Source: Natranaerofaba carboxydovora
Lineage (GTDB): Bacteria; Bacillota; Natranaerobiia; Natranaerobiales; Natranaerofabaceae
Direction: 5' to 3'
DNA length: 64,000 bases
NCBI RefSeq assembly: GCF_022539405.1
Contig: NZ_CP054394.1
Coordinates: forward strand, 1,806,501-1,870,500
A program made the position numbers and the translations under genes. The notes beneath the pieces were generated by a model. It worked only from the letters and a program-made list of their open reading frames with translations, did not search any database and was not told the origin of the DNA. Shown one piece after another: positions 1 through 64,000 of this stretch; the stretch's first letter is position 1; each line of letters starts with the position of its first letter.

Positions 1-95
1 TAGATGGACTTTTATTTTCACATGACGAGGACAAAAAAGAAAATAATACTGATGAAAAATCTGATGACAAACCAAAGGAAGGGGAAGAAAAATGA
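1..95 (+). CDS. C-terminal end of an upstream protein (partial)
   Basis: An open frame enters from the left edge (first full codon at base 3) and ends at a TGA at 93-95. The visible 30 residues are very acidic and lysine-rich (many D, E, K, N), which looks like a charged C-terminal tail and not a catalytic core. The stop overlaps the ATG of the next gene as ATGA, so the two are probably translationally coupled in one operon. Since the next genes are NADH-oxidising Fe-S subunits, a thioredoxin-like NuoE-type subunit or another redox subunit is possible, but the tail alone does not identify it. Confidence 0.6.
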   Translation, partial: DGLLFSHDEDKKENNTDEKSDDKPKEGEEK

Positions 96-2005
96 GCAGT
101 ACTTCCATTGAACAAAAATTTCAAAATATTAAAAAAGAAGCAGAAGAAAATATAGCTTCGTTAGATGATAAAACGGTTATATATGTTGGCTCTGCATCAT
201 GTGGTCTTGCAGCAGGTGCTAAAGAGGTTAAAGATGCTTTTATTAATAAGTTAGATGAAAACAATATAGAAGCTGAGGTAAAAGAAGTCGGTTGCATGGG
301 ATTTTGTTATGCTGAACCGATAATATTCATATCTAGACCTGGTTTTCCTACTTTAGTCTATGGATATGTTGATGAAGGCCTCGTAGAGAGTCTGATCAAA
401 AATTATTTGATTGAAGATGATCCTTGCTTTGAGTTTGCATTAGTAGCTACTGAAGTGAACGACTTTTTTCCTACTTTTGCTGATTTTCCGAGAGGGGTTT
501 ATGAAGAAAAACAAATTCTAAATGAATGCGGCTTTATAGATCCAGAAGAAATCGACCATTATGTTTCCCGAGACGGCTATCAAGCTTTGTCAAAAGCTCT
601 ATCCTCTAGTCCAGTGGAAATTTTGGAAGAGGTAAAAAATGCAAACTTAAGAGGAAGAGGTGGTGCAGGTTTTCCGGCAGGTAAAAAATGGGAAGCTTGC
701 CTGAGTAACGATGGAGATGAGCGCTATGTCATCTGTAATGCTGACGAAGGGGACCCTGGTGCCTTTATGGACCGAATAATGCTTGAATCTAATCCCCACA
801 TGGTAATTGAGGGAATGGTCCTTTGTGCTTATACTATAGGTGCCAAGAAAGGTTATCTTTACATTAGATCTGAATATCCTCAAGCCGTAAAAAAAGTTCA
901 GAAGGCAATAGAGCAGGCAAAAGAAAAGAACCTGCTTGGTGATTCTATACTAGGAAGCGACTTTTCCTTTGACTTAGAAGTCTTTCAAGGTGCCGGAGCT
1001 TTTGTCTGTGGAGAAGCTACGGCTTTGATCGAGTCAATGGAAGGTGGTTCCGGGATACCTCAGACAAGACCACCAAGAATGGCCCAGTCAGGATATAAGG
1101 ACAAGCCTACTGTTCTAAATAACGTAAAAACCTTTGCCTATGTACCTTTAATTATAAATAATGGCTCTGACTGGTTCAAATCTACAGGAACTGAAGGTAA
1201 CCCAGGCACAGCTGTTTTTGCCTTAGTTGGTAAAATTAATAATACAGGCCTAGTAGAAGTTCCAATGGGTACCACCCTTCGTACTCTAATTTATGACGTA
1301 GGAGAAGGCATACCCGGAGAAAAAGAATTTAAAGCAGTCCAAATCGGGGGTCCTTCCGGGGGTTGTCTCCCTGAATCAGCTTTGGATATCCCTATTGACT
1401 TTGATTCACTTGGAGAAGCAGGCGCAATGATGGGCTCTGGCGGCCTAGTTGTTATGGACGAAAATGACTGTATGGTTACAGTAGCTAAGTATTTTCTTGA
1501 ATTCACCCAACAGGAATCCTGCGGCAAATGTACTTTCTGTCGCCTTGGCACCAAGCAAATGCTTGATATTTTGACAGATATCACTAAAGGCGAAGGCACC
1601 TTGGAATCGCTCGAATTATTAGAAGAGCTAGCAGTTGACATTAAAGATGGGTCATTATGTAATCTTGGTAAGACAGCACCAAATCCTGTTTTGACTACCC
1701 TGCGTTATTTTAAAGATGAATATCTAGCTCATATTAATGATGGGGTCTGCCCTGCCAAAATGTGTCAGGACTTAATAGTATATTATATCGTTCCCGAAAG
1801 ATGCAGTAAACTTTGCAGTGCTTGTGTTGGTAGCTGTCCTACTGAAGCTATTTATACTAGAGATGATGGTCTAAAAGCTATCGAGCAAGAAAAATGTGTT
1901 AAGTGTGACAATTGCCTAAAAGCTTGTCCACCTGAATATTACGCAGTCGAAAAGCTATCACCTCCTGAAAAGCTTAAAGAACTTGAAGAAAAGGAAGGGA
2001 ATTAA
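92..2005 (+). CDS. NADH-oxidising flavin/Fe-S subunit (NuoF/HydB/HymB family)
   Basis: A 637-residue diaphorase subunit that would oxidise NADH via FMN and pass electrons through Fe-S clusters to a soluble partner (hydrogenase, formate dehydrogenase or another bifurcating enzyme). Domain order: an N-terminal thioredoxin-like [2Fe-2S] domain with C37, C68 and C72; the NuoF core with the FMN/NADH motif GRGGAGFPAGKKW at about 188-200 and NADEGDPGAF at about 216; an SLBB region; CGKCTFC at 477-483 plus C523 for the [4Fe-4S] N3-type cluster; and a C-terminal ferredoxin domain. In that last domain the second motif is standard (C602, C605, C608, C612), but the first is C571-x3-C575-x2-C578-x3-C582, one residue longer than usual. 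The family is clear; the partner enzyme is off the window. Confidence 0.9.
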   Translation: MSSTSIEQKFQNIKKEAEENIASLDDKTVIYVGSASCGLAAGAKEVKDAFINKLDENNIEAEVKEVGCMGFCYAEPIIFISRPGFPTLVYGYVDEGLVESLIKNYLIEDDPCFEFALVATEVNDFFPTFADFPRGVYEEKQILNECGFIDPEEIDHYVSRDGYQALSKALSSSPVEILEEVKNANLRGRGGAGFPAGKKWEACLSNDGDERYVICNADEGDPGAFMDRIMLESNPHMVIEGMVLCAYTIGAKKGYLYIRSEYPQAVKKVQKAIEQAKEKNLLGDSILGSDFSFDLEVFQGAGAFVCGEATALIESMEGGSGIPQTRPPRMAQSGYKDKPTVLNNVKTFAYVPLIINNGSDWFKSTGTEGNPGTAVFALVGKINNTGLVEVPMGTTLRTLIYDVGEGIPGEKEFKAVQIGGPSGGCLPESALDIPIDFDSLGEAGAMMGSGGLVVMDENDCMVTVAKYFLEFTQQESCGKCTFCRLGTKQMLDILTDITKGEGTLESLELLEELAVDIKDGSLCNLGKTAPNPVLTTLRYFKDEYLAHINDGVCPAKMCQDLIVYYIVPERCSKLCSACVGSCPTEAIYTRDDGLKAIEQEKCVKCDNCLKACPPEYYAVEKLSPPEKLKELEEKEGN

Positions 2006-2006
2006 T

Positions 2007-2654
2007 ATGAGTAAAAATACAGTAACAATATCTATTGATGAGAAAAAGTTAAAAGTCCCTGAGGGCGAAAAAATACTGTGGGCAGCTTTAGAGAATGATA
2101 TTTATATTCCAAATTTGTGTGCAATAAAAGATTTAAAGAAACCAGCTGCGAGCTGTCGGCTTTGTTATGTCGAGGTTGAAGGAAAAGATGAACCTGTAAC
2201 AGCTTGTAGTGAAAAAGTTACTGATGGAATGATTATAAAGACCAGATCTGACAAAGTAGATAGACTTGTAAAGACTGCATTTGAGCTATTAATTGCTGAT
2301 CACGATCTTAACTGCGGTAAATGTCCCAAAAACAAAAATTGCGAGCTGCAGAAAATATCTAAAGAAAGAGGACTCAAGCTGAAACAAAAACGCTTTAGAG
2401 ATTCAGAGAAAGAAGCAGAAATAGATGACTCACCAAAAACTTTTGCTATGAATCCAAATCGTTGCGTTCTTTGTGGACGCTGTATCTATGCAGATAGAGA
2501 AATTGCAAAAGTAGGCGCAATTGGTTTCACTGAAAGGAGCCTACAAAGATGTATATCTACTTTTAAAAATCTTCCTATTTCAGAATCAAAATGCATCGAG
2601 TGTGGAGAATGTGTTAAAGCTTGTCCTGTAGGAGCATTGTATTTCAAAGAATAA
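2007..2654 (+). CDS. Iron-sulfur subunit, HoxU/NuoG N-terminal-like
   Basis: A 215-residue electron-transfer subunit starting at ATG 2007, one base after the previous stop, with GGAAGGGA upstream; an in-frame TTG further upstream has no site. It carries a plant-type [2Fe-2S] domain (Cys at about 38, 50, 53 and 67), the His-Cys3 [4Fe-4S] motif HDLNCGKCPKNKNC, and two ferredoxin motifs near the end. The last motif is complete (CIECGECVKACP), but the first reads CVLCGRCIYAD, so the fourth ligand position is Asp where Cys is usual. It has no H-cluster or molybdopterin domain, so it resembles HoxU and not HydA. It forms an operon with the upstream NuoF-like gene and ends at a strong terminator, so the catalytic subunit must lie upstream of the window or elsewhere. 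Confidence 0.85.
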   Translation: MSKNTVTISIDEKKLKVPEGEKILWAALENDIYIPNLCAIKDLKKPAASCRLCYVEVEGKDEPVTACSEKVTDGMIIKTRSDKVDRLVKTAFELLIADHDLNCGKCPKNKNCELQKISKERGLKLKQKRFRDSEKEAEIDDSPKTFAMNPNRCVLCGRCIYADREIAKVGAIGFTERSLQRCISTFKNLPISESKCIECGECVKACPVGALYFKE

Positions 2655-2665
2655 TATAACCAGCG

Positions 2666-2716
2666 AAAGCACCTGCCTCTACCAACGTGACTTATGGTAT
2701 CAGGCAGGTGCTTTTA
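2666..2716 (+). terminator. Rho-independent terminator of the diaphorase operon
   Basis: A 13-bp perfect stem (AAAGCACCTGCCT at 2666-2678 paired with AGGCAGGTGCTTT at 2702-2714) is followed by a short T stretch, 12 bases after the stop codon. Confidence 0.85.
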
Positions 2717-2846
2717 ATAAGTATTAACAATAAGCTATAATTGAACTTTAATAAAATAATTGGTCAACAAATCATAAGTATTAGAAGGTAAATATAGACT
2801 TTATGTTGAAATATTACTTCCATACCAGTAAAAAGGAGTGACCAAA

Positions 2847-3254
2847 ATGTATTTAAGTAATCTTAATGAAAAAGAAAAAGTTATCTTTTTAGAAATTGCA
2901 AATAATGTCGCCAAGGCCAATGGGAATATTGATGCAACTGAACAGACTTTTTTGGACCACTATATTGACCAATTACAATTAGATAAAAATGAAATAGAAT
3001 TCAAAAACTTAACAATAGAAGAAGCTGTCAAAAAAATTGACTCTGAAAAATCTAAAAGAGCAATTTTTATAGAATGTGTTGCATTAGCATTTGCAGACGA
3101 AATATACCATGAAGAACAAAAAGAGGTTATTTATAAATTAAAAGAAGCTTTTGGCTTTTCGTTTCACTTTTATCACAGCGTCAAAAATTGGGTGATCAGA
3201 GTTAATGAGCTTTATAAAAAAGGAATGGAGTTAATTGAATCGGATATTGACTAA
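2847..3254 (+). CDS. TerB-like helical protein
   Basis: A 135-residue soluble all-helical protein. I place the start at ATG 2847, eight bases after AAAAGGAG; the GTG at 2838 overlaps that site. Two repeats of the form ANNVAKANGNIDATEQTFLD and ALAFADEIYHEEQKEVI resemble the paired acidic helices of the TerB/tellurite-resistance-like fold, where short Asp/Glu clusters can bind metal. No catalytic motif is visible. It converges with copZ and the stop codons overlap by four bases. The function is unknown, and the TerB assignment rests on repeat pattern alone. Confidence 0.6.
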   Translation: MYLSNLNEKEKVIFLEIANNVAKANGNIDATEQTFLDHYIDQLQLDKNEIEFKNLTIEEAVKKIDSEKSKRAIFIECVALAFADEIYHEEQKEVIYKLKEAFGFSFHFYHSVKNWVIRVNELYKKGMELIESDID

Positions 3255-3478
3255 GTAACTGCATATCCTTCTTCAGTAATAATACTTTTTATTTGATCTT
3301 CCTCAATTAAACCAGGATCAAATGAAACCTTTACAAGACCTTCTTCAAGATTTACTTCGACATTTTTTACCCCATCTACATTTAATGCTTTTTCAACAGC
3401 TGCTTTACAGTGTCCACAAGACATACCTTCAACTTTTAATTGGATATCTTTCGAATTATCGCCACAGCATTTTGACAT
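3251..3478 (-). CDS. copZ: Copper chaperone CopZ-like (HMA domain)
   Basis: A 75-residue cytosolic heavy-metal-associated domain of ferredoxin-like fold that binds Cu(I) and hands it to a partner such as a P-type ATPase. The metal motif GMSCGHC lies at about residues 19-25. A second N-terminal pair, MSKCCGD, is an extra that could bind metal or form disulfides. The RBS AGGTGGAG-type (GGAGGTG, read on the minus strand) lies just before the ATG. A sigma-A-like promoter and a CsoR-type palindrome precede it (see 3502-3567), so copper-dependent derepression is likely. No CopA ATPase gene is in the window. Confidence 0.9.
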   Translation of the reverse strand: MSKCCGDNSKDIQLKVEGMSCGHCKAAVEKALNVDGVKNVEVNLEEGLVKVSFDPGLIEEDQIKSIITEEGYAVT

Positions 3479-3501
3479 AATTTACACCTCCATTTTATTT
3501 T

Positions 3502-3567
3502 TACCCTCCCCCACAGGGGGCGTATTGGTCACTTAATAAAATACCATACTTCGTCCCGAACTGTCAA
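3502..3567 (-). promoter_or_regulatory. copZ promoter with CsoR-type operator
   Basis: On the minus strand TTGACA (3562-3567) and TATTTT (3538-3543) are separated by 18 bases. Just downstream, at 3502-3524, lies the G/C-tract palindrome TACCCTCCCCCACAGGGGGC, matching the C-tract/G-tract layout known for CsoR operators. The operator sits at or just after the expected start point, where CsoR would block initiation. Confidence 0.7.
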
Positions 3568-3626
3568 ATATAATATAATTTTTAAATTTCAATTTTTAAA
3601 ACAATCCCCTACAAACCATTATGTAG

Positions 3627-3677
3627 TTGACCGGCTTTGTTTTTTTATGTTAAAATAGACCCATCCCACGGGGGAGG
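3627..3677 (+). promoter_or_regulatory. Promoter and CsoR-type operator for the small copper-linked genes
   Basis: TTGACC at 3627-3632 and TAAAAT at 3651-3656 (18-base spacer) are followed by the C-tract/G-tract operator CCCATCCCACGGGGGAGG at about 3660-3677. This places the true start of the next gene downstream at ATG 3691, since an earlier in-frame ATG at 3637 lies between the -35 and -10. Confidence 0.65.
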
Positions 3678-3690
3678 AGGTATTTCCAAT

Positions 3691-3852
3691 ATGTTTAATA
3701 ATCCAATCTGGCTTGTATTACTAATATGCCCTTTAATCCACATAATTATGATGCTATTTATGAAAGGTGGATGTCACAAAGGGCAAGAACATGGAAAGGA
3801 TAATGATCAAGGTCATAATACACAAAATCCGGAAAATAAAAATTGTCATTAA
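3691..3852 (+). CDS. Small membrane protein with Cys/His-rich tail
   Basis: A 53-residue protein: one hydrophobic helix (about residues 6-23, rich in L, I and M) followed by a polar tail with KGGCHKG, several His and a terminal NCH. It is preceded by GGAGGAGG and lies directly behind a CsoR-type operator, so it is probably induced by copper. It resembles the short hydrophobic proteins often found in clostridial copper loci. I infer a role in metal binding or handling at the membrane; no enzyme motif is present. Confidence 0.65.
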   Translation: MFNNPIWLVLLICPLIHIIMMLFMKGGCHKGQEHGKDNDQGHNTQNPENKNCH

Positions 3853-3905
3853 GAAAATTGTTTTTGAGACAGGAAATATAATTTTTGGAAGGGAGGTGAA
3901 ATAAA

Positions 3906-4229
3906 ATGAAATTTAAAACTTTCTTAATTTTAGCTGTAGTAGCGTTATTAGCAATCTCAGTAACTGTAGGTTTTACACAAGCTGACAACAATCAAGAACT
4001 ATCTTCCGAGCAGTTAGAATTAATGAAGCAGGATAATCCTGATTTGAATGAAGAAGAAGTAACCGCAATGTATGAAAATTGCGATGAGATGAATGAAGAA
4101 AAAGGGGAAGAAATGTATGAGGCATGCCATGGTGAAGATGGCTCTATGGACGAAATGATGAATAATCATCATGACAATATAGATAATCACCATGACAATA
4201 ATCACCATGACAATATGATGATGTTTTAA
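3906..4229 (+). CDS. Secreted Met/His/Glu-rich metal-binding protein
   Basis: A 107-residue protein with a clear signal peptide (lysine at 3 and 5, hydrophobic stretch to about residue 24, probable cleavage near FTQA). The mature part is acidic and ends in a repeated HHDN motif (NHHDNIDNHHDNNHHDNMMM), with methionines and two cysteines before it. Such Met/His clusters bind Cu or other soft metals. It sits 53 bp after the small membrane gene, behind GGAAGGGAGGTG, in the same copper-responsive transcription unit, and ends in a terminator. I infer extracytoplasmic copper buffering. Confidence 0.7.
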   Translation: MKFKTFLILAVVALLAISVTVGFTQADNNQELSSEQLELMKQDNPDLNEEEVTAMYENCDEMNEEKGEEMYEACHGEDGSMDEMMNNHHDNIDNHHDNNHHDNMMMF

Positions 4230-4241
4230 TTAAATTTTGAT

Positions 4242-4275
4242 GGTTGGTCAAACCCCTATTTTGGCCAACCTTTTT
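4242..4275 (+). terminator. Terminator of the copper operon
   Basis: GGTTGGTCAAA pairs with TTTTGGCCAACC (one G-U pair), followed by TTTTT. It lies between the convergent stops of the secreted Met/His protein and csoR. Confidence 0.8.
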
Positions 4276-4276
4276 A

Positions 4277-4540
4277 CTATTTTCCCCGGTGTTTAAATAC
4301 TTCCATTAGTTCATTAATAACTTCTTCATCATCACCTTTTTTAATCGCACTTTTTACACAAGAGTTCAAATGGCCTTCTAACATTTGATCACTTAATTTT
4401 TTTAAAGATGACTGTACAGCTGAAATTTGGTTTATAATGTCTATACAGTATTTTTCTTCTTCTATCATTTTTTCTACGCCTTTTAAATGTCCAATAATAT
4501 TTTTTATTCTCAAAAGCTCTTCTTTATTTCTTTGTGCCAT
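4277..4540 (-). CDS. csoR: Copper-sensing repressor CsoR
   Basis: An 87-residue all-helical repressor of the CsoR/RcnR family. It shows the Cu(I) ligand set C32, H57 and C61 (YCIDI and GHLNSC) in the spacing of true CsoR proteins, so copper and not nickel or formaldehyde is the likely effector. When copper binds, DNA affinity falls and target genes are expressed. Its own promoter contains a matching G/C-tract palindrome, so it is probably autoregulated, and two more such sites precede copZ and the small-protein operon. RBS GGAGG lies directly before the ATG. Confidence 0.92.
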   Translation of the reverse strand: MAQRNKEELLRIKNIIGHLKGVEKMIEEEKYCIDIINQISAVQSSLKKLSDQMLEGHLNSCVKSAIKKGDDEEVINELMEVFKHRGK

Positions 4541-4557
4541 CGATAATCCTCCTTCCC

Positions 4558-4611
4558 TGCCCCCTGGGGTAGTTTTTTATACAAAATATCATACCATCTG
4601 ATTATTGTCAA
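4558..4611 (-). promoter_or_regulatory. csoR promoter and operator
   Basis: Minus strand: TTGACA (4606-4611) and TATTTT (4583-4588) spaced by 17 bases, then the palindrome TACCCCAGGGGGCA (4558-4571) just downstream. The same arrangement is seen at copZ. Confidence 0.7.
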
Positions 4612-4722
4612 AGCAAGAGCTAAGCTAAAACTTATATATCTGAAAAGCTATCTGAAAGGCTTTTTGCATAAGAAACAAATTTTGATAAAATATATTATAA
4701 TTAATTGGAAGAGGTGAAAAAA

Positions 4723-5220
4723 ATGGCAAATTATCTTATATTATTTTATACCAAATCAGGCAATACAAAAAAAATGGCTAATGCCATATATGAAGGTATA
4801 AAAAATACAGAATTAGGTGCTTCAGATTTTAACCTGGATCTATATAATATTAGTGACAATAACATAGTTATGCACGAATTAGAAAATTACGATTGTATTA
4901 TTGTTGGAGCTCCTATACATTATGGCAAGCTAGCATCACCTATGAACGATTTTTTAGAAAGCAGTTTTGAGAATAATATCAGTCTCGAAGATAAAATTGG
5001 AGGATGTTTTACATCTTATGGTGTAGATATCCAGGGAGCAGAGCTTGCAATACTTTCCCTTGTACAGTTTTTTTTAGAACAGGGGATGATTGTTCCTGGC
5101 ATTAATAAAGAAGAAGCATTTGGACAAATTATTGCTGGTACTCCTGATGATGAAATATTATCTAAATGTAGGGAATACGGACAAAAGATTGCACATTTAA
5201 CCAAAAGTATATGTACTTAA
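4723..5220 (+). CDS. Flavodoxin-fold protein
   Basis: A 165-residue flavodoxin-like protein, expected to bind FMN and act as an electron carrier or quinone/flavin reductase. The phosphate-binding loop FYTKSGNTKKMA lies near the N terminus, and the second flavin loop is GAPIHYGKLASP at about 65-76. I start it at ATG 4723, six bases after GAGGTG; the TTG at 4705 is upstream of that site. A short -10-like TATTATAAT lies upstream at about 4692. The next-gene context is copper response and a CBS protein, so redox stress is possible but unproven. HemG- or WrbA-like roles cannot be separated by eye. Confidence 0.8.
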   Translation: MANYLILFYTKSGNTKKMANAIYEGIKNTELGASDFNLDLYNISDNNIVMHELENYDCIIVGAPIHYGKLASPMNDFLESSFENNISLEDKIGGCFTSYGVDIQGAELAILSLVQFFLEQGMIVPGINKEEAFGQIIAGTPDDEILSKCREYGQKIAHLTKSICT

Positions 5221-5252
5221 ACACCTGCCCGCTACCAACCATCTTAATAATT

Positions 5253-5282
5253 AATGGCAGTTCAGAGAACTGCCATTTTTTT
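5253..5282 (+). terminator. Terminator of the flavodoxin-like gene
   Basis: A perfect 11-bp stem AATGGCAGTTC / GAACTGCCATT with a 3-base loop, followed by seven T. Confidence 0.9.
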
Positions 5283-5314
5283 AATTGGTGAAAAATTTGT
5301 GATTTGCCATATCG

Positions 5315-5398
5315 AACCCCTTACTGCTACCAAAAGTGAGCTTTTAATTTGCAAGATTTTTGCAAATTCTTGCGATACGTTGGTAGCAGTAAGGGGTT
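5315..5398. repeat. Long inverted repeat with nested hairpin
   Basis: Perfect 19-bp arms (AACCCCTTACTGCTACCAA at 5315-5333 and its complement at 5380-5398) enclose 46 bases, which themselves contain a small hairpin (GCAAGA...TCTTGC, 5351-5373). T residues follow on the plus strand, so it could act as a terminator facing the CBS gene, but the long loop is unusual for that. It lies between the flavodoxin terminator and the CBS gene stop. Confidence 0.75.
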
Positions 5399-5406
5399 TT
5401 TAATAT

Positions 5407-5826
5407 TTATCTTTCTTCGTCCAGTGAAACTTGGGATAAAGTATATCCTGCTTCTTCATCTGTTCTACTTTCGGTTGCAAGATCACCCAACGAAACCATT
5501 CCTACAAGATTTCCATTTTCGATTACAGGAAGTCTTCTAACCTGATATTTAGCCATCAAATCTGATGCTTCTTCCACTGTTGTTTCTGGACTACAGTTAA
5601 TTATATTTGCAGTCATTACCTCTTCTACTGGAATTTCTGGGTTATGCTGCATTGCTACATTTCTGACAGCAATATCCCTATCAGTCAACACACCTACAAT
5701 TCTTTCTCCATCAGTAACTGGCAAAGCACCAATATCTGACTCTCTCATAATTTGGGCTGCTCTTGCGATATTTTCTTGTTTGTTAATACTGTAGATTTCT
5801 GACGTCATTATATCTTTTACTTTCAT
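5407..5826 (-). CDS. Tandem CBS-domain protein
   Basis: A 139-residue stand-alone pair of CBS domains, a regulatory module that binds adenosine nucleotides. Both repeats are visible: MTSEIYSINKQENIARAAQI with VGVLTDRDI, and VMTANIINCSPETTVEEASD with VGMVSLGDLA. I start it at ATG 5826, behind AAAGGAG; the longer frame to 5877 begins with a Cys-rich stretch lacking an RBS. No fused enzyme or transporter domain is present, so it probably acts as an energy-status sensor on an unknown partner. Confidence 0.85.
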   Translation of the reverse strand: MKVKDIMTSEIYSINKQENIARAAQIMRESDIGALPVTDGERIVGVLTDRDIAVRNVAMQHNPEIPVEEVMTANIINCSPETTVEEASDLMAKYQVRRLPVIENGNLVGMVSLGDLATESRTDEEAGYTLSQVSLDEER

Positions 5827-6000
5827 TACTCGACAACTCCTTTGTTTTGTAGTATTACTACATTTATATTTTTTCATTATTCAACCTGTATTATTAATCT
5901 TTATTAGATTTTTTATTGCTTTTATAGTAATTTACTTCTTAGTGTACATAATAAAAAAAAACAAATTAAAAACCCCCAAATTTTTATGGAGGTGCAATAA

Positions 6001-6240
6001 TTGTCCGATAAAAAAATACTCGAACAAGAATTGAAAGAAACTATAAAAAATGCAAAATTCCCGATTGAAGGCCCTCAAGAGCTCTTGACAGCATTTCCCA
6101 GGGGTGCAGATACAACTTACAAAATTGGGGATATAGAAATCTCGGCAGAAGCGGCAGAAAATTTATTAAAAGATTCTGACTATCCTTTAGAAAGCCCGGA
6201 AGAAGCAGTAAGAGCAATCATAGTAAGGGCAAACTTATAA
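6001..6240 (+). CDS. MTH865-like small protein
   Basis: A 79-residue acidic protein with a TTG start eight bases after GGAGG. Two similar halves (AKFPIEGPQELLTAFPRGADT and SDYPLESPEEAVRAI) match the EF-hand-like helical fold of the MTH865 family, small proteins of unknown function known from methanogens and some bacteria. The GPQELLTAFP and SPEEAV segments are the recognisable part. It is a single gene closed by a terminator. Confidence 0.7.
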   Translation: MSDKKILEQELKETIKNAKFPIEGPQELLTAFPRGADTTYKIGDIEISAEAAENLLKDSDYPLESPEEAVRAIIVRANL

Positions 6241-6243
6241 TTA

Positions 6244-6277
6244 AAAAATCCGCAATTAATCACTTTGCGGATTTTTA
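6244..6277. terminator. Bidirectional terminator
   Basis: AAAAATCCGCAA pairs with TTGCGGATTTTT, flanked by A-runs and T-runs on both sides. The stop codon of the minus-strand OLD-like gene lies in its loop, so it can serve both convergent genes. Confidence 0.8.
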
Positions 6278-8178
6278 GTTTCGTTTATATATTCGAAAAG
6301 CTTCTCGAAACGCTTAATAGTCTCTTCACTTAATTTTGGTAAGATTGCATATTTGTTTTTTAACATAAAAGAGAACGCTTCTTCTCTTCGATACCTACCT
6401 GCTAAATTATAGATTTGATTAACAATAGGCTTTGTTTTTTCGATATCTGCCAATGTTATCTTCTTGTTGAATGTAGTATTAAAAATTTCTAAGTATTCAT
6501 TTATCGCAAACAGATCTTCTATATTACATTCATCTTTCTCAGTAATTTGGCTAAGACTAATTATTCTTGTTGTTGATAGAAGTCCATTTTTTAACAAACC
6601 GTCAAAAGCTTTCATCTCTTTGGTTGAGGAGTCTATAAGTAAGGTAGCATTTGTCAGCCCTTCATTCATTGCTGCAAACAAAGGTATATTTTGCATATTA
6701 CCTAATGGTACCAAGCTAAACCTGCTATCTAGAGAAATACGCCCTAACTCTTTTAAATAGTCATTTATAAGTTCTAAACACATTAGGTCACTAAATTCTC
6801 TTACAATTAAGTGATCACCCTCATGTTCAAAGAGCATATTATTGGCCAAATTGTAACTTATCGCTCCCCTTATGGAAAATATAGTATCAGGATTTTGGGG
6901 GACTATATCATTTAAAACTACTGCCCCCCTGCCTGGAGCTTCTTTGGTACTTCTGTCCTCAACAAGCCTCACTCTTTCTATTTTAGTAGGATCCACCATA
7001 AAAGGTGAATGGGAAGTATAAAACACCTGATTATTTAAAGATAATTTTTCATCGACAAATCTCAAAAAATCTTTTTGTGCCTTTCCATGCAACGAACGCC
7101 CGGGTTCATCCAGTAATACTATCACATTATTTTTATCTTTAAAGGAGGAAAAAGCAGCTACAAAAGAAAAGAACCATTTAAAGCCAGAAGATCGCCTGTC
7201 AAAATTTGTAGTAATCTCATGACGCAGATCTTCTAGTCTTATATCAACATTTGTATCTATATGGCTGGGGTTTCCTTTTTCATCATTTTTAATTTGTTCT
7301 CTAGTTTCAAATCTAACTTTTAAATCTCTGTTTTGTGACCAGTATTCAAATACTTCATTAGTAATGTTGCCAGCAGCTGCCTCCAAACTGGCAATCCTTC
7401 TCTCACTATCTTCTGATATTAACTCGGGCCCTTCCATACCTGCAAGTTTTAAAAGTTCAATTGTAGTCATATCTTCCCTGGTAAGAGTATCAGGCGCTTC
7501 ATTTTTTCTTTCTAATAGTTCTCGTAAGTAAAAACTACCTTTAAGTTGGCTAAATTGTGAATGTCTAAAGAAAATCGGCATATATTCAGATAGAAGGTTT
7601 TGTATGTCTTTTGTAAGTTCACCATTTATAATTTTATTTAATCTGTTAATTTTATTTTTCAATCCTTTTAACCCTGTTATTCCTTTAGATTTAGTGCTTT
7701 TGGCAATTTGAAATACCTCATCCAAATTTTCTGGATCCCTGCTACCTTTACGTATCTCTTCAGTTCTCATAAGATTCATGGCAGCATCTTTCTCATCTAT
7801 TAATAATGTAAAATGTAGTTTGTCTCCATAAGTCCTCACCACATTTACCATCACTAGATCAGGCAAAGGAGCTTTTATAAGCTCTTCTAGTGCACCCTTT
7901 TCATCTTGACCCAAGGAAAATTTCCCAATAATAAAAGATGCTTCATTTAGGTCACTTTCTTTTTCATCACTTACTTTTCTCCATCTTGGGTAATCAACAT
8001 TCTTATCTATTTTACTATCATGGGAATAAGCAGGATTTAGCCTATACAAAGCTTCTAAAAAAGCTGTTTTCCCAGATTCATTTTTTCCAACAAGAGTTGT
8101 TACAGGTTTGTTAACATTTACCCAGCCCGAGTCATTGAAGTTTTGCCAGTTAAGAACTCGTACAGCTTCTAACTGCAT
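6256..8178 (-). CDS. OLD-family-like ATP-dependent nuclease (AAA ATPase, TOPRIM-like C-terminus)
   Basis: A 640-residue ABC/SMC-type ATPase. The N-terminal strand LEAVRVLNWQNFNDSGWV leads to Walker A GKNESGKT at 31-38. A long insertion region follows, then the composite Walker B VIVLLDEPGRSLHG near 355 and the H-loop TSHSPFM. The C-terminal third aligns by order with the TOPRIM domain of OLD nucleases: LIVREFSD near 460, ATLLIDSS near 512 and CNIEDLFA near 545. The usual DxD there reads D-S-S, so metal-dependent cleavage may be altered. OLD-family proteins act in phage defence and DNA repair; no helicase partner (GajB-like) is next to it. It is a single-gene unit. Confidence 0.7.
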   Translation of the reverse strand: MQLEAVRVLNWQNFNDSGWVNVNKPVTTLVGKNESGKTAFLEALYRLNPAYSHDSKIDKNVDYPRWRKVSDEKESDLNEASFIIGKFSLGQDEKGALEELIKAPLPDLVMVNVVRTYGDKLHFTLLIDEKDAAMNLMRTEEIRKGSRDPENLDEVFQIAKSTKSKGITGLKGLKNKINRLNKIINGELTKDIQNLLSEYMPIFFRHSQFSQLKGSFYLRELLERKNEAPDTLTREDMTTIELLKLAGMEGPELISEDSERRIASLEAAAGNITNEVFEYWSQNRDLKVRFETREQIKNDEKGNPSHIDTNVDIRLEDLRHEITTNFDRRSSGFKWFFSFVAAFSSFKDKNNVIVLLDEPGRSLHGKAQKDFLRFVDEKLSLNNQVFYTSHSPFMVDPTKIERVRLVEDRSTKEAPGRGAVVLNDIVPQNPDTIFSIRGAISYNLANNMLFEHEGDHLIVREFSDLMCLELINDYLKELGRISLDSRFSLVPLGNMQNIPLFAAMNEGLTNATLLIDSSTKEMKAFDGLLKNGLLSTTRIISLSQITEKDECNIEDLFAINEYLEIFNTTFNKKITLADIEKTKPIVNQIYNLAGRYRREEAFSFMLKNKYAILPKLSEETIKRFEKLFEYINETKNPQSD

Positions 8179-8335
8179 TCCTATTCCTCCCTGCTTAGAA
8201 GAATTAAACCCTTAATGATACAAATAACACAAGTTTACTATTATATCTTACATAGTCTAATTTTCGACTTTTTTCTCCAAAATACCTTCTACATAAATAT
8301 TTTATAACTATACTAAATTGTTGATTCTACTTTAA

Positions 8336-9190
8336 TTAGTTAGAATCTTTTTTGATATATTCCAAGTAAGAGATTGATGAAGTCCACAAAAAGCTTGCCC
8401 CCAACAATTCAAAGCTTTCTTCTACTAAATAATCCATCATTCTATACCTAACTTCTATAGACCCTATGTCAGCCAAATATTGATCGACTTCTTCATAAAG
8501 CATCAATAGCTCTTCTCCGCCACCAAGGGAGATACTCAAATTATATAGAACATTTCCAGCGGTTTGATACCAAAACATTATATCTCTTGTTCCAGACATC
8601 CCGACAGCAATTCCATAGAAAAAATAACCGGCCAAAAGGAATAAAGCAGTTCTACGGTTACTAAAAGGATATCTCCAGTATTTAATTAAAGCAATTAAAG
8701 GAATCAAAGCCATAAGGGAAAAATATGCAAGTTCTGTGATACTTCTATAGATCATTCCATCTTTAAATAATAAAACAAATCTAGTAGTCAGAAAATGTCT
8801 TACATTTCCAGCGTCTTCCATAATCATAAATACACCAGCAATTGCTAATAAAAGCCAAAATATCGCAGCTTTATTTTCCTTTCTTTCATTCAAAATACCT
8901 GCAATGTAAGCACTTGTCATCATAAATAAACCAATAAATAACCATTGAAATATTTCAATAGGTCCACCTTCAGTAAACAAGTAATCCCACAAAAAAGGAA
9001 CACTAAGCCCATCATGGGCATGCATGCGGTCTCTAATACCCAAAAAATTATGTATATCCACCAGATAAATAGCAATGTAAGAAGTAAGTAAAATCAAAGC
9101 AACAAAAATAACTACATAATAATCTTTTATCCAAAGATTGGTCTTAGCTTTCTCAATACTTGTTTCATTTAATTGCTTTTTGAACACCAT
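8336..9190 (-). CDS. Polytopic membrane protein of unknown function
   Basis: A 284-residue protein with about six to seven predicted membrane helices (for example residues near 17-40, 75-95, 105-122, 145-168 and 185-205). Charged motifs sit within or between helices: MEDAGNVRHFLT and a C-terminal VEESFELLGASF, so buried acidic residues could bind a metal or cofactor. I start it at ATG 9190, behind GGGGGT; a longer frame to 9226 runs through the inverted repeat at 9215-9252. I do not recognise the family. Confidence 0.6.
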   Translation of the reverse strand: MVFKKQLNETSIEKAKTNLWIKDYYVVIFVALILLTSYIAIYLVDIHNFLGIRDRMHAHDGLSVPFLWDYLFTEGGPIEIFQWLFIGLFMMTSAYIAGILNERKENKAAIFWLLLAIAGVFMIMEDAGNVRHFLTTRFVLLFKDGMIYRSITELAYFSLMALIPLIALIKYWRYPFSNRRTALFLLAGYFFYGIAVGMSGTRDIMFWYQTAGNVLYNLSISLGGGEELLMLYEEVDQYLADIGSIEVRYRMMDYLVEESFELLGASFLWTSSISYLEYIKKDSN

Positions 9191-9214
9191 TATGTTTACC
9201 CCCAAAAATAGAAT

Positions 9215-9252
9215 AATACAGAACAACGCAAGTCAAAGCGTTGTTCTGTATT
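9215..9252. repeat. Perfect 15-bp inverted repeat between two minus-strand genes
   Basis: AATACAGAACAACGC (9215-9229) and its complement (9238-9252) with an 8-base loop. On the minus strand the hairpin is followed by ATTCTATTTTT, so it may terminate or attenuate transcription from the upstream oxidoreductase gene into the membrane-protein gene. It lies directly upstream of that gene's RBS. Confidence 0.7.
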
Positions 9253-9278
9253 AAAGTTCATTAAAACCATGGGTCTTA

Positions 9279-11384
9279 TTAGCTTAAAGCTTTACCTAAA
9301 TCTTTCATTCTATTGACTGTCTCTTTAATAGATTCATTGAAATTAGAAACCTGATCAGCTGTAAGGGTCAAGCATTCTACTCTTTCTTCTTCTATACCAA
9401 CTTCGTTTAATATTGACTTAATATATCCAACTCTCTTTTCTGCCCAGTAGGTTGTCTGTATAAATGGACAAACTTTCTCTTCATTGGACTCAGTATCTTC
9501 CTCACAACCAGCTATAATAATTCCGTCTACTCCGCTTTGGAAGCCTTCTAAAATATGAGTCGAATCTATCTTAGAGATACAAGGAAATCTTACTACACCA
9601 ATATTAGCTGGTTTTCCGTTCATAAATTTGTCTTTAAACTCAGGAAGTGCATATGCGCCATAAGCACAAGAGTAAACTAATATTGAAGGTTCATCTCCTG
9701 ACTTTGAAGCATTTATCTTTTGGACAGTAGGCTCAATTTGTTCCTCTGCTTCTTCAATATAAGTGCTTCTAAATTCTATAGCAATATTAGGACATACTGT
9801 GAGACATAGTCCACAAGCCTGGCACTGATAGTCTCTAATAATCATATTACCTTCTTCATCAATCTTAGGCACATCATAAGGACAAGTTCTCATGCAAGTA
9901 AGACATTTTACACAATTCTCAACAATTCTCTCTGCCCCTGCAGCGCATCCAAGGCAGCGACGTCCTTCCCATACTGCGGTTTCTAGAGAATATCCTTTTT
10001 CTATAGGTTTGAAGTTGTCACAGCGTTCTTCAGGAGACAGCATTGGAATTTCATTACGCTTAATTTCCACAATATTTTCTTTAACATCATCTTCAAGCTG
10101 TGGAAGAGGCTCTTCTTCTTCTACCATCTCGCTTACAAAAGTTTCACCTTCTAGATAACTTTTCACCGCTTGAGCTGCAACTCTCGCGTTTGACATTGCA
10201 CGAACAGCAGTAGTTGGACCAGTAGCAATCTCACCACAGGCAAATACACCTTCTACTGGTGTCTTTAAAGTACTATGGTCTACTACTAGCCTCCCTCTTT
10301 CGTCAACAGGCAGTCCTGCTTCTTTTACCGCCTCCAAGTCAGGACCTTGTCCAATAGAGAAGATTACCATATCACCGGTAATTGTTTTTTTATTATCTTC
10401 ACAGAATTGAGGGTTAAAGTTACCACTGTCATCAAAGACACAGGCACATTCTTTTGCTTCTAGGCCGGTTACTTTATCCCCTTCAACTACAATTCTGTCT
10501 GGTCCCCAGGAACAATTAAGTTCTACTCCTTCTTCCTCAGCTTCTTCAATCTCCCAGGAGAAGGCGGGCATCTCGTCATAGCTCTCTAGACAAGCCAGCT
10601 TTACTTTCTTAGCGCCACTTCTTACAGCAGTACGTGCAACATCCATTGCAACGTTTCCACCACCTATAACTATAACTTCTTTGCCTTCCACTCGATAGTT
10701 CTCTCTTTTAGTGGCTTTTAAGAAGTCAAGCGCCATTATAACATTTTCGTTGTCTGCACCAGGAAGTGGAAGCCCCCGGCTATTTGCAAGGCCCAAAGCC
10801 AAGACAATAGCTTCATAACCATCATTTTTCAAATCTTCTACCTTTATGTCTGTGCCGAATTCTACCCCTGTTTTGAACTCTACCCCAATTTTTTTAAGGT
10901 TTTCTATATCTCTGTCGATTGTTTCATCAGGCAAGCGATACAATGGAATGTAGTTACGCGGTGCGCCACCAAGTCTTTCTTGTCTCTCGAAAATTGTTAC
11001 AGAATATCCTTCCATGGTCAAATCAAAAGCAGCTAAAAGTCCTGCCGGGCCCGAACCTATGACGGCAGCTTTCTTGCCTTTGTTTTCTTTTGGCTGTGGG
11101 TACTCTCCGTCCCCGTATGCTATTGCTGCCCTTTTAAGACCTCTAATAGACAACGGCTCATCAACGTTTTGACGGCGGCACTCATCTTCACAATGATGAG
11201 CACAAATAGTTCCACATACAGACGAAACTGGATTAGTCCTCATAATAGTCTCTAATGCCTCGTCAAAGTTACCTGTTGCAATAAAACGAAGGTACTCCCT
11301 AACCTCCTGGCTTATGGGACATCCATATTCACAAGGTGGTTTCCCAGGAAATCCTTCAAATACTTCAATATGGGATTTTGTCAT
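9279..11384 (-). CDS. FAD/NAD(P)H oxidoreductase with ferredoxin and MvhD-like domains
   Basis: A 701-residue fused electron-transfer protein. It has an N-terminal GltD-like Fe-S region (CEYGCPIS, VCGTICAHHCEDEC), then two dinucleotide-binding folds (VIGSGPAGLLAAFDL near 110 for FAD, VIVIGGGNVAMDVAR near 240 for NAD(P)H), and GVFACGEIATGPTTAVRA closing the FAD site. Two [4Fe-4S] motifs follow (CVKCLTCMRTCP and CQACGLCLTVCP near 490-530). The last 140 residues match the MvhD/HdrIM [2Fe-2S] domain (VYSCAYGAY, RFPCISK, GIIIAGCEE, CPF). It would link NAD(P)H to ferredoxin or a heterodisulfide-reductase-like partner. No partner gene is adjacent. Confidence 0.85.
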   Translation of the reverse strand: MTKSHIEVFEGFPGKPPCEYGCPISQEVREYLRFIATGNFDEALETIMRTNPVSSVCGTICAHHCEDECRRQNVDEPLSIRGLKRAAIAYGDGEYPQPKENKGKKAAVIGSGPAGLLAAFDLTMEGYSVTIFERQERLGGAPRNYIPLYRLPDETIDRDIENLKKIGVEFKTGVEFGTDIKVEDLKNDGYEAIVLALGLANSRGLPLPGADNENVIMALDFLKATKRENYRVEGKEVIVIGGGNVAMDVARTAVRSGAKKVKLACLESYDEMPAFSWEIEEAEEEGVELNCSWGPDRIVVEGDKVTGLEAKECACVFDDSGNFNPQFCEDNKKTITGDMVIFSIGQGPDLEAVKEAGLPVDERGRLVVDHSTLKTPVEGVFACGEIATGPTTAVRAMSNARVAAQAVKSYLEGETFVSEMVEEEEPLPQLEDDVKENIVEIKRNEIPMLSPEERCDNFKPIEKGYSLETAVWEGRRCLGCAAGAERIVENCVKCLTCMRTCPYDVPKIDEEGNMIIRDYQCQACGLCLTVCPNIAIEFRSTYIEEAEEQIEPTVQKINASKSGDEPSILVYSCAYGAYALPEFKDKFMNGKPANIGVVRFPCISKIDSTHILEGFQSGVDGIIIAGCEEDTESNEEKVCPFIQTTYWAEKRVGYIKSILNEVGIEEERVECLTLTADQVSNFNESIKETVNRMKDLGKALS

Positions 11385-11533
11385 TGTTTCAATCCTCCCT
11401 TTTTTATAAATAAAATAATATTAAACCTCATTAATGACATAAATTAAACTCATCATATAGATATTCTTTTTAACATTGCTTTTTCCTGCTGCGGTAGTGA
11501 TTTTTATTACAAAATTTATATAATTGTTTAAAA

Positions 11534-12109
11534 CTATTCCTTAATTTTATTCAAAAGCCAGGCAGTGTTTTCACCAAGTATCTCCATGATCTTCATACCT
11601 TCTTCATCATTGTCTACTTCACCTTCTCCTTTACCCATTCCCATATTCCAATATATAGAACCAGGTATAATCATTTCATTAATCAGGTAAAAATTATTTA
11701 TTGCTTGAAAAACATTCATTGAACCAGCTCTTCTTACTGCTGCTACTGCCACCCCAACTTTCCTTCTAAACATGTGATCATTGCCCTTAGCAACAAATCC
11801 TGCCCTATCGATCAATGCTTTTGTTTCGGCATTTAGGGTAGCAAAATATGTCGGAGATCCAATTATTATACCATCAGATTCAAGCATTTTTTCAATGCAA
11901 TCATTTACTATATCATCATCCATAACACAACGTTTATCCAGATTTTCTCTACACTTACCGCATGCTTTGCAACCTTTAATCTCTTTACCCGCAAGGCTTA
12001 CTAATTCACACTCAATCCCTGCTTTTTCAAGGGGCTCAAAAACCTTTTTGATAAGCGCTGCAGTATTGCTGTTTTTCCTTGGACTACCATTAAAAGCTGT
12101 CACTTTCAT
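11534..12109 (-). CDS. Iron-sulfur flavoprotein (NADPH-dependent FMN reductase family)
   Basis: A 191-residue flavodoxin-fold protein with the N-terminal FMN loop FNGSPRKNSNTAAL and a compact cysteine motif CKACGKCRENLDKRC at about 47-61, as in clostridial and methanogen iron-sulfur flavoproteins that carry FMN plus a [4Fe-4S] cluster. GSPTYFATLNAETKALIDR provides the second flavin contact. Such proteins move electrons from ferredoxin to small acceptors and can reduce oxygen species. The RBS GGGAGG is clear. It stands alone upstream of the FAD/MvhD gene, separated by about 150 bp. Confidence 0.85.
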   Translation of the reverse strand: MKVTAFNGSPRKNSNTAALIKKVFEPLEKAGIECELVSLAGKEIKGCKACGKCRENLDKRCVMDDDIVNDCIEKMLESDGIIIGSPTYFATLNAETKALIDRAGFVAKGNDHMFRRKVGVAVAAVRRAGSMNVFQAINNFYLINEMIIPGSIYWNMGMGKGEGEVDNDEEGMKIMEILGENTAWLLNKIKE

Positions 12110-12166
12110 TTTTTATTCCTCCCTTGTTACAATAGAATTAATTTAAACACGCAAAAATTAAACTTT

Positions 12167-12190
12167 GCACTATTCATAGCACTATTCATA
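12167..12190. repeat. Tandem 12-bp duplication
   Basis: GCACTATTCATA occurs twice back to back, upstream of the iron-sulfur flavoprotein gene. Confidence 0.85.
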
Positions 12191-12275
12191 GTACACCTTT
12201 ACTATTACTGTATAAGCTCGTCCATCTATAGATTTTACCATAATAATTTAAAATTTGCGAAGAAATAAAATAGAC

Positions 12276-12306
12276 TGCCATAGAGCTATTAAAAACTCTT
12301 ATGACA
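12276..12306 (-). terminator. Terminator of the small minus-strand gene
   Basis: On the minus strand CTGTCATAAGAG pairs with CTCTATGGCAG (one bulge, one G-U), followed by TCTATTTTATTTCTT. It lies about 50 bp downstream of the 12357-12548 gene. Confidence 0.65.
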
Positions 12307-12315
12307 GCCTCAATT

Positions 12316-12345
12316 TTAGGTTCTATTATGTTAGGTTCTATTATG
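12316..12345. repeat. Tandem 15-bp duplication
   Basis: TTAGGTTCTATTATG occurs twice back to back just downstream of the small gene's stop codon. Confidence 0.85.
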
Positions 12346-12356
12346 TTTATTTATAT

Positions 12357-12548
12357 CTACTTGTTTTCTTTTAATCCACGAATGCTTTTTAGCTTTTTAA
12401 GGTTTGATTCCATGTCTTTATAATCTTTAAGCATTGCTTCTCCACTATAACCCTTTTTAACTAAACTCTTTAAAATACCTTCGTAAGAAGTATCTTGATT
12501 TTTGAGTTTTAAATTTATATCCTGAAAAAAATATTTTGGAGCAGCCAT
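12357..12548 (-). CDS. Small hypothetical protein downstream of TnpB
   Basis: A 63-residue lysine-rich, probably all-helical protein (AAPKYFFQDINLKLKN at the start, LKKLKSIRGLKENK at the end). I start it at ATG 12548, six bases after AGGTG; a GTG three codons earlier overlaps that site. It has good codon structure and a terminator, so it is probably real. It lies just beyond the structured region that follows TnpB and may be host sequence flanking the insertion. I do not recognise a family. Confidence 0.5.
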   Translation of the reverse strand: MAAPKYFFQDINLKLKNQDTSYEGILKSLVKKGYSGEAMLKDYKDMESNLKKLKSIRGLKENK

Positions 12549-12589
12549 ATATCGCACCTGGTTACTAAAATATGCACAAATCTAAACAT

Positions 12590-12773
12590 TGTGCCCTAAA
12601 ACCACCGCCGCCGAACCAAGAAAAGGCGACTTACCGCAGAGATTTTCACTCGGTTTCACCAGTATAGGGTCATCTACCTAAAGTAGAAGACAGACCGGCG
12701 ACTCCCTGTTAGGGACGGCAGATGCGATAGGCCTTTCCTTCCCATGGTATTAACCTATCGCAGTAAAAGAATT
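12590..12773 (-). ncRNA. Putative omega (guide) RNA / right end of the TnpB element
   Basis: About 180 gene-free bases directly after the TnpB stop on the same strand are dense in hairpins: TGCGATAGG/CCTATCGCA (12723-12762), TCCCT/AGGGA (12703-12715) and TCTAC/GTAGA (12673-12687), with a GC-rich end (GGCGGCGGTGG on the minus strand near 12605). TnpB nucleases are known to use an RNA made from the 3' end of the element as guide scaffold, and the position and structure fit. The exact 3' end and guide segment cannot be set by eye. Confidence 0.6.
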
Positions 12774-14303
12774 TTAGTAACTCAGGGGTTTCACCTCCTG
12801 CCTTTTTAGTTTATGATCGCTCAAATTAAATTCCAAAAATTTATTTGCCATGTTCCACAATGTCCAGTGATGATAATTTTTAAAGTTATCTATCTTTTGG
12901 ATAATATCTTTTAAATATTTTATCTTGTTGGATTCTTCCTTTGATCCAATAAGATTTTGTAAATATGGTTTTAGTTCTTGTAATTTTTGAATTAGCTCCA
13001 CTGGGAGCTTTTCTCTGTAGCCAAGACCCCTGCGGCCAATTACCAAGGCTGCAGCCTGGTGAACTGAGAGGCTGTATTTTTTAGAGTATTTAAATCTGCC
13101 AATAATCGAGCTGTAAGCAGGGTTTATTTGTTTTATTTCGAACCCGTTTCTAAGTCCCCTTCTTGTTATCCCTTGTAGGAGTTTTTTCCTGGTAAAATTA
13201 TGAGTCAGACGGTTATATCTTTTGTTTGTGTCGTGATCATTTCTAAAGTTTAGTTTTTCAGTTACTATGGCTCCTACGTTTTCGTGGAGTAGATAGTCTA
13301 TTATGTCTTTCGAGTGCTCTCCTGCTATGTTTTCTCGTTTGTTGGATGAGACATACTCCATCTCGTGGCAGTAAAATACCCTGGATTTTATGAAGTTACC
13401 CTGTTTTGTCATAATGGTAACGGCTGTACGGTCAATATTTACGTCTATCCCGGCTATGAGCTGAACATTAATTGGTTGTTTTGGTTTTAACCATGACCCT
13501 GGTACTTCTTCTTCGTAAGTTAGATAAACGTAGTATTCTCCATCTTTTCGCTTGATTTCTATGCTGTAGGGATGATAATTGCCTTTGGAGTCAGGATAGG
13601 TAGCGTCTAAGATTTCATCAAAATATTTGTCTGGTATTTCTAGTTCAGCTTTGATACGCGGACTTCTATTGTTTGGTTTTATGTTTAGAGAGTCTGCTAT
13701 TTCAAGGTAGAATCTATCGTTTTGTTCAGTTATTCTTGTGTTTAGGTTACCTTTTTTAGTTTTGTCACCCCTGGAGTAGAGCTGGTTAGTTCGAAGGTCT
13801 TTCCATTCCTGGTTTGTTATATGGCCTTTTGTTCTTGCACGAAAGTTTTTCTTGCCACCAAAAATGGCTGGTGGGATAGTGTGATTATCTATATGATTTT
13901 GAAGTTCTGTTTGTTTTTGTTCTAGTTTTTTTACTCTAAACCCTAGTCCTTCTAGGCAGGTTTTTAAGTCAACTTTTTGGGGTGTTTTTTTGCCGGTTTT
14001 GTAAGTTTCGATTTTACGGCGGGTTTTTATTAACTTGGCTTTGGTTTCTTCTAGATACAGAGCCAAAAGCTCTTTTTGGCTGTCTATGATAGTTTTTGCC
14101 TGAAGGGTAGCATCTTCTGAGTAGCGTTTGTTTAGGCGAAAAACCCGCTGAAGTAATTTGTTTGTCTCGTTTTGATCTAGGCCATTTATTAACCTGTTAT
14201 AGCTGTAGCGTTTTGCTGCACAGAATTCCCTCATTAAATTATCTAACCGAACCTTGAACTGCGGGGAAATGTTTTTAAGTTTGAGCATCCTGGTGGTTTT
14301 CAT
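12774..14303 (-). CDS. TnpB-family RNA-guided nuclease (IS200/IS605 OrfB type)
   Basis: A 509-residue TnpB-like protein, longer than the roughly 400 of compact TnpBs. RuvC-I is GIDVNIDRTAV near residue 287 and RuvC-II is IVTEKLNF near 346. The third RuvC position lies in SVHQAAALVIGRRGLG near 415, where His stands where compact TnpBs have Asp. There is no CxxC zinc finger between RuvC-II and III (INPAYSSIIGRF instead). The N-terminal half is rich in Lys/Arg coiled helices. There is no TnpA transposase next to it, so the element is solitary and cannot move on its own by that route. Whether the nuclease is active is open, because this branch commonly lacks the zinc finger. Confidence 0.85.
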   Translation of the reverse strand: MKTTRMLKLKNISPQFKVRLDNLMREFCAAKRYSYNRLINGLDQNETNKLLQRVFRLNKRYSEDATLQAKTIIDSQKELLALYLEETKAKLIKTRRKIETYKTGKKTPQKVDLKTCLEGLGFRVKKLEQKQTELQNHIDNHTIPPAIFGGKKNFRARTKGHITNQEWKDLRTNQLYSRGDKTKKGNLNTRITEQNDRFYLEIADSLNIKPNNRSPRIKAELEIPDKYFDEILDATYPDSKGNYHPYSIEIKRKDGEYYVYLTYEEEVPGSWLKPKQPINVQLIAGIDVNIDRTAVTIMTKQGNFIKSRVFYCHEMEYVSSNKRENIAGEHSKDIIDYLLHENVGAIVTEKLNFRNDHDTNKRYNRLTHNFTRKKLLQGITRRGLRNGFEIKQINPAYSSIIGRFKYSKKYSLSVHQAAALVIGRRGLGYREKLPVELIQKLQELKPYLQNLIGSKEESNKIKYLKDIIQKIDNFKNYHHWTLWNMANKFLEFNLSDHKLKRQEVKPLSY

Positions 14304-14363
14304 ATTTTGTAGCCTCCAATTTTATTATGGCGGTTAGTGTTTGCGAACTAATGTTCTATATAT

Positions 14364-14392
14364 ATTATACTGTTTTTACCCAGGATAATCAA
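14364..14392 (-). promoter_or_regulatory. Sigma-A-like promoter of tnpB
   Basis: Minus strand TTGATT (14387-14392), 17-base spacer, TATAAT (14364-14369), about 60 bp before the ATG. The rest of 14304-14618 holds no gene I can support; it is AT-rich and probably includes the left end of the element. Confidence 0.65.
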
Positions 14393-14618
14393 CTTAAATT
14401 CAGAAAAAAATACAGATTTTCTTAGTTTTTTCTAAAAATGTGCAGAAATTTTTAAGCTGTTTTCAACCTCCTTTATTGTCTATATAGCAATTATAGCATT
14501 CTAATCTACAAAAATATATAAATTGGCAATATTTAAGAATAGGAAAATCTTTATGAATAGGTAAATGTTTATGAATTGTTTGACTAATGTGAAATTGTAG
14601 ACACTTAAAAAATAAAAA

Positions 14619-14653
14619 AGGGATTGCCATATAAATCAAATCAGGCAATCCCT
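14619..14653 (-). terminator. Terminator of the 14655-15320 gene
   Basis: AGGGATTGCC / GGCAATCCCT, a perfect 10-bp stem followed by TTTTTT on the minus strand, immediately after the stop codon. Confidence 0.85.
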
Positions 14654-14654
14654 C

Positions 14655-15320
14655 TTACAAAAGCTCTTTATAACATTCAGACACCGTCTTAATAAAGTTA
14701 TCCAGGCCTATATCTTCTAAAGTTGCTTTAACAAACTTTCTGTTATGTTCGGCAATATTAACCGGATCAAAATAAACTATATCATCACAGTTTTTTTCAT
14801 CATTTAGGATTATATAATAAAATTTACTGTCTGAAGTTACATAAGTATCAGTTATATATTCATATTTTTCAGTTCCTTCTGCATACAAATCTGGCAAATG
14901 ACCTATCGATTGTCTTTTTATCTTCCTGATGCGTTTCAAATTAGGAGGTAATTTAAGATTTTTGCCTTTTTTCAACCTATACAAATACATTATTGTATTT
15001 TGCTGGTTTATAAGTGCCTGCAAAAACCCGTAATAATATAATAAAAAATACCCTTGATTTTCTGTAGATATACTGTCATTTAACTCAGATATAAATTGCT
15101 TTATAGCAACATTCGCATTTTCTAAAATCTGAAATGCAGCAAGCTCGGCGTTTTGTTCTTCTTTTTTCTCTTCGAAATGTTCTAATTGCTTGGAATTATC
15201 TTTATTAATTCCCATTTCTTTTTTTACTTTATTATCAAGTTCTTTAATATTATCAAGTTCTTCAATACTATCTAGCTCTTCATTTGTATTATTTTTCTCT
15301 TCAAGTTCTCTAAATTCCAT
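14655..15320 (-). CDS. Hypothetical protein with acidic N-terminal repeats
   Basis: A 221-residue soluble protein starting at ATG 15320 behind GAGGTG. The first 60 residues carry a heptad-like acidic repeat (EELDSIEELDNIKELDN), followed by a helical domain (AAFQILENANVAIKQFISEL) and a C-terminal alpha/beta part with RIRKIKRQSIGHLPDLY and VTSDSKFYYIILND. I do not recognise the family and see no catalytic motif. It has its own terminator and lies between the TnpB element and an EF-G-like gene. Confidence 0.6.
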   Translation of the reverse strand: MEFRELEEKNNTNEELDSIEELDNIKELDNKVKKEMGINKDNSKQLEHFEEKKEEQNAELAAFQILENANVAIKQFISELNDSISTENQGYFLLYYYGFLQALINQQNTIMYLYRLKKGKNLKLPPNLKRIRKIKRQSIGHLPDLYAEGTEKYEYITDTYVTSDSKFYYIILNDEKNCDDIVYFDPVNIAEHNRKFVKATLEDIGLDNFIKTVSECYKELL

Positions 15321-15423
15321 CACCCTTTTTCACCTCGAAATAAAGGCCAATTAATTTTCAATTTCTTTATATATCTTCAAATTATTTATATATCTTAATT
15401 ATAATTTTGTCAAACAAAAAAAT

Positions 15424-15460
15424 AATAGGCTCCTACATATTTAAAGCAGGAACCTATCAT
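15424..15460 (-). terminator. Terminator of the EF-G-like gene
   Basis: Minus strand ATAGGTTCCT pairs with AGGAGCCTAT (one G-U pair), followed by TATTTTTTTG. Confidence 0.8.
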
Positions 15461-15486
15461 TTTTTTATTACATGCCGTATTTGATA

Positions 15487-17562
15487 CTATACTTCTTGCT
15501 TAGCATCTTCAATTATTTTATCCCTGACATCTCCTGGCACTTGCTCATAATGACTAAACTTCGTTTTGAAACTTCCTCTGCCTTGAGTCATTGAACGTAA
15601 GTCTATTGCGTATTTTAGCATTTCTGCCTGGGGTACATAGGCTTTAATTAACTGATCATCTCCGTCCGGATCCATTCCCTGAATTTTGCCTCTCTTACTA
15701 TTTAGATCACCCATAACATCACCCATATATTTTTCTGGTACTCTAACCTCAACATCCAAAATGGGCTCAAGCAAAATAGGTTCTGCTTTTTCCATTCCCT
15801 TTTTAAATGCATTTATACCTGCAACTTTAAATGCCATTTCCGAGGAATCTACACTATGATGCGAACCATCATAAAGGTTAGCTTTTATATCTACAACGGG
15901 GTAGCCAGCTAAAACTCCAGTTTCCATAGCTTCTAAGATCCCTTTTTCCACCGCAGGAATATATTGTTTGGGGATTACTCCTCCCACAATATTGTTCTCA
16001 AATTCAAATTGTTGTCCTTCAGGAAGAGGAGAAAATTCAATATAAACATGGCCGTATTGACCTTTACCACCCGACTGCTTCTTATATTTTTCTTCAGAAT
16101 TCACAGTTTTAGTAATAGTTTCTCGGTATGGTACTTTAGGCTCTACAAGATCCACATCTACACCATATTTTTTAGCCATTCTGCTAACGACTATCTCTAG
16201 CTGGAGTTCTCCCATGCCGGATATTAAGGTTTCTTTTGTCTCTTTATTTGTTTCTCTTTTTAATATTGGATCTTCTTCCAAAAACTTCGAAAGGGCAGTT
16301 CCTACTTTTTCATCGTCTCCTTTATCTTGAGTTACAACTGAAAAGGATATAATTGGTTCAGGAAAATCTACTTCGGGCAAGACGATAGGCTTATCCGGGC
16401 TAGATAGTGTATCACCAGTAGAAGTCTTTTGAAGTTTACTAACTGCTGCTATATCTCCAACTGTAACCTTATTTACTGCTATCTGCTCCTTACCTTTAAG
16501 GTAATATAACTTTCCAACTCTTTCGCTAGACTTATCATTTGAATTATAAACTTCTTTGTCATCAGATAGTTCACCAGAGTAAACCCTAAAGTAATTCAAC
16601 CTTCCCACGTAAGGGTCGGCAATGGTCTTGAAAACAAAAGCGCTAAACGGCTCATCATTTGAAGTTTTCAGTTCTATCTCTTCCTCTGTATTTGGATCGC
16701 TACCTTTTATACTTTCTTTCTCTAATGGATTTGGTATATAATAAGTTAAGCAGTCAAGAAGCTGGTTTACTCCAATATTTTGAGTAGCCGATCCACTGAG
16801 GACAGGTACAAGCCCTCCTTCTTTAGTATATTGCTTAACACCTGTTATTATTTCATCCTCGGTCAAAGGCTCACCTTCAAGATATTTTTCTAGCATTTCA
16901 TCATTGCACTCAGCTATTTCTTCCATCAATATTTCCCGGTAGTTCTCTGCTTCATCCTGAAACTCAGAAGGTATATCTTCTTCAGATACTTCCCGCCCGT
17001 CACCTTTTGGGTAAACAGCTTTCATTGTAACTAAGTTTATTACTCCTTTAAATGAATCTTCTTGACCCATTGGAATTGTTACCGGTACTACCTGATCACC
17101 AAAATGATCACGTAGTTGTTCCAATGTTTGTTCAAAGTTTGCATTTTCTCTTTCCATTTTATTTACAAACAAAATACGTGGCAAACCGTAATCATCAGCG
17201 TATTGCCAGACCTGTTCTGTACCCACTTCAACACCGGAAGATGCGCTAACCACAATCAATGCACCATCAACTACTCTAAGCGCACTCTTCACATCCCCTA
17301 TAAAATCAAAATATCCCGGAGTGTCAACGAGATTTATTTTACAGTTCTTCCATTCACATGGAGCTACAGAAGTATTAATTGTAATACCTCTTTCCATTTC
17401 TTCCTTATCATAGTCTGTAGTACTCGTTCCTTCGTCAACTTTCCCTAGTCTTTCATTAACCCCTGAGGTGTATAACATAGCCTCAGCTAGAGAAGTTTTA
17501 CCAGCTCCACTGTGGGAACATATTCCTACGTTTCGTAGTTGATCAGGGTTAAAATTTTTCAT
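15487..17562 (-). CDS. Elongation factor G-like GTPase (EF-G paralogue)
   Basis: A 691-residue five-domain translational GTPase. G1 is SHSGAGKT at 16-23, G2 lies in ERGITI, G3 is DTPGYFDF at 80-87 and G4 is NKME. Canonical EF-G has DTPGHVDF, where the His helps activate water; here it is Tyr84, as in the EF-G-like paralogue group found beside the main fusA. Domains III-V are complete (for example GQYGHVYIEFSP and GRGSFKTKFSHYEQVP at the C terminus). There are no ribosomal protein or tuf genes next to it, which also supports a paralogue. Slow GTP hydrolysis or a recycling or stress role is inferred. Confidence 0.88.
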   Translation of the reverse strand: MKNFNPDQLRNVGICSHSGAGKTSLAEAMLYTSGVNERLGKVDEGTSTTDYDKEEMERGITINTSVAPCEWKNCKINLVDTPGYFDFIGDVKSALRVVDGALIVVSASSGVEVGTEQVWQYADDYGLPRILFVNKMERENANFEQTLEQLRDHFGDQVVPVTIPMGQEDSFKGVINLVTMKAVYPKGDGREVSEEDIPSEFQDEAENYREILMEEIAECNDEMLEKYLEGEPLTEDEIITGVKQYTKEGGLVPVLSGSATQNIGVNQLLDCLTYYIPNPLEKESIKGSDPNTEEEIELKTSNDEPFSAFVFKTIADPYVGRLNYFRVYSGELSDDKEVYNSNDKSSERVGKLYYLKGKEQIAVNKVTVGDIAAVSKLQKTSTGDTLSSPDKPIVLPEVDFPEPIISFSVVTQDKGDDEKVGTALSKFLEEDPILKRETNKETKETLISGMGELQLEIVVSRMAKKYGVDVDLVEPKVPYRETITKTVNSEEKYKKQSGGKGQYGHVYIEFSPLPEGQQFEFENNIVGGVIPKQYIPAVEKGILEAMETGVLAGYPVVDIKANLYDGSHHSVDSSEMAFKVAGINAFKKGMEKAEPILLEPILDVEVRVPEKYMGDVMGDLNSKRGKIQGMDPDGDDQLIKAYVPQAEMLKYAIDLRSMTQGRGSFKTKFSHYEQVPGDVRDKIIEDAKQEV

Positions 17563-17875
17563 AAATGTACCTCCTTTGCAATAATTAAGTGTTATGGGTA
17601 TTTATAATAAATTAGCTTAATAATCTTCTCTTATGATTATATAATTTAATTATTCTCGCAATTTTTTATAAATTCCTCCTTAAGATCAATTAATTTTCTG
17701 AAAAATAACTTCTTCATTTCTGACTATATGTATATTTTTTCCTTGATTTTTTATATTAATCCAAAAAAAAGCGGCAATGCTTTATATAGCTTTGATATTC
17801 ATATTAAATTGAATGTATGATAAAATACCAATATTAGTTAAGAATAAAATGTGCTAGCTAAGGAGGCAGTAATTT
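17563..17875. other. Gene-free region between divergent EF-G-like and MBL genes
   Basis: About 310 AT-rich bases between divergent genes. A weak promoter for the plus-strand gene is visible (TTGATA, 18-base spacer, TATGAT at about 17816). I see no RNA gene or repeat. Confidence 0.5.
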
Positions 17876-18874
17876 ATGTATGAAAAACTCAAAGATAATA
17901 TTTACAAAATAGAAGTACCTCTCCCAAACAACCCACTAAAGGCAACTAATTCTTATTTTATCAAGGGAAAAGATAGAAACCTTTTAATAGATACAGGTAT
18001 GAATCGTAAAGAATGTCTCGACGCTCTAAATAAAGCTATTCATTCTTTAAAGGTTGATCCAAAAAGCATTGATGTTTTTGTCACTCATTTGCATGCTGAT
18101 CATATAGGTCTTGCATATCATTTTGCAAAAGATGATTCTCGTATTTTTTTCAATTATCCAGACTCTGAAATAGTAAGCGATCACACATATTGGAAAAGAG
18201 CGTTAAAGAGGGCATTAGAAAATGGGTTTCCAGAGAAAGAAATTGAGGAAGCTATAACTAAACACCCGGGGAACAAATACAGCCCAGAAAAATCAGACGG
18301 CTTTACATTTGTAAAAGAAGATCAAATAATCGAGGTTGGAAACTATAAGCTAAAGTGCATAGAAACACCCGGTCACACACCGGGTAACACCTGTCTTTAT
18401 GAGCCAAATGAGCAAATTTTTTTCTCAGGCGATCATGTACTTTGGGATATCACCCCTAATATTTCAGGCTTTTTGGAAAAATTAAATAATCCCTTAAAAA
18501 AATATTTAGAAAGCCTGAACAAAATAAAAGAACTAGAAGTATCCCTTGTTCTTCCCGGACATCGAAGTACTTTTGAAAATTTAGAACTTAGAGTAGAACA
18601 ATTAAAAGATCATCACTACAAAAGAATAGATGAAATAAGATCAATTCTTAAAAAGTCAGAACACCAAACTCCTTATCAAATAGCATCTAAAATGACTTGG
18701 GATTTAGATTGCAAATCCTGGAAGGAGTTTCCCTTAATGCAAAAATGGTTTGCCACAGGTGAAGCCCTTGCTCATCTAGACTACATGCATGAAGAAGGTA
18801 TATTAAAAAAAGAAAAAATTCCTGAAGAAAAACACAGTAATGAATCGGTTTTTAAAAATTACTACTCTCTATAG
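17876..18874 (+). CDS. Metallo-beta-lactamase-fold hydrolase
   Basis: A 332-residue binuclear metal hydrolase. The motif THLHADHIG near 73-81 supplies HxHxDH, ETPGHTPGNT the next His, FSGDHVLWD the bridging Asp, and LPGHRST the last His. A C-terminal helical region of about 90 residues follows the core, as in hydrolases that act on thioesters or small phosphate/lactone substrates. The N-terminal VPLPNNPLKATNSYFIKG is typical of glyoxalase II-like MBL proteins. RBS AAGGAGG lies before the ATG. The stop overlaps the convergent GGDEF gene by 13 bp. Confidence 0.85.
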   Translation: MYEKLKDNIYKIEVPLPNNPLKATNSYFIKGKDRNLLIDTGMNRKECLDALNKAIHSLKVDPKSIDVFVTHLHADHIGLAYHFAKDDSRIFFNYPDSEIVSDHTYWKRALKRALENGFPEKEIEEAITKHPGNKYSPEKSDGFTFVKEDQIIEVGNYKLKCIETPGHTPGNTCLYEPNEQIFFSGDHVLWDITPNISGFLEKLNNPLKKYLESLNKIKELEVSLVLPGHRSTFENLELRVEQLKDHHYKRIDEIRSILKKSEHQTPYQIASKMTWDLDCKSWKEFPLMQKWFATGEALAHLDYMHEEGILKKEKIPEEKHSNESVFKNYYSL

Positions 18875-19893
18875 ATTGCATAATCTACTCTGTCTCTCCC
18901 ATCTTGCTTTGCTTTATACAATGCCTGATCCGCTAACTCAATAAACTTATCAAGTCTTAGTTCTTTTTTATTGTTATTTCCCCATTCATACTTTACTGTA
19001 GCAACACCAACCGATAAAGTAACATGATCAGAAATCTCAGAAGTTTCATGTGGTATGTACAGTGCTTTTACTCCTTTTCTGATTCTTTCACCAATACGAA
19101 GAGCATCATCGGAGTCAACATAAGGTAAAATAATTGCAAATTCTTCGCCCCCATACCGTGCGACCAAATCCTGGGGGCGAGTAACTACCTGACATAGTTT
19201 ATTAGCTACTCTTTTGAGGCATTCATCTCCGGCCTGGTGACCATAAGTATCATTATAAAATTTAAAGAAGTCTATATCGCATATAATTAAAGATAGCACT
19301 TTCTTATCATTTTTGGACCTTTTCCATTCCCTGGTCAAAATTTCATCAAAAAAACGCCTGTTAGCTATTCCTGTTAGCCCGTCTATATTAACCATTCTCT
19401 CTAATTTTTCATTTTTTTCTTCTAATTCATTATTTATCTGTTCTAAGTGCTTAGTCATATCCTTTAGCTGTCTTTCTCTTTTTTTACGTTCTTTAATTTC
19501 ATTATTTAATTTTAGGGCAGATTCTACTCTAGCATATAGCTCTATTTTGCCAGCTTGCTTTTGGATATAATCTATAGCACCTGCATCAAAAGCTTTTTTT
19601 AACCACTCACTCTTTGTTTCAGAAGTTATCATAATTATCGGTGTATCATTATATTTAGGCTCTTGTTTAATTATTTGACAAGCTTCTACACCATCCATAT
19701 CTTCCATAATAATATCCATCAATATTAAATCAATTTCATCTGTGTTATTATTATTATTTCTATAAATCCCCAATATATCAAATGCTTCTTTAGCTGAAGA
19801 AGCTTCTTTAATTTCCTTATAACCTCTTTCTTCTAACATTTTTTTGATAAAAAAGCGAACACTTCTAGAATCATCAACTACCAAAATTGCCAT
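18862..19893 (-). CDS. Response regulator with diguanylate cyclase (REC-GGDEF)
   Basis: A 343-residue PleD-like protein. The receiver domain shows DD at 7-8, the phospho-acceptor D60 (LILMD) and the Thr/Lys sites (MITSETK, YIQKQ). A charged coiled coil of about 50 residues links it to a GGDEF domain with ARYGGEEFAIILPY. The product-inhibition I-site RPQD lies five residues before GGEEF, so c-di-GMP feedback is expected. A run of Asn (RNNNNNTDE) sits in the receiver. An HD-GYP phosphodiesterase at 21661 would degrade its product. No kinase is adjacent. Confidence 0.93.
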   Translation of the reverse strand: MAILVVDDSRSVRFFIKKMLEERGYKEIKEASSAKEAFDILGIYRNNNNNTDEIDLILMDIIMEDMDGVEACQIIKQEPKYNDTPIIMITSETKSEWLKKAFDAGAIDYIQKQAGKIELYARVESALKLNNEIKERKKRERQLKDMTKHLEQINNELEEKNEKLERMVNIDGLTGIANRRFFDEILTREWKRSKNDKKVLSLIICDIDFFKFYNDTYGHQAGDECLKRVANKLCQVVTRPQDLVARYGGEEFAIILPYVDSDDALRIGERIRKGVKALYIPHETSEISDHVTLSVGVATVKYEWGNNNKKELRLDKFIELADQALYKAKQDGRDRVDYAIYRE

Positions 19894-19931
19894 AACTTTA
19901 GCCTCTCCTTACACCTATAGTTAAGCGTTAG

Positions 19932-19967
19932 TTAGCCCCATCATTTTATATTTAACGATGGGGCTAA
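19932..19967. repeat. 11-bp inverted repeat
   Basis: TTAGCCCCATC (19932-19942) and GATGGGGCTAA (19957-19967), with part of the right arm repeated at 19970-19978 (CGATGGGCT). There is no T-run on either side, so a terminator role is weak. Confidence 0.6.
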
Positions 19968-19985
19968 AACGATGGGCTGATAAAT

Positions 19986-20270
19986 CTATTTCATTTTGTT
20001 TATAAATTGATCTGCTTCAACTGCTGGCATAGTTTTAATTCTGATTGTGCCACGAGAAGCTAGCTCTAAAGATATTTTTTGTATTGTTTCATTATCAGGT
20101 GCTTCAACTACATTCAAAAAGTCATAATCTCCTAGCAAAGCATATTGAGAAACTACTCTTCCTCCCATCTCTTCAACATCTTTGTTAACTTCCTTAATCC
20201 TTTCAGCGTTATCTTTGATTGTTTTGCAGCCGTCATCAGTCAAGCGACTAAGCAAGATATAAGTAGGCAT
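19986..20270 (-). CDS. GYD-domain protein
   Basis: A 94-residue protein of the GYD family: a dimeric alpha/beta-barrel fold with the signature LLGDYDFLNVVEAPD in the middle and an N-terminal PTYILLSRLTDDG strand. The biochemical function of the family is not known; members are often found near metabolism or redox genes. RBS AAAGGGGGG is strong. It lies alone between the GGDEF regulator and the DUF456 gene. Confidence 0.85.
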   Translation of the reverse strand: MPTYILLSRLTDDGCKTIKDNAERIKEVNKDVEEMGGRVVSQYALLGDYDFLNVVEAPDNETIQKISLELASRGTIRIKTMPAVEADQFINKMK

Positions 20271-20463
20271 TACTTTACCCCCCTTTGCTTGTTATTCTTA
20301 TTAAAATTATAACATATTATTAACATATTATTCATTAAATTTCCTTAATTGTTTGAAAATTAGCTATTATTGTATTTCTTCCACTTTTAAATTCCTTTGC
20401 TATATAATATATCATATAATAGATAGTGCAAATATCTAATTAACTCTTAAGGAGACGATATGA

Positions 20464-20943
20464 ATGCATATACCTGGATTAATAATAGCCTCAGTTTTTT
20501 TTATTGCTGGTATAGTAGGAACCCTTCTACCAGTCATCCCAGGAGTATTATTTATTTGGCTGGGGATGCTAATTTATGGGTTTTTTATAGATTTTGCAGG
20601 ACTCTCTGTTAATTTTTACATAATTCAGGGGTTTGCAGCCTTTTTGGTATTAATTGTGGATTATATTGCTACTGCATTTGGAACAAAAAAATTTGGTGGA
20701 TCAAGAACCGCTACCTGGATGGCAGTTATTGGCCTCCTAATTGGTATTATTACAATTGGAATCCCAGGAATAATTTTCGGGCCTTTTGTAGGAGCTTTGT
20801 TAGGTGAATTATTAAGAAAAGTACCTATTAATAAAGCACTTTATTCTAGTTTGGGTACACTTATTGGACTATTAGGAGGTTTTTTATTAAAATTAATTAT
20901 AGAATTATTGATGATTCTATGGTTTTTTATATCTATAGTTTAG
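20464..20943 (+). CDS. DUF456 membrane protein
   Basis: A 159-residue hydrophobic protein with about four membrane helices and Gly/Pro-rich helix hairpins (GTLLPVIPGVLFIWLGM, GIPGIIFGPFVGALLGELL), the hallmark of the DUF456 family. The conserved FGTKKFGGSRTATWMA loop lies between the hairpins. Function unknown. AAGGAG lies nine bases before the ATG. It converges with a VanZ-like gene. Confidence 0.85.
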   Translation: MHIPGLIIASVFFIAGIVGTLLPVIPGVLFIWLGMLIYGFFIDFAGLSVNFYIIQGFAAFLVLIVDYIATAFGTKKFGGSRTATWMAVIGLLIGIITIGIPGIIFGPFVGALLGELLRKVPINKALYSSLGTLIGLLGGFLLKLIIELLMILWFFISIV

Positions 20944-20970
20944 CTATTACCCGTTAGACGTAATATACTG

Positions 20971-21528
20971 TTAGACATTACTATTATCCCTAGGGGCTCT
21001 ATTTTTGCCCCGCCAATTGCCAGTTAAGAAAAATGAAAACAAAATTTGTGCTACTGCCAATGATATACCGACCATATTAATCAACACGTCTACTATAGTA
21101 CCATGCCTACCATCTACAAATGATTGATGATATTCGTCTAATATTGCTATAATAGTTGCAAGAAGAAACGCTCCTGCCACTGCAAGTAATTTGCTTGCTG
21201 TATACTCGCGAAGTAACAGAAATACTGCAATTGTTATTACGAAAAACACAACAATATGAGCTATTTTTCTAAGAATAAATTCGATTATACCAGGGTTTTC
21301 ACTAGCATATTCATAAAAGTCACTGCTAAAAGTTTGGACAGGCCCTAGTTCACCAGGTAAATTAGATGAAATAAAGATAGCTGCTTTTTCAAAACTAACA
21401 TCCAACAGCCCAAATAAATCGTTTACCTGCTGCAGCACTGGCAGTACTCTTAGTCCAGGGATAGAAGATAAATAGTATAGTGTCCCAAGTAAAACAAATA
21501 CCAAAAGCCAAGCATGCTTTTTTTGCAA
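20971..21528 (-). CDS. VanZ-like membrane protein
   Basis: A 185-residue protein with four membrane helices and the VanZ-family motifs RKIAHIVVFFVI and ILDEYHQSFVDGRHGTIVDV. I prefer the TTG at 21528, seven bases after GGGGGA, over the TTG at 21543, which overlaps that site. VanZ itself gives low-level teicoplanin resistance; most relatives are uncharacterised envelope proteins, and no van genes are nearby. Confidence 0.85.
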   Translation of the reverse strand: MQKKHAWLLVFVLLGTLYYLSSIPGLRVLPVLQQVNDLFGLLDVSFEKAAIFISSNLPGELGPVQTFSSDFYEYASENPGIIEFILRKIAHIVVFFVITIAVFLLLREYTASKLLAVAGAFLLATIIAILDEYHQSFVDGRHGTIVDVLINMVGISLAVAQILFSFFLTGNWRGKNRAPRDNSNV

Positions 21529-21660
21529 AGTCAGATCCCCCAATTTACGTGATTTTGCTTACAAAATTCTACCATCATAAACTAGTAAAAACAAGTAATC
21601 AATTCATATTGTATTCAAGTAATATCGAAACATTAATATCTTGTTTGGAGGAATAAAGTA

Positions 21661-22731
21661 ATGAGATTCGTTAATCTAAATAATATTGAAGAAGGAATGG
21701 TATTAGCAAAGCCAGTCTACAACGAAAAAGGTAGTATATTATTACAAGCAGGCGTCAAGTTAAAAAACAATTATATCTCCAAGATTAATGAGTTGGGATA
21801 TAATGGGATTTATGTTCAAGATGAAAGGCTTGAAGATGTTGAAGTTAAAGAAATTGTAAGTGAAGAACTAAAACGGGAAACCACAAATGAAATGAAAGAT
21901 ACTTTTCAGGATATAAATAGGCAGATGAAAATTTCTAATAAAAAGGTTAATGAAATAAAGAAATCTGTTGATGTGCTTCTAGCCGAAATAATTGAAAATA
22001 AAAACCTCATGGTTAACATGATGGACTTAAAAATATTTGATGATTACACATTTCATCATTCAGTTAATGTGACGATTTTATCTGTAATAACAGGGATTTC
22101 TTTAGGATTAAACAATTCTGATCTTTACAAACTAGGTTTAGGTGCACTGCTCCACGATGTTGGCAAAGTAAATATTCCAAAAGAAGTACTTAATAAAAGC
22201 GGTAAACTTGATGATAAAGAATTTAGTGTTATAAAACAACATCCAGTAGAAGGTTACAAAATTTTAAAACAAAATGACGAGATTCCTACAACATCTTATA
22301 TGGTTGCACTCCATCATCACGAAAAATTTGCAGGAGAAGGCTATCCTGAAGGGAAAAATGGTAGTGATATCCATTTGTATAGTAGGATTGCAAGTGTAGC
22401 AGATGTATATGATGCCTTGGTATCAGACAGGCCATATAGAAAAGGCTTTACCCCCTCAGAAGCTATGGAGTTTATTCTAGGAGGTAGCGGAACAAATTTT
22501 GACAGAGATATTGTAACTCATTTTTTCAAAAAAGTAGCTCCCTATCCTGTGGGAACAGAGGTAATATTAAGCGATAATCGTCAGGGTATCGTTATCGAAA
22601 ATTACGAAATGCACACCCTTCGTCCCAAAATAAGAATTACCAAAGAAAATGGAGCAGATATCTCACCTTATGACATAGATCTAAGGAATAATACTTTAAA
22701 TTCAGTCACTGTAATATCAACACTAAGTTAA
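21661..22731 (+). CDS. HD-GYP cyclic-di-GMP phosphodiesterase
   Basis: A 356-residue protein with an N-terminal DUF3391-like region (EEGMVLAKPVYNEKGSILL), a helical linker and an HD-GYP domain: HHSVNV, HDVGKVNIP, HPVEGYKIL, HHHEKFAGEGYPEG and ADVYDALVSDRPYRKG. The complete metal and GYP motifs suggest active hydrolysis of c-di-GMP. It pairs functionally with the GGDEF regulator at 18862-19893. A C-terminal beta extension (YPVGTEVILSDNRQGIV) is common in this subgroup. RBS GGAGG is present. Confidence 0.92.
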   Translation: MRFVNLNNIEEGMVLAKPVYNEKGSILLQAGVKLKNNYISKINELGYNGIYVQDERLEDVEVKEIVSEELKRETTNEMKDTFQDINRQMKISNKKVNEIKKSVDVLLAEIIENKNLMVNMMDLKIFDDYTFHHSVNVTILSVITGISLGLNNSDLYKLGLGALLHDVGKVNIPKEVLNKSGKLDDKEFSVIKQHPVEGYKILKQNDEIPTTSYMVALHHHEKFAGEGYPEGKNGSDIHLYSRIASVADVYDALVSDRPYRKGFTPSEAMEFILGGSGTNFDRDIVTHFFKKVAPYPVGTEVILSDNRQGIVIENYEMHTLRPKIRITKENGADISPYDIDLRNNTLNSVTVISTLS

Positions 22732-22759
22732 TAGTAAATAATAAGAATAATATAGCAGC

Positions 22760-22806
22760 AATGGTGCCATCTTAATAGTAGAAAATAAAATTAAGGGGGC
22801 ACCATT
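22760..22806 (+). promoter_or_regulatory. Leader hairpin that covers the RBS of the FMN-bind lipoprotein
   Basis: 17-nt arms (22760-22776 and 22790-22806) pair except for two positions: AATGGTGCC..CTTAAT against ATTAAG..GGCACCATT. The right arm contains the AAGGGGG ribosome binding site and ends one base before the ATG, so the folded RNA would hide the site. Confidence 0.6.
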
Positions 22807-22807
22807 A

Positions 22808-23638
22808 ATGAAAAAACTAATTGTCATCCCAGTGATTCTGTTACTTATTATCTCAACTGCGCTACTAGGATGCGAGGCAGAACCTGATAACGGCAATGGA
22901 GCAGAAAACGGAGCAGACAACGGTGACAATGGAGCACAAGTAGGGAATGGTCGTGAAGACGGAACTTTTTCAGCTGCATCAGAGGCTGATGATAGAGGTT
23001 ATGTACATGCAGATGTAACCTTTGAAGATGACGAAATTACCGAAGTAGAGCTGGCTGAATTTAATGACAAAGGTATTGAAAAAGGAGAAGATTATGACTG
23101 GGATCCCTTTCATGAAGCTATGGATGAGCTGCCAGAACGTTTCAAAGAAGCAAACGACTCAGACATAGAAGTATACACAGAAGCTACAGGAACCTCTGAA
23201 AAAGCAATGGGTGCTGTAGACAAAGCCATCCAAAGAGCAGAAGGCGAGACAGGAGCATTCGATGGTACTTTCCTTGGAACATCTGAGCAAACTGATGACG
23301 GTTGGGGAGTAGCTTGGGTAACTTTAGACAACGAGGAAATATCCGAGGTTAAATTAGAAGAAGTCACTTTAACCGACGAAGAAGATGAAGAGTACGAATT
23401 TAAAGATGACGACTATCAGTGGGAAGAATGGCATGAAGCAAAAGAAGCCATGCCCGACTGGTTTGTTGAAGAAAATTCCTCAGAGGTAGATGTATACACA
23501 GACGCAACTGAAAGTTCCGAAATGTGGATGGAAGCCGTAGAAGATGCCCTACAAAAAGCTGGCCGAGAAGAAGAAGCCGGAGAAGGTGAAACAGAAGACG
23601 AAGAAGAAGTTGGAGAAGAGGAAAATGGAGAGGAATAA
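22808..23638 (+). CDS. Lipoprotein with two FMN-bind-like repeats
   Basis: A 276-residue exported lipoprotein: signal peptide with lipobox ALLGC, a linker of NGN/GAD repeats, then two homologous domains (starting DGTFSAASEADDRGYV and DGTFLGTSEQTDDGWG) that follow the FMN-binding fold of RnfG/NqrC-type proteins. Each ends in a Thr/Ser segment (YTEATGTSEKAM, YTDATESSEMWM) at the place where RnfG carries covalent FMN, but the classic SGAT motif is changed. The tail is almost pure Glu/Asp. Very acidic composition fits life in salt. A terminator follows. Confidence 0.75.
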   Translation: MKKLIVIPVILLLIISTALLGCEAEPDNGNGAENGADNGDNGAQVGNGREDGTFSAASEADDRGYVHADVTFEDDEITEVELAEFNDKGIEKGEDYDWDPFHEAMDELPERFKEANDSDIEVYTEATGTSEKAMGAVDKAIQRAEGETGAFDGTFLGTSEQTDDGWGVAWVTLDNEEISEVKLEEVTLTDEEDEEYEFKDDDYQWEEWHEAKEAMPDWFVEENSSEVDVYTDATESSEMWMEAVEDALQKAGREEEAGEGETEDEEEVGEEENGEE

Positions 23639-23670
23639 CTTAAATGTCAAATGAATAGGTTAATTCAGTA

Positions 23671-23722
23671 AAGGAAGGGATTTCTTCTTTGATTCTCAAT
23701 CAAAAAATCCCTTCCTTATTTT
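23671..23722 (+). terminator. Terminator of the FMN-bind lipoprotein gene
   Basis: AAGGAAGGGATTT (23671-23683) pairs perfectly with AAATCCCTTCCTT (23705-23717), followed by ATTTTATT. Confidence 0.85.
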
Positions 23723-23755
23723 ATTAATATTGATGATTATACTGCAAAAAGTAAA

Positions 23756-24469
23756 TCATTTGATAAGGCGAAGAATATTTTGCGCCAGGATTTTTTCTAA
23801 ATCCTCACCGGAGAATATCTCTTTTATTTTCATACACTCATCTACTGGGTCACCAAAAGGATAATCACTTCCAAAGATCATCCTATCGGTTCCATGATTT
23901 TCTGCAAAATCTTTTATTTCAAAAGGACTTGCCAAAGATGTATCAACATAAACACTGGGATTTTCAAAAATTCCTTTTTCCTTTAATCTACTATAACCCC
24001 CGTTTAAACTCCCCATATGGGGAATTATTGTTGTTGTTCTGCTTCTAAATTCATCAATTAATTTTATCGTGTTAGAGAACTCTTCTTCAAGCAAGACGGG
24101 CAGTTTATTTGCACATATGTATTCAATCAAATCCTTACATTCATCCTTTTCGTACTGATAATTCGGTTCGCTGGCATGCCTGTGCCATTTTATACCACAA
24201 AAATCATTCCAGGGAATCATAAAGTCATTCCAAACAAACCAATAAATATAGATATTCTCATCTTTTAACGTCCTAAGATATTCATGAACTTTTCTTCTAC
24301 TCTCTTTATATTTTTCGCTGTCGATAAAGTTTCGGTCGGCTCTATCATAGATCTCTTCAACAGGAGAAAATATCACACCTCCATCTATCCCACCTTGCTT
24401 CCAAATAGAATTAAGTCTTTCAAAGGTAAGCGTCAAACCACAATGAGCATGGGCATCCAAAATTAACAA
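23756..24469 (-). CDS. Amidohydrolase-family (TIM-barrel) protein
   Basis: A 237-residue metal-dependent hydrolase-like protein of the amidohydrolase-2 type. Visible metal motifs are DAHAHCG at the N terminus (HxH), IIPHMGS in the middle and FGSDYPFGDP near the end, the usual fourth ligand Asp. It starts with TTG two bases after the stop of the Sir2 gene, so the pair is translationally coupled. It is shorter than the roughly 280-320 of typical family members but keeps both ends. The substrate is unknown; decarboxylase or hydrolase activity would fit. Confidence 0.75.
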   Translation of the reverse strand: MLILDAHAHCGLTLTFERLNSIWKQGGIDGGVIFSPVEEIYDRADRNFIDSEKYKESRRKVHEYLRTLKDENIYIYWFVWNDFMIPWNDFCGIKWHRHASEPNYQYEKDECKDLIEYICANKLPVLLEEEFSNTIKLIDEFRSRTTTIIPHMGSLNGGYSRLKEKGIFENPSVYVDTSLASPFEIKDFAENHGTDRMIFGSDYPFGDPVDECMKIKEIFSGEDLEKILAQNILRLIK

Positions 24470-24471
24470 TA

Positions 24472-25311
24472 TTATTTACCCCTTTCTTGCAAATAATTGT
24501 TTATCCCCTCTAATCCTTCTAGCCCACCACAGGCGATGGATATGTGAGGGGGCGATATATGATATTCCCTGGGGTTTACTCTAATAACAGCAGCATCATA
24601 ACTCCTAGCAATACGTTCACTCAAGTTTCTAATTGTAGGCACAGCCGTCCCTGCCCCTATTTCAATCACGGCAATATTCTCATCTTGATATTCGTCCAAA
24701 AACTGCCTAAACCTATCTTCCTGTTTGCCAGAGCGCTCACCAACCCACGAAAAGTCTCCAAACATTAAAATGTTTGGCCTCGCAGTCCCGCCACAATTGG
24801 GACAAAGGGGAACATTATTAGATCTCATGCTATCTTTATCTATTTCAAATTCTTCATCATTATCCCAAATATCATCACTACATGGCCTAACGCACTGCAA
24901 ATGATGTATAGAACCATGAACTTCAAAAATCTTGTCGTCAGGATAACTAGCTTTTTGAAACTGACCATCCACGTTAGATGTAGCAATAAAATAATCGAGC
25001 CCAAACTCTCTGATCCAATCCTTCAAGATCTTATAACCCTCATGGGGTTCTGTTTTTCTATATAGGTTAACCCGATGTCCATAAAATCCCCAACCAAAAG
25101 AAGGATCTTTAGAAAAATGAGCAGGGTTTGCAGCATCCATAAAATTAATCCCTAACCGCTTATATAACGGATAAGCTTTCCAAAAACCCTCTTTGCCTCT
25201 AAAGTCGGGAAGGCCACTGTCCACGCCCATGCCAGCACCTGTATTAACAATAATTGCACTTGCCCTGTTAATCACTTGAGCTGCTTTTTCAAATTCCTTT
25301 TCTAGCTCCAT
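24472..25311 (-). CDS. Sir2-family NAD-dependent deacylase-like protein
   Basis: A 279-residue sirtuin-like protein. NAD-binding motifs are TGAGMGVDSGLPDFRG at about 24-39, SNVDGQF for the TQNIDGLH motif and EVHGS with the catalytic His. Two CxxC-like pairs (CVRPC, CPNC) bind zinc, and GAGTAVPTIR is the second NAD site. I start it at ATG 25311, behind GGAGGTG; the longer frame runs through a repeat element. It is coupled to a downstream amidohydrolase, an unusual partner. Deacylation or ADP-ribose chemistry is possible, and no macrodomain is present. Confidence 0.85.
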   Translation of the reverse strand: MELEKEFEKAAQVINRASAIIVNTGAGMGVDSGLPDFRGKEGFWKAYPLYKRLGINFMDAANPAHFSKDPSFGWGFYGHRVNLYRKTEPHEGYKILKDWIREFGLDYFIATSNVDGQFQKASYPDDKIFEVHGSIHHLQCVRPCSDDIWDNDEEFEIDKDSMRSNNVPLCPNCGGTARPNILMFGDFSWVGERSGKQEDRFRQFLDEYQDENIAVIEIGAGTAVPTIRNLSERIARSYDAAVIRVNPREYHISPPHISIACGGLEGLEGINNYLQERGK

Positions 25312-25360
25312 TTTTACCTTCACCTCCCACCGTGCGACCAGTTTTAAAATAAAATTAATG

Positions 25361-25411
25361 TTGATTCTAGTGTAAAAAGTCATATGAACAAAGTCTTGTT
25401 TTTTATTACAA
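25361..25411 (+). repeat. Palindromic repeat element, copy A (left half only)
   Basis: TTGATTCTAGTGTAAAAAGT begins the copy, followed by CATATGAACAAAG and TTTTTTATTACA, the same left arm seen in copies B to E. The right half is missing. It lies between the Sir2 gene start and the SpoIIE-type gene stop. Confidence 0.75.
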
Positions 25412-25418
25412 CCAACGC

Positions 25419-28136
25419 CTATTCTATTTTTATTAAAGCTATAACTTTATTTCCCTTGTGATTATAGTAAATTATATCACTAATCATTGCTGACATTAAG
25501 ACTCCTCTACCTCTTTCTTTTTCGCCACTTAACTCTATCTCTTTCCTTAATTTTTGCTGCCAGTCAAACCCTTCTCCTTCATCTTCTATTACTGCCATAA
25601 GATACTTCTGTTCAACATAAATAATATCTACTCTAACATTCTTTTCTTTATTTAACTGATTGCCATGTTCAATGGCATTAGCAGTAAGCTCATGAAGAGC
25701 CATTAAGAAGTATTGGCTTTCTTCAACAGGTGGAAGTTTAGATTGAACATCTTTGTCTAACCAGTTTAACTCTTCTAACTCACTACGCAGTTCGTATGAA
25801 AATGACATCTTATTTTGTCTGTATACCTGAAAAACCACCAAGGTTATATCATCATCTCCCTGAAGGATACCATTATTAAAATTGACATAATCATTTTTGA
25901 TTGCTTCTATGATTAATTCAGGAGGGCAATTGCTATACTTATAAAAAACATTTTTCAATCTATTCCCATAATATTTCCCATCTACAACCTGTTCGGAAAG
26001 CCCATCTGATGAAATTAATACCGTTGAGCCGGGAGCTAAATCCCTTCTCAAACTCTGAAAATTGAGCATATCCTTCGGGACAGCAGAAGAAATAGGAAGT
26101 CCCACATTATTGAGAAAATACTCTTTGCCATCACCAAAGTCAACAATAGGGGGTTCATGAAATCCAGCTCCTGTATACTTCAACTCATAATTTTTCTGAT
26201 CAAATACTACTATATATATACATATAAAAAAGTCATCGGGATAGCCCTCATTCAGGTATCTATCAGTCACAAACTCTAAAATCCTACCCGGACTAATTTC
26301 TCCTTCACACAAAGAAATATAGGTATCTATAGTATTTTTGATAAAAGAACTCATCATAGCACTATCTAATCCGTGCCCTGTAACATCAGATATGTATAGA
26401 ACAACCTGATTATCTTTTTTGACAACATTGTAAAAGTCTCCACCTATCATCTCAGCAGGCTGATAAAATGCCGAAACCGACAAATTATCCACTTCCGGGA
26501 AAATAACCGGCAGTGCTTTTTCATGCATTTCTTTAGCTTTATTGATCTCCTTATCTAATCTTTCATACAAAGTTTCAAGCTCAATATAATAGTTATCAAG
26601 CTCTTCTTCCATTACCCTTTGCTCTGTTACATCTCTTGCAATACCCATTAGCTCAAATTTCCCTTGTTTTTCTTCAAGTATAGAAGTTTTAACATCAACC
26701 CATCTCCATTCTCCGCTTTTATGTTTTAGCCTGTATTCTATACTTATATAACTAACATTTTGACCATCTTTTTCTCTGTACTCGTAAATCCTGCTGTCTA
26801 GGCTTTTCTTAATTTTTTCCCTATCGTCAGGATGAACAAAAGACATAAAGTCTCTATTTATAATCTCAGGCAATTTATAGCCAAGGTATTCATAACAGTT
26901 TGGAGATATATAAGTAAAATAACCTTTATGATCTATAGCAAATATAATATCATTTGCATTTTCAATAAAATTTCTAAATTTCTCTTCACTCTTTTCTAAC
27001 TCTTCTTGCACTCTTTTTTGTTCAGTTATATCCTGTACAGCACCATAAGCTTTTGTTGGCCTATTTTTGTAATCATATTCTATTTCTGCTAACTCCCTTA
27101 CCCATTTAATACCATTTTTAGTGTAGATTCGATGCTCAATATTATATTCCTTAAACCCTTTTGCTGCTTTTAACCACTCTTTACTTACATAATCTCTATC
27201 ATCCGGATGAACTAACGATAAAAAGTATTCATAAGTAATGGGAGTCTTATCATTTATTTCAAATATTTGATACGTTCTTTTACACCATCTTAATTTATTT
27301 GTCTTTATATCAAGTTCCCAACTGCCCAGCTTAGCCATCTTTTGTGCTCTAGCCATCTGGGCTTCTCTATCTTTTAGCGCTTCTCTTGATTTTTCCACCT
27401 CTGTTATATCTCTGGCTGTAGAAAGCACAGAACTCACTTCTACTTTTTCATCAAATTCGGGTATTAATCTCCAATCAAAAACTTTCTTATAACCATTAAT
27501 ACCCTCATATTCAAACCTGTCATACTTTGGCTCCCCGGTCTTAAAGACACTTTTGATTTTACTTTCCCAATATTCAGACATCTCCCTTGCAAATCCCAAT
27601 TCGTAATGCGTCTTACCTATAAATTCACTGCATGGGATACCAGTCAGCTCTTCTGTGGCTTTATTCACATAAATATGCCTAATCTCCCTATCAAACCTCA
27701 TGATAATATCAGGAGAGTTCTCAGCAAGGGCCTTATACATTTGCTCTTTTTCTATTAACTTCCTTTTCATCTCTACCTCATCTGATATGTCATAAAATAT
27801 ACAGGCAAAGTAGCCAGGTTTATCACCAAAAACAGTAACGTAGTACCATTTATCTAGGGGGGCAAAATAACTTTCAAAGTTCACATATCCTCCACTATCA
27901 GCTACTGCCGCAAACTGCTCGATCCATGAACCATCTATATCAGGGAAAATTTCTTTTGCTCTTTTATCAATAACTTCTTCACTTGACAGATCAGTCAGGA
28001 TTTCAAATGCATAATTTACTTTTAAGAAGATATAATCAATAGGTTTATTATCTTCATCATAAACCATCCTGCTGTAAAAAAAACCTTCAGGCAGTAATTC
28101 AAGCAGCCTGCGATATTGATCTTTAGAAAAAACCAT
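25419..28136 (-). CDS. Multi-PAS sensor with SpoIIE phosphatase and RsbW-like kinase domain
   Basis: A 905-residue cytosolic signalling protein with no membrane helix. Four PAS domains occupy about residues 1-520 (for example ENSPDIIMRFDREI, KTHYELGF, SLVHPDDR twice, YISPNCYEYLGY). A coiled coil leads to a PP2C/SpoIIE domain (MIGGDFYNVV, ISDVTGHGLDSAM, ISSDGLSEQ, GDDDITLVVF) at about 560-760, and the C terminus is an anti-sigma-type ATPase (HELTANAIEHGN, VEDEGEGFDW, GRGVLMSAM). This domain set controls anti-anti-sigma partner switching; no STAS protein or sigma factor is adjacent. Confidence 0.92.
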   Translation of the reverse strand: MVFSKDQYRRLLELLPEGFFYSRMVYDEDNKPIDYIFLKVNYAFEILTDLSSEEVIDKRAKEIFPDIDGSWIEQFAAVADSGGYVNFESYFAPLDKWYYVTVFGDKPGYFACIFYDISDEVEMKRKLIEKEQMYKALAENSPDIIMRFDREIRHIYVNKATEELTGIPCSEFIGKTHYELGFAREMSEYWESKIKSVFKTGEPKYDRFEYEGINGYKKVFDWRLIPEFDEKVEVSSVLSTARDITEVEKSREALKDREAQMARAQKMAKLGSWELDIKTNKLRWCKRTYQIFEINDKTPITYEYFLSLVHPDDRDYVSKEWLKAAKGFKEYNIEHRIYTKNGIKWVRELAEIEYDYKNRPTKAYGAVQDITEQKRVQEELEKSEEKFRNFIENANDIIFAIDHKGYFTYISPNCYEYLGYKLPEIINRDFMSFVHPDDREKIKKSLDSRIYEYREKDGQNVSYISIEYRLKHKSGEWRWVDVKTSILEEKQGKFELMGIARDVTEQRVMEEELDNYYIELETLYERLDKEINKAKEMHEKALPVIFPEVDNLSVSAFYQPAEMIGGDFYNVVKKDNQVVLYISDVTGHGLDSAMMSSFIKNTIDTYISLCEGEISPGRILEFVTDRYLNEGYPDDFFICIYIVVFDQKNYELKYTGAGFHEPPIVDFGDGKEYFLNNVGLPISSAVPKDMLNFQSLRRDLAPGSTVLISSDGLSEQVVDGKYYGNRLKNVFYKYSNCPPELIIEAIKNDYVNFNNGILQGDDDITLVVFQVYRQNKMSFSYELRSELEELNWLDKDVQSKLPPVEESQYFLMALHELTANAIEHGNQLNKEKNVRVDIIYVEQKYLMAVIEDEGEGFDWQQKLRKEIELSGEKERGRGVLMSAMISDIIYYNHKGNKVIALIKIE

Positions 28137-28261
28137 AATAAAGCCCCTCTCTAATAACTCTTTCTGATGTCTGTTTTATCCTGTGGGAAAAGATTTTCTT
28201 CTTTTTGCTAAACAATTCCTTCCTAGCAAGTAAGGTTTTACGAAATTTTCACATCTGATCA

Positions 28262-29197
28262 TCAGTTAAAAAATATTAAAAAACTTCCTACTATAACCAC
28301 TAAGCCACCAACAATCAGTCTTGATGTAATCAAATCATGCTTTTTCAATATAAAAGCACTTAAGATAATAGCAAAAATCGGCTGAGTAGAAGACAAAGAA
28401 TTTACTATTGATACAGGAGCAAGGTCAAGAGCTACAAAGATGCTGTAAGTTGCAAGACTATACCATATTCCTACTATAACATAAGAATAGCTAAAACTTT
28501 CTTTTTTTAATACCTTTTTAATGTCTAGCTGATTGGTTAATAAAGAATAAATAGTAACAAATAATAGTGAAACTATGCTGCCAACAACAACCCCGATAAA
28601 AGGGCTTCCATAAAAATCTGTCCCTAACTTCCTGAAAACATTTCCTGCTCCAAGGGACAGTCCAGCCAATATGCCAAGTACAATGCCTAGTTTTAAAGTT
28701 TTCTTACTTATTATGTTTGCTTTACTAGCTATGTTAGAGTTAATACTATTTTTATCATTAGCTAATTTTTGGCTGTCCAGAGTTATTATTAATACCCCAC
28801 CAAGCACTATCAAAATTCCAAAAAGCTCAAAAATATTTAATTTTTCATTTAATACTGTTACTCCAAGTATAACCGTAAAAACAGGGGCAGTTATTTTTAA
28901 AACCGATGCCCTTGATGCTTTTACCTTTTCTATACTAGAAAACAGTAACACCCTTGCCAAAAAAGAAGTAAGTATACCTGCCAAAACATAAAAAGATATC
29001 CCCCAAAAATTATAAGCAGGCAGGTCCACATATATTAAGTAAAATGGTAATATAATCAAGTTAAAAAGGTTATTAACCACCAAACTAACAAAAAGTCCTT
29101 CATACCTGTTTAGCTTATCTTCTATTATCCCGTGGTTGACATATATATTGCTAGCTCCATAAAAAAAGGCTGAAAACACAGCCAGAATCTCCCCCAT
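28262..29197 (-). CDS. EamA-family (DMT) transporter
   Basis: A 311-residue inner-membrane protein with ten predicted helices arranged as two EamA repeats; each has the ending seen in FGILIVLGGVLIITL and RLIVGGLVVIVGSFLI. A hydrophilic loop of about 30 residues near position 150 separates them. DMT exporters move metabolites or drugs; the substrate cannot be deduced. RBS GGGGAG precedes the ATG. It lies downstream of the hydantoinase-like genes and could belong to that unit. Confidence 0.88.
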   Translation of the reverse strand: MGEILAVFSAFFYGASNIYVNHGIIEDKLNRYEGLFVSLVVNNLFNLIILPFYLIYVDLPAYNFWGISFYVLAGILTSFLARVLLFSSIEKVKASRASVLKITAPVFTVILGVTVLNEKLNIFELFGILIVLGGVLIITLDSQKLANDKNSINSNIASKANIISKKTLKLGIVLGILAGLSLGAGNVFRKLGTDFYGSPFIGVVVGSIVSLLFVTIYSLLTNQLDIKKVLKKESFSYSYVIVGIWYSLATYSIFVALDLAPVSIVNSLSSTQPIFAIILSAFILKKHDLITSRLIVGGLVVIVGSFLIFFN

Positions 29198-29280
29198 TAG
29201 CCTCTCCCCTGCCTCTCAAAAAAAAGAAAAATATAATCACATCAATAACAAATCACCTAATGTATATTAACATGTATCAT

Positions 29281-29304
29281 TTATTCTATATCTTATTCTA
29301 TATC
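29281..29304. repeat. Tandem 12-bp duplication
   Basis: TTATTCTATATC twice back to back, upstream of the EamA gene. Confidence 0.85.
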
Positions 29305-29311
29305 AAACAGA

Positions 29312-29335
29312 TAAGTCCTACATTAAGTCCTACAT
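29312..29335. repeat. Second tandem 12-bp duplication
   Basis: TAAGTCCTACAT twice back to back, only 8 bp after the previous tandem pair. Confidence 0.85.
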
Positions 29336-29361
29336 TTTCAGTTTTATTTGCTTAACTAACT

Positions 29362-31128
29362 TTACAACTCTCTAATTTTTGCAGTCCCTTCATAATCAAT
29401 AGTCAGCGTTTTTTGGCATATAACTACTCCATATTCTTTTTTGGCCCTTTCTACTGAGACAAGGCCTTCTTTAACATCCTTTAATACTTTTTGGGGATCT
29501 CTTTTATAAGGATCTCCATAACCACCCGCTCCAGGTGTCTGATAATCTATCACATTTTTTGGTGAAATACGAGTTGTGATCTGTGTTGGTAATCTTTTTT
29601 TAGCACCATTACTACTTTCTAGAATATTAACTGAGTTAGAACCAGGTTTACCACCAAAAAGCCCCCAGGGTTTTTTGATCCCTCTTTCTGTGCTTAAGGT
29701 AGCATTGGTTTCGTGTTCTAAGATTTTGATTCTTCGATATAGTCCCATACCTCCCCTGTATTTCCCAGGCCCTTCAGTGTCGGGCAACAGCCCATAGCCT
29801 TCAACCAATAACGGGTATGAAATCTCAATAACCTCTGTCGGAGTATTTAAGGTATTAGTCATATTGGTGTGAACCCCATCCATACCGTCACTACCATTAA
29901 CTGCGCCCATACCTCCACCATAAGTTTCCACATAAGAGTAATACTGACCCACTCGTGGATCTATACCACCTAGAGTAAGTAAGCTCATTGTACCCGAACA
30001 GGCAGCCATTGCTCTATCCGGCAGTGCTTTAGCAAGAGCACCCAAAACAACATCAGCAATTCGCTGAGAGGTATTAATATTTGCATTTGATACCGGAGCC
30101 GGGAAATTTGGATTCACAATAGTTCCTCGTGGTGCAGTTACTTCAATAGATTTAAAAGCTCCTTCATTTGGCGGTACATCCGGGTCAATCATAGATTTTG
30201 TCCCGTAATAAACACTAGCAAGGGTAACAGCAAAAGTCGAATTCAAAGAAGCATCTACCTGTTTACTTGTCCCGGTAAAGTCAACAAATATATTTTCATC
30301 ATTTATCTTAATATTAACTTTAATAGGCAATAGCTTATCATCGCTGTCTTCCCTATTCTTGCTATTCTCTCCGCTTAGCTCAAGATAATCGGCAAAACTA
30401 TATTCACCATTTTCAAGCTCTCTAATCTTGTTTCTCATTCTTCTTTTGGCATAATTGATTAACTCTTCCATAATTTGGGCCATGAACTTTTCACCGTATT
30501 TTTCTTCAAGTTCCACTAATCTTTTACTGCCAACATTAGATGCAGCAAGCTGTGCTTCTAAATCACCTCTTAATTCAAAAGGAGTCCTGACATTGTTTTC
30601 GATTAGTTTTAGTATCTCCTTGTCAACCTCTCCTTTTTTGCGTATCTTTAGAGGGGGTATCCTAACTCCTTCTTGAAAAATTTCACTGGCGTTAACAGGC
30701 ATCCCACCAGCAGATATTCCCCCTATATCAACATGGTGTGCAAGGTTTGCTACTATGGCAAATAGTGAACCACTAGAACTAAAAACCGGGGAAAAGATAC
30801 AAACATCAGGTAGATGGCTTCCGCTTATGTAAGGATCATTTATAATTATTGCATCACCAGGTTCTAGATTATCTTTTGGGTAATGTTTTAATACTTCTTT
30901 AATGACAGTAGGCATTAGCCCAAGGTGAAGAGGGATATGCTCAGCCTGAGCGACAAGATCACCATCTGCAGTATATATAGCTGTTGAACAGTCCCTTCTG
31001 TCTTTTATATTAGGCGATAGAGCAGTCCTAATCAGTGTAACTCCCATCTCCTCTGCAATAGATTGCAAAGCATTACGCATAACCTCAAGGGTAACAGGAT
31101 CCTGCACATTCTTTATATCCTCAACCAT
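29362..31128 (-). CDS. hyuB: Hydantoinase B/oxoprolinase-type subunit (HyuB)
   Basis: A 588-residue HyuB-family subunit of ATP-dependent amide/ring hydrolases and related carboxylases. Recognisable segments are DPVTLEVMRNALQSIAEEMG at the start, GDAIIINDPYISGSHLPDV, FVDFTGTS, and the C-terminal GPGKYRGGMGLYRRI and PGAGGYGDP. ATG 31128 follows AAAAGGGGAG; a TTG three codons upstream overlaps it. It normally works with HyuA, encoded upstream on the same strand, but about 400 bp with a palindromic repeat element separate the two. The substrate is unknown. Confidence 0.9.
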   Translation of the reverse strand: MVEDIKNVQDPVTLEVMRNALQSIAEEMGVTLIRTALSPNIKDRRDCSTAIYTADGDLVAQAEHIPLHLGLMPTVIKEVLKHYPKDNLEPGDAIIINDPYISGSHLPDVCIFSPVFSSSGSLFAIVANLAHHVDIGGISAGGMPVNASEIFQEGVRIPPLKIRKKGEVDKEILKLIENNVRTPFELRGDLEAQLAASNVGSKRLVELEEKYGEKFMAQIMEELINYAKRRMRNKIRELENGEYSFADYLELSGENSKNREDSDDKLLPIKVNIKINDENIFVDFTGTSKQVDASLNSTFAVTLASVYYGTKSMIDPDVPPNEGAFKSIEVTAPRGTIVNPNFPAPVSNANINTSQRIADVVLGALAKALPDRAMAACSGTMSLLTLGGIDPRVGQYYSYVETYGGGMGAVNGSDGMDGVHTNMTNTLNTPTEVIEISYPLLVEGYGLLPDTEGPGKYRGGMGLYRRIKILEHETNATLSTERGIKKPWGLFGGKPGSNSVNILESSNGAKKRLPTQITTRISPKNVIDYQTPGAGGYGDPYKRDPQKVLKDVKEGLVSVERAKKEYGVVICQKTLTIDYEGTAKIREL

Positions 31129-31305
31129 AATTTCCAACTCCCCTTTTCCTAGAACTCGCGTACTTCAGACTATGAACAAGTTATCCTTGCTGTAGAAAGA
31201 TTTTATTTATTTTAGCTAATAAACCCCAATGATTTTTCTACAATAAGCAAGCTTTTGATTTGTACTGTTTTACAACTCCTAGCGAGGCCTGTTTAAGTAA
31301 CAAAA

Positions 31306-31528
31306 CTTGATTCGAGTGCAAAAAGTCATATGAACAAAGTTTTGTTTTTAATTGCAATATATCTTAATGAGAAAGCAGGAGAAATAAGGTCTAATGACGC
31401 CGACGTCATTAGCTAATTGAACTCAGGATGAGTTCTTGAATTAGGACACCTTATTTCAACTGCTGACGAATTTTAGATATATCAATAAAAAACACTATAT
31501 ATGAGTAGACTTTTGCAGTAGAATCAAG
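31306..31528 (+). repeat. Palindromic repeat element, copy B (full length, 223 bp)
   Basis: The ends CTTGATTC and GAATCAAG are complementary. Inside lie nested stems: GTTTTTAATTGCAATATATC with GATATATCAATAAAAAAC, GAAATAAGGT (31381-31390) with ACCTTATTTC (31448-31457), hairpin CTAATGACG-CCGA-CGTCATTAG (31391-31412) and hairpin GAACTCA-GGA-TGAGTTC (31419-31435). It sits between hyuA and hyuB and ends three bases before the hyuA stop codon. It accounts for most of the gene-free stretch 31129-31530. Confidence 0.88.
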
Positions 31529-31530
31529 CT

Positions 31531-33570
31531 TCAGAACTGTATGGTTATATTCCTATAAGCATCCACATAAGCCTTTTCTCCCGGCCAAACTAATGTAGTA
31601 GAATCAAGCTGTTCGATTACACAAGGACCAGCTAGACTTTGCCCTGGTTTTAGATCGTCTCTATCATAAATAGGTGTTTTCACAAATCCATCATCAAAAT
31701 AAACATCTCTTTCGCCTATCGGTTTCGCACTTTCTGCTGATACTTCTTCACTTACTAGATTTAGTCCGGGAAGTTTGCCAAAAGCAGTTAATCTGTAATT
31801 AACCATCTCAACCTCTTCTTCTCTTCTTTCATAGCCATACAAGCTTAGATGCCTCTTATGAAACTTTTCTTCCATTTTTTTGACTTCATTTTCATCTATT
31901 AAACCTTGAGAAGCCTCTATCCCTAGTTCAAAGGCCTGACCTTTGTATCTCATATCCACATATCTTAATAGCTCTATTTCTCCTTCGCCAAAACCTTCTG
32001 TATATAATTGTTCTTTTGCTTCTTTTTCCATCTCATCATATTTTTCCTCAATATCACCAGGCCTACTATTAATAGTTGATGTCACCTGGGTACGAACATA
32101 ATCATGTTTAACATCAGCAGTTAACATCCCCTCAGCAGAAGATATCCCAGGATTTTTGGGGATAATCACTTCTTTCATCCCTAGTTCTCTAGCTAGATAT
32201 GTTGCGTGCACAGGACCAGCCCCACCAAAAGCCACCAGGGAAAATTCTCTTGGATCGTATCCTTTTTCAACAGATACTACCCTTATCCCCCTAACCATAT
32301 TAGCCCCAACAACTCTCAAAATACCAGCAGCTGCTTCTTCAACCGAAAGTCCAAAAGTCCTTGCAATCTTCTCATCAATTACGCGCCTTGCACCTTCCAA
32401 ATCCATCTCCATATTTCCGCCCAAAATATAACCAGGGTTTATACGTCCTAAAACAACATTTGCGTCAGTTACTGTAGGTTCTGTCCCACCTTTTTGGTAA
32501 CACACAGGTCCCGGAACAGCACCTGCACTGTATGGTCCTACTCTTAGAGCTCCACCTGAATCAATCCAGGCAATACTGCCTCCACCAGAACCTATGGTAT
32601 TAATATCAATCATGGGCAGTTTGATGGGATAACCACCTATTTGGGCCTCGGTTGTATAGTGAGGTGTTTTGTTCTCCAAAAGGCATACATCCAAACTTGT
32701 ACCACCCATATCCGCAGTAATTATGTTGTCCCTACCAGTCTGCCAGCAGACAAACCTACCAGCCATAGCCCCACCCGCAGGCCCGGATAAGACAGTCCTA
32801 GCACTTGCATCCTGTGCTGTCTTAGAAGTTATTACACCACCATTAGACTGCATTATATAAAGGTCAGATTTTATATCCATCTCTTTTAGTTTCTCATCCA
32901 AATAAGATACATAATTGTTCACCTTTGGCATGACATAAGCATTAATTGCAACTGTACTTGTTCTTTCATACTCTCTAAATTCTGCCAAAACCTCAGATGA
33001 TATTGTCACAAATATTTCCGGGCACTTTTCTGCTAATATTTTTTTAATCTTTTTTTCGTGCTCAGGGTTTATATATGAATGCAAAAGACATACTGCAACA
33101 GAATCTACTTCTTCGGCTTTTAGCTTTTCCACTATCCTATCAACAGCTTCAATATCTAGATTTTTATAAATCTCACCGGTATGTAGTATCCTCTCAGGGA
33201 TTTCAAAACGAAGCCTCCTAGGTATTACAGGTTCTGGCTTTCTTGCCCAAAAGTCATACAGATGAGGCCTCGTTTGGCGTCCTATCTGTAAAACATCTTT
33301 AAATCCTTTTGTGGTAATTAAGGCAGTCTTAGCGCCCTTTAACTCCAAAAGGGTATTTGTAGCTACAGTTGTCCCATGAATAAGAAAGTTTATCTTGTTT
33401 CCTTTTATTCCCATGTTTTCGATAATCGAATTAATACCATTAATCACTGCCGAAGCAGGGTTATCCGGTGTAGATGGCACCTTTGTAACCAAAACCTGCC
33501 CTGTATCTTCATTAATTACACTTATGTCAGTAAAAGTTCCACCAGTATCTATTCCTACCTTATATCCCAT
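31531..33570 (-). CDS. hyuA: Hydantoinase A/oxoprolinase-type subunit (HyuA)
   Basis: A 679-residue ATP-binding subunit of the HyuA family with an actin-like fold. Motifs: GYKVGIDTGGTFTDISVI (phosphate 1), HGTTVATNTLLE, SGPAGGAMAGRF, TADMGGTSLDVCLL (phosphate 2), GSGGGSIAWID and AFGGAGPVHA. The C terminus has the beta-rich GPCVIEQLDSTTLVWPG. It would phosphorylate or activate a cyclic amide or carbonyl so that HyuB can hydrolyse or carboxylate it. Divergent from a BCCT transporter gene 95 bp away, suggesting joint uptake and use of a quaternary-amine-like or amide compound. Confidence 0.9.
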   Translation of the reverse strand: MGYKVGIDTGGTFTDISVINEDTGQVLVTKVPSTPDNPASAVINGINSIIENMGIKGNKINFLIHGTTVATNTLLELKGAKTALITTKGFKDVLQIGRQTRPHLYDFWARKPEPVIPRRLRFEIPERILHTGEIYKNLDIEAVDRIVEKLKAEEVDSVAVCLLHSYINPEHEKKIKKILAEKCPEIFVTISSEVLAEFREYERTSTVAINAYVMPKVNNYVSYLDEKLKEMDIKSDLYIMQSNGGVITSKTAQDASARTVLSGPAGGAMAGRFVCWQTGRDNIITADMGGTSLDVCLLENKTPHYTTEAQIGGYPIKLPMIDINTIGSGGGSIAWIDSGGALRVGPYSAGAVPGPVCYQKGGTEPTVTDANVVLGRINPGYILGGNMEMDLEGARRVIDEKIARTFGLSVEEAAAGILRVVGANMVRGIRVVSVEKGYDPREFSLVAFGGAGPVHATYLARELGMKEVIIPKNPGISSAEGMLTADVKHDYVRTQVTSTINSRPGDIEEKYDEMEKEAKEQLYTEGFGEGEIELLRYVDMRYKGQAFELGIEASQGLIDENEVKKMEEKFHKRHLSLYGYERREEEVEMVNYRLTAFGKLPGLNLVSEEVSAESAKPIGERDVYFDDGFVKTPIYDRDDLKPGQSLAGPCVIEQLDSTTLVWPGEKAYVDAYRNITIQF

Positions 33571-33665
33571 AGTTCCCCTCCATTTTTGTGATAATTAGCA
33601 GTCTTATTGACAAAGCTAAATTTAGTGAAATATCAAAATAATATCCGAAAGGTTTTGATTATATA

Positions 33666-35261
33666 GTGAAGCACAAAATAAGCCAGGAAAAGCTAAAAAA
33701 GCGCCTGTACAGTCGAAATATTAACAAGTTTGGCTTTGATTTAAACCCCTTTGTTTTTATTTTCAGCACTTCATTCATTATATTTTTCTCTTTATATGCT
33801 TTCCTAAACTTAGAACACGCTGGCATGGCTTTTAATATGATCAAGTCTTATGTTATCACAAATTTTGACTGGATCCTAATACTATCAAGTAACTTTTTTA
33901 TTGTTGTCTGCATCTTTCTTGCTATCTCTAAGCTTGGCAGTGTTAAGATAGGAGGACTAGATAGCGAACCTGAATTTAGTAATTTTTCCTGGTATTCTAT
34001 GCTGATTTCTGCTGGTATGGGGATAGGTTTGATGTTTTGGGCTGTTGGTGAACCTTTGTTTCATTTTACAAAAACACCACCCATCTTTGAAAGCCAGGAT
34101 GCTCCTATAACAGCTATGGCAACGACATTTTTACATTGGGGACTTCATCCATGGGGTGTCTATGCTCTTATAGCTTTATCACTTTCATTTTTCACATTTA
34201 ACAAAAACATGCCGTTATCCCTTCGATCTGCCTTCTATCATCTGCTTAAGGACAGAGTATATGGTATTCCTGGGGATTTGATAGATACCCTTGCAATTAT
34301 AGCGACATTATTTGGCCTTGCAACGTCTTTGGGGCTAGGGATATTACAAATAAATAGCGGCTTAAATTATTTAGTTGGCCTTAGCTTTAGTGTTGTTGTC
34401 CAGGTAATACTTATAATGGTGATAACTTTGTTTGCAATTATTTCTGTCGCTACAGGATTAAGTAAGGGTGTAAGAATCTTATCCGAGATAAATATCAAGC
34501 TTGCTGTCCTTTTTGTTTTAGCCATATTTATTCTAGGTCCTTCAAGTTATATAATCGAGTTATTATCTAATTCATTTGGACTATACTTTAACGATATCGT
34601 TAAAAATGCTTTCTTTATCTCATCAAGCGATAAGTCATGGCAGGCAGAGTGGACAGTTTTTTATCTTTCCTGGTGGATTTCCTGGTCTCCTTTTGTAGGA
34701 ATGTTTATTGCAAGGATTTCCAAAGGTAGAACAGTTAGAGAGTTAATACTGGGGGTGCTTATAGTTCCGTCTCTTTTATCATTTATCTGGCTTACCACCC
34801 TTGGAGGAACTTCGATATACCTAAACAAAGAAGTTGACGGTTCACTCTTTAACACTGTTCAGGATAGTTTCCCCCTGGCATTATTTGAAATGATCGATAT
34901 ATTAAATATGCCTTTTTTGGCAGAAATATTACGTACGATAATTTTTGTTTTGGTTATATCCCTTGTAGTCTCATACTTCATAACCTCTTCAGATTCTGGC
35001 TCTCTTGTAGCAAGCAAAATTAGCTCTGGAGGCAAAATCGATTCTCCACTGGTTCAGCGTATATTTTGGGCTGTTTTGGAAGGTCTTATCGCTGCTACAT
35101 TGTTAATAATCGGAGGAGAAAAAGCACTTTTTACCTTACAAACTGCTGTAATAAGTACAGGACTTCCTTTATCCATTATCTTTTTAATAATGACATACTC
35201 CTTAATAAAAGGCTTGACATATTCTTATGAAAAACAATTTAAAGCAGCAGGCAAGAAGTAA
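33666..35261 (+). CDS. BCCT-family transporter
   Basis: A 531-residue inner-membrane protein with twelve predicted helices of the betaine/carnitine/choline transporter family. Diagnostic segments are SAGMGIGLMFWAVGEPLFHF, TTFLHWGLHPWGVYALIALS, GLATSLGLG, WTVFYLSWWISWSPFVGMFIA and SYFITSSDSGSLV. The start is GTG, with AAAGG about 12 bases upstream. It could import glycine betaine as osmolyte or feed substrate to the divergent HyuA/HyuB genes. Copy C of the repeat element follows 17 bp after the stop. Confidence 0.92.
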   Translation: MKHKISQEKLKKRLYSRNINKFGFDLNPFVFIFSTSFIIFFSLYAFLNLEHAGMAFNMIKSYVITNFDWILILSSNFFIVVCIFLAISKLGSVKIGGLDSEPEFSNFSWYSMLISAGMGIGLMFWAVGEPLFHFTKTPPIFESQDAPITAMATTFLHWGLHPWGVYALIALSLSFFTFNKNMPLSLRSAFYHLLKDRVYGIPGDLIDTLAIIATLFGLATSLGLGILQINSGLNYLVGLSFSVVVQVILIMVITLFAIISVATGLSKGVRILSEINIKLAVLFVLAIFILGPSSYIIELLSNSFGLYFNDIVKNAFFISSSDKSWQAEWTVFYLSWWISWSPFVGMFIARISKGRTVRELILGVLIVPSLLSFIWLTTLGGTSIYLNKEVDGSLFNTVQDSFPLALFEMIDILNMPFLAEILRTIIFVLVISLVVSYFITSSDSGSLVASKISSGGKIDSPLVQRIFWAVLEGLIAATLLIIGGEKALFTLQTAVISTGLPLSIIFLIMTYSLIKGLTYSYEKQFKAAGKK

Positions 35262-35267
35262 CTAGAC

Positions 35268-35386
35268 ATTTACTTAAATTTGATTCTGGCACAAAAAGTC
35301 ATATGAACAATGTTTTGTTTTTAATTGCAAAAAACACTTTACTTATGTGAATAGACTTTTTGTGCCAGAATCAAAATTTACTTAAA
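35268..35386 (+). repeat. Palindromic repeat element, copy C, with flanking direct repeats
   Basis: The element (35279-35375, 97 bp) has perfect 22-bp ends, beginning TTTGATTCTGGCACAAAAAG. It is flanked by the exact 11-bp direct repeat ATTTACTTAAA at 35268-35278 and 35376-35386, a likely target-site duplication. The right copy contains the stop codon of the cbiO-like gene. It lacks the inner stems of copies B and E. Confidence 0.88.
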
Positions 35387-36214
35387 ATAAAAATTTTCAT
35401 TAATTATTTCTTCAGCTTCCTCCAAAGTCAAAGGTATCTTCCCTTGATAACCTTTGTCTTGAAGATTCTTAAATAACCTCACAAGCACTGGCGGCAACAA
35501 CCCTGCTTCAAGAAGGTTATCGCTGTTTACTAACACTTTCTGTGGTTTTCCATAGTCAATTACTTTTCCCTCGGCCAAAAGATATATAGTATCTGCCCAG
35601 CTTGACACCCAATTTACATCATGAGTTGTTAATACAACGGTGACTTCTTTTTCCTTATTATAATAATTTAAGAGTTCTTCAACTTCCTTTCTTGAATGTG
35701 CATCTAGACTATCTAGGGGCTCATCCAAAATAAGTATCTTAGGATCATGGATGAGCGCTCCCGCTAGAGCTACCTTTTGCTTCTCCCCACCGCTTAGATA
35801 ATGAGGTATCTTTTGCAGTTTGTCATCTATTCCAAGAATAGTAGCTATTTTGTGGACTTTTTTTTCTATTTCCCCCTGATCTACTCTTTCCTGTCGAAGG
35901 GTAAACGCTATATCATCATAAACCCTTGGACCTATTATCTGCTCTTCACAGTTTTGTAGTATTACACCAAGCTTTTTCCTTACTTTGTTAAAATCAGTTG
36001 TAGGTGAGAGCCCCGCTACTTTCACAGTACCATTTAGAGGTTTAATAAAGCCCATTATAGTTGACAACAAAGTAGTTTTGCCAGAGCCATTAGCTCCTAG
36101 TATAGCAACTTTTTCACCCCGTTCTATTTCAAGAGACTTGTCACTTTCAATGTTAACAACGGTACCATCGGGATAAACATGTCTAAAGTTTTCTACTCTA
36201 ATAATCCAATCCAT
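35378..36214 (-). CDS. cbiO: ECF transporter ATPase (CbiO/EcfA type)
   Basis: A 278-residue ABC ATPase that powers a group I ECF metal importer. Walker A LGANGSGKTTLLS, Q-loop VILQNCEEQ, signature LSGGEKQKVALAGAL, Walker B ILILDEPLDSLD and H-loop TTHD are all present. I start it at ATG 36214 with GGAG ten bases upstream; the gene then overlaps the end of cbiQ by 22 bp, which suggests coupling. The last bases of the gene coincide with the right flank of repeat copy C. Confidence 0.92.
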   Translation of the reverse strand: MDWIIRVENFRHVYPDGTVVNIESDKSLEIERGEKVAILGANGSGKTTLLSTIMGFIKPLNGTVKVAGLSPTTDFNKVRKKLGVILQNCEEQIIGPRVYDDIAFTLRQERVDQGEIEKKVHKIATILGIDDKLQKIPHYLSGGEKQKVALAGALIHDPKILILDEPLDSLDAHSRKEVEELLNYYNKEKEVTVVLTTHDVNWVSSWADTIYLLAEGKVIDYGKPQKVLVNSDNLLEAGLLPPVLVRLFKNLQDKGYQGKIPLTLEEAEEIINENFYFK

Positions 36215-36915
36215 TGAACCACCGCTCCCATAATTACTAGAACTCCTAAAGAAAGTACCAGGTAATCTTCCTTCTTCCATACCTCATTATAGTTAGATGT
36301 TGGTACAAAACCATCATAACCGCGAAGGGCAAAAACTTGATACATACGTTCACTGACATTAAAGGCTTGTATAAATAAAAGCCCTAACATTGAAGCTGTG
36401 TTTTTTAAATCATATAATAATTGTCCAGGCCTAAACCCACCTCTAATTTTAATAGTTCTTATTAGGTTTTGACTTTTATGTAACAATATAAAGACACCTC
36501 TATAGGTGAAGAAAAAAATATCACTTAACAGTGACGGCATTATTTTTGACAAAACTGAAAACAAATCAACATAAGGTGTGGTACAAAATAAAAATATCAA
36601 TATAAGAGCTGCTCCTAATGCCCTTAATATAATTATTAGTGAAACCATATAAGAACCCTGACCCAAAATTAGGGCAAAAATAATACTAAAAAATGCAGGA
36701 TATATTGCATAATGACCAATTTTAACTATACTAATCCCAGCTGCAAAATAAAGTAAAAATATAAAACTCAAAGTCAAAACAAGATAAAAGATATTAGTCC
36801 CGGTTATGATTGAAGCCAATATCCCTCCAGTAAGAAATATTTTTGCCGCAGGTCTTGCTCTATGAAAAAAGCTGTCCCCTTTATTAGCAATAAAATCTAT
36901 TCTCGCAAGGTGCAT
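36193..36915 (-). CDS. cbiQ: ECF transporter T component (CbiQ)
   Basis: A 240-residue membrane protein with about five helices, the coupling subunit between CbiO and CbiM. The C-terminal cytosolic coupling-helix region shows IRTIKIRGGFRPGQ and the second arginine motif YQVFALRGYDGF, the conserved AxR-type sites that contact the ATPase. The ATG overlaps the cbiM stop codon by one base (TAATG). It is slightly shorter than the typical 250-260 residues. Confidence 0.88.
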   Translation of the reverse strand: MHLARIDFIANKGDSFFHRARPAAKIFLTGGILASIITGTNIFYLVLTLSFIFLLYFAAGISIVKIGHYAIYPAFFSIIFALILGQGSYMVSLIIILRALGAALILIFLFCTTPYVDLFSVLSKIMPSLLSDIFFFTYRGVFILLHKSQNLIRTIKIRGGFRPGQLLYDLKNTASMLGLLFIQAFNVSERMYQVFALRGYDGFVPTSNYNEVWKKEDYLVLSLGVLVIMGAVVQWIGLLE

Positions 36916-37805
36916 TAGTCTTCAAACCTTTCGCTATTGTGGTCTTCAAAGTAGTTAATATCATTAACTCCTATAGCAGAAATCATATCCGGTCTAATGG
37001 AATTTACATACCTAACAATAAGCGAAGTAACCCCTGCTTCTAGTACTAATCCGGATAATAAAATTACCCCAAGGGCTCCCCATCCTGTTAAAGTAAAGAT
37101 ATGGACATCTTGAATAATTTCATTTAACTCCCCATCATTAGAACCATCTGAATTATTATAATCTTGATTATGGTCACTTATATGGTCATGAACATGATGC
37201 CTATCATCTTCTTTTCCATTCTGCTTCACATATTCATGTTCCTTTTCATATCTATGACTGTTATCATGCTCGTGATCATGTTCGTGGCTATGATCATGCT
37301 CACATACCGGCAAAGCCTCTCCATAGCCTGCAGTCGCACCCACTATACCTACCATCAATACCAAAGACAAAATCACAGCTGGTACCACAGAAAAAAAAGC
37401 AGCCCTAGCAGGCGAAAAATTCCTAACAAAACTTCTAAAAAGATAAGCCCCAACTAAAACCTCTGCACCAATAACAATGGTATTCAAGCCAACAATAGTT
37501 ATCCCACCATGACCTACCAAAGAAAGAATAAAGTTCACAATAAAAACTGCAACAAACCCAAGACCTGGCCCTACAATGATCCCTGTCAACACTGCCATGC
37601 TAAGGTGTATCGGTATAAATCCAAGAGGTACACTCATAGCAATAAGCATAAAAGCAGCAGCCATCGCTACTCTTGGTATTCTACTTGTAGCTTCGAACCT
37701 GTTCATCTTATGCAAGATCAAAAGCAAAATTATAAAGGTAGCAATATAGCCTCCGAGCCACCAGGCAATAGGCAAAATACCATCAGGAAGGTGAATATGG
37801 CTCAC
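36915..37805 (-). CDS. cbiM: ECF Ni/Co transporter S component (CbiM/NikM) with His-rich loop
   Basis: A 296-residue membrane protein starting at GTG 37805, seven bases after AGGAGGG. This gives the N terminus MSHIHLPDG, close to the MHIPDG that forms the metal site in CbiM/NikM. Following helices (VAMAAAFMLIAMSVPLG, GIIVGPGLGFVAVFIVNF, GHGGITIVGLNT) match the family. The periplasmic loop near 170-225 is very rich in His/Asp (HDHSHEHDHEHDNSH), longer than usual, and could pre-concentrate Ni or Co. The NikN/CbiN part appears fused at the C terminus (WGALGVILLSGLVLEAGVT). Confidence 0.88.
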   Translation of the reverse strand: MSHIHLPDGILPIAWWLGGYIATFIILLLILHKMNRFEATSRIPRVAMAAAFMLIAMSVPLGFIPIHLSMAVLTGIIVGPGLGFVAVFIVNFILSLVGHGGITIVGLNTIVIGAEVLVGAYLFRSFVRNFSPARAAFFSVVPAVILSLVLMVGIVGATAGYGEALPVCEHDHSHEHDHEHDNSHRYEKEHEYVKQNGKEDDRHHVHDHISDHNQDYNNSDGSNDGELNEIIQDVHIFTLTGWGALGVILLSGLVLEAGVTSLIVRYVNSIRPDMISAIGVNDINYFEDHNSERFED

Positions 37806-37828
37806 CCAAATCCCTCCTAACATAGAAG

Positions 37829-37887
37829 CAAAAACGCAAGTCACTTGCATTTTTGTTTATTTTAAGCTTTAACAAAAACCCTGTCAA
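37829..37887 (-). promoter_or_regulatory. cbiMQO promoter and leader hairpin
   Basis: Minus strand TTGACA (37882-37887), 17-base spacer, TAAAAT (37859-37864). The short leader then forms an 11-bp hairpin AAAAATGCAAG/CTTGCGTTTTT at about 37829-37853 ending in five T, just before the RBS, so it could attenuate the operon. I saw no obvious Fur or NikR palindrome in the rest of the 250-bp divergent region. Confidence 0.6.
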
Positions 37888-38057
37888 TATTTTATATTTT
37901 TTTCATGTTTATCGTATTCATTATTTCAGGAATTTTTTCTATTCTATCGGGGAACTTTACACAGGCGAACAGGTAATTGCAGGTACATTTCTGTTATGAT
38001 AAAATTTTTTTAACTAAATAACTCAAATTACTTTAAAACTATTAGGAGAGTTTTACT

Positions 38058-38471
38058 ATGGACAAAGAAAGTGCTTACACTTTATTAAATAAATCTGGTT
38101 TAAGAAAAACTTCTGGCAGGGTTGCTATTCTAAATTGTTTGATTAAAGAACAAAAACCCCTTACTCAGCAGGAAATTGCGGAAAAACTAACTGATGTAAA
38201 TTTGAATGAAGTTAGTATTTATAGAGCCCTTGAAGCATTTGATAAGGCAGGAATCATCCACCGCGTAGAAGGTTTGGACAAAGTATGGCGATTTGCAGTT
38301 TCTTACCACCCGCTATCGGGGAACTGTCATCCACATTTTATCTGTACAGAGTGCGGGAGGGTAGAGTGTTTAACCGATTTAGAAGTTCCCAAACTCACCC
38401 CAAAGAATTACACTCATAAGATAAAAAGCAGGGAGATGATATTAAAAGGATATTGTGAGGAGTGTACTTAG
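38058..38471 (+). CDS. Fur-family metal-responsive repressor
   Basis: A 137-residue winged-helix regulator of the Fur family. The DNA-binding half shows KTSGRVAILNCLIKEQKPLT and SIYRALEAFDKAGIIHRV; the dimer half has HPHFICTECGRVECL and a C-terminal GYCEECT, two CxxC sites for structural zinc. It is divergent from cbiMQO, 250 bp apart, so I infer it may control nickel/cobalt uptake (Nur-like) and not iron or zinc. The usual HHxH metal motif is represented by CHPHF. GGAGAG precedes the ATG. Confidence 0.88.
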   Translation: MDKESAYTLLNKSGLRKTSGRVAILNCLIKEQKPLTQQEIAEKLTDVNLNEVSIYRALEAFDKAGIIHRVEGLDKVWRFAVSYHPLSGNCHPHFICTECGRVECLTDLEVPKLTPKNYTHKIKSREMILKGYCEECT

Positions 38472-38498
38472 TTTTCAGATATGTCTTTTCTTAAAGTT

Positions 38499-38655
38499 TT
38501 GATTTAACTGCAAAAAGTCATATGAACAAAGTTTTGTTTTTAATTACAATACATCTTGATGAGAAGGCAGCCTTATTTCGACCGCTGACGAGTTTTAGAT
38601 GTATCAATTAAAAACAATATAACTTTTGTGAATAGACTTTTTGCAGTTAAGTCAG
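38499..38655 (+). repeat. Palindromic repeat element, copy D (about 156 bp)
   Basis: Ends TTGATTTAACTGCAAAAAGT and GACTTTTTGCAGTTAAGTCA are complementary. The arm AATACATCT pairs with AGATGTATC as in copy E. The GAAATAAGGT strand and both inner hairpins are deleted. It lies between the Fur-family gene and the MmgE/PrpD stop. Confidence 0.85.
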
Positions 38656-38674
38656 CTTTGTTATAGAAGGTCAC

Positions 38675-40087
38675 TTATGAAGACAAACTCAAGTAAGCCG
38701 ACAGCTCATTTATATCCTGGATATTTTCAAGGGAGTAAACTTCTTCGATAAACTTTTCTTGTTGATCCTGGGTCATTTTATCCGCAAGAGACTTGAATTT
38801 TAAGATCAGTTCATCATCACAAAGTGGGTTTTCAGGATCTCCTTTTGGATGCTCTATTTTACTGTTAAAGACCCTGCCATCCACAGTTTTAATTTCTACC
38901 TCACACGGCCATTTTTTGGGGAATTCAGTTTCTAAGTTAGAGTCTCTACTACAGCTCACCTTTTTCATCAAATCTTTTACCTCTATAGAATTTATAACCT
39001 CTTCATTATACTCATCTAAGAAAGCACGTTTTTTTAGGATAGCAATTGAGACAGCGTAGGGTAAGCTAAACTGCGCATCTACTACATTCTCAGGATTTTG
39101 TTTTTTCTCCCAAGGTTCACCTACAAGCTGCATGCCCGGACCAACCAACTTTACGTTAACCTCTTCAACCTGATCAGCAGTAATATCGTTATTTTTTACT
39201 AGATCTAATGTAGCATCAATAGGAGACTGGTTGTACCTGCAGCAGGCATGAGGCTTGATACTGGTATTTAGGGTCAAAAATTCACTTCCTAGGTTTTCAA
39301 CTGACAACTCTGGCTTTGAATCATCTGAATAAGAATTTAAAAATCCATATTTACCTTCAATCCCTCTCATAGGACCTTTGAATCCACAGGAAGCAAGCTT
39401 TGCTCCAATATAACCGCTGTGCGCTGACCAACCAGGATGAAAGCGCTTAGTCCATGTCCCATCATTCAAAAACTCTAAGGAAGAAGCAGCTTGGCTAGTA
39501 GAAATACCAAAGGCACTAATAAGCTCATCTGAGCTAAGGCCCATAAGTTTGCCTACAGTCACAGCAGCAGCGAACGTTCCGGTGGTACCAGTAGGATGAA
39601 ATCCACATTTATAATGTGCTGTAGGGTTAACTGCCCTTCCTAGTCGAATCATCACTTCATAGCCGGCTACTACTGCTGTAATAAAATCTTTCCCATTAGC
39701 TCCTGTCTCTTCAGCTGCTGAGATAGCAGCAGGGAACACTACTACCCCCGGATGTATAGAAGCTTCATTAACTACATCATCAAGCTCAAGGCTGTGAGAA
39801 AAGATGCCATTTGCCAGGCATGAATATTCATACCTGGCCTTAAATTCTGTACCCGCTACCACGCTACCATTTTCTTCATCAATTTCTTTAAACCCATCTA
39901 ACTTAGCTAACATTTGAAGTACAGGTTTACTAGACTCCATCTCTGCGCCTTTATAGCTAAGCCCTGCATAGTCAATCAAGAGACGCTTTATCGAATCATT
40001 TACTTCCACTGGTATATCTTCATAGTTAAGTGATACTACAAAATCGGCCAACTTCTTTTCTATGTCATTGTACTCACTGTATTCCAT
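38675..40087 (-). CDS. MmgE/PrpD-family protein
   Basis: A 470-residue protein of the 2-methylcitrate dehydratase fold, whose members act on tricarboxylates or related acids (dehydratases, cis-aconitate decarboxylase, epimerases). Characteristic segments are SHSLELDDVV near 80, HPGVVVFPAAISAAEE, GFHPTGTTGTFAAA, FHPGWSAHSGYI and IKPHACCRYNQSPIDA. The order and length are typical. It is flanked on both sides by palindromic repeats D and E and lies downstream of the flavoprotein/DUF4387/AtuA genes on the same strand. The substrate cannot be read from sequence. Confidence 0.9.
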   Translation of the reverse strand: MEYSEYNDIEKKLADFVVSLNYEDIPVEVNDSIKRLLIDYAGLSYKGAEMESSKPVLQMLAKLDGFKEIDEENGSVVAGTEFKARYEYSCLANGIFSHSLELDDVVNEASIHPGVVVFPAAISAAEETGANGKDFITAVVAGYEVMIRLGRAVNPTAHYKCGFHPTGTTGTFAAAVTVGKLMGLSSDELISAFGISTSQAASSLEFLNDGTWTKRFHPGWSAHSGYIGAKLASCGFKGPMRGIEGKYGFLNSYSDDSKPELSVENLGSEFLTLNTSIKPHACCRYNQSPIDATLDLVKNNDITADQVEEVNVKLVGPGMQLVGEPWEKKQNPENVVDAQFSLPYAVSIAILKKRAFLDEYNEEVINSIEVKDLMKKVSCSRDSNLETEFPKKWPCEVEIKTVDGRVFNSKIEHPKGDPENPLCDDELILKFKSLADKMTQDQQEKFIEEVYSLENIQDINELSAYLSLSS

Positions 40088-40122
40088 TTAATTACCTCCC
40101 TTAAAACGAAATAAATTCCCCT

Positions 40123-40346
40123 GGATGTATCAATTAAAAATTGATTATGGTGCAAAAAGTCATATGAACAAAGTTTTGTTTTTAATTGCAATACATCTTG
40201 GTGAGGAAGCAGGAGAAATAAGGTCTAATGACAGGAAGTCATTAGCTAATCGAACTCAGGATGAGTTCATTGATTTGGAAACCTTATTTCGACTGCTGAC
40301 GAATCTTAGATGTATCAATTAAAAACACTTTAGTTGTGTGAATCTA
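40123..40346 (+). repeat. Palindromic repeat element, copy E (long form, right end lost)
   Basis: The left end TTGATTATGGTGCAAAAAGT starts at 40141. It contains the same stems as copy B: GAAATAAGGT (40215-40224) with ACCTTATTTC (40281-40290), hairpin CTAATGAC..GTCATTAG (40225-40245) and hairpin GAACTCAGGATGAGTTC (40252-40268). The outer right terminal repeat is missing and the element runs into the TAG stop of the flavoprotein gene. Bases 40123-40140 repeat part of the right arm (GGATGTATCAATTAAAAA), suggesting a nested or adjacent older copy. Confidence 0.85.
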
Positions 40347-41972
40347 TGAATTTTCAGCCTTTGAAAGATAATCAGGGAACAAAAGCGGCGAATCTTCATT
40401 TTCTTCAAGTATAGCATCTATGCCTACCTGTTGAAGCTCTTTCTTATGATTATCTAAATGCTCTAATGTAAGCTTTTCAGATTTAACTTCTTCTATATCT
40501 TCTAATTTACCTGCGGCATTAAGTCCTGCCCTTCTACCAAACACCATAACGTCCAAAAGAGAATTTCCAGCTAGCCTATTTCTTCCGTGTACTCCTCCTG
40601 AATTTTCACCAGCAGCAAACAGATTTCCAACATTTGTTTCACATTTTTCATCAATTTCAATCCCGCCATTTTGATAATGAAGTGTTGGGTAGATTAGTAT
40701 AGGCTCTTTTCTCATATCAATTTCGAAGCGTCCAAACTGTCTTACCATAGCAGGAAAATTATTTAATAATGTTCCCTCACCGTGAATTGCTTCTAACAAA
40801 GGAGTATCAAGCCAAACTCCATCAAGGCCAGTAGGTGTCTTGATTCCTTTGCCTTTCTCACTGCATTCTCTTATTATAGCGGCAGCTTCCACATCTCTGG
40901 GTTCAAGATGATGTACAAAGAGCTCTCCTTCTATATTCACAGGGGTTGCCCCCATGCCCCTTAATTTTTCTGTAACCAGTTGACCTAATATTTGAGGCGG
41001 AAAAGCCGCTCCTGTAGGATGGTATTGTATTGTATCCATATATTTTAGCCCTGCTCCAGCCCGATACGCCATCACAAGAGCATCACCAGTAGCCCCGTAA
41101 TGATTGGTTGTAGGAAAACCTTGAAAATGAAGTCTTCCAGAACCACCTGAAGCAAGGATTACTGTTTTGGCCTTAACAACTACATATCTATTAGTTTCTA
41201 CATCATAAAGCACAGCACCAGAAGCACTACCTTTGTCATCAAGGATTATATCCATCGCAGGACAAAACTCAAACACTGAGATTTCTTTGTTATATACTTC
41301 ATCCCTCAAAACCCTCATAATATCTGCCCCGGTGTAATCTCTTGCAGCGTGCATCCTCTTCCTGGAGGTGCCTCCACCATGATTTGGCTTTAAAGTTCCA
41401 TCCTCTTTTTTGTCAAAATTAACACCTAAATCCTCGAGCCACTTAATTATACCAGGCCCATCATGAACAAGAGTATATACAAGTTCGGGTAAGTTTGTGA
41501 AGTGGCCTCCACCCATAGCATCCAAATAATGAATACTAGGCGAATCATGAGGTAAAGTAGCTGCCTGTATTCCTCCCTGGGCCATCATGGTATTACAATC
41601 TCCAAGGCGAAGCTTTGTAGCAAGTAAAACAGAAGCACCTTCACTTCTGGCCGACAAGGCAGCTGCGGCGCCAGCCCCGCCACCACCAATAATAAGTACA
41701 TCCACGTTATAATCAGGCTCATCCAAATTTATATTGCTAACATCTATTCGGCTCGGTTTTTTAAGTAATTTGACTAGTTCTCTAGGCGCTCTATCACCTT
41801 TGTTTTTCCCCAATGGTATTTCTTCAAAGCTTTCCTCTACATAATCCGGGTGAAAATTTCTAAGTACATCTTCTCTTTGCTTAGGGGTCATACGATCAAA
41901 CTCTATACCTTTTCTTTTCGGACGTGTCTCATCTACTTTTTTAATTAATTCCCTCATATATGGCGGATACAT
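40344..41972 (-). CDS. Fumarate reductase/succinate dehydrogenase-type flavoprotein
   Basis: A 542-residue FAD protein of the succinate dehydrogenase/fumarate reductase/aspartate oxidase family. After a unique 95-residue N-terminal extension come VLIIGGGGAGAAAALSA (FAD), CNTMMAQGGIQAA (covalent-FAD region, without the SHT motif), QYHPTGA, ALVMAYRAGAG, HYQNGGIEID and NRLAGNSLLDVMVFGRRAG. ATG 41972 follows GGAGG by ten bases. It is coupled in one unit with AtuA and DUF4387 genes upstream, so it probably reduces an unsaturated acid or oxidises a substrate of that pathway. No Fe-S or membrane subunit is nearby. Confidence 0.9.
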   Translation of the reverse strand: MYPPYMRELIKKVDETRPKRKGIEFDRMTPKQREDVLRNFHPDYVEESFEEIPLGKNKGDRAPRELVKLLKKPSRIDVSNINLDEPDYNVDVLIIGGGGAGAAAALSARSEGASVLLATKLRLGDCNTMMAQGGIQAATLPHDSPSIHYLDAMGGGHFTNLPELVYTLVHDGPGIIKWLEDLGVNFDKKEDGTLKPNHGGGTSRKRMHAARDYTGADIMRVLRDEVYNKEISVFEFCPAMDIILDDKGSASGAVLYDVETNRYVVVKAKTVILASGGSGRLHFQGFPTTNHYGATGDALVMAYRAGAGLKYMDTIQYHPTGAAFPPQILGQLVTEKLRGMGATPVNIEGELFVHHLEPRDVEAAAIIRECSEKGKGIKTPTGLDGVWLDTPLLEAIHGEGTLLNNFPAMVRQFGRFEIDMRKEPILIYPTLHYQNGGIEIDEKCETNVGNLFAAGENSGGVHGRNRLAGNSLLDVMVFGRRAGLNAAGKLEDIEEVKSEKLTLEHLDNHKKELQQVGIDAILEENEDSPLLFPDYLSKAENS

Positions 41973-42010
41973 AAAGTTCAACCTCCTGTTTGTTGTTGTT
42001 ATAAATCTAG

Positions 42011-42334
42011 CTAAGCTAACTTAACTTTTGCATCTAACAAAGGAGCATGCTGCTGTGCCCCGTATACATCTGTATCATTCACTCCTCCAGACGAGACCTC
42101 TCTCAAAACCGTTATTTTAATTGCATCTGCCGGCGGATAAAAGTGAATTCCAAGTACTTTGTCTTCAGAAAAACCATACAAATTAGCAACTAATCCTGGA
42201 GTGAGGCTTTTTCCTCGCTTAACCTTTTCGAGGTCTTCTTTTGAATTGAAAATAATATCAAAAGTAAGCTGATAAGGTCCGGCATTTTTACTTCTAATTA
42301 CTTTTGCAACATCCCTTAATTTTGCTTCACTCAC
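42011..42334 (-). CDS. DUF4387 family protein
   Basis: A 107-residue protein starting at GTG 42334, one base after the AtuA stop and behind GGAGGG. The family signature is KNAGPYQLTFDIIF near 15-28 and a C-terminal VYGAQQHAPLLD. DUF4387 members are encoded next to, or fused with, AtuA-type proteins and probably act in the same complex; activity is not known. Confidence 0.85.
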   Translation of the reverse strand: MSEAKLRDVAKVIRSKNAGPYQLTFDIIFNSKEDLEKVKRGKSLTPGLVANLYGFSEDKVLGIHFYPPADAIKITVLREVSSGGVNDTDVYGAQQHAPLLDAKVKLA

Positions 42335-42335
42335 A

Positions 42336-43688
42336 TTACTTCCCTCCAATATCTTCTATTTTTATAGGAAAAGTTTTTACCGGATCTATATTTTCTATCA
42401 GATGGTGTATAGAAAATTCATAAACCTCCCCCGCTTCAATGTCAGAAGGGGAATATGGAAATGCTAGGTTCCCTGCCGTTGATAAACGCCCTTCATAACC
42501 TATATGAAGCATCGTAGAGCGAGCAAAGCTCAAAACAGTATTAGCAAGTTCCTGAGTTTTTGAAACCGCCTCTATGATGATGCCTATTTCATGCCCTTTA
42601 TTTGGGGACGGTTCTAGTGCTCCCATTACTCCGTTATACCCATATAACCTAAAGTTTAAAGTTCCTTCTGTTTTACCAAAATTATCATATACACTGTCTT
42701 TTACTTTTTGAATAATATCTTCTATGTTATCTATCATTACAGGGTCCCTGGTGCCTGCGATACTTATCGAACGATACCCAACTAGTTTCGCACCTTCCAA
42801 TTTAATAGCATAAGGTTTTTCTACAAATTTGGTTCCTGAGACTTTAACAGTTTTTTCATCAACCTGCTCATATTTTGTCTCTGTTAGATCAAGCTCACCT
42901 CCCGGACCATGTAGATGAAAAGGATCCGACTTCTCATATAGTGAGTGAGCAGCTACTGAATCAGGGGTACAGCTCCTCTCATTACCTAAAGGAAACAAGG
43001 TAAAATGATCATCTTTTAAAATACCAAACATACAATCTCTTCCACTCCCGGGTTTGGCTGCAATTGCAGCACATTCAAGTATTTTCCCAAGATGTAGAGA
43101 AAGTCCCGGGTCAAAGCCTTCGCTTATTGGTTTTGCCGCAAAACACACAGGATCGTATGCCCTTCCTGCCAAAATAACCCGAGCACCTTCTACAAGGGCT
43201 TTTTGAAATGGTTCTATCCCCATTTGACCTACTATGCGATTTGTATTTTCTATATCCTCTCTAGTTAACGAAGACACTCCTGTAAGGGGAGTTATCTCTT
43301 TTGCATTTTGTTTCGTCATTACAAAATCTTTTGAAAAATCAGCATCTATTCTCGCCATCCTAAAAGATAAGTCGTTTTCATGAGCGATTTCTTTAATTAT
43401 TTCTTCATTCCAATCAACATGTTCTTTCGCCCCACTACCACCAGCAGTACCTATCAGTACCGGTATATCCTCATTAACAGCTGCTTCTAAAATTATTTCT
43501 AAATCTCTTTTTACAGCAGTCCTATCAGTAAATGACTTGCCTTTACCAAGATAATATGGACCAGGATCGATTGAACCAGCATCAATTCCTATAAGATGAG
43601 GCTTTAAGTCCATAGCTTTTTTAAAACTTTCTATTGGAAATCCATAACCCAAAATAGCCGTTGGTGCAAGAAGCCTTATTTCTCCCAT
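42336..43688 (-). CDS. AtuA-family protein (DUF1446)
   Basis: A 450-residue protein of the acyclic-terpene-utilisation A family. Typical segments are LGYGFPIESFKKAMD, GIDAGSIDPGPYYLG near 35-49, VLIGTAGGSGAKEH, GRAYDPVCFAA, and AGTRDPVMI. AtuA is needed for citronellol/geranic acid breakdown in Pseudomonas, but the family is broad and catalysis is not defined. It starts the AtuA-DUF4387-flavoprotein unit. RBS GGGAGG precedes the ATG. Confidence 0.88.
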   Translation of the reverse strand: MGEIRLLAPTAILGYGFPIESFKKAMDLKPHLIGIDAGSIDPGPYYLGKGKSFTDRTAVKRDLEIILEAAVNEDIPVLIGTAGGSGAKEHVDWNEEIIKEIAHENDLSFRMARIDADFSKDFVMTKQNAKEITPLTGVSSLTREDIENTNRIVGQMGIEPFQKALVEGARVILAGRAYDPVCFAAKPISEGFDPGLSLHLGKILECAAIAAKPGSGRDCMFGILKDDHFTLFPLGNERSCTPDSVAAHSLYEKSDPFHLHGPGGELDLTETKYEQVDEKTVKVSGTKFVEKPYAIKLEGAKLVGYRSISIAGTRDPVMIDNIEDIIQKVKDSVYDNFGKTEGTLNFRLYGYNGVMGALEPSPNKGHEIGIIIEAVSKTQELANTVLSFARSTMLHIGYEGRLSTAGNLAFPYSPSDIEAGEVYEFSIHHLIENIDPVKTFPIKIEDIGGK

Positions 43689-43832
43689 AAGTTACCCTCC
43701 CGTATTAGACGCTATTTTCTTAATTTTGCTTATAGTTATAATTTTATAGACACATATAAAATCCCTTTTTAATAATTGGATATTCTAAAAGCCAAAAAGA
43801 CTGCTTCATCAAGCGTAAATATGCTAGTTAAA

Positions 43833-43870
43833 CAAAAAAAGCTCCCCCTTCTTTGAGGTAAGGGGAGCAT
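43833..43870 (-). terminator. Terminator of the GntR gene
   Basis: Minus strand GCTCCCC(TT) pairs with AAGGGGGAGC, followed by TTTTTTTG, directly after the GntR stop codon. It separates the regulator unit from the AtuA operon. Confidence 0.85.
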
Positions 43871-43877
43871 ACATGTG

Positions 43878-44540
43878 TCAATCATTTATTATATAAAAAC
43901 TTTTGTTCTTGAGTTCTTTTAATAGAGCTTTTTTGGCATTTTCTATATGCACTTTAGTTTTTTCTCCTGCCTTTTTGGCATCATTATTTTGACAAGCCTC
44001 TATTATTTCCATATGTTCATAAAAAGAGTTTTTTCCCTGGTCTGAAATAATATCAAAGGTATAACGAGGGAATTTATTCCAAAGATCTCTTAACATCTCT
44101 AATAGATAAGAAAACCCGCAACATTCATATAAAGTAAAGTGGAACTTTTCATTAGTTTCTAGCATTTTGTCATAACTTCTGTCATTAGCTGCTTTTTCAA
44201 AAAGTTTATTTAACTCAAGAAGATAATTAATTTTTTCACTTGTCAGGTGAGGAACAGCTAACTCTACAGCCATCTGTTCTAAAGTCTTTCTAAGCATGTA
44301 CACCTCATTAAGATGCTCATGATCGAAAGTACTAACTACAGCACCTTTATTATGTTTACGAACAATTAATCCTTCTTTTTCTAGTTTTTGAATAGCTTCT
44401 CTAACAGGCATTCGACTGGCATTCATTTTTTTAGCTAACTCTTCCTGCTTTAATCTTTCCCCGACTTTTAATCTACCTTCTAGTATTTCCTCTCTTAGAA
44501 AAAGGTAAATCTGATCCCTTAAAGCAAGCGGTTCATTCAT
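43878..44540 (-). CDS. GntR-family regulator with FCD domain
   Basis: A 220-residue transcription regulator. The N-terminal winged helix shows LREEILEGRLKVGERLKQEELAKKMNAS-type order with SRMPVREAIQKLEKEGLI; the C-terminal FCD domain is all-helical with NEKFHFTLYECCG supplying metal/ligand-binding residues. FCD regulators usually sense small carboxylates. Position between the TRAP transporter/lipoprotein and the AtuA operon suggests that it controls this catabolic island. Confidence 0.92.
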   Translation of the reverse strand: MNEPLALRDQIYLFLREEILEGRLKVGERLKQEELAKKMNASRMPVREAIQKLEKEGLIVRKHNKGAVVSTFDHEHLNEVYMLRKTLEQMAVELAVPHLTSEKINYLLELNKLFEKAANDRSYDKMLETNEKFHFTLYECCGFSYLLEMLRDLWNKFPRYTFDIISDQGKNSFYEHMEIIEACQNNDAKKAGEKTKVHIENAKKALLKELKNKSFYIIND

Positions 44541-44570
44541 GATTTTTTCACCTTCACTAAAAATATTTTA

Positions 44571-45539
44571 TTACTCACTATTATAAACTATCTCTTCTTC
44601 AATGTCTTCTGTCATTTCTATTATATTTTCCATTAAAATGCCTGATTTTAATTTTATCAAATCATTATCTTCTTTTTCCACAGCTCTCTGAAGATCATCG
44701 AGATTAATATCAAGGTTTTCTAAAGTTTCATCTACATCTTCACTTTCAAGCTCCTGTTTTAAGTTCTCTAAAATCTCATACATTTCATCAACGTTTTCAT
44801 TTGCTTTTTCATAATTATCTCCAACTGCTAAGAGAACAACATCCCTTGTCAAATATTTCAAGTCCTGGCCTTCAGCAATAACATTTTCCACTGAAGCAGC
44901 TATATAATCTGACATGTAACGCGTCAGTTCATTTCCAGAAACCAATAGTTCAAAATAGTTTTCTTCAATACTATAGGCTGTTATATCATCTAAATGCTCA
45001 TCAAATCCACTTAACGAATCTGTCAACTCTTCTTTATTCATTAACTCAGATTTTATTTCATTCCATAGATCATGTATTTCTGTAACATTACTTCTTACCT
45101 CATCCCAAAGTTCTTTTTGATTCTCAGGATACTCTGGATCTTCTTCTAATTCTCTAATTACAATTTCACTGATTATAGTTTTTTCAAAAGTTATCTCATT
45201 TTCATCGTTTTCATCATCTGCTTGAGTTTCAACCGAGTTATTTTCTTCGTCATCATTATTTTCATCTTCATTTTCACCATTATTCTCTTCTTTAGTTTCA
45301 TCATCTTCATCATTGTCTTCTTCATTAGTCACAATATCTAAAACAGGAGCTATATCTGCTAACTGCATAGTTTCAATTACCTTCATTTCTAATTCCAATA
45401 TCTCTTCGTACATGTTTTCTCCTTCACTATCATTACCTTCTTTTCCATCTTCTTCGCCACAACCCGATAGTGGGAATACTAATAGCATAAAAAATAAAAG
45501 GAAATAAATTATTTGATTTAATTTTTTTCTAAAAAACAT
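44571..45539 (-). CDS. Very acidic lipoprotein
   Basis: A 322-residue exported lipoprotein with signal peptide and lipobox PLSGC. The region near 75-115 is a nearly pure Asp/Glu/Asn tract (DEDDETKEENNGENEDENN), followed by a long helical domain with repeating Glu/Leu pattern (LETLENLDINLDDLQRAVE-like). I do not recognise the family. It lies 30 bp upstream of the GntR gene in the same direction. The acid-rich surface is typical of extracellular proteins of salt-adapted bacteria. Confidence 0.6.
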   Translation of the reverse strand: MFFRKKLNQIIYFLLFFMLLVFPLSGCGEEDGKEGNDSEGENMYEEILELEMKVIETMQLADIAPVLDIVTNEEDNDEDDETKEENNGENEDENNDDEENNSVETQADDENDENEITFEKTIISEIVIRELEEDPEYPENQKELWDEVRSNVTEIHDLWNEIKSELMNKEELTDSLSGFDEHLDDITAYSIEENYFELLVSGNELTRYMSDYIAASVENVIAEGQDLKYLTRDVVLLAVGDNYEKANENVDEMYEILENLKQELESEDVDETLENLDINLDDLQRAVEKEDNDLIKLKSGILMENIIEMTEDIEEEIVYNSE

Positions 45540-45607
45540 ACTATCACCTCTCTAGTGATAGTATAACCTTGTTAGACATCTTCAAATCATAATAGCAAGC
45601 CAAAAAT

Positions 45608-45643
45608 AAAACAAGGTAGAAAGATTAACTTCTACCTTGTTTT
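45608..45643. terminator. Bidirectional terminator after the TRAP permease
   Basis: AAACAAGGTAGAA pairs with TTCTACCTTGTTT with an 8-base loop; T-rich tracts follow on both strands. It ends the TRAP transporter unit. Confidence 0.85.
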
Positions 45644-45697
45644 ATTAAGTGATTCACAAATGTCTATTGTAACAATCTTAATTCATATAAATTTTGC

Positions 45698-47767
45698 TTA
45701 AATACTACTGCTCTCTGAAGATACTTCTTGACTTTGGTCTTTACTAGCATTTATCTGTAAGAAAGCCACTACAACCAATATTACTACCCCTGAAATATCT
45801 GCCCATAGTGGTGGTGTCACTAGTAAAAGCCCAGCAGCCATAACTAGAGCTCTCTTCCAGTTTTCTAACAGACCAAAATACCATGACTGAACAGCAGAAG
45901 CTATTCCATATACACCTATAAGGGCCGTGATTGTTCTAAGGACTACGGTTAACATTGCAAGCTCACCGACGACTTCTGCTCCATCAGCCCCTACTGTCAC
46001 AAGCTGGAAAAGTTCTTCTGTATTTCCTAATATCAATGCCGGAGCATAATAGAACATATATGGCACTATATATGCCGTTAAACCAAGTCTAAATGATAGA
46101 TAACTTGTTTTCATAGGATCTGAGCCGCTTATACCTGAAGCCGCATAAGCAGCAAGGGCAACTGGTGGTGTGATCGCTGATAAACAAGCAAAGTAAAAAA
46201 CGAACATATGGGCAACCAAAGTAGGAAGTCCAATGCTAGTTAATCCCGGTGCCAAAATAGACGCCCCAATAGCATAAGCCGCTGTTGTAGGCATGCCCAT
46301 ACCTAATAGTATTGAAACACCCATAGCAAATACCAGTGCCAATAATTGGTTTGCCCCGGCAATTCCAAGAAGCATATTAGCAAACCTTAAGCCTATACCG
46401 GTCTGACCAATTACTCCCATAATTATTCCTGCAGCAGCACAAACAGACATTAGCTGAATTGTACCTCTAGCACCTTTTTCAAGGGCCTGCACCACGTGCA
46501 TAAAGTTCATACCTACCCCAGTCTTCTTCTGGGAAATATACTCAACCAAAGCATGTAGCCAGCTTATAATAAAGCAGGAAACAATTCCTATAAAACCTGC
46601 CATAATTATAGACCATCCAGTAAGTAACATATAGAAAAGAATTATTACCGGTAAAAATAGATAACTTCTTTTTAGTACGTGCCTAAGATCAGGTAAAGCC
46701 TTTCTTGGAAACCCTTTTAGATTTAGCTTTATCGCTTCGTAATCAACCATTAGATATGCTGAGAAGAAATATAATAAAGCCGGTATAATACCAGCAAGCA
46801 TTATTCTTTGATAAGGTATTCCTGTTAATTCAGCCATAAGGAAGATACCAGCTCCCATAATAGGTGGCATTACCTGTCCGCCTGCAGAAGCAACAGATTC
46901 AGTAGCCGCTGCAAACCTGGGAGTATATCCTACTTTTTTCATCAGCGGAATAGTCAAACTTCCAGTAGCAACTGCATTGCCTGCAGATGTTCCGTTCATT
47001 GTTCCCATCAAGGCACTTGCTAATATAGATACTTTGGCAGGTCCTCCTCTAGCGAAACCACTAACTGCAAAAGCCCACTGCACAAAGAATCTACCTACAC
47101 CAGAAACTGTTAAAAATGCAGCAAAAATAATAAACAATACTATATATCTAGAAGATATAGCTACAGGCTCACTAAAAATACCATAGTCACTGTACATATA
47201 ACCAAAAAACCTTTGCCAACCAATACCGCTGTGAGCTATCCATCTTGGTAGCATATCTCCGAATAATCCATAACCAAGGAAAATAAACGAAAGTATCAAT
47301 AGTGCCTTACCACTTGTTCGCCTAACTAGCTCTAATACCATGGCAATACCAGCTATCGCCATTACAACATCAAGTGGATCAGGGCTAACTCTTATTCGCC
47401 AGATCAGTTGATCAAATTGTGAAAACAAATACACAAATATTAATAAGCAGGCCACAATTCCAAACCAGTCAATTATAGCCATTCTGTCTTTATATTTTTC
47501 ACTCATAGGTACCAGTAAAAAACCCAAAGCAGACAAACTTAAAACGTGAAGTGCCCTGAGTTTCATTGGATCAATAGGGTTAAAAACTAAAAAATAAATA
47601 TGAGCTAACGATATAATTGCGGCAAAAGCCATTAATATTATACCCTTATATCCATCAAACTGCCTCTGCCCCGAGTGCTCAACCTCATCTTCGACATCAA
47701 GGTTTTTTAATTGTTCCGCCTGTTCTTCGGTTAGTTCCATTTTATTATCTTTTTTCTTGTTGCTCAT
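45698..47767 (-). CDS. TRAP transporter fused permease (DctQM, TAXI type)
   Basis: A 689-residue membrane protein with about 18 helices, combining the small DctQ and large DctM permease subunits. Family segments are GVGRFFVQWAFAVSGFARGG, GTSAGNAVATGSLTIPLMKK, ESVASAGGQVMPPIMGAGIF and LGMGMPTTAAYAIGASILAP. Such fused permeases pair with TAXI-type binding proteins, as the upstream gene here. They use ion gradients to import organic acids or amino acids. The first 35 residues are acidic and cytosolic. RBS GGGAGGGG is strong. Confidence 0.93.
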   Translation of the reverse strand: MSNKKKDNKMELTEEQAEQLKNLDVEDEVEHSGQRQFDGYKGIILMAFAAIISLAHIYFLVFNPIDPMKLRALHVLSLSALGFLLVPMSEKYKDRMAIIDWFGIVACLLIFVYLFSQFDQLIWRIRVSPDPLDVVMAIAGIAMVLELVRRTSGKALLILSFIFLGYGLFGDMLPRWIAHSGIGWQRFFGYMYSDYGIFSEPVAISSRYIVLFIIFAAFLTVSGVGRFFVQWAFAVSGFARGGPAKVSILASALMGTMNGTSAGNAVATGSLTIPLMKKVGYTPRFAAATESVASAGGQVMPPIMGAGIFLMAELTGIPYQRIMLAGIIPALLYFFSAYLMVDYEAIKLNLKGFPRKALPDLRHVLKRSYLFLPVIILFYMLLTGWSIIMAGFIGIVSCFIISWLHALVEYISQKKTGVGMNFMHVVQALEKGARGTIQLMSVCAAAGIIMGVIGQTGIGLRFANMLLGIAGANQLLALVFAMGVSILLGMGMPTTAAYAIGASILAPGLTSIGLPTLVAHMFVFYFACLSAITPPVALAAYAASGISGSDPMKTSYLSFRLGLTAYIVPYMFYYAPALILGNTEELFQLVTVGADGAEVVGELAMLTVVLRTITALIGVYGIASAVQSWYFGLLENWKRALVMAAGLLLVTPPLWADISGVVILVVVAFLQINASKDQSQEVSSESSSI

Positions 47768-47796
47768 TGGCCGCCCCTCCCATCATTTAATCTTAT

Positions 47797-47842
47797 AGAT
47801 GGAGCCAACCCTCATGAAAGACATGAAAGACTGGCTCCATCT
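47797..47842 (-). repeat. Intergenic hairpin between TAXI receptor and permease
   Basis: AGATGGAGCCA (47797-47807) and TGGCTCCATCT (47832-47842) form a perfect 11-bp stem without a T-run. It probably stabilises or processes the receptor transcript, giving more receptor than permease, as in many binding-protein operons. Confidence 0.65.
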
Positions 47843-47885
47843 CAATCTTGGGATTTCTAGGTCAAATCAACTAGCTATTTTATTA

Positions 47886-48917
47886 TTAATCTATAGGCTG
47901 TGCATCATCATGAATATCATAGTCATTTTCTTCGAACCATTCAGCTGCACCAGGATGAAGTGGTAAGAAGTCGTTTGTATCGATATTTTCTGGCACAGTT
48001 TCTTCTGCAGCATCGTGAGCATCAACCATATCTTCATGGTTACTCATAACTGCATCAACGATCTCGTATACAAGATCATCTGGTAGATCTTTGTGTCCAA
48101 TAGCCCAGTTAAATACAACAACTGTCTCAATATCTTCATCAATTGAATCATAAGTGTCTTCAGGTATTACTGCTTCACTCCAGAAAGGCATATCTTCCAT
48201 AATTGCATCTCTTTCTTCTCCCTCGACCGGGATAAGATCTACTTCCTCTGGCCCTACATTAGCTTCATATTCAAGATATCCACCAACAGGAATTCCAGAT
48301 GAGAAACTGTTAGCATCAATCTGTCCATCCATGTGGTTATCTACTAAGTCAGATAGTGCAGCATGCACAGGATCTGCATCCACGCCTACTGCATCAAGCA
48401 TAAGTGGGTGATAAGTTCCAGGAGTTCCACCAGTTGGTCCAACTCCTACAGACTTGCCATCAAGATCGCTAAGGCTCTCTATTTCGTCATCTGCATGAGC
48501 CCACCACTGCGAATAAGTACTATACATTGGGAAAAGTGCTCTTACGTTCTCTTGCGGCTGTCCTTCGTAAGCTGTCCCGTCTTCACCATAGTAACCTTCA
48601 TAACCAATACCCATAGTAATCATACCAAGGTCGTTATCTCTCGCGTTAACTAGGAACATGTTATCTCCAGGTCCACCTGTTTGCTCAGTATTTACACCAA
48701 CATCAACATTGTCTTCAATAACACTTGCCCAGCCACTACCATAGTAATAGTACACTCCACCAGAACCTGCAGTACCAAGACTCAAAGTTTCTGGCCATTC
48801 ACCGTCATCTTCTGGATCATCAACATCTGCCTCTTCACCGCATCCAGCAACTATTAACGCTACTGAAGCAAGTAGTACTAGCATCAATACTAAAAAGCTT
48901 TTCTTTTTGAAAAACAT
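47886..48917 (-). CDS. TAXI-family TRAP solute receptor lipoprotein
   Basis: A 343-residue exported substrate-binding lipoprotein; lipobox VAGC with Cys26. The mature protein has the TAXI pattern SLGTAGSGGVYYYYGSGWA near 45, DLDGKSVGVGPTGGTPGTYH and a C-terminal PLHPGAAEWFEE. It would capture a small organic anion such as an amino acid or dicarboxylate for the TRAP permease downstream. The protein is highly acidic throughout, a salt-adaptation sign. RBS GGAGGGG lies before the ATG, behind a 240-nt leader. Confidence 0.93.
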   Translation of the reverse strand: MFFKKKSFLVLMLVLLASVALIVAGCGEEADVDDPEDDGEWPETLSLGTAGSGGVYYYYGSGWASVIEDNVDVGVNTEQTGGPGDNMFLVNARDNDLGMITMGIGYEGYYGEDGTAYEGQPQENVRALFPMYSTYSQWWAHADDEIESLSDLDGKSVGVGPTGGTPGTYHPLMLDAVGVDADPVHAALSDLVDNHMDGQIDANSFSSGIPVGGYLEYEANVGPEEVDLIPVEGEERDAIMEDMPFWSEAVIPEDTYDSIDEDIETVVVFNWAIGHKDLPDDLVYEIVDAVMSNHEDMVDAHDAAEETVPENIDTNDFLPLHPGAAEWFEENDYDIHDDAQPID

Positions 48918-49243
48918 TAAAACAACCCCTCCTAATTTTTTGATTTTTTTAAAATTTCTAACCCCAACTTTTTTTTAAATTTTTATATATTTTCTCTATA
49001 TCCCCCCCTTACACAGACTTGCTTGAATTACTTGAATTGTACGAAAATTCCCATAATACGAAGTCGTAGCCCAACTAGTAACCCCAACAAAAGATAATTT
49101 GTATAAAATTTTCACACAATATAAATAATAAGAAAATTTCAGATTTTGATGTTTTACATTATACTTTTATATCATAATTTTGTCAAGGTTTTGTCAATAA
49201 TCCTAACCACATGGATGTCCGGTTGCATTCTTCAGCTATCTAT
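48918..49243 (-). promoter_or_regulatory. TAXI-TRAP promoter and long leader
   Basis: On the minus strand TTGACA (49181-49186) and a perfect TATAAT (49158-49163) are spaced by 17 bases, a consensus sigma-A promoter; a second TTGACA lies about 10 bp upstream. Transcription from here leaves a leader of about 235 nt before the TAXI ATG, with a direct repeat of GTTGGGGTTA and a TACGACTTCGTA near-palindrome. I see no known riboswitch. No gene is supported in this stretch. Confidence 0.7.
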
Positions 49244-51220
49244 TCACTCTTTGTATATGACATGATTCTCTCTAAAAAAGTCTGTTTCAAAATAATTTGT
49301 CTCATATATTAAGTCAGATATCTCTAAAGCATCTTCAACCTTAGCTTGCCATTCATCTTTATTTTCAACTTCAACTTGGTCAGTTGTATTCATATCAAAA
49401 AAAGCATTTTTTTTGGAAATATAATATTTTCCATCTTTAATGAAAGAACCATCTCTAAATATAACAAAATCTTCTTCACTGTTTAAGACATCTCTACCCA
49501 TGGTATATGAATGATCTACACCCATTATATTCGCTATCGTTGGGAAAATATCTATCATACCCATCTTTTCATCTATTTCACCTTCAAATCTACCATCTTG
49601 ATCATATATACCAAAAGGTACTTTGTGTATAGTTATTTGCTCCTCTGGCTTATGAACATTTACTCCAAAAAATTGATTTAATTCTTGGTAGTGACGTTCG
49701 TTATAGTTAAAAGCAGCATGGTCTCCATAAAATGCGAGTAGGGTATTATCTAATATTTCATTTTCTTTTAGCAATTCATAAAACCTGCCGATTGCAGCAT
49801 CCGTGTAATGGATTGATCGGATATAATCACCCACAATAGTATTTTCGTAACCAGACACGTCAATTCCTTCATAATCTTCAGGTTCAATATAGTTAAATGG
49901 ATGATGACTTGTTAACGTTATTACAAAAGCAAAATAAGGCTCCTCTAAATTCTTAATATGATCAACACTTTGTTCTAGAAAAGTTTTATCTCCTAATAAC
50001 CCATTGTACATTTCATCTTTTTCGAAGTTTTCCATACTAACAAAACTTTCATATCCTACATTTGGGTACGCTTCTTCCCTGTTATAGAACTCTCTATAAT
50101 AGCCATGAAGTACCGAAGTATTATAACCAACTCTTTGTAAGACCCTAGGAAGAGAATAAAAATAGTTATCAGGATACTGCATATATGCACTCACATTTCC
50201 TGGTGGATACAGAGAAAAGTTAACAAGTGCTTCAGCATCAGCAGTTGCCATATCTGTTTGATCGTATGTCTTACTAAAAAACATACTTTCGTCAATAATC
50301 CTATTTAAGTTTGGCGTTATCTCTTGTCCATTTATTTCTTTATCAATAGCAACATTTTGTAAAGCCTCAATCTGCAGCAAAATTAAGTTTTTTCCTTCCA
50401 TTTCCCCATAAAATTCTAACTCTTCCTCTTTCTTTTCAGGTTTATTATTTTCAAACCATCCTTCTATCCTCTGTTTGTCCCTTATATCCAGCCTGCTTTC
50501 TTCAACAACAGGGGTCCTGGCAACAGCCTCCCTGGTATAAAACATAAAAGGCCCTGAATCCCTCAACTGAATATGAGGATGCTGTTCTGACACTCCAGTA
50601 TAAATACTTAGCACAGGAGTCCAAATAATTACCGTTATAGAAACAATTAAGGCAGCTATCATAAATCTAGAAAATTTCTTTTCATTCCTTTTCTCGTCTC
50701 CATTAACAACTTCGTAATCAGCTTTTGTGCTTTTACCTATTAGTTCATTTGTTATAGGTTGTCTAGAAAAAATATAAAACAATATCGGAATATCTATGAT
50801 CCACAAAAATTCTCCCATCCTAAAGGTAGAATATACAGCCTGAAACATGGATAACCCTTCAGTGGAATGAGCCACAGTCTGCAAGGAAATATAGCTATGA
50901 AAGAACATATTATATACCCTGTTTGCTACTATTACAAAAGACATACCAAAGTTTATGATTAACCCATAAATAATCTGATAGTAACGTCTTTTTATGAAAA
51001 ATATAGGTGAATAAAGTACTAGCAATATACTTAGATTTGCAACAACAAAAACAACAACCGTAAGAATACGCCAGTTAAGCTCAACTTCAGGCGCCTGAAT
51101 ACCAATCGAAAACAAAACAATCTTTATAAAAGATAAAGTCACAAGTGATTTTACTAAATTTTCATTAGAATAGGGTTTATTTATAAAATACTTCTTAATT
51201 CTGTTGTAATAATCACGCAA
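49244..51220 (-). CDS. LTA synthase-family sulfatase-fold protein
   Basis: A 658-residue membrane enzyme: five N-terminal helices, then an extracellular alkaline-phosphatase-like domain. Sequence marks are NLILLQIEALQNVAI (metal site), MATADAEALVNFSLYP with the catalytic Thr, LHGYYREFYNRE, TLTSHHPFNY and AFYGDHAAFNYNERH. Lipoteichoic acid synthases transfer glycerol phosphate from phosphatidylglycerol; some relatives act as phosphoglycerol transferases. TTG start behind GGGAGG. It is the last gene of a kinase-regulator-SppA-LtaS unit with gaps of only 14-15 bp. Confidence 0.88.
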   Translation of the reverse strand: MRDYYNRIKKYFINKPYSNENLVKSLVTLSFIKIVLFSIGIQAPEVELNWRILTVVVFVVANLSILLVLYSPIFFIKRRYYQIIYGLIINFGMSFVIVANRVYNMFFHSYISLQTVAHSTEGLSMFQAVYSTFRMGEFLWIIDIPILFYIFSRQPITNELIGKSTKADYEVVNGDEKRNEKKFSRFMIAALIVSITVIIWTPVLSIYTGVSEQHPHIQLRDSGPFMFYTREAVARTPVVEESRLDIRDKQRIEGWFENNKPEKKEEELEFYGEMEGKNLILLQIEALQNVAIDKEINGQEITPNLNRIIDESMFFSKTYDQTDMATADAEALVNFSLYPPGNVSAYMQYPDNYFYSLPRVLQRVGYNTSVLHGYYREFYNREEAYPNVGYESFVSMENFEKDEMYNGLLGDKTFLEQSVDHIKNLEEPYFAFVITLTSHHPFNYIEPEDYEGIDVSGYENTIVGDYIRSIHYTDAAIGRFYELLKENEILDNTLLAFYGDHAAFNYNERHYQELNQFFGVNVHKPEEQITIHKVPFGIYDQDGRFEGEIDEKMGMIDIFPTIANIMGVDHSYTMGRDVLNSEEDFVIFRDGSFIKDGKYYISKKNAFFDMNTTDQVEVENKDEWQAKVEDALEISDLIYETNYFETDFFRENHVIYKE

Positions 51221-51235
51221 CAGTATTATACCTCC

Positions 51236-52198
51236 CTATTGTTTATACTTAAAACGCACTGGAAAGTTGTCGTCAAATTCATCAAAATATTGTAGTTTTT
51301 CTGGAGTCCTATAGTTTTCTATTATCGACGGCAAATCGCTAACGATATTAAATAGTTGTTGAGCAAGTGATGGAGATTCAAGTCTAGCCTTTCTTGGATC
51401 ATCTATCCCTGCAAGCTCTCCCGCTTTATCAACTGCTTCATTCATTCCTCCTAAGCTGTCTACAAGGCCTAGCTCATAAGCTTTCCGACCTGTAAATACT
51501 TCCCCCGTTGCAACTTCATAGACTTCATCTTTATCAATACCTCTGTAATCACTTATATCTCCTACAAATTGTTCATAAAAGTCATCGGACATATCTTGAA
51601 TTTTTTGTTTTTCTTCATCTGTTAGGCTTTCATGACCCATACCTTTAAATTCTCCAGAAGTAATAACTTCAACTTCAATTCCTAGCTTCTCATATAAGCC
51701 TTCAAGATTCATAATTACACTAATCACACCTATAGAACCCGTGGTAGTACCAGCATTCGCCATGATATGATCAGCCGGGGAAGAAATATAATATCCACCT
51801 GATGCAGCTGTATCTGCCATAGATATAACTACAGGAAGTTCATAATTATCAATTATTGAAGCAATTTCCTGAGATGCTGCAACTGAACCACCCGGGCTAT
51901 TTACCCTTAATACAACTGCCTCTGCTCCTCTATTTTCAATCTCACTCAGTCTACTATCAACTAAGTTTGGGTTTATCCCAGTATTCATAAAATCAACTGG
52001 CCCTTCCTGAATAGCCCCCTGAAGATCAACTACATATACTGTTCCTTCTTCTTCGGCAACATCTGTACCCGTCAAAGCAATAGAAAAGGCACCGACCATC
52101 AATAACATAACCAGAGGAATAGACAGGACCAACACAAAAACTATAATACTCTTTAAAGCAAACATTATCAAGTCTTTCAAATCATCTTTAACAAACAT
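51236..52198 (-). CDS. sppA: Signal peptide peptidase SppA (S49 family)
   Basis: A 320-residue membrane-anchored serine protease with one N-terminal helix. The short SppA form shows VVLRVNSPGGSVAASQEI, the nucleophile Ser in DTAASGGYYISSPAD and the general-base Lys in SGEFKGMG; GTTTGSIGVI lies between. It degrades cleaved signal peptides and membrane fragments. It lies 15 bp after the sigma-54 regulator gene in the same operon. RBS AAAGGA precedes the ATG. Confidence 0.93.
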   Translation of the reverse strand: MFVKDDLKDLIMFALKSIIVFVLVLSIPLVMLLMVGAFSIALTGTDVAEEEGTVYVVDLQGAIQEGPVDFMNTGINPNLVDSRLSEIENRGAEAVVLRVNSPGGSVAASQEIASIIDNYELPVVISMADTAASGGYYISSPADHIMANAGTTTGSIGVISVIMNLEGLYEKLGIEVEVITSGEFKGMGHESLTDEEKQKIQDMSDDFYEQFVGDISDYRGIDKDEVYEVATGEVFTGRKAYELGLVDSLGGMNEAVDKAGELAGIDDPRKARLESPSLAQQLFNIVSDLPSIIENYRTPEKLQYFDEFDDNFPVRFKYKQ

Positions 52199-52212
52199 CT
52201 AACCATCCTTTC

Positions 52213-53658
52213 TTATTTTTCTTTTAATAAATAACGTAATTTTCTAGGTGTTATATTTAACTTATTAGCGGCCTTTTTTCTATCACCAATTGTTTCTTTT
52301 AATGTTTGTGTCACAATATTTTTCATAAAATTATTTTCAGCAATTGTAATTTGTTCCTTAATTTTGTTTAAATCTATCGTGTTTTTGTCTAAGTAATTAT
52401 TTTCAAACCAGCTATTTAGCTTTTCCTCCAATTCCTTAGTGGAGTTATCCATGTCATCTATATTCTCTTCATTAGTTTCTTCAGTTTCTTCATCAGTTTT
52501 CTCGCCAGTTTCTTTAATCATCAAATATTCTTCTTTTATCACATTATCATTAGAAGATAATGCCAGGGCTCTAGAGAGGACATTAGATAGCTCTCTGATG
52601 TTTCCTGGCCAGGAGTAGTTTTTTAGTTTAGAAACCGTATCTGAGGTAAATTTAATTTTTTTATTTGATTTTTTCTCAGCAATATATTCTGCAAGAATAG
52701 GTATATCTTCTTTTCGATCTCTTAATGGTGGGATCTCTATATTAACAACATTCAACCTGTAATAAAGATCTTTTCTGAATTTTTCCATCTCTACTGCCTT
52801 TTCTAAATCTACATTTGTAGCAGCAATTATTCTACAGTTAGTGTTTATAAGTTTTTCTGATCCCACTCTATTAAACTTCCCACTATCTAATACTCTTAAA
52901 AGCTTAACCTGCACATTTTTTGAAGCTTCACCTATTTCATCTAAAAATAAAGTCCCATTATTGGCTATCTCAAACACACCTTTTTTGGATGTATAAGCAT
53001 CGGTGAACGCTCCTTTTTCATGGCCAAATAACTGACTCTCCAAAAGTGTTTCTGCAAAAGCACCACAATTAACAGGGACAAAAGGATTATATGCCCTATC
53101 ACTTAGACCATGAATATAACGAGCAAGTACTTCTTTTCCTGTTCCCGTTTCTCCTGTTACTAATATATTTATTTTTTTTGCAGCTATTTTTTCTACTACT
53201 GAAAGGATTTGCTGCATTTTTTGACTATATCCCACTACAAAACCAATATCTTCTCTAAGTTTTTTCGATTCTTTTGAATCTTTTGCCGGTCCATCTCCAC
53301 TACTTAAGGCATTTGTAATTACCTCTTCCAAATCATTCAAGTCTTCAAAAGGTTTTTCTATATAATCATAAGCACCTTTTTTTATAGCTTCTACAGCAGT
53401 CCTGATTGTGCTTACCCCTGTAATAATAATAACATTGGTCTCAGGGGAATTTTCAGTGATTTCTTCCAATAAGTCAATACCATTCCCATCAGGCAGCTTC
53501 AAATCTAATATGACTAAATCATATTTATTCTCCTTTAATAAACCTCTTGCACTACCCATATCAAGCGCTGTGCTTGCTTCTATTTTGAGCTTTCTTAAAA
53601 AGTATTTAAAAAATTCTCCAATATCTTTTTCATCATCAACTACCAATACGCCAGACAA
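52213..53658 (-). CDS. Sigma-54-dependent response regulator (NtrC family)
   Basis: A 481-residue enhancer-binding protein. Receiver domain: VVDDEKD, phospho-acceptor in LVILDLKLPDG, then the AAA+ domain with Walker A GETGTGKE, the sigma-54 loop GAFTDA, Walker B GTLFLDEIGE and FRKDLYYRLNV. The C terminus is a Fis-type helix-turn-helix (RKKAANKLNITPRKLRYLL). I start it at TTG 53658, behind GGGGAGGGGA; the longer frame overlaps the site. It follows its histidine kinase by 66 bp. A consensus sigma-54 promoter lies 3 kb away before an alcohol dehydrogenase gene, a likely target. Confidence 0.92.
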   Translation of the reverse strand: MSGVLVVDDEKDIGEFFKYFLRKLKIEASTALDMGSARGLLKENKYDLVILDLKLPDGNGIDLLEEITENSPETNVIIITGVSTIRTAVEAIKKGAYDYIEKPFEDLNDLEEVITNALSSGDGPAKDSKESKKLREDIGFVVGYSQKMQQILSVVEKIAAKKINILVTGETGTGKEVLARYIHGLSDRAYNPFVPVNCGAFAETLLESQLFGHEKGAFTDAYTSKKGVFEIANNGTLFLDEIGEASKNVQVKLLRVLDSGKFNRVGSEKLINTNCRIIAATNVDLEKAVEMEKFRKDLYYRLNVVNIEIPPLRDRKEDIPILAEYIAEKKSNKKIKFTSDTVSKLKNYSWPGNIRELSNVLSRALALSSNDNVIKEEYLMIKETGEKTDEETEETNEENIDDMDNSTKELEEKLNSWFENNYLDKNTIDLNKIKEQITIAENNFMKNIVTQTLKETIGDRKKAANKLNITPRKLRYLLKEK

Positions 53659-53724
53659 GCCAACTCCCCTCCCCAATAACCCAAAAATCCTAAATAAATC
53701 ACAAAACCAGAATCACGCTTATCA

Positions 53725-55320
53725 TTAAACGGGAATATACAGAGTAAAAGAACTACCCTTACCCTCTTCACTTTTAAATTTTATTTCACCATTGTGGTTT
53801 TTAATTATTCCCATACTTACAAAAAGACCTAATCCATATCCTTCTTTGTTATCATCTTTTGTTGTATAAAAAGGTTGAAATAAATTTTCTCTTTCCTTTT
53901 CTGCTATGCCACAACCATTATCCGCTATAGTAACATAAACCATCTCTTTATCGTTCTCTTTCTCGTTGATCTCTAAAAGCCCTGTTTGTATTTTAATTTC
54001 CGGGCTTATCTCATTTTCTACCGCATCACTAGCATTAAATATAAAATTTATTATAACCTGTTCTAGCTGTTGTTTGTTCCCTGTAACAAAAGAAACGTCC
54101 CCTTTTTCAAATATAATATTAATACCCTTTTTTTCTAGTTGATAGGTAATCATCTCCAAGACATCATTTACACATTCATTAAGACATGTTTTTTCCCATT
54201 CGCTTCCTTCTTCTTTGGCAAAGGTTAATAATTTCTTTATTATATTTTTACATCTCTTACCACTTTCAACAATTCTTTTTACGAGTATTTTTCTTTCATC
54301 ATCCTCATCTAGTTCAGATAAAAGCAGTTGTGAATTACCAAGAATGGTTGTAAGGGGATTATTAATCTCATGAGCAACACCTGCTGCCATTTCCCCTGTT
54401 GCTTTTAACTTAGCGGATTGGATTAGCTGGCTTTCCATCATTAATTTTTCCGTAATATTTCGCTCACTAATCACCCCACCAAAGACTTGGCCTTCCTTAT
54501 CTTTAGCAGGATAAGAATAAACATCGAAGTAATCTTCTCCAATCTTTTTTCGTTTTTGGACTGGCTCTCTAAGTTTGAACATTTTTTTCATAGGACATTT
54601 GCCACACGGTCTACTCTTGTTATGAAATGCTTTATAGCATTTTTCCCCTGCCGTATCTTCTCTCAACTGATAGTAATTTTTAGTAGCATCATTATACCTA
54701 AGCAGATTATAATCCTTATCTATAACATATATTTGATCTGTAATAGCCTTAAAGGTCTCTTCCCAGCGCTTATTCAAGGATAAAACTTCATTATATAGAC
54801 TTGAGTTTTCAATGCCTATGCTTAAAAGGTCAGTTAAGTTCACCAAAAATTCACCTTTTTGTACATCTAAATCAACATTATCTTCTACTTTTATTATCAA
54901 AAAACCTAAATAATTTGATTTTGCTTTTAAAGGAAAAATTGTCACACGATTTTCCAAGCAGCTCTCTGGCCTGGCTTTATAATCAAAATTTATCTGTAAC
55001 TTTTCTAATTCGTCAGTCTTATCCAGGTCAACAAAATCATTATCTTCAAGTGATTTCCTAACACACGCCAAAATATTGCTGTTTTTTGGGTAAAGAGCTA
55101 GAGTATCAATTGGGATCACCTTATTTAACAGAAAGGCAATTTTTTTCAGTATACTTTTTAGGGATACATCTAATTTAATGCTTTTAGCTATTTCATTTAT
55201 TATCTCTAGCTGGGTATTTCTTTCTTCTAGCTCTTGGGTCTTATCCTTCAATTCTGTATAATAACTTAATTTGGAGGATCCAACCCCTGTTAGATTACTT
55301 AATAAATCTCTTTTAGCCAT
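53725..55320 (-). CDS. Cytosolic sensor histidine kinase (GAF-PAS-HisKA-HATPase)
   Basis: A 531-residue kinase without membrane helices. The N-terminal coiled coil leads to a GAF-like domain (KSIKLDVSLKSILKKIAFLL), then a PAS domain with an unusual Cys set (GEKCYKAFHNKSRPCGKCPM) that could bind metal, heme or an Fe-S cluster or form redox disulfides. The kinase core shows the H-box GVAHEINNPLTTILGNSQLL, N-box NFIFNASDAVE, DNGCGI and GYGLGLFVSMGII. The operon partner is the sigma-54 regulator. A redox or small-molecule signal inside the cell is inferred. Confidence 0.92.
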   Translation of the reverse strand: MAKRDLLSNLTGVGSSKLSYYTELKDKTQELEERNTQLEIINEIAKSIKLDVSLKSILKKIAFLLNKVIPIDTLALYPKNSNILACVRKSLEDNDFVDLDKTDELEKLQINFDYKARPESCLENRVTIFPLKAKSNYLGFLIIKVEDNVDLDVQKGEFLVNLTDLLSIGIENSSLYNEVLSLNKRWEETFKAITDQIYVIDKDYNLLRYNDATKNYYQLREDTAGEKCYKAFHNKSRPCGKCPMKKMFKLREPVQKRKKIGEDYFDVYSYPAKDKEGQVFGGVISERNITEKLMMESQLIQSAKLKATGEMAAGVAHEINNPLTTILGNSQLLLSELDEDDERKILVKRIVESGKRCKNIIKKLLTFAKEEGSEWEKTCLNECVNDVLEMITYQLEKKGINIIFEKGDVSFVTGNKQQLEQVIINFIFNASDAVENEISPEIKIQTGLLEINEKENDKEMVYVTIADNGCGIAEKERENLFQPFYTTKDDNKEGYGLGLFVSMGIIKNHNGEIKFKSEEGKGSSFTLYIPV

Positions 55321-55344
55321 TTAATCACCTTTTTTGTTAAGTTT

Positions 55345-55394
55345 AATTTTTAATACACTTTACTTTTGTGAATAGACTTTTTGCACCAAAATCA
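55345..55394 (+). repeat. Palindromic repeat element, copy F (right half only)
   Basis: AATTTTTAATACACTTTACT, TTTGTGAATAGACTTTTTGC and ACCAAAATCA reproduce the right arm of copies C and D. The left half is absent. It lies between the kinase start and the alcohol dehydrogenase stop. Confidence 0.75.
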
Positions 55395-55406
55395 TGTTTA
55401 TAATAG

Positions 55407-56555
55407 TTATATTGCTGTCTTAAAAACTTTTTCAATATCTTCTTTTGAAGCGTCCCTTGGGTTTGTAACAAGACAAACATCCTTTAATGCATTTTGACTA
55501 AGCAAAGGTATATGTTCCTCTTTTACCCCAAATTCTCTTAAATTTCTTGGTATATCTATATCTCTTGCCAGTTTGTCTACTGCAGAGATCGCTTTTTCAG
55601 CTAATTCTCTTGAACTTAAATTTTCGTCAGCCTCTCCAAATGCCCTTGCTATATCTGCATACTTTTCTACACAGGAAATGAGGTTAAATCTCATAACATA
55701 TGGTAACAAAATTGCATTTACTGCGCCATGGGGCACGTCTAGAAAGCCGCCTAATTGATGAGTCATGGCATGAACGGCTCCAAGGATCGCATTAGAAAAA
55801 GCTTTCGCTGCCTGAATAGATGCCATAGCCATCGCTTCTTTGGCTTTCATATTATCTTTTTGAGCTGTAGATTGACGCAAATTACTAGATATTAGCTTAA
55901 TTGCATTTAGTGCATTCACATCAGTAAAAGGTGTAGCGGCAATAGAAGTATAAGCCTCTATTGCATGAGTTAATGCATCCATTCCAGTATTGGCTGTAAG
56001 TTCAAAAGGCTTTGTCGCCAGCATATTTGGATCTGATATCGAAATATCAGGTATTAAAGACTTTGAAACTATACTCATCTTTGATTTCTTTTCTTTATTG
56101 GTAATTATACAAAACTGAGTTATCTCTGCACCAGAACCAGCTGTAGTAGGAACAACTACAAGGGGAGGCAGTGGCTTTGTTATCTTGTCAATACCTTCAT
56201 AATCCTCAATACTGCCTCCATTTGCTACCAAAATAGCTATAGCCTTAGCAGCATCAATTACACTTCCACCACCAACTGCTATTATAGCATCACATCTATT
56301 ATTAAGGTATTCTTCTGCACCATTTACAATTTCATAGTCTTTAGGATTTGGTGTGATCTCTGTCCAAACCGAATACGACAAGTCTGCTTCTTTAATATAT
56401 TTTATACTTTCATCTACCCAGCCCGTATTCTTAACCCCTTCATCGCTTACAACAAAAACTTTATTGGCACCTAATCTGTCAGCACTTTTTCCTATCTCAA
56501 TATGAGAACCTGCTCCAAAGATAATCTCTGGTATTACAAACTTGAAAATATCCAT
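55407..56555 (-). CDS. Iron-containing alcohol dehydrogenase
   Basis: A 382-residue group III alcohol dehydrogenase (Fe-ADH). NAD-binding loop IIAVGGGSVIDAAKA and TTAGSGAE; metal ligands in GMDALTHAIEAY (Asp/His) and AVHAMTHQLGGFLDVPHGAVN (two His). It interconverts an alcohol and aldehyde with NAD(P)H. It is divergent from a second Fe-ADH across 315 bp; the two are about 50% similar by eye. RBS TTGGAGG is present. Confidence 0.92.
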   Translation of the reverse strand: MDIFKFVIPEIIFGAGSHIEIGKSADRLGANKVFVVSDEGVKNTGWVDESIKYIKEADLSYSVWTEITPNPKDYEIVNGAEEYLNNRCDAIIAVGGGSVIDAAKAIAILVANGGSIEDYEGIDKITKPLPPLVVVPTTAGSGAEITQFCIITNKEKKSKMSIVSKSLIPDISISDPNMLATKPFELTANTGMDALTHAIEAYTSIAATPFTDVNALNAIKLISSNLRQSTAQKDNMKAKEAMAMASIQAAKAFSNAILGAVHAMTHQLGGFLDVPHGAVNAILLPYVMRFNLISCVEKYADIARAFGEADENLSSRELAEKAISAVDKLARDIDIPRNLREFGVKEEHIPLLSQNALKDVCLVTNPRDASKEDIEKVFKTAI

Positions 56556-56567
56556 TTTTTGCCTCCA

Positions 56568-56593
56568 ATTTATAGAATATATTTATAGAATAT
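56568..56593. repeat. Tandem 13-bp duplication
   Basis: ATTTATAGAATAT twice back to back, directly upstream of the minus-strand alcohol dehydrogenase gene. Confidence 0.85.
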
Positions 56594-56677
56594 ATTTAAA
56601 ATAACTCTTTATTGACAATAATATATTATTCTGAAATAAATACTTCTCCAAAAAAGATACAATCCCTTTTCATTTTT

Positions 56678-56707
56678 TCGTCACATCGCGACAAAATTTC
56701 GGCACAT
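56678..56707 (+). promoter_or_regulatory. Putative activator sites upstream of the sigma-54 promoter
   Basis: TCGTCACAT (56678) and TCGGCACAT (56699) are near-identical and 21 bp apart, two helical turns; each is followed by a GCG. They lie 100-125 bp before the sigma-54 promoter, a usual distance for enhancer sites of NtrC-type activators. Confidence 0.5.
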
Positions 56708-56802
56708 TTTTGCGTTTTTTCGGAAGATATATAAATATGCTATTATACTGAATTATTGTATTTACGGCATTATTGATAACTTTCTGAAATTAGCAATAAT
56801 TG

Positions 56803-56818
56803 TGGCATGATTATTGCA
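56803..56818 (+). promoter_or_regulatory. Sigma-54 promoter
   Basis: TGGCATGATTATTGCA matches the sigma-54 consensus TGGCAC-N5-TTGCA, with GG and GC separated by exactly 10 bases. It lies 52 bp before the ATG of the plus-strand Fe-ADH. Confidence 0.85.
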
Positions 56819-56870
56819 AGTTTAATAAAGCAAGTATTTTAATTTAAATTTTTCAAGGAGGGTTTATCTA

Positions 56871-58025
56871 ATGGAAAAGACGTATAGTTTTTTCATGCCA
56901 ACTGTAAACTTAATGGGACCGGGAACTTTTAATCAAGCGGGAGAAAGAATGAAGTCTCTAAACTGCAAAAAAGCACTTATTGTAACCGACAAAGGTATAA
57001 AAGACCTTGGAATGGCTGATGAGCTAAAAGAGGTAATAAAAAAAGAAGGTTTGGAAGCAGTAGTTTATGCTGATACAGCTCCTAACCCCACAGATAAAAA
57101 TGTCGCAGAAGGCGAAAAAATGTTTAAAGATGAAAACTGCGACATAGTAGTCTCCCTTGGAGGCGGAAGCAGCCACGACTGCGGAAAAGGAGTTAGAATC
57201 GTAGCATCTAACGGAGGTAACATAAGAGATTACGAAGGTCTTGATCAATCCGAAAAAGCAGATGTACCTATGATTGCTATTAACACCACAGCCGGGACTG
57301 CTTCAGAGATGACCCGTTTTTGCATTATAACTGACACAGAAAGAAAAATCAAAATGGCTATTGTAGATTGGAGAACTACTCCTGATGTTTCGATAAATGA
57401 TCCTCTAACTATGATGAAAAAACCTCCTCAACTAACTGCCGCAACTGGAATGGACGCTTTGACACACGCTGTGGAAGGTTATGTTTCTGTAGATCACACT
57501 CCTGTTACTGATGCTGTAGCACTAAAGGCAATAAGGTTAATCTCAGAAAATTTAAGAACAGCTGTAGCAAATGGCGACGATTTTGAAGCAAGAGATAACA
57601 TGGCTTATGCCCAATTCTTAGCTGGAATGGCGTTTAACAACGCAGGCCTTGGATTTGTACATGCTATGGCTCACCAGTTAGGTGGATTCTACGATCTACC
57701 TCACGGTGTTTGTAATGCAATCCTACTTCCACATGTAGAAAGCTTTAATTTGATTGCTAGCCCAGAGAGATTCAAAAATATTGCAGAAGCTATGGGAGAA
57801 AACGTTGAAGGTCTATCAGACAGAGAAGCAGCTGAAGTAGCCCTAGAAGCCATAAAAACCCTTTCAGTTGATATAGGAATCCCCGAAGGTCTTGAAGAGT
57901 TAGGAGTAAAAGAAAAAGACGTTCAGATCATGGCAGAAAATGCTATGAAAGACGTCTGCAGCCTTGCTAACCCCAGAAAAGCTAAGCTTGAAGATATCGT
58001 AGAAATATTTAAAGGCGCTATCTAA
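56871..58025 (+). CDS. Iron-containing alcohol dehydrogenase under sigma-54 control
   Basis: A 384-residue Fe-ADH paralogue. NAD loop IVVSLGGGSSHDCGKGV and TTAGTASEMTRF; metal ligands in GMDALTHAVEGY and FVHAMAHQLGGFYDLPHGVCN. The sequence keeps the complete Fe-ADH core. The upstream sigma-54 promoter and the nearby NtrC-type regulator suggest induction by a specific signal. It is followed, over a short palindrome (copy G), by an aldehyde:ferredoxin oxidoreductase gene, suggesting a path between alcohol, aldehyde and acid. RBS AAGGAGGG. Confidence 0.93.
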   Translation: MEKTYSFFMPTVNLMGPGTFNQAGERMKSLNCKKALIVTDKGIKDLGMADELKEVIKKEGLEAVVYADTAPNPTDKNVAEGEKMFKDENCDIVVSLGGGSSHDCGKGVRIVASNGGNIRDYEGLDQSEKADVPMIAINTTAGTASEMTRFCIITDTERKIKMAIVDWRTTPDVSINDPLTMMKKPPQLTAATGMDALTHAVEGYVSVDHTPVTDAVALKAIRLISENLRTAVANGDDFEARDNMAYAQFLAGMAFNNAGLGFVHAMAHQLGGFYDLPHGVCNAILLPHVESFNLIASPERFKNIAEAMGENVEGLSDREAAEVALEAIKTLSVDIGIPEGLEELGVKEKDVQIMAENAMKDVCSLANPRKAKLEDIVEIFKGAI

Positions 58026-58038
58026 TATACATTAAACC

Positions 58039-58086
58039 TGATTCTGGTGCAAACAATCTATTCTATGACTTTTCGCACCAGAATCA
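58039..58086 (+). repeat. Palindromic repeat element, copy G (minimal, 48 bp)
   Basis: TGATTCTGGTGC and GCACCAGAATCA form perfect 12-bp ends around 24 bases that keep parts of CTATTCTATGACTTTT. It has the same end sequence as copies C and E but no interior. It lies between the alcohol dehydrogenase and aldehyde oxidoreductase genes. Confidence 0.75.
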
Positions 58087-58139
58087 ACCATTAATTTGAT
58101 CATTGTTTTTTAGACTATAGTTTAAGGAAGGTGATTATT

Positions 58140-59873
58140 TTGAAAATTTATCGTGTAAACCTCAATACTGAGGAAGTAAAGACAGAAGAAGTCCCTGAGA
58201 GCTACGCCCCACTAGGTGGAAGAGCTTTGACCTCTCAGGTAATAAGTGACGAAGTAGACCCGGGAGCTCACCCACTTGGTGAAAACAACAAACTAGTATT
58301 TGCGCCTGGTCTATTGTCAGGAACAAGGGCACCAAGCTCCGGACGTCTATCAGTAGGAAGCATCAGCCCTCTAACAGGAGGAATTAAAGAGAGTAACGCA
58401 GGCGGAACAGCTGCACAGTATTTTGGCAAATTAAATATAAAAGCACTCATAGTAGAAGGTGCTAAAGATGACGGCAAAAACGTCCTTGTAGTAAATAAAG
58501 ACGGAGTAAAATTAGAAAAAGTTGACGGCCTAAAAGGCCTCGGTAACTACGAAGCAGGGGACAAGCTAAGAGAAAAATACGGCAAAAACGTCTCGGTTAT
58601 GACCATTGGCCCTGCCGGAGAACACAAGATGACAGCAGCAAGTATCGCAGTCTCAGATATAGACAAAAACCCGGCAAGAGCAGCAGGCAGAGGTGGCCTT
58701 GGGGCTGTTATGGGCTCAAAAGGGCTAAAAGCTATAGTCATAGACGATACCGATGCACCTGGCGTAGTAATGCATGACGAAGATGCCTTCAAAAAAGCAA
58801 GTAAAAAGTTCTCCAAGATTATCCTTGACCACCCGGTATCAGGAGAAGCCCTAAGAAACTACGGTACCGCTGTACTAATCAACATCCTAAATGAAGCTGG
58901 TGGCCTACCCACTAAGAACTTCGAATCAGGAAGATATGACAAAGCAGATGACACAAGCGGTGAAACCATGGTAGATATAATCAAAAAACGTGGTGGCAAA
59001 GCAAGTCACTCCTGCCATCCTGGATGTATAATGGGATGCAGCCAGATCTACAACGATGAAGATGGTAACTACTTCACTGCAGGATTCGAATACGAAACAG
59101 TCTGGGCTTTTGGGGCTAACTGCTTGATTAACGATATGGACGCTATAGCATACTATGACAGATGCTGTGATGATATCGGCCTTGACACCATAGAAACAGG
59201 TGTAACCATGGGTGTTGCCATGGAAGCTGGAATAATAGAATTTGGCGACAAAGACGGGGTAAAAAGACTTTTTGACGAAGAGATCAGAAAAGCCACACCT
59301 CTTGGAAGACTCCTTGGTTCAGGTTCAAAAGTAACCGGCCAAACTTACGGGGTTACCCGTGTACCTGAAGTAAAAGGACAGGGTATACCCGCTTATGACC
59401 CAAGAGCTGTCAAAGGTGTGGGTGTAACTTACGCTACAAGTACCCAGGGCGCTGACCACACAGCAGGCTACTCTGTAACTGCTAATATCCTAAAAGTCGG
59501 TGGAGAAGTAGACCCACTGAAAAAAGAAGGCCAAACAGAACTATCCAAAAACCTTCAGGTAGCTACAGCTGCAATTGATTCTACAGGGCTTTGCCTCTTT
59601 GTAGCTTTTGCAGTACTTGACAACGAAGAAGCTGTGCCTACTATAGTGGATATGCTTAATGCGCAGTACGGTATCAGCCTTACACCTGACGATGTAACAG
59701 AGCTTGGCAAACAAATCCTTAAGGTAGAGCGTAACTACAACAAAAAACTAGGCTTTACCAGGGAAGATGATAGAATGCCTGAATTCTTCCAGAAAGAAAA
59801 GCTGCCACCACACGATGTTACTTTTGACTTTACAGATGAGGAGCTTGACTCTGTTTATCAGGATTTAGAATAA
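58140..59873 (+). CDS. Aldehyde:ferredoxin oxidoreductase family (tungsten enzyme)
   Basis: A 577-residue AOR-family enzyme that oxidises aldehydes to acids with ferredoxin (or reduces acids) using a tungsten-bispterin centre. Start TTG 58140 (KIYRVNLNTEEV) behind AAGGAAGGTG. Domain 1 shows PLGGRALTS, VFAPGLLSGTRAPSSGRLSVG and ESNAGG. The [4Fe-4S] ligands are CHPGCIMGC near 295 and a Cys in STGLCLFVAF; catalytic candidates are the Glu in FEYETVWAFG and the His in GADHTAG. The neighbouring alcohol dehydrogenase and tungsten-cofactor radical SAM gene support the assignment. Confidence 0.93.
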   Translation: MKIYRVNLNTEEVKTEEVPESYAPLGGRALTSQVISDEVDPGAHPLGENNKLVFAPGLLSGTRAPSSGRLSVGSISPLTGGIKESNAGGTAAQYFGKLNIKALIVEGAKDDGKNVLVVNKDGVKLEKVDGLKGLGNYEAGDKLREKYGKNVSVMTIGPAGEHKMTAASIAVSDIDKNPARAAGRGGLGAVMGSKGLKAIVIDDTDAPGVVMHDEDAFKKASKKFSKIILDHPVSGEALRNYGTAVLINILNEAGGLPTKNFESGRYDKADDTSGETMVDIIKKRGGKASHSCHPGCIMGCSQIYNDEDGNYFTAGFEYETVWAFGANCLINDMDAIAYYDRCCDDIGLDTIETGVTMGVAMEAGIIEFGDKDGVKRLFDEEIRKATPLGRLLGSGSKVTGQTYGVTRVPEVKGQGIPAYDPRAVKGVGVTYATSTQGADHTAGYSVTANILKVGGEVDPLKKEGQTELSKNLQVATAAIDSTGLCLFVAFAVLDNEEAVPTIVDMLNAQYGISLTPDDVTELGKQILKVERNYNKKLGFTREDDRMPEFFQKEKLPPHDVTFDFTDEELDSVYQDLE

Positions 59874-59965
59874 AAGAGTTCAAAGTAAATTAGGATAGAT
59901 TAATTGATTAGGTTAAAAGTTTAGCCAGTAATATTCAGTAAGTTAGTTTTAACTATTTGCTTCAA

Positions 59966-60010
59966 AAAAGGGCCGGGTAAATAACCAATTAATTTTACCG
60001 GTCCTTTTTA
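59966..60010 (+). terminator. Terminator of the AOR gene
   Basis: AAAGGGCCGGGTAAA pairs with TTTTACCGGTCCTTT (one G-U pair, one bulge), followed by TTTTTAT. Confidence 0.8.
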
Positions 60011-60056
60011 TATCCTAAATATTTTGATAGTATAACATTATTGGAGGCGGATATAA

Positions 60057-61181
60057 TTGGATTTAGAAAAAATAAATCTTGATTTTGAAAAAGATTATAT
60101 AAAAATAAATCAAGGCGATGGAATAAAATTAGTCCCAAAAAAAGCTAATGTCAAAAAACTGTATATTGAGCTAACAACCGAATGTAATTTTGACTGTATA
60201 ACTTGCATACGAAATTCTTGGGATGAAGCCCCTGGTCATATGCCAGGCAAAACACTGTCCAAAATATTAAAGCAGATTGATGAGCTTTCTGAGCTGCATA
60301 CTGTTCATCTTGGTGGCTTTGGCGAACCGTCTATGCACCCTGAATTTCTTAATGTCTTAGAAACTATTAAACAAAAAAATATCAAAGCTGAATTTATTAC
60401 AAATGGCAATGCCCTTAAAGAAGAATATGCAAACAAAATCCTAGAGATAGGTGTAGATAGAATAATTATATCTGTCGATGCACCAGAAAAAGAATCCTTT
60501 GAAAAGATTAGACTTGATTCTGATTTTGAACAATTAATTAACAGAATTGAGTATATTAATTCCTTAAAGAAACAAAAAAAATCAAAGAAACCTGAATTAT
60601 GGATTGAATTTGTCGCAATGAAAAGCAATTACAAAATGCTCCCTGACCTGGTTAAAATGGCTGGAAAATATATGATTGATTCCATAATAGTGACTAACTT
60701 ACTACCCTACACCAAGGATATGGTTAACGAAATTTTGTACGATGCAAATGAAGATGATCTAGACATTGGTAGTGGTGGAGGTTTAATTTATTTCAAATCC
60801 AAACTACCTGAAATGAAGCTTAGAACCACTAGATACTGTAACTTCGTTGAGTCAAATTCAATGGTAATTAGTAGATATGGACAAGTAAGCCCCTGTTATT
60901 CTTTTTTACATCAGCAGCCTGAGTATATATACGGACGAAAAAAGCTCAACAAAAAACATTATTTCGGCGATACAAATAAAGAAAGTCTTAAAGATATATG
61001 GCAAAAGGAAGATTATATAAAATATCGTTCCAACGTCAAAGATGCCTATTTCCCTTCTTGTACTGATTGCAAATATTTAGAAGGATGTTCAATGACAGAC
61101 GACAATTCTCTTGACTGCTGGGGGAACTCTCCTACCTGTGCAGATTGTTTATGGTACCGAGGTATAATAATCTGCCCTTAA
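60057..61181 (+). CDS. Radical SAM/SPASM maturase for tungsten oxidoreductase
   Basis: A 374-residue radical SAM protein. The SAM cluster motif CNFDCITC lies near residues 43-50 (Cx3Cx2C), followed by HLGGFGEPSMHPEF (the GGE region) and SVDAPEKESFEKI. The C terminus has eight or more Cys (CNFVESN, SPCYSF, SCTDCKYLEGC, CADCLWYRG) for auxiliary SPASM clusters. It matches the maturase type that accompanies AOR-family tungsten enzymes. TTG start nine bases after GGAGG. It follows the AOR gene, separated by a terminator. Confidence 0.88.
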   Translation: MDLEKINLDFEKDYIKINQGDGIKLVPKKANVKKLYIELTTECNFDCITCIRNSWDEAPGHMPGKTLSKILKQIDELSELHTVHLGGFGEPSMHPEFLNVLETIKQKNIKAEFITNGNALKEEYANKILEIGVDRIIISVDAPEKESFEKIRLDSDFEQLINRIEYINSLKKQKKSKKPELWIEFVAMKSNYKMLPDLVKMAGKYMIDSIIVTNLLPYTKDMVNEILYDANEDDLDIGSGGGLIYFKSKLPEMKLRTTRYCNFVESNSMVISRYGQVSPCYSFLHQQPEYIYGRKKLNKKHYFGDTNKESLKDIWQKEDYIKYRSNVKDAYFPSCTDCKYLEGCSMTDDNSLDCWGNSPTCADCLWYRGIIICP

Positions 61182-61240
61182 TTTTCTAATTTACACTTTT
61201 ATGATAATATTAATCACAGGAATTTAATAATTATATCTAT

Positions 61241-61274
61241 ATTATCATTACAAAATTATTATCATTACAAAATC
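61241..61274. repeat. Tandem 17-bp duplication
   Basis: ATTATCATTACAAAATT followed at once by a copy differing only in the last base, upstream of the cyclophilin-like gene. Confidence 0.85.
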
Positions 61275-61301
61275 AGAGTCATTCATAGGAGGGTACATTT
61301 C

Positions 61302-61670
61302 TTGAAAAAAATTCAAATCAGTACTTCCCAGGTTAAAGTAAAAGCTTATTTGAACGATAGTCATACTGCAGATGTTATTTGGGACAACCTACCTCTTAGC
61401 GGCAAAGTAAACACATGGGGAGATGAGATCTATTTCGGTGTCCCTATTAACGAAAAAGAAGAAAACCCTGTCGCTGAAGTTAATATTGGTGACCTTGCTT
61501 ACTGGCCCGATGGTAATTTCTTTTGTATTTTCTTTGGCAAAACTCCTATATCAACAGACTCATCCATCAAACCTGCAGGACCAGTTAATATCGTCGGCAA
61601 AGTGGACGGGGATCCAACCGAACTAAAAAAAGTATCTGATGGAGAAAAAATCCAGGTCGACAAAGTTTAG
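61302..61670 (+). CDS. Cyclophilin-like fold protein
   Basis: A 122-residue all-beta protein of the small bacterial/archaeal cyclophilin-like family. Core pattern: WGDEIYFGVP near 43-52, NIGDLAYWPDGNFFCIFFGKT, and PVNIVGKVDGDP. True cyclophilin catalytic residues are not conserved in this family and its function is unknown. TTG start eight bases after AGGAGGG. It follows the maturase gene and may belong to the tungsten-enzyme neighbourhood. Its stop overlaps the convergent nitroreductase gene by 4 bp. Confidence 0.8.
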   Translation: MKKIQISTSQVKVKAYLNDSHTADVIWDNLPLSGKVNTWGDEIYFGVPINEKEENPVAEVNIGDLAYWPDGNFFCIFFGKTPISTDSSIKPAGPVNIVGKVDGDPTELKKVSDGEKIQVDKV

Positions 61671-62170
61671 TTCATATATCTAACTTTGTCACGACGGTAT
61701 TTAGTATCTGTTCCCTTAATTTCATCTGGATAACCAAGCACAGCAAGGCCAAGGGGTAAGTAACCTTCTTCTAAATCTATTAATTGAGAAGTTTTTTCTA
61801 TTCTTTCCTGCTTAGGATATATCCCTATCCATACACTTCCAATGTTAAGTGCCGTCGCTGCTAACAAAATATTTTGCATTGCTGCTGAACAATCTTGAAT
61901 CCAGTATTCTTCCTTTTTATCGCCACAAACTACAATACATGCAGAAGCATCTTTTATCATTCCTGCATAAGGATGAACTGTAGATAATTGTTTCAAAACA
62001 ATTTCATCACGAATAACTACAAAAAACCAGGGCTGCTTATTCATGGCAGTAGGTGCTGCCATTGCAGCCTGTAATATCTTTTCAACCTTCTCATCTTCTA
62101 TTTTTTTATCTTTATATTTTCGAACACTTCTTCTTTCAAATATTAAATCAAGCTTATTATTATCAATCAT
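61667..62170 (-). CDS. Nitroreductase-family flavoprotein
   Basis: A 167-residue FMN-dependent reductase. FMN-binding motif RRSVRKYKDKKI near 13-24, AAPTAMNKQPWFFVV near 38-52, and LNIGSVWIGIYP followed by LPLGLAVLGYP. It would dimerise and reduce nitro or quinone compounds with NAD(P)H. RBS TAGGTGA. Single-gene unit next to a decayed NTPase gene. Confidence 0.9.
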   Translation of the reverse strand: MIDNNKLDLIFERRSVRKYKDKKIEDEKVEKILQAAMAAPTAMNKQPWFFVVIRDEIVLKQLSTVHPYAGMIKDASACIVVCGDKKEEYWIQDCSAAMQNILLAATALNIGSVWIGIYPKQERIEKTSQLIDLEEGYLPLGLAVLGYPDEIKGTDTKYRRDKVRYMN

Positions 62171-62208
62171 ATTATCACCTACCCTAAATTGTTTTGGTAT
62201 ACTTTCCC

Positions 62209-62495
62209 TTAAGCAGTGAACAAATTGCTTGATATCTTATTAGGCAAGGACTCCCGATTCTTCTCAGTAACTTCAATCAAACTAACATCCTCTCTAGTTT
62301 TTACATGATCACAAAATTTATTAGAACTTTTCATCGGGTAGATACAATTCTAAAACCAACCCTTTTATTGTTGTTGCTATCTCTAAGTTCTTCTGTAAAA
62401 AATCCCACTACCGGAGTTTTAATGAGCTCTATACTTTTCATTATAACAGTAGTCTTACCAATCCCTGGTCTGCCTGTCAAGAGAATATTATTCAC
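62209..62495 (-). pseudogene. Decayed THEP1-type nucleoside-triphosphatase gene
   Basis: From GTG 62495 (behind GGAAGGAGG) the minus strand encodes MNNILLTGRPGIGKTTVIMK, then VVGFFTEELRDSNNNKRVGF-type sequence: the Walker A and following strand of THEP1 NTPases. After 54 residues it stops at TGA 62331-62333. In another frame the family's C-terminal part continues: SSNKFCDHVKTREDVSLIEV followed by TEKNRESLPNKISSNLF, ending at TAA 62209. The middle, including Walker B, is missing: about 80-90 residues are deleted with a frameshift at the junction. Intact relatives have about 170-180 residues, so this copy cannot be functional. Confidence 0.75.
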
Positions 62496-62665
62496 GACTA
62501 TGAACCTCCTTCCACTATCTATTTTATAAGAAAAAATTATACCTATAAAGATCTTACAAATTTTTATATTCGTTACATTTTATATATTCAATTTATGTCA
62601 AATTATATGGTATAATTAAAGAAGCTTGTAATATGTCATCACATTTAAAAAGGGGAGCCTAGCCT

Positions 62666-64000
62666 ATGACTCAAGAACCTTTGCCTGAAGAGAAAACTGA
62701 AGAAGAAGAATTAAAAGCAAATTTACAAAACGAAATTAAAAAAAAGAAACATTTTCGGTTTTTTTGGATTAATATTGTAATTGGCGTAGTATTAACTATA
62801 ATTTTACTTGTAATATTACTTTATCTAGCACCAGGAAGACAAGAAGCTTCACCTTATCCACCCACTGATGAAACAAGATTAATCTTTGAAGATAAGGATT
62901 TAGGAACAGAACACACTCTACAAAAAGATGATGAAACTTATATTTCAAAAGTATTTCTAAAAGAACATATCGATCCCTATATTCACTACGATGAAAACGG
63001 TGATTACGTAACAATAACATCACATGAAAAAGTTTTTCAAATGCAAACAGACCAGCTCACTGCATATGTTAACGAAGAAGAAACAGAATTAAACTTCCCC
63101 CCAACAATCCATGAAGACCAACCTTATCTCCCTGCAGATGTACTACAAGAGGTTTATCCGGTCGAGGTACATTATTTTGAAGAAGATAATCTGGCATTAT
63201 TAGAAAATCTTGAAGAACAGGCTTTAAAAGGTAATGTAAAAGAAAATGAAACAGGCATTTTGCGTGAGGGCCCTTCCATTAGGAAGGGCATTATTGACAG
63301 ATTAGACGAAGGGGAAGAAGTAATAATCTATTCAGAGGAAAACAACTGGTTTTTTGATTGGTATTATGTACGCACTCCTGATGGCTATCTAGGATACATA
63401 TCAAAAGATGATTTAACCTTAGACGATGTAACTTTTAGAGAAGCTGTCAAAAAAGAAACCCCTCGCCATGTTCCAAACATATCTATGGGAGAACCAATTA
63501 GCCTTACCTGGGAACATGTCATAACAAATACACCAAATCCTGATGAAATGCCTTTACTTTCGGGAGTCAATGTAATAAGTCCCACATGGTTTCACCTTAA
63601 TAACTCAAAAGGTGAGCTTGATAATGTAGCAGACAAATCATTTGTCTACTGGGCCCACCAAAATGATAAGCAGGTTTGGGCTCTTATTTCTAATAGATTT
63701 GATCCCGCAAAAACACATGAGTTTTTGCGGGATCCAAATGCAAGACAAAATACCATAAATCAACTTTTATTGTTTTCTGAAATTTATAACCTAGATGGTA
63801 TTAACTTCGATTTTGAAAATATAAAATTAAAAGACCGGGATTACTACACCCAATTTATAAGAGAAGCCACCCCATTTTTAAGAGAGCAAGATCTCGTGGT
63901 ATCTGTTGATGTAACATTTATATCTGAAAGCGAAAATTGGTCAAAAAGTTATGACCGAAAAGCCCTTGCCCATACAGTAGATTTTGTTATGGTCATGGCC
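62666..64000 (+). CDS. Membrane-anchored SH3/GH18-domain protein (partial, runs off the window)
   Basis: An open frame from ATG 62666 (behind AAAGGGGAG) runs without a stop to the last base, giving 445 residues. Layout: acidic cytosolic start, one membrane helix near 34-55, a beta-rich region resembling copper-amine-oxidase N-terminal domains (about 75-185), an SH3-type repeat (TGILREGPSIRKGIIDRLDE and WYYVRTPDGYLGYISKDDL), then a family 18 glycosidase-like barrel (INVISPTWF-like strand, VYWAHQNDKQVWALI, LDGINFDFENI at about 376-386 with the DxDxE-type catalytic motif). Similar proteins act on peptidoglycan or spore cortex. The C terminus is outside the window. Confidence 0.78.
   Translation, partial: MTQEPLPEEKTEEEELKANLQNEIKKKKHFRFFWINIVIGVVLTIILLVILLYLAPGRQEASPYPPTDETRLIFEDKDLGTEHTLQKDDETYISKVFLKEHIDPYIHYDENGDYVTITSHEKVFQMQTDQLTAYVNEEETELNFPPTIHEDQPYLPADVLQEVYPVEVHYFEEDNLALLENLEEQALKGNVKENETGILREGPSIRKGIIDRLDEGEEVIIYSEENNWFFDWYYVRTPDGYLGYISKDDLTLDDVTFREAVKKETPRHVPNISMGEPISLTWEHVITNTPNPDEMPLLSGVNVISPTWFHLNNSKGELDNVADKSFVYWAHQNDKQVWALISNRFDPAKTHEFLRDPNARQNTINQLLLFSEIYNLDGINFDFENIKLKDRDYYTQFIREATPFLREQDLVVSVDVTFISESENWSKSYDRKALAHTVDFVMVMA

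Follow-up and report, generated by a model that had tools for sequence, protein, structure and literature searches.

The 64-kb window, that is, the whole stretch of Natranaerofaba carboxydovora DNA that was analyzed, carries copies A to G of a short dispersed repeat and a remnant adjoining copy E (Table 1). Copies B and D are flanked by target duplications that, read off the sequence, match at 5/6 positions (AAACTT/AAGCTT and AGTTTT/AGCTTT, respectively). On the right side of copy E, GTGTGAATCTATGAA was found where GTGAATAGACTTTTTGC would stand. Folding of copy B gave z = -11.7 as DNA and z = -8.6 and -9.1 as RNA of its two strands.

An initial annotation of the interval 31306-40346 had claimed that the two arms of the repeat change together, and all strings quoted there were confirmed to be present. 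The arms co-vary between copy B (AATATATCT/AGATATATC) and copies D and E (AATACATCT/AGATGTATC), the stem GAAATAAGGT/ACCTTATTTC and the hairpin GAACTCA-GGA-TGAGTTC occur in both B and E, and the pair CTGGTGC/GCACCAG is found in G, which lies beyond that interval. The outer ends were also said to differ as pairs. This is true of C (CTGGCACA/TGTGCCAG) and D (TTAACTGCA/TGCAGTTAA) but not of B, the ends of which are unpaired (GATTCGAGTGC versus GATTCTACTGC), nor of E, which has lost its right end. In the host genome the same variable block occupied both ends in only 40 of 66 two-ended copies (shuffled expectation 25.4, maximum 34); the quoted strings are thus a selective set.

Table 1. Copies of the repeat in the 64-kb window and structural parts of copy B
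Feature	Position	Strand	Description
Copy A	25363..25410	+	Left end only, truncated; GATTCTAGTGTAAAAAGTCATATGAACAAAG, exact match to the 17-mer AAAAAGTCATATGAACA
Copy B	31309..31525	+	Full-length MITE, 217 nt, GATTC...GAATC; terminal inverted repeats GATTCGAGTGCAAAAAGTC / GATTCTACTGCAAAAGTC
Copy B, stem closing two apical hairpins	31381..31457	+	GAAATAAGGT/ACCTTATTTC; helix 5, 98.1% of cells paired in 30 copies
Copy B, apical hairpin 1	31391..31412	+	CTAATGACG-CCGA-CGTCATTAG; helix 6, 94.8% paired
Copy B, apical hairpin 2	31413..31444	+	CTAATT..GAACTCA-GGA-TGAGTTC..AATTAG; helices 7-8, ~92% paired
Copy C	35282..35372	+	91 nt, internally deleted, ends perfectly paired; GATTCTGGCACAAAAAGTC / GACTTTTTGTGCCAGAATC
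Copy D	38501..38653	+	153 nt, internally deleted, without apical hairpins; GATTTAACTGC...GCAGTTAAGTC; alignment A2
Remnant adjoining copy E	40124..40140	+	Right arm of another copy; GATGTATCAATTAAAAA, same sequence as in the inner right arms of full copies
Copy E	40143..40340	+	Near full-length, right terminal repeat lost; reference copy for the full-length search
Copy F	55345..55393	+	Right end only; GTGAATAGACTTTTTGCACCAAAATC
Copy G	58040..58085	+	Minimal palindromic copy, 46 nt; GATTCTGGTGCAAACAATC...GACTTTTCGCACCAGAATC

The repeat family in the host genome

Host copies were read from stretches surrounding the pattern matches listed, so that the numbers of copies read are lower bounds. The left-end 17-mer had 109 matches genome-wide with up to 2 mismatches (6 for the reversed control) and the right end had 121 (4 for the control), both far above chance. 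Matches to the terminal inverted repeats numbered at least 145 genome-wide, compared with 0 for the reversed control. About 40 copies among the matches listed are full-length. The host harbors about 100 or more copies of a small mobile element without genes.

Inverted repeats of the sequence GATTCtggtGCAAAAAGTC delimit the copies and are present at both ends in 67 of them; the copies are ~220 nt long or shorter, with interiors that possess neither coding capacity nor a transposase. Left and right flanks were 0.667 identical at a shift of 6 bp (0.517 when shuffled, z = 8.9), revealing a 6-bp, AANNTT-like target duplication; at other shifts z was at most ~2, and no signal appeared at shift 8. 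Ten copies had an exact duplication at 6 bp, and 5 others had one at a 7-bp shift. As the elements have both terminal inverted repeats and target-site duplications of 6 bp, they are classed as MITEs, and the transposon origin of the family is virtually certain.

The copies are intergenic, with a median distance of 11 bp to stop codons and 64 bp to starts (p = 6e-8). Relative to gene transcription, 20 lie in the same and 32 in the opposite orientation, which is not a significant bias (p = 0.13). Many different junctions were found in a series of internal deletions. The family also comprises a second subfamily, about 70-74% identical, in which the same fold is conserved.

Relatives in other genomes

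Two Clostridia MAGs contained 201-nt elements of seven adjacent hairpins ("rosettes") with the ends of the host family and a 6-bp duplication, which matched at 6/6 positions in 13 and at 5/6 in 10 of 28 cases. The rosettes are almost wholly paired and have only the ends and the duplication length in common with the host family. Four loop types occurred as exact reverse complements (ATTTT/AAAAT, CATTTTG/CAAAATG, CGATTCG/CGAATCG, and CAAAG/CTTTG). Most further MAG rosettes sit at contig ends.

In other Bacillota genomes, the same ends were found on insertion sequences of 1.9-2.0 kb with ordinary coding interiors, which encode a DDE transposase nearest IS1182. The transposases matched PF13751 at 59-68 bits (cut-off 25.1), some also carried DUF772, and their best NCBIfam match was IS1182 (NF033551; PF13751, PF05598) with E values of 5e-43 to 5e-47. 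Their NCBIfam scores of 148-161 bits lie below the equivalog cut-off of 270, and they form a divergent branch of IS1182, whereas the host MITEs encode nothing. The insertion sequence of L316 (2430-4426) is flanked by the exact duplication ATTCTT and encodes a transposase of 542 amino acids, and that of L322 (944-2879) has a 5/6 duplication (ATACAG/ATATAG). No clear duplication was seen for L311 and L312, two of the four insertion sequences with these ends. All four are autonomous elements with the ends of the host MITEs. The exact left-end pattern was found in no GTDB genome besides the host, and a scan at order level found none in the two other genomes of the order.

The search for a mobilizer

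Profile searches of the host genome with PF13751 and PF13610 gave no match, and no transposase bearing the family ends was found in it. As a PF13751 transposase is missing from the host, the family looks orphaned. A partner transposase in the same genome is common for MITEs, although it is not required. The one IS1182/IS5-like element found in the host (L149/L150) was rejected as mobilizer because its ends, TTGCAAAAC, are unrelated. Inverted pairs of ends 1-3.5 kb apart (host, L157, L233, and L052) were discarded as well, since they lacked a matching duplication; where ORFs were read, they enclosed ordinary genes and no transposase.

A literature scan by end sequence yielded ISces of the IS6 family as the sole relevant match among the matches listed, the end GGTTCTGGTGCAAAAAG being identical at 16/17 positions to GATTCTGGTGCAAAAAG (PMC4057527). 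IS6 was dismissed as mobilizer because its duplication is 8 bp and that of the host family 6 bp, and PF13610 was absent from the host and from the three MAGs tested. We infer that an IS1182-like transposase is quite probably the mobilizer of the family.

Covariation and fold

The arms of full copies pair into one branched hairpin. In an alignment of 30 copies with 88 pairs (A1), 94.2% of the cells were paired, compared with only 34-40% in slid structures. Both-sided changes were present at 24 pairs (shuffled mean 10.4) and in 60 cells (15.2 shuffled), values reached in none of 500 shuffles. A tree-based test of 38 copies counted 22 both-sided Watson-Crick branch changes versus 2.3 in the null (maximum 5 of 60), with only 2 of 89 pairs being individually significant. 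Covariation across the genome copies was thus upheld against both tree-based and shuffle nulls. The conserved branched fold described in the initial annotation extends to ~40 copies, the second subfamily, and two other genomes with a different interior.

Matched arms might simply be inherited from a few master copies (subfamilies), each the parent of many. The variable-block classes TGG, AAC, TAC, and AGGC are indeed each common to multiple copies, and mixed copies also exist. Inheritance alone is nevertheless very unlikely, as the both-sided changes among the 38 copies fall on many separate branches of the tree in large excess over the null, and several matched changes are confined to single copies, such as TA>AT in both arms of the singleton L010. 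It also leaves the masters' own matched arms without explanation.

The covariation had been taken as a sign of selection on a hairpin in single-stranded DNA or RNA. If the element gave rise to a functional structured RNA (a terminator or stabilizer in 3' UTRs, a small RNA, or a sponge for a protein that binds GGA loops), selection on it would keep the arms paired, in line with the excess of both-sided changes over both nulls and with the position of the copies directly downstream of stop codons. Divergence was half as high in stems (0.063) as at unpaired sites (0.123). Conservation of both GGA apical loops (0.04) held with the second subfamily included, and these two observations hint at selection. 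In RNAalifold, too, the + orientation outscored its reverse (-55.8 versus -41.5). Such an RNA is still quite unlikely. When events were counted, G-T did not significantly exceed A-C, whether in the host family (68:50, p = 0.12) or among rosettes (16:26, p = 0.16); the lean to G-T that was significant by cell counts (85 versus 56, p = 0.018) was no longer so at that step. For copy B, the fold of one strand is about as good as that of the other, copy orientation is not significantly biased, the interior is lost in many copies, and no Rfam match to the family was found. No test points clearly to an RNA.

The both-sided changes comprised 12.6 transitions and 9.5 transversions (~43% transversion type), and the one-sided changes comprised 134 and 118 (47% transversion). 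A compensated change of the transversion type has no route via a G-U intermediate.

Selection might instead act on DNA, with extruded or single-stranded hairpins joining the ends or protecting the element during replication-coupled transposition. The strand symmetry of pairing, the DNA fold of copy B (z = -11.7), and the rosettes, in which pairing rather than sequence recurs, would agree with this. We consider it unlikely, because the interiors of the insertion sequences that share these ends are ordinary coding sequence and because copies that have lost their interior still persist, although movement may require it. Furthermore, a fixed duplication and a DDE transposase imply double-stranded cut and paste, as is general for DDE elements.

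Discussion

The best account of the data is an old MITE family that was spread by an IS1182-related transposase and the arms of which were in part homogenized by template switching at replication. We assign this reading as a whole a probability of roughly 60%. The transposase would recognize GATTCtggtG(C/T)AAAAA ends and duplicate the 6-bp AANNTT-like target. The master element may have been nearly completely self-complementary; its copies would have inherited the hairpin, and many would later have lost the interior by deletion. Template switching between the arms at replication would partly refresh their matching, copying a change across and flipping loops. We infer such switching from three features: pairing is symmetric between the strands, ~43% of the compensated changes are of the transversion type, and rosette loops occur inverted. 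Visual inspection of the host family itself showed no inverted loops. In published studies, exactly inverted loops were traced to switches of the template from one arm to the other (PMC8604942, PMC8794818). Whether this process is the main source of the compensated changes is an even bet.

The step from covariation to selection on a single-stranded DNA or RNA hairpin is accordingly not upheld: the elements are MITEs, neither strand is clearly favored, many compensated changes are of the transversion type, and rosette relatives carry exactly inverted loops. Conversion between arms, named in the initial annotation as a refutation of its own claim, is a live explanation, and such copying in DNA accounts for the matched changes at least as well as, and slightly better than, a working RNA; selection at the DNA or RNA level stays in contention beside it. 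Any selection on the fold would more likely concern DNA or tolerable insertions than a specific RNA. It is unlikely that hairpin rosettes represent a widespread unrecognized class of elements with unrelated interiors and nearly all bases paired, in which the rosette, as DNA or RNA, functions in transposition or for the host. Members of that class would have in common only transposase ends and a 6-bp target across different Bacillota.

The host family resembles bacterial IS-derived MITEs in being short, non-coding, and intergenic, with terminal inverted repeats, a duplication of fixed length, and high copy number. It differs from them in that no partner IS was detected in the genome and in that its interior is a conserved multi-branched hairpin. 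The bcr1 repeat has also been described as mobile; as described, its ends and duplication differ from those of the host family. Like the host family, bcr1-type and other stem-loop repeats are high-copy and intergenic and have a common predicted secondary structure (PMC2267715). REP/REPIN elements are likewise dispersed intergenic palindromes, whereas the host family has true terminal inverted repeats and a 6-bp duplication, and no GTAG/CGTC tag was noticed in it.

Covariation is widely read as evidence of functional RNA structure. The present family, with its transposon origin, many copies per genome, and no clear strand preference, may be a natural case in which covariation arises via template switching, and the frequency of template switching could be measured by comparing numerous young copies within a single genome. 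Through the ends and the duplication length, a divergent transposase of the IS1182-like type becomes a concrete candidate partner for these orphan MITEs.

Copies of the repeat in the window and the host genome

The initial annotation had placed the repeat at 31306-40346. It is present there but is not limited to that interval, and seven pieces (A-G) were found across the window. Every string quoted in that annotation is present in the window.

Pieces of the repeat family and their positions in the window
Copy	Position (nt)
A	25363
B	31309-31525
C	35282-35372
D	38501-38653
E	40143-40340
F	near 55393
G	58040-58085

In the whole host genome (3.26 Mb, single contig), the left end gave 109 matches versus 6 for a reversed control, the right end 121 versus 4, and the terminal repeat at least 145 versus 0. 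About 40 copies are full-length, with 85-95% identity to reference copy E. The others are single ends or internally deleted copies with many and varied deletion junctions, the smallest being bare hairpins of 37-60 nt. A right-arm fragment of another copy (GATGTATCAATTAAAAA, window 40124-40140) immediately adjoins copy E, and two left ends at host locus L021 are spaced 36 nt. Repeat copies land beside or within one another. Neighboring genes (window 25419-41981, Pfam) encode a PAS/SpoIIE phosphatase, hydantoinase A and B, a BCCT transporter, CbiM/CbiQ/ABC cobalt uptake, a Fur-family regulator, MmgE/PrpD, and an FAD-binding protein.

Elements are classed as MITEs when they have terminal repeats and a duplication of fixed length, occur in many copies, and lack coding capacity. 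With GATTC...GAATC taken as element boundaries, the left and right six flanking bases of 67 two-ended host copies agreed at 0.667 versus 0.517 after shuffling (z = 8.9); agreement was clear only at shift six, and the duplication consensus was AANNTT. The host repeat family thus consists of MITEs. As judged from simple ORF calls, the median distance from a copy to a stop codon was 11 bp versus 64 bp to start codons (p = 6e-8), which is the pattern anticipated if insertions are tolerated in 3' spacers.

Rosettes in two Clostridia MAGs

Scanning of a 17-base end across GTDB genomes, a set with three genomes of the host's order, Natranaerobiales, found two Clostridia MAGs with 150 and 49 end matches, the ~150 in one 2.6 Mb assembly. 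Their 201-nt elements, termed rosettes (L245, L246, L250, and other loci), have ends and a 6-bp duplication in common with the host family (6/6 in 13 of 28, 5/6 in 10 of 28) but an unlike interior: seven adjacent near-perfect hairpins with short loops, all closed by a terminal stem. Rosettes often coincide with contig breaks.

Covariation of the arms

The covariation of the arms is real. In 30 copies, five pairing measures all exceeded 500 of 500 shuffles and each slid structure. A tree-based null (60 runs, our own implementation in the manner of R-scape) yielded 2.3 both-sided Watson-Crick changes (maximum 5) for 38 host copies, in which 22 were observed; for 21 rosettes, 29 were observed versus 1.2 (maximum 4). 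Singly, few pairs were significant: 2 of 89 in the host family and 5 of 86 in rosettes. The arm pairs quoted initially were confirmed, but they had been chosen selectively: the ends of B are unpaired, and E lacks one end. One-sided changes are ~10 times commoner than both-sided changes in the host family (252 versus 22), and therefore most pairing of old copies is inherited. A cluster of four changes in host copy L019 probably reflects an indel that shifted the alignment.

A second host subfamily (L138/L253 and L254; ~70-74% identity to main-family copies) retains the architecture. In it, 10-11 pairs differ on both sides but have kept Watson-Crick pairing; some two dozen more are changed on one side or unpaired.

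Origin of the paired changes

Selection on a folded nucleic acid, a hairpin in single-stranded DNA or in RNA, had been inferred from the covarying arms; this was not established. A functional RNA strand would tolerate G-U but not A-C. Counted by events, G-U versus A-C was 68:50 in the host family (p = 0.12) and 16:26 in rosettes (p = 0.16); by cell counts, the host family gave 85:56 (p = 0.018) and leaned to the + strand, as it did in RNAalifold. The two RNA strands of copy B fold about equally well, and the DNA fold is best relative to shuffles. Elements lie in the orientation of transcription in 20 cases and opposite in 32 (p = 0.13). Stepwise compensation via G-U is expected to favor transitions; compensated changes comprised 12.6 transitions and 9.5 transversions, similar to one-sided changes (134:118).

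Template switching between inverted-repeat arms leaves homogenized arms and inverted spacers (PMC8604942, PMC8794818). Rosettes contain exact reverse-complement forms of four loop types. The strand, transversion, and loop evidence favors template switching, though not decisively: the inverted loops come from the relatives alone, host-family stems show twice the conservation of unpaired sites, and both host subfamilies preserve two GGA apical loops. The GGA loop lies in the second apical hairpin of full copies (e.g. window 31419-31435) and in most copies of the first. GGA-loop hairpins recall CsrA-binding hairpins.

Insertion sequences with the same ends

A phylum-wide end scan gave any match in 22 of 398 genomes and revealed Bacillota insertion sequences of 1.9-2.0 kb flanked by the same ends as the host MITEs. 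L316 has an exact duplication (ATTCTT) and L322 has ATACAG/ATATAG; in the flanks of L311 and L312, a clear duplication was not found. The transposases have 542-558 amino acids where intact, and a further one (L321, 554 amino acids) adjoins a matching right end. PF13751 was detected in these transposases, that of L321 included, and DUF772 in two of three scanned; their closest family is IS1182, with a score under that family's cut-off. In one Bacillota genome, GATTCTGGTGCAAAAACCC ends lie at contig termini in five places (L303, L313, L314, L315), which suggests a multi-copy insertion sequence breaking the assembly. The host carries two copies (genome positions 1969942 and 1974565; L149-L152; 98.8% identity across 1290 bp) of an insertion sequence that has TTGCAAAAC ends, encodes a DUF772 transposase, and is unrelated to the repeats.

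PF13751 had no match in the host genome, and the host MITE family therefore appears orphaned. This new, apparently orphan MITE family has a hairpin interior, and its ends and duplication connect it with a divergent IS1182-like transposase as well as with rosette-like MITEs of other Clostridia.
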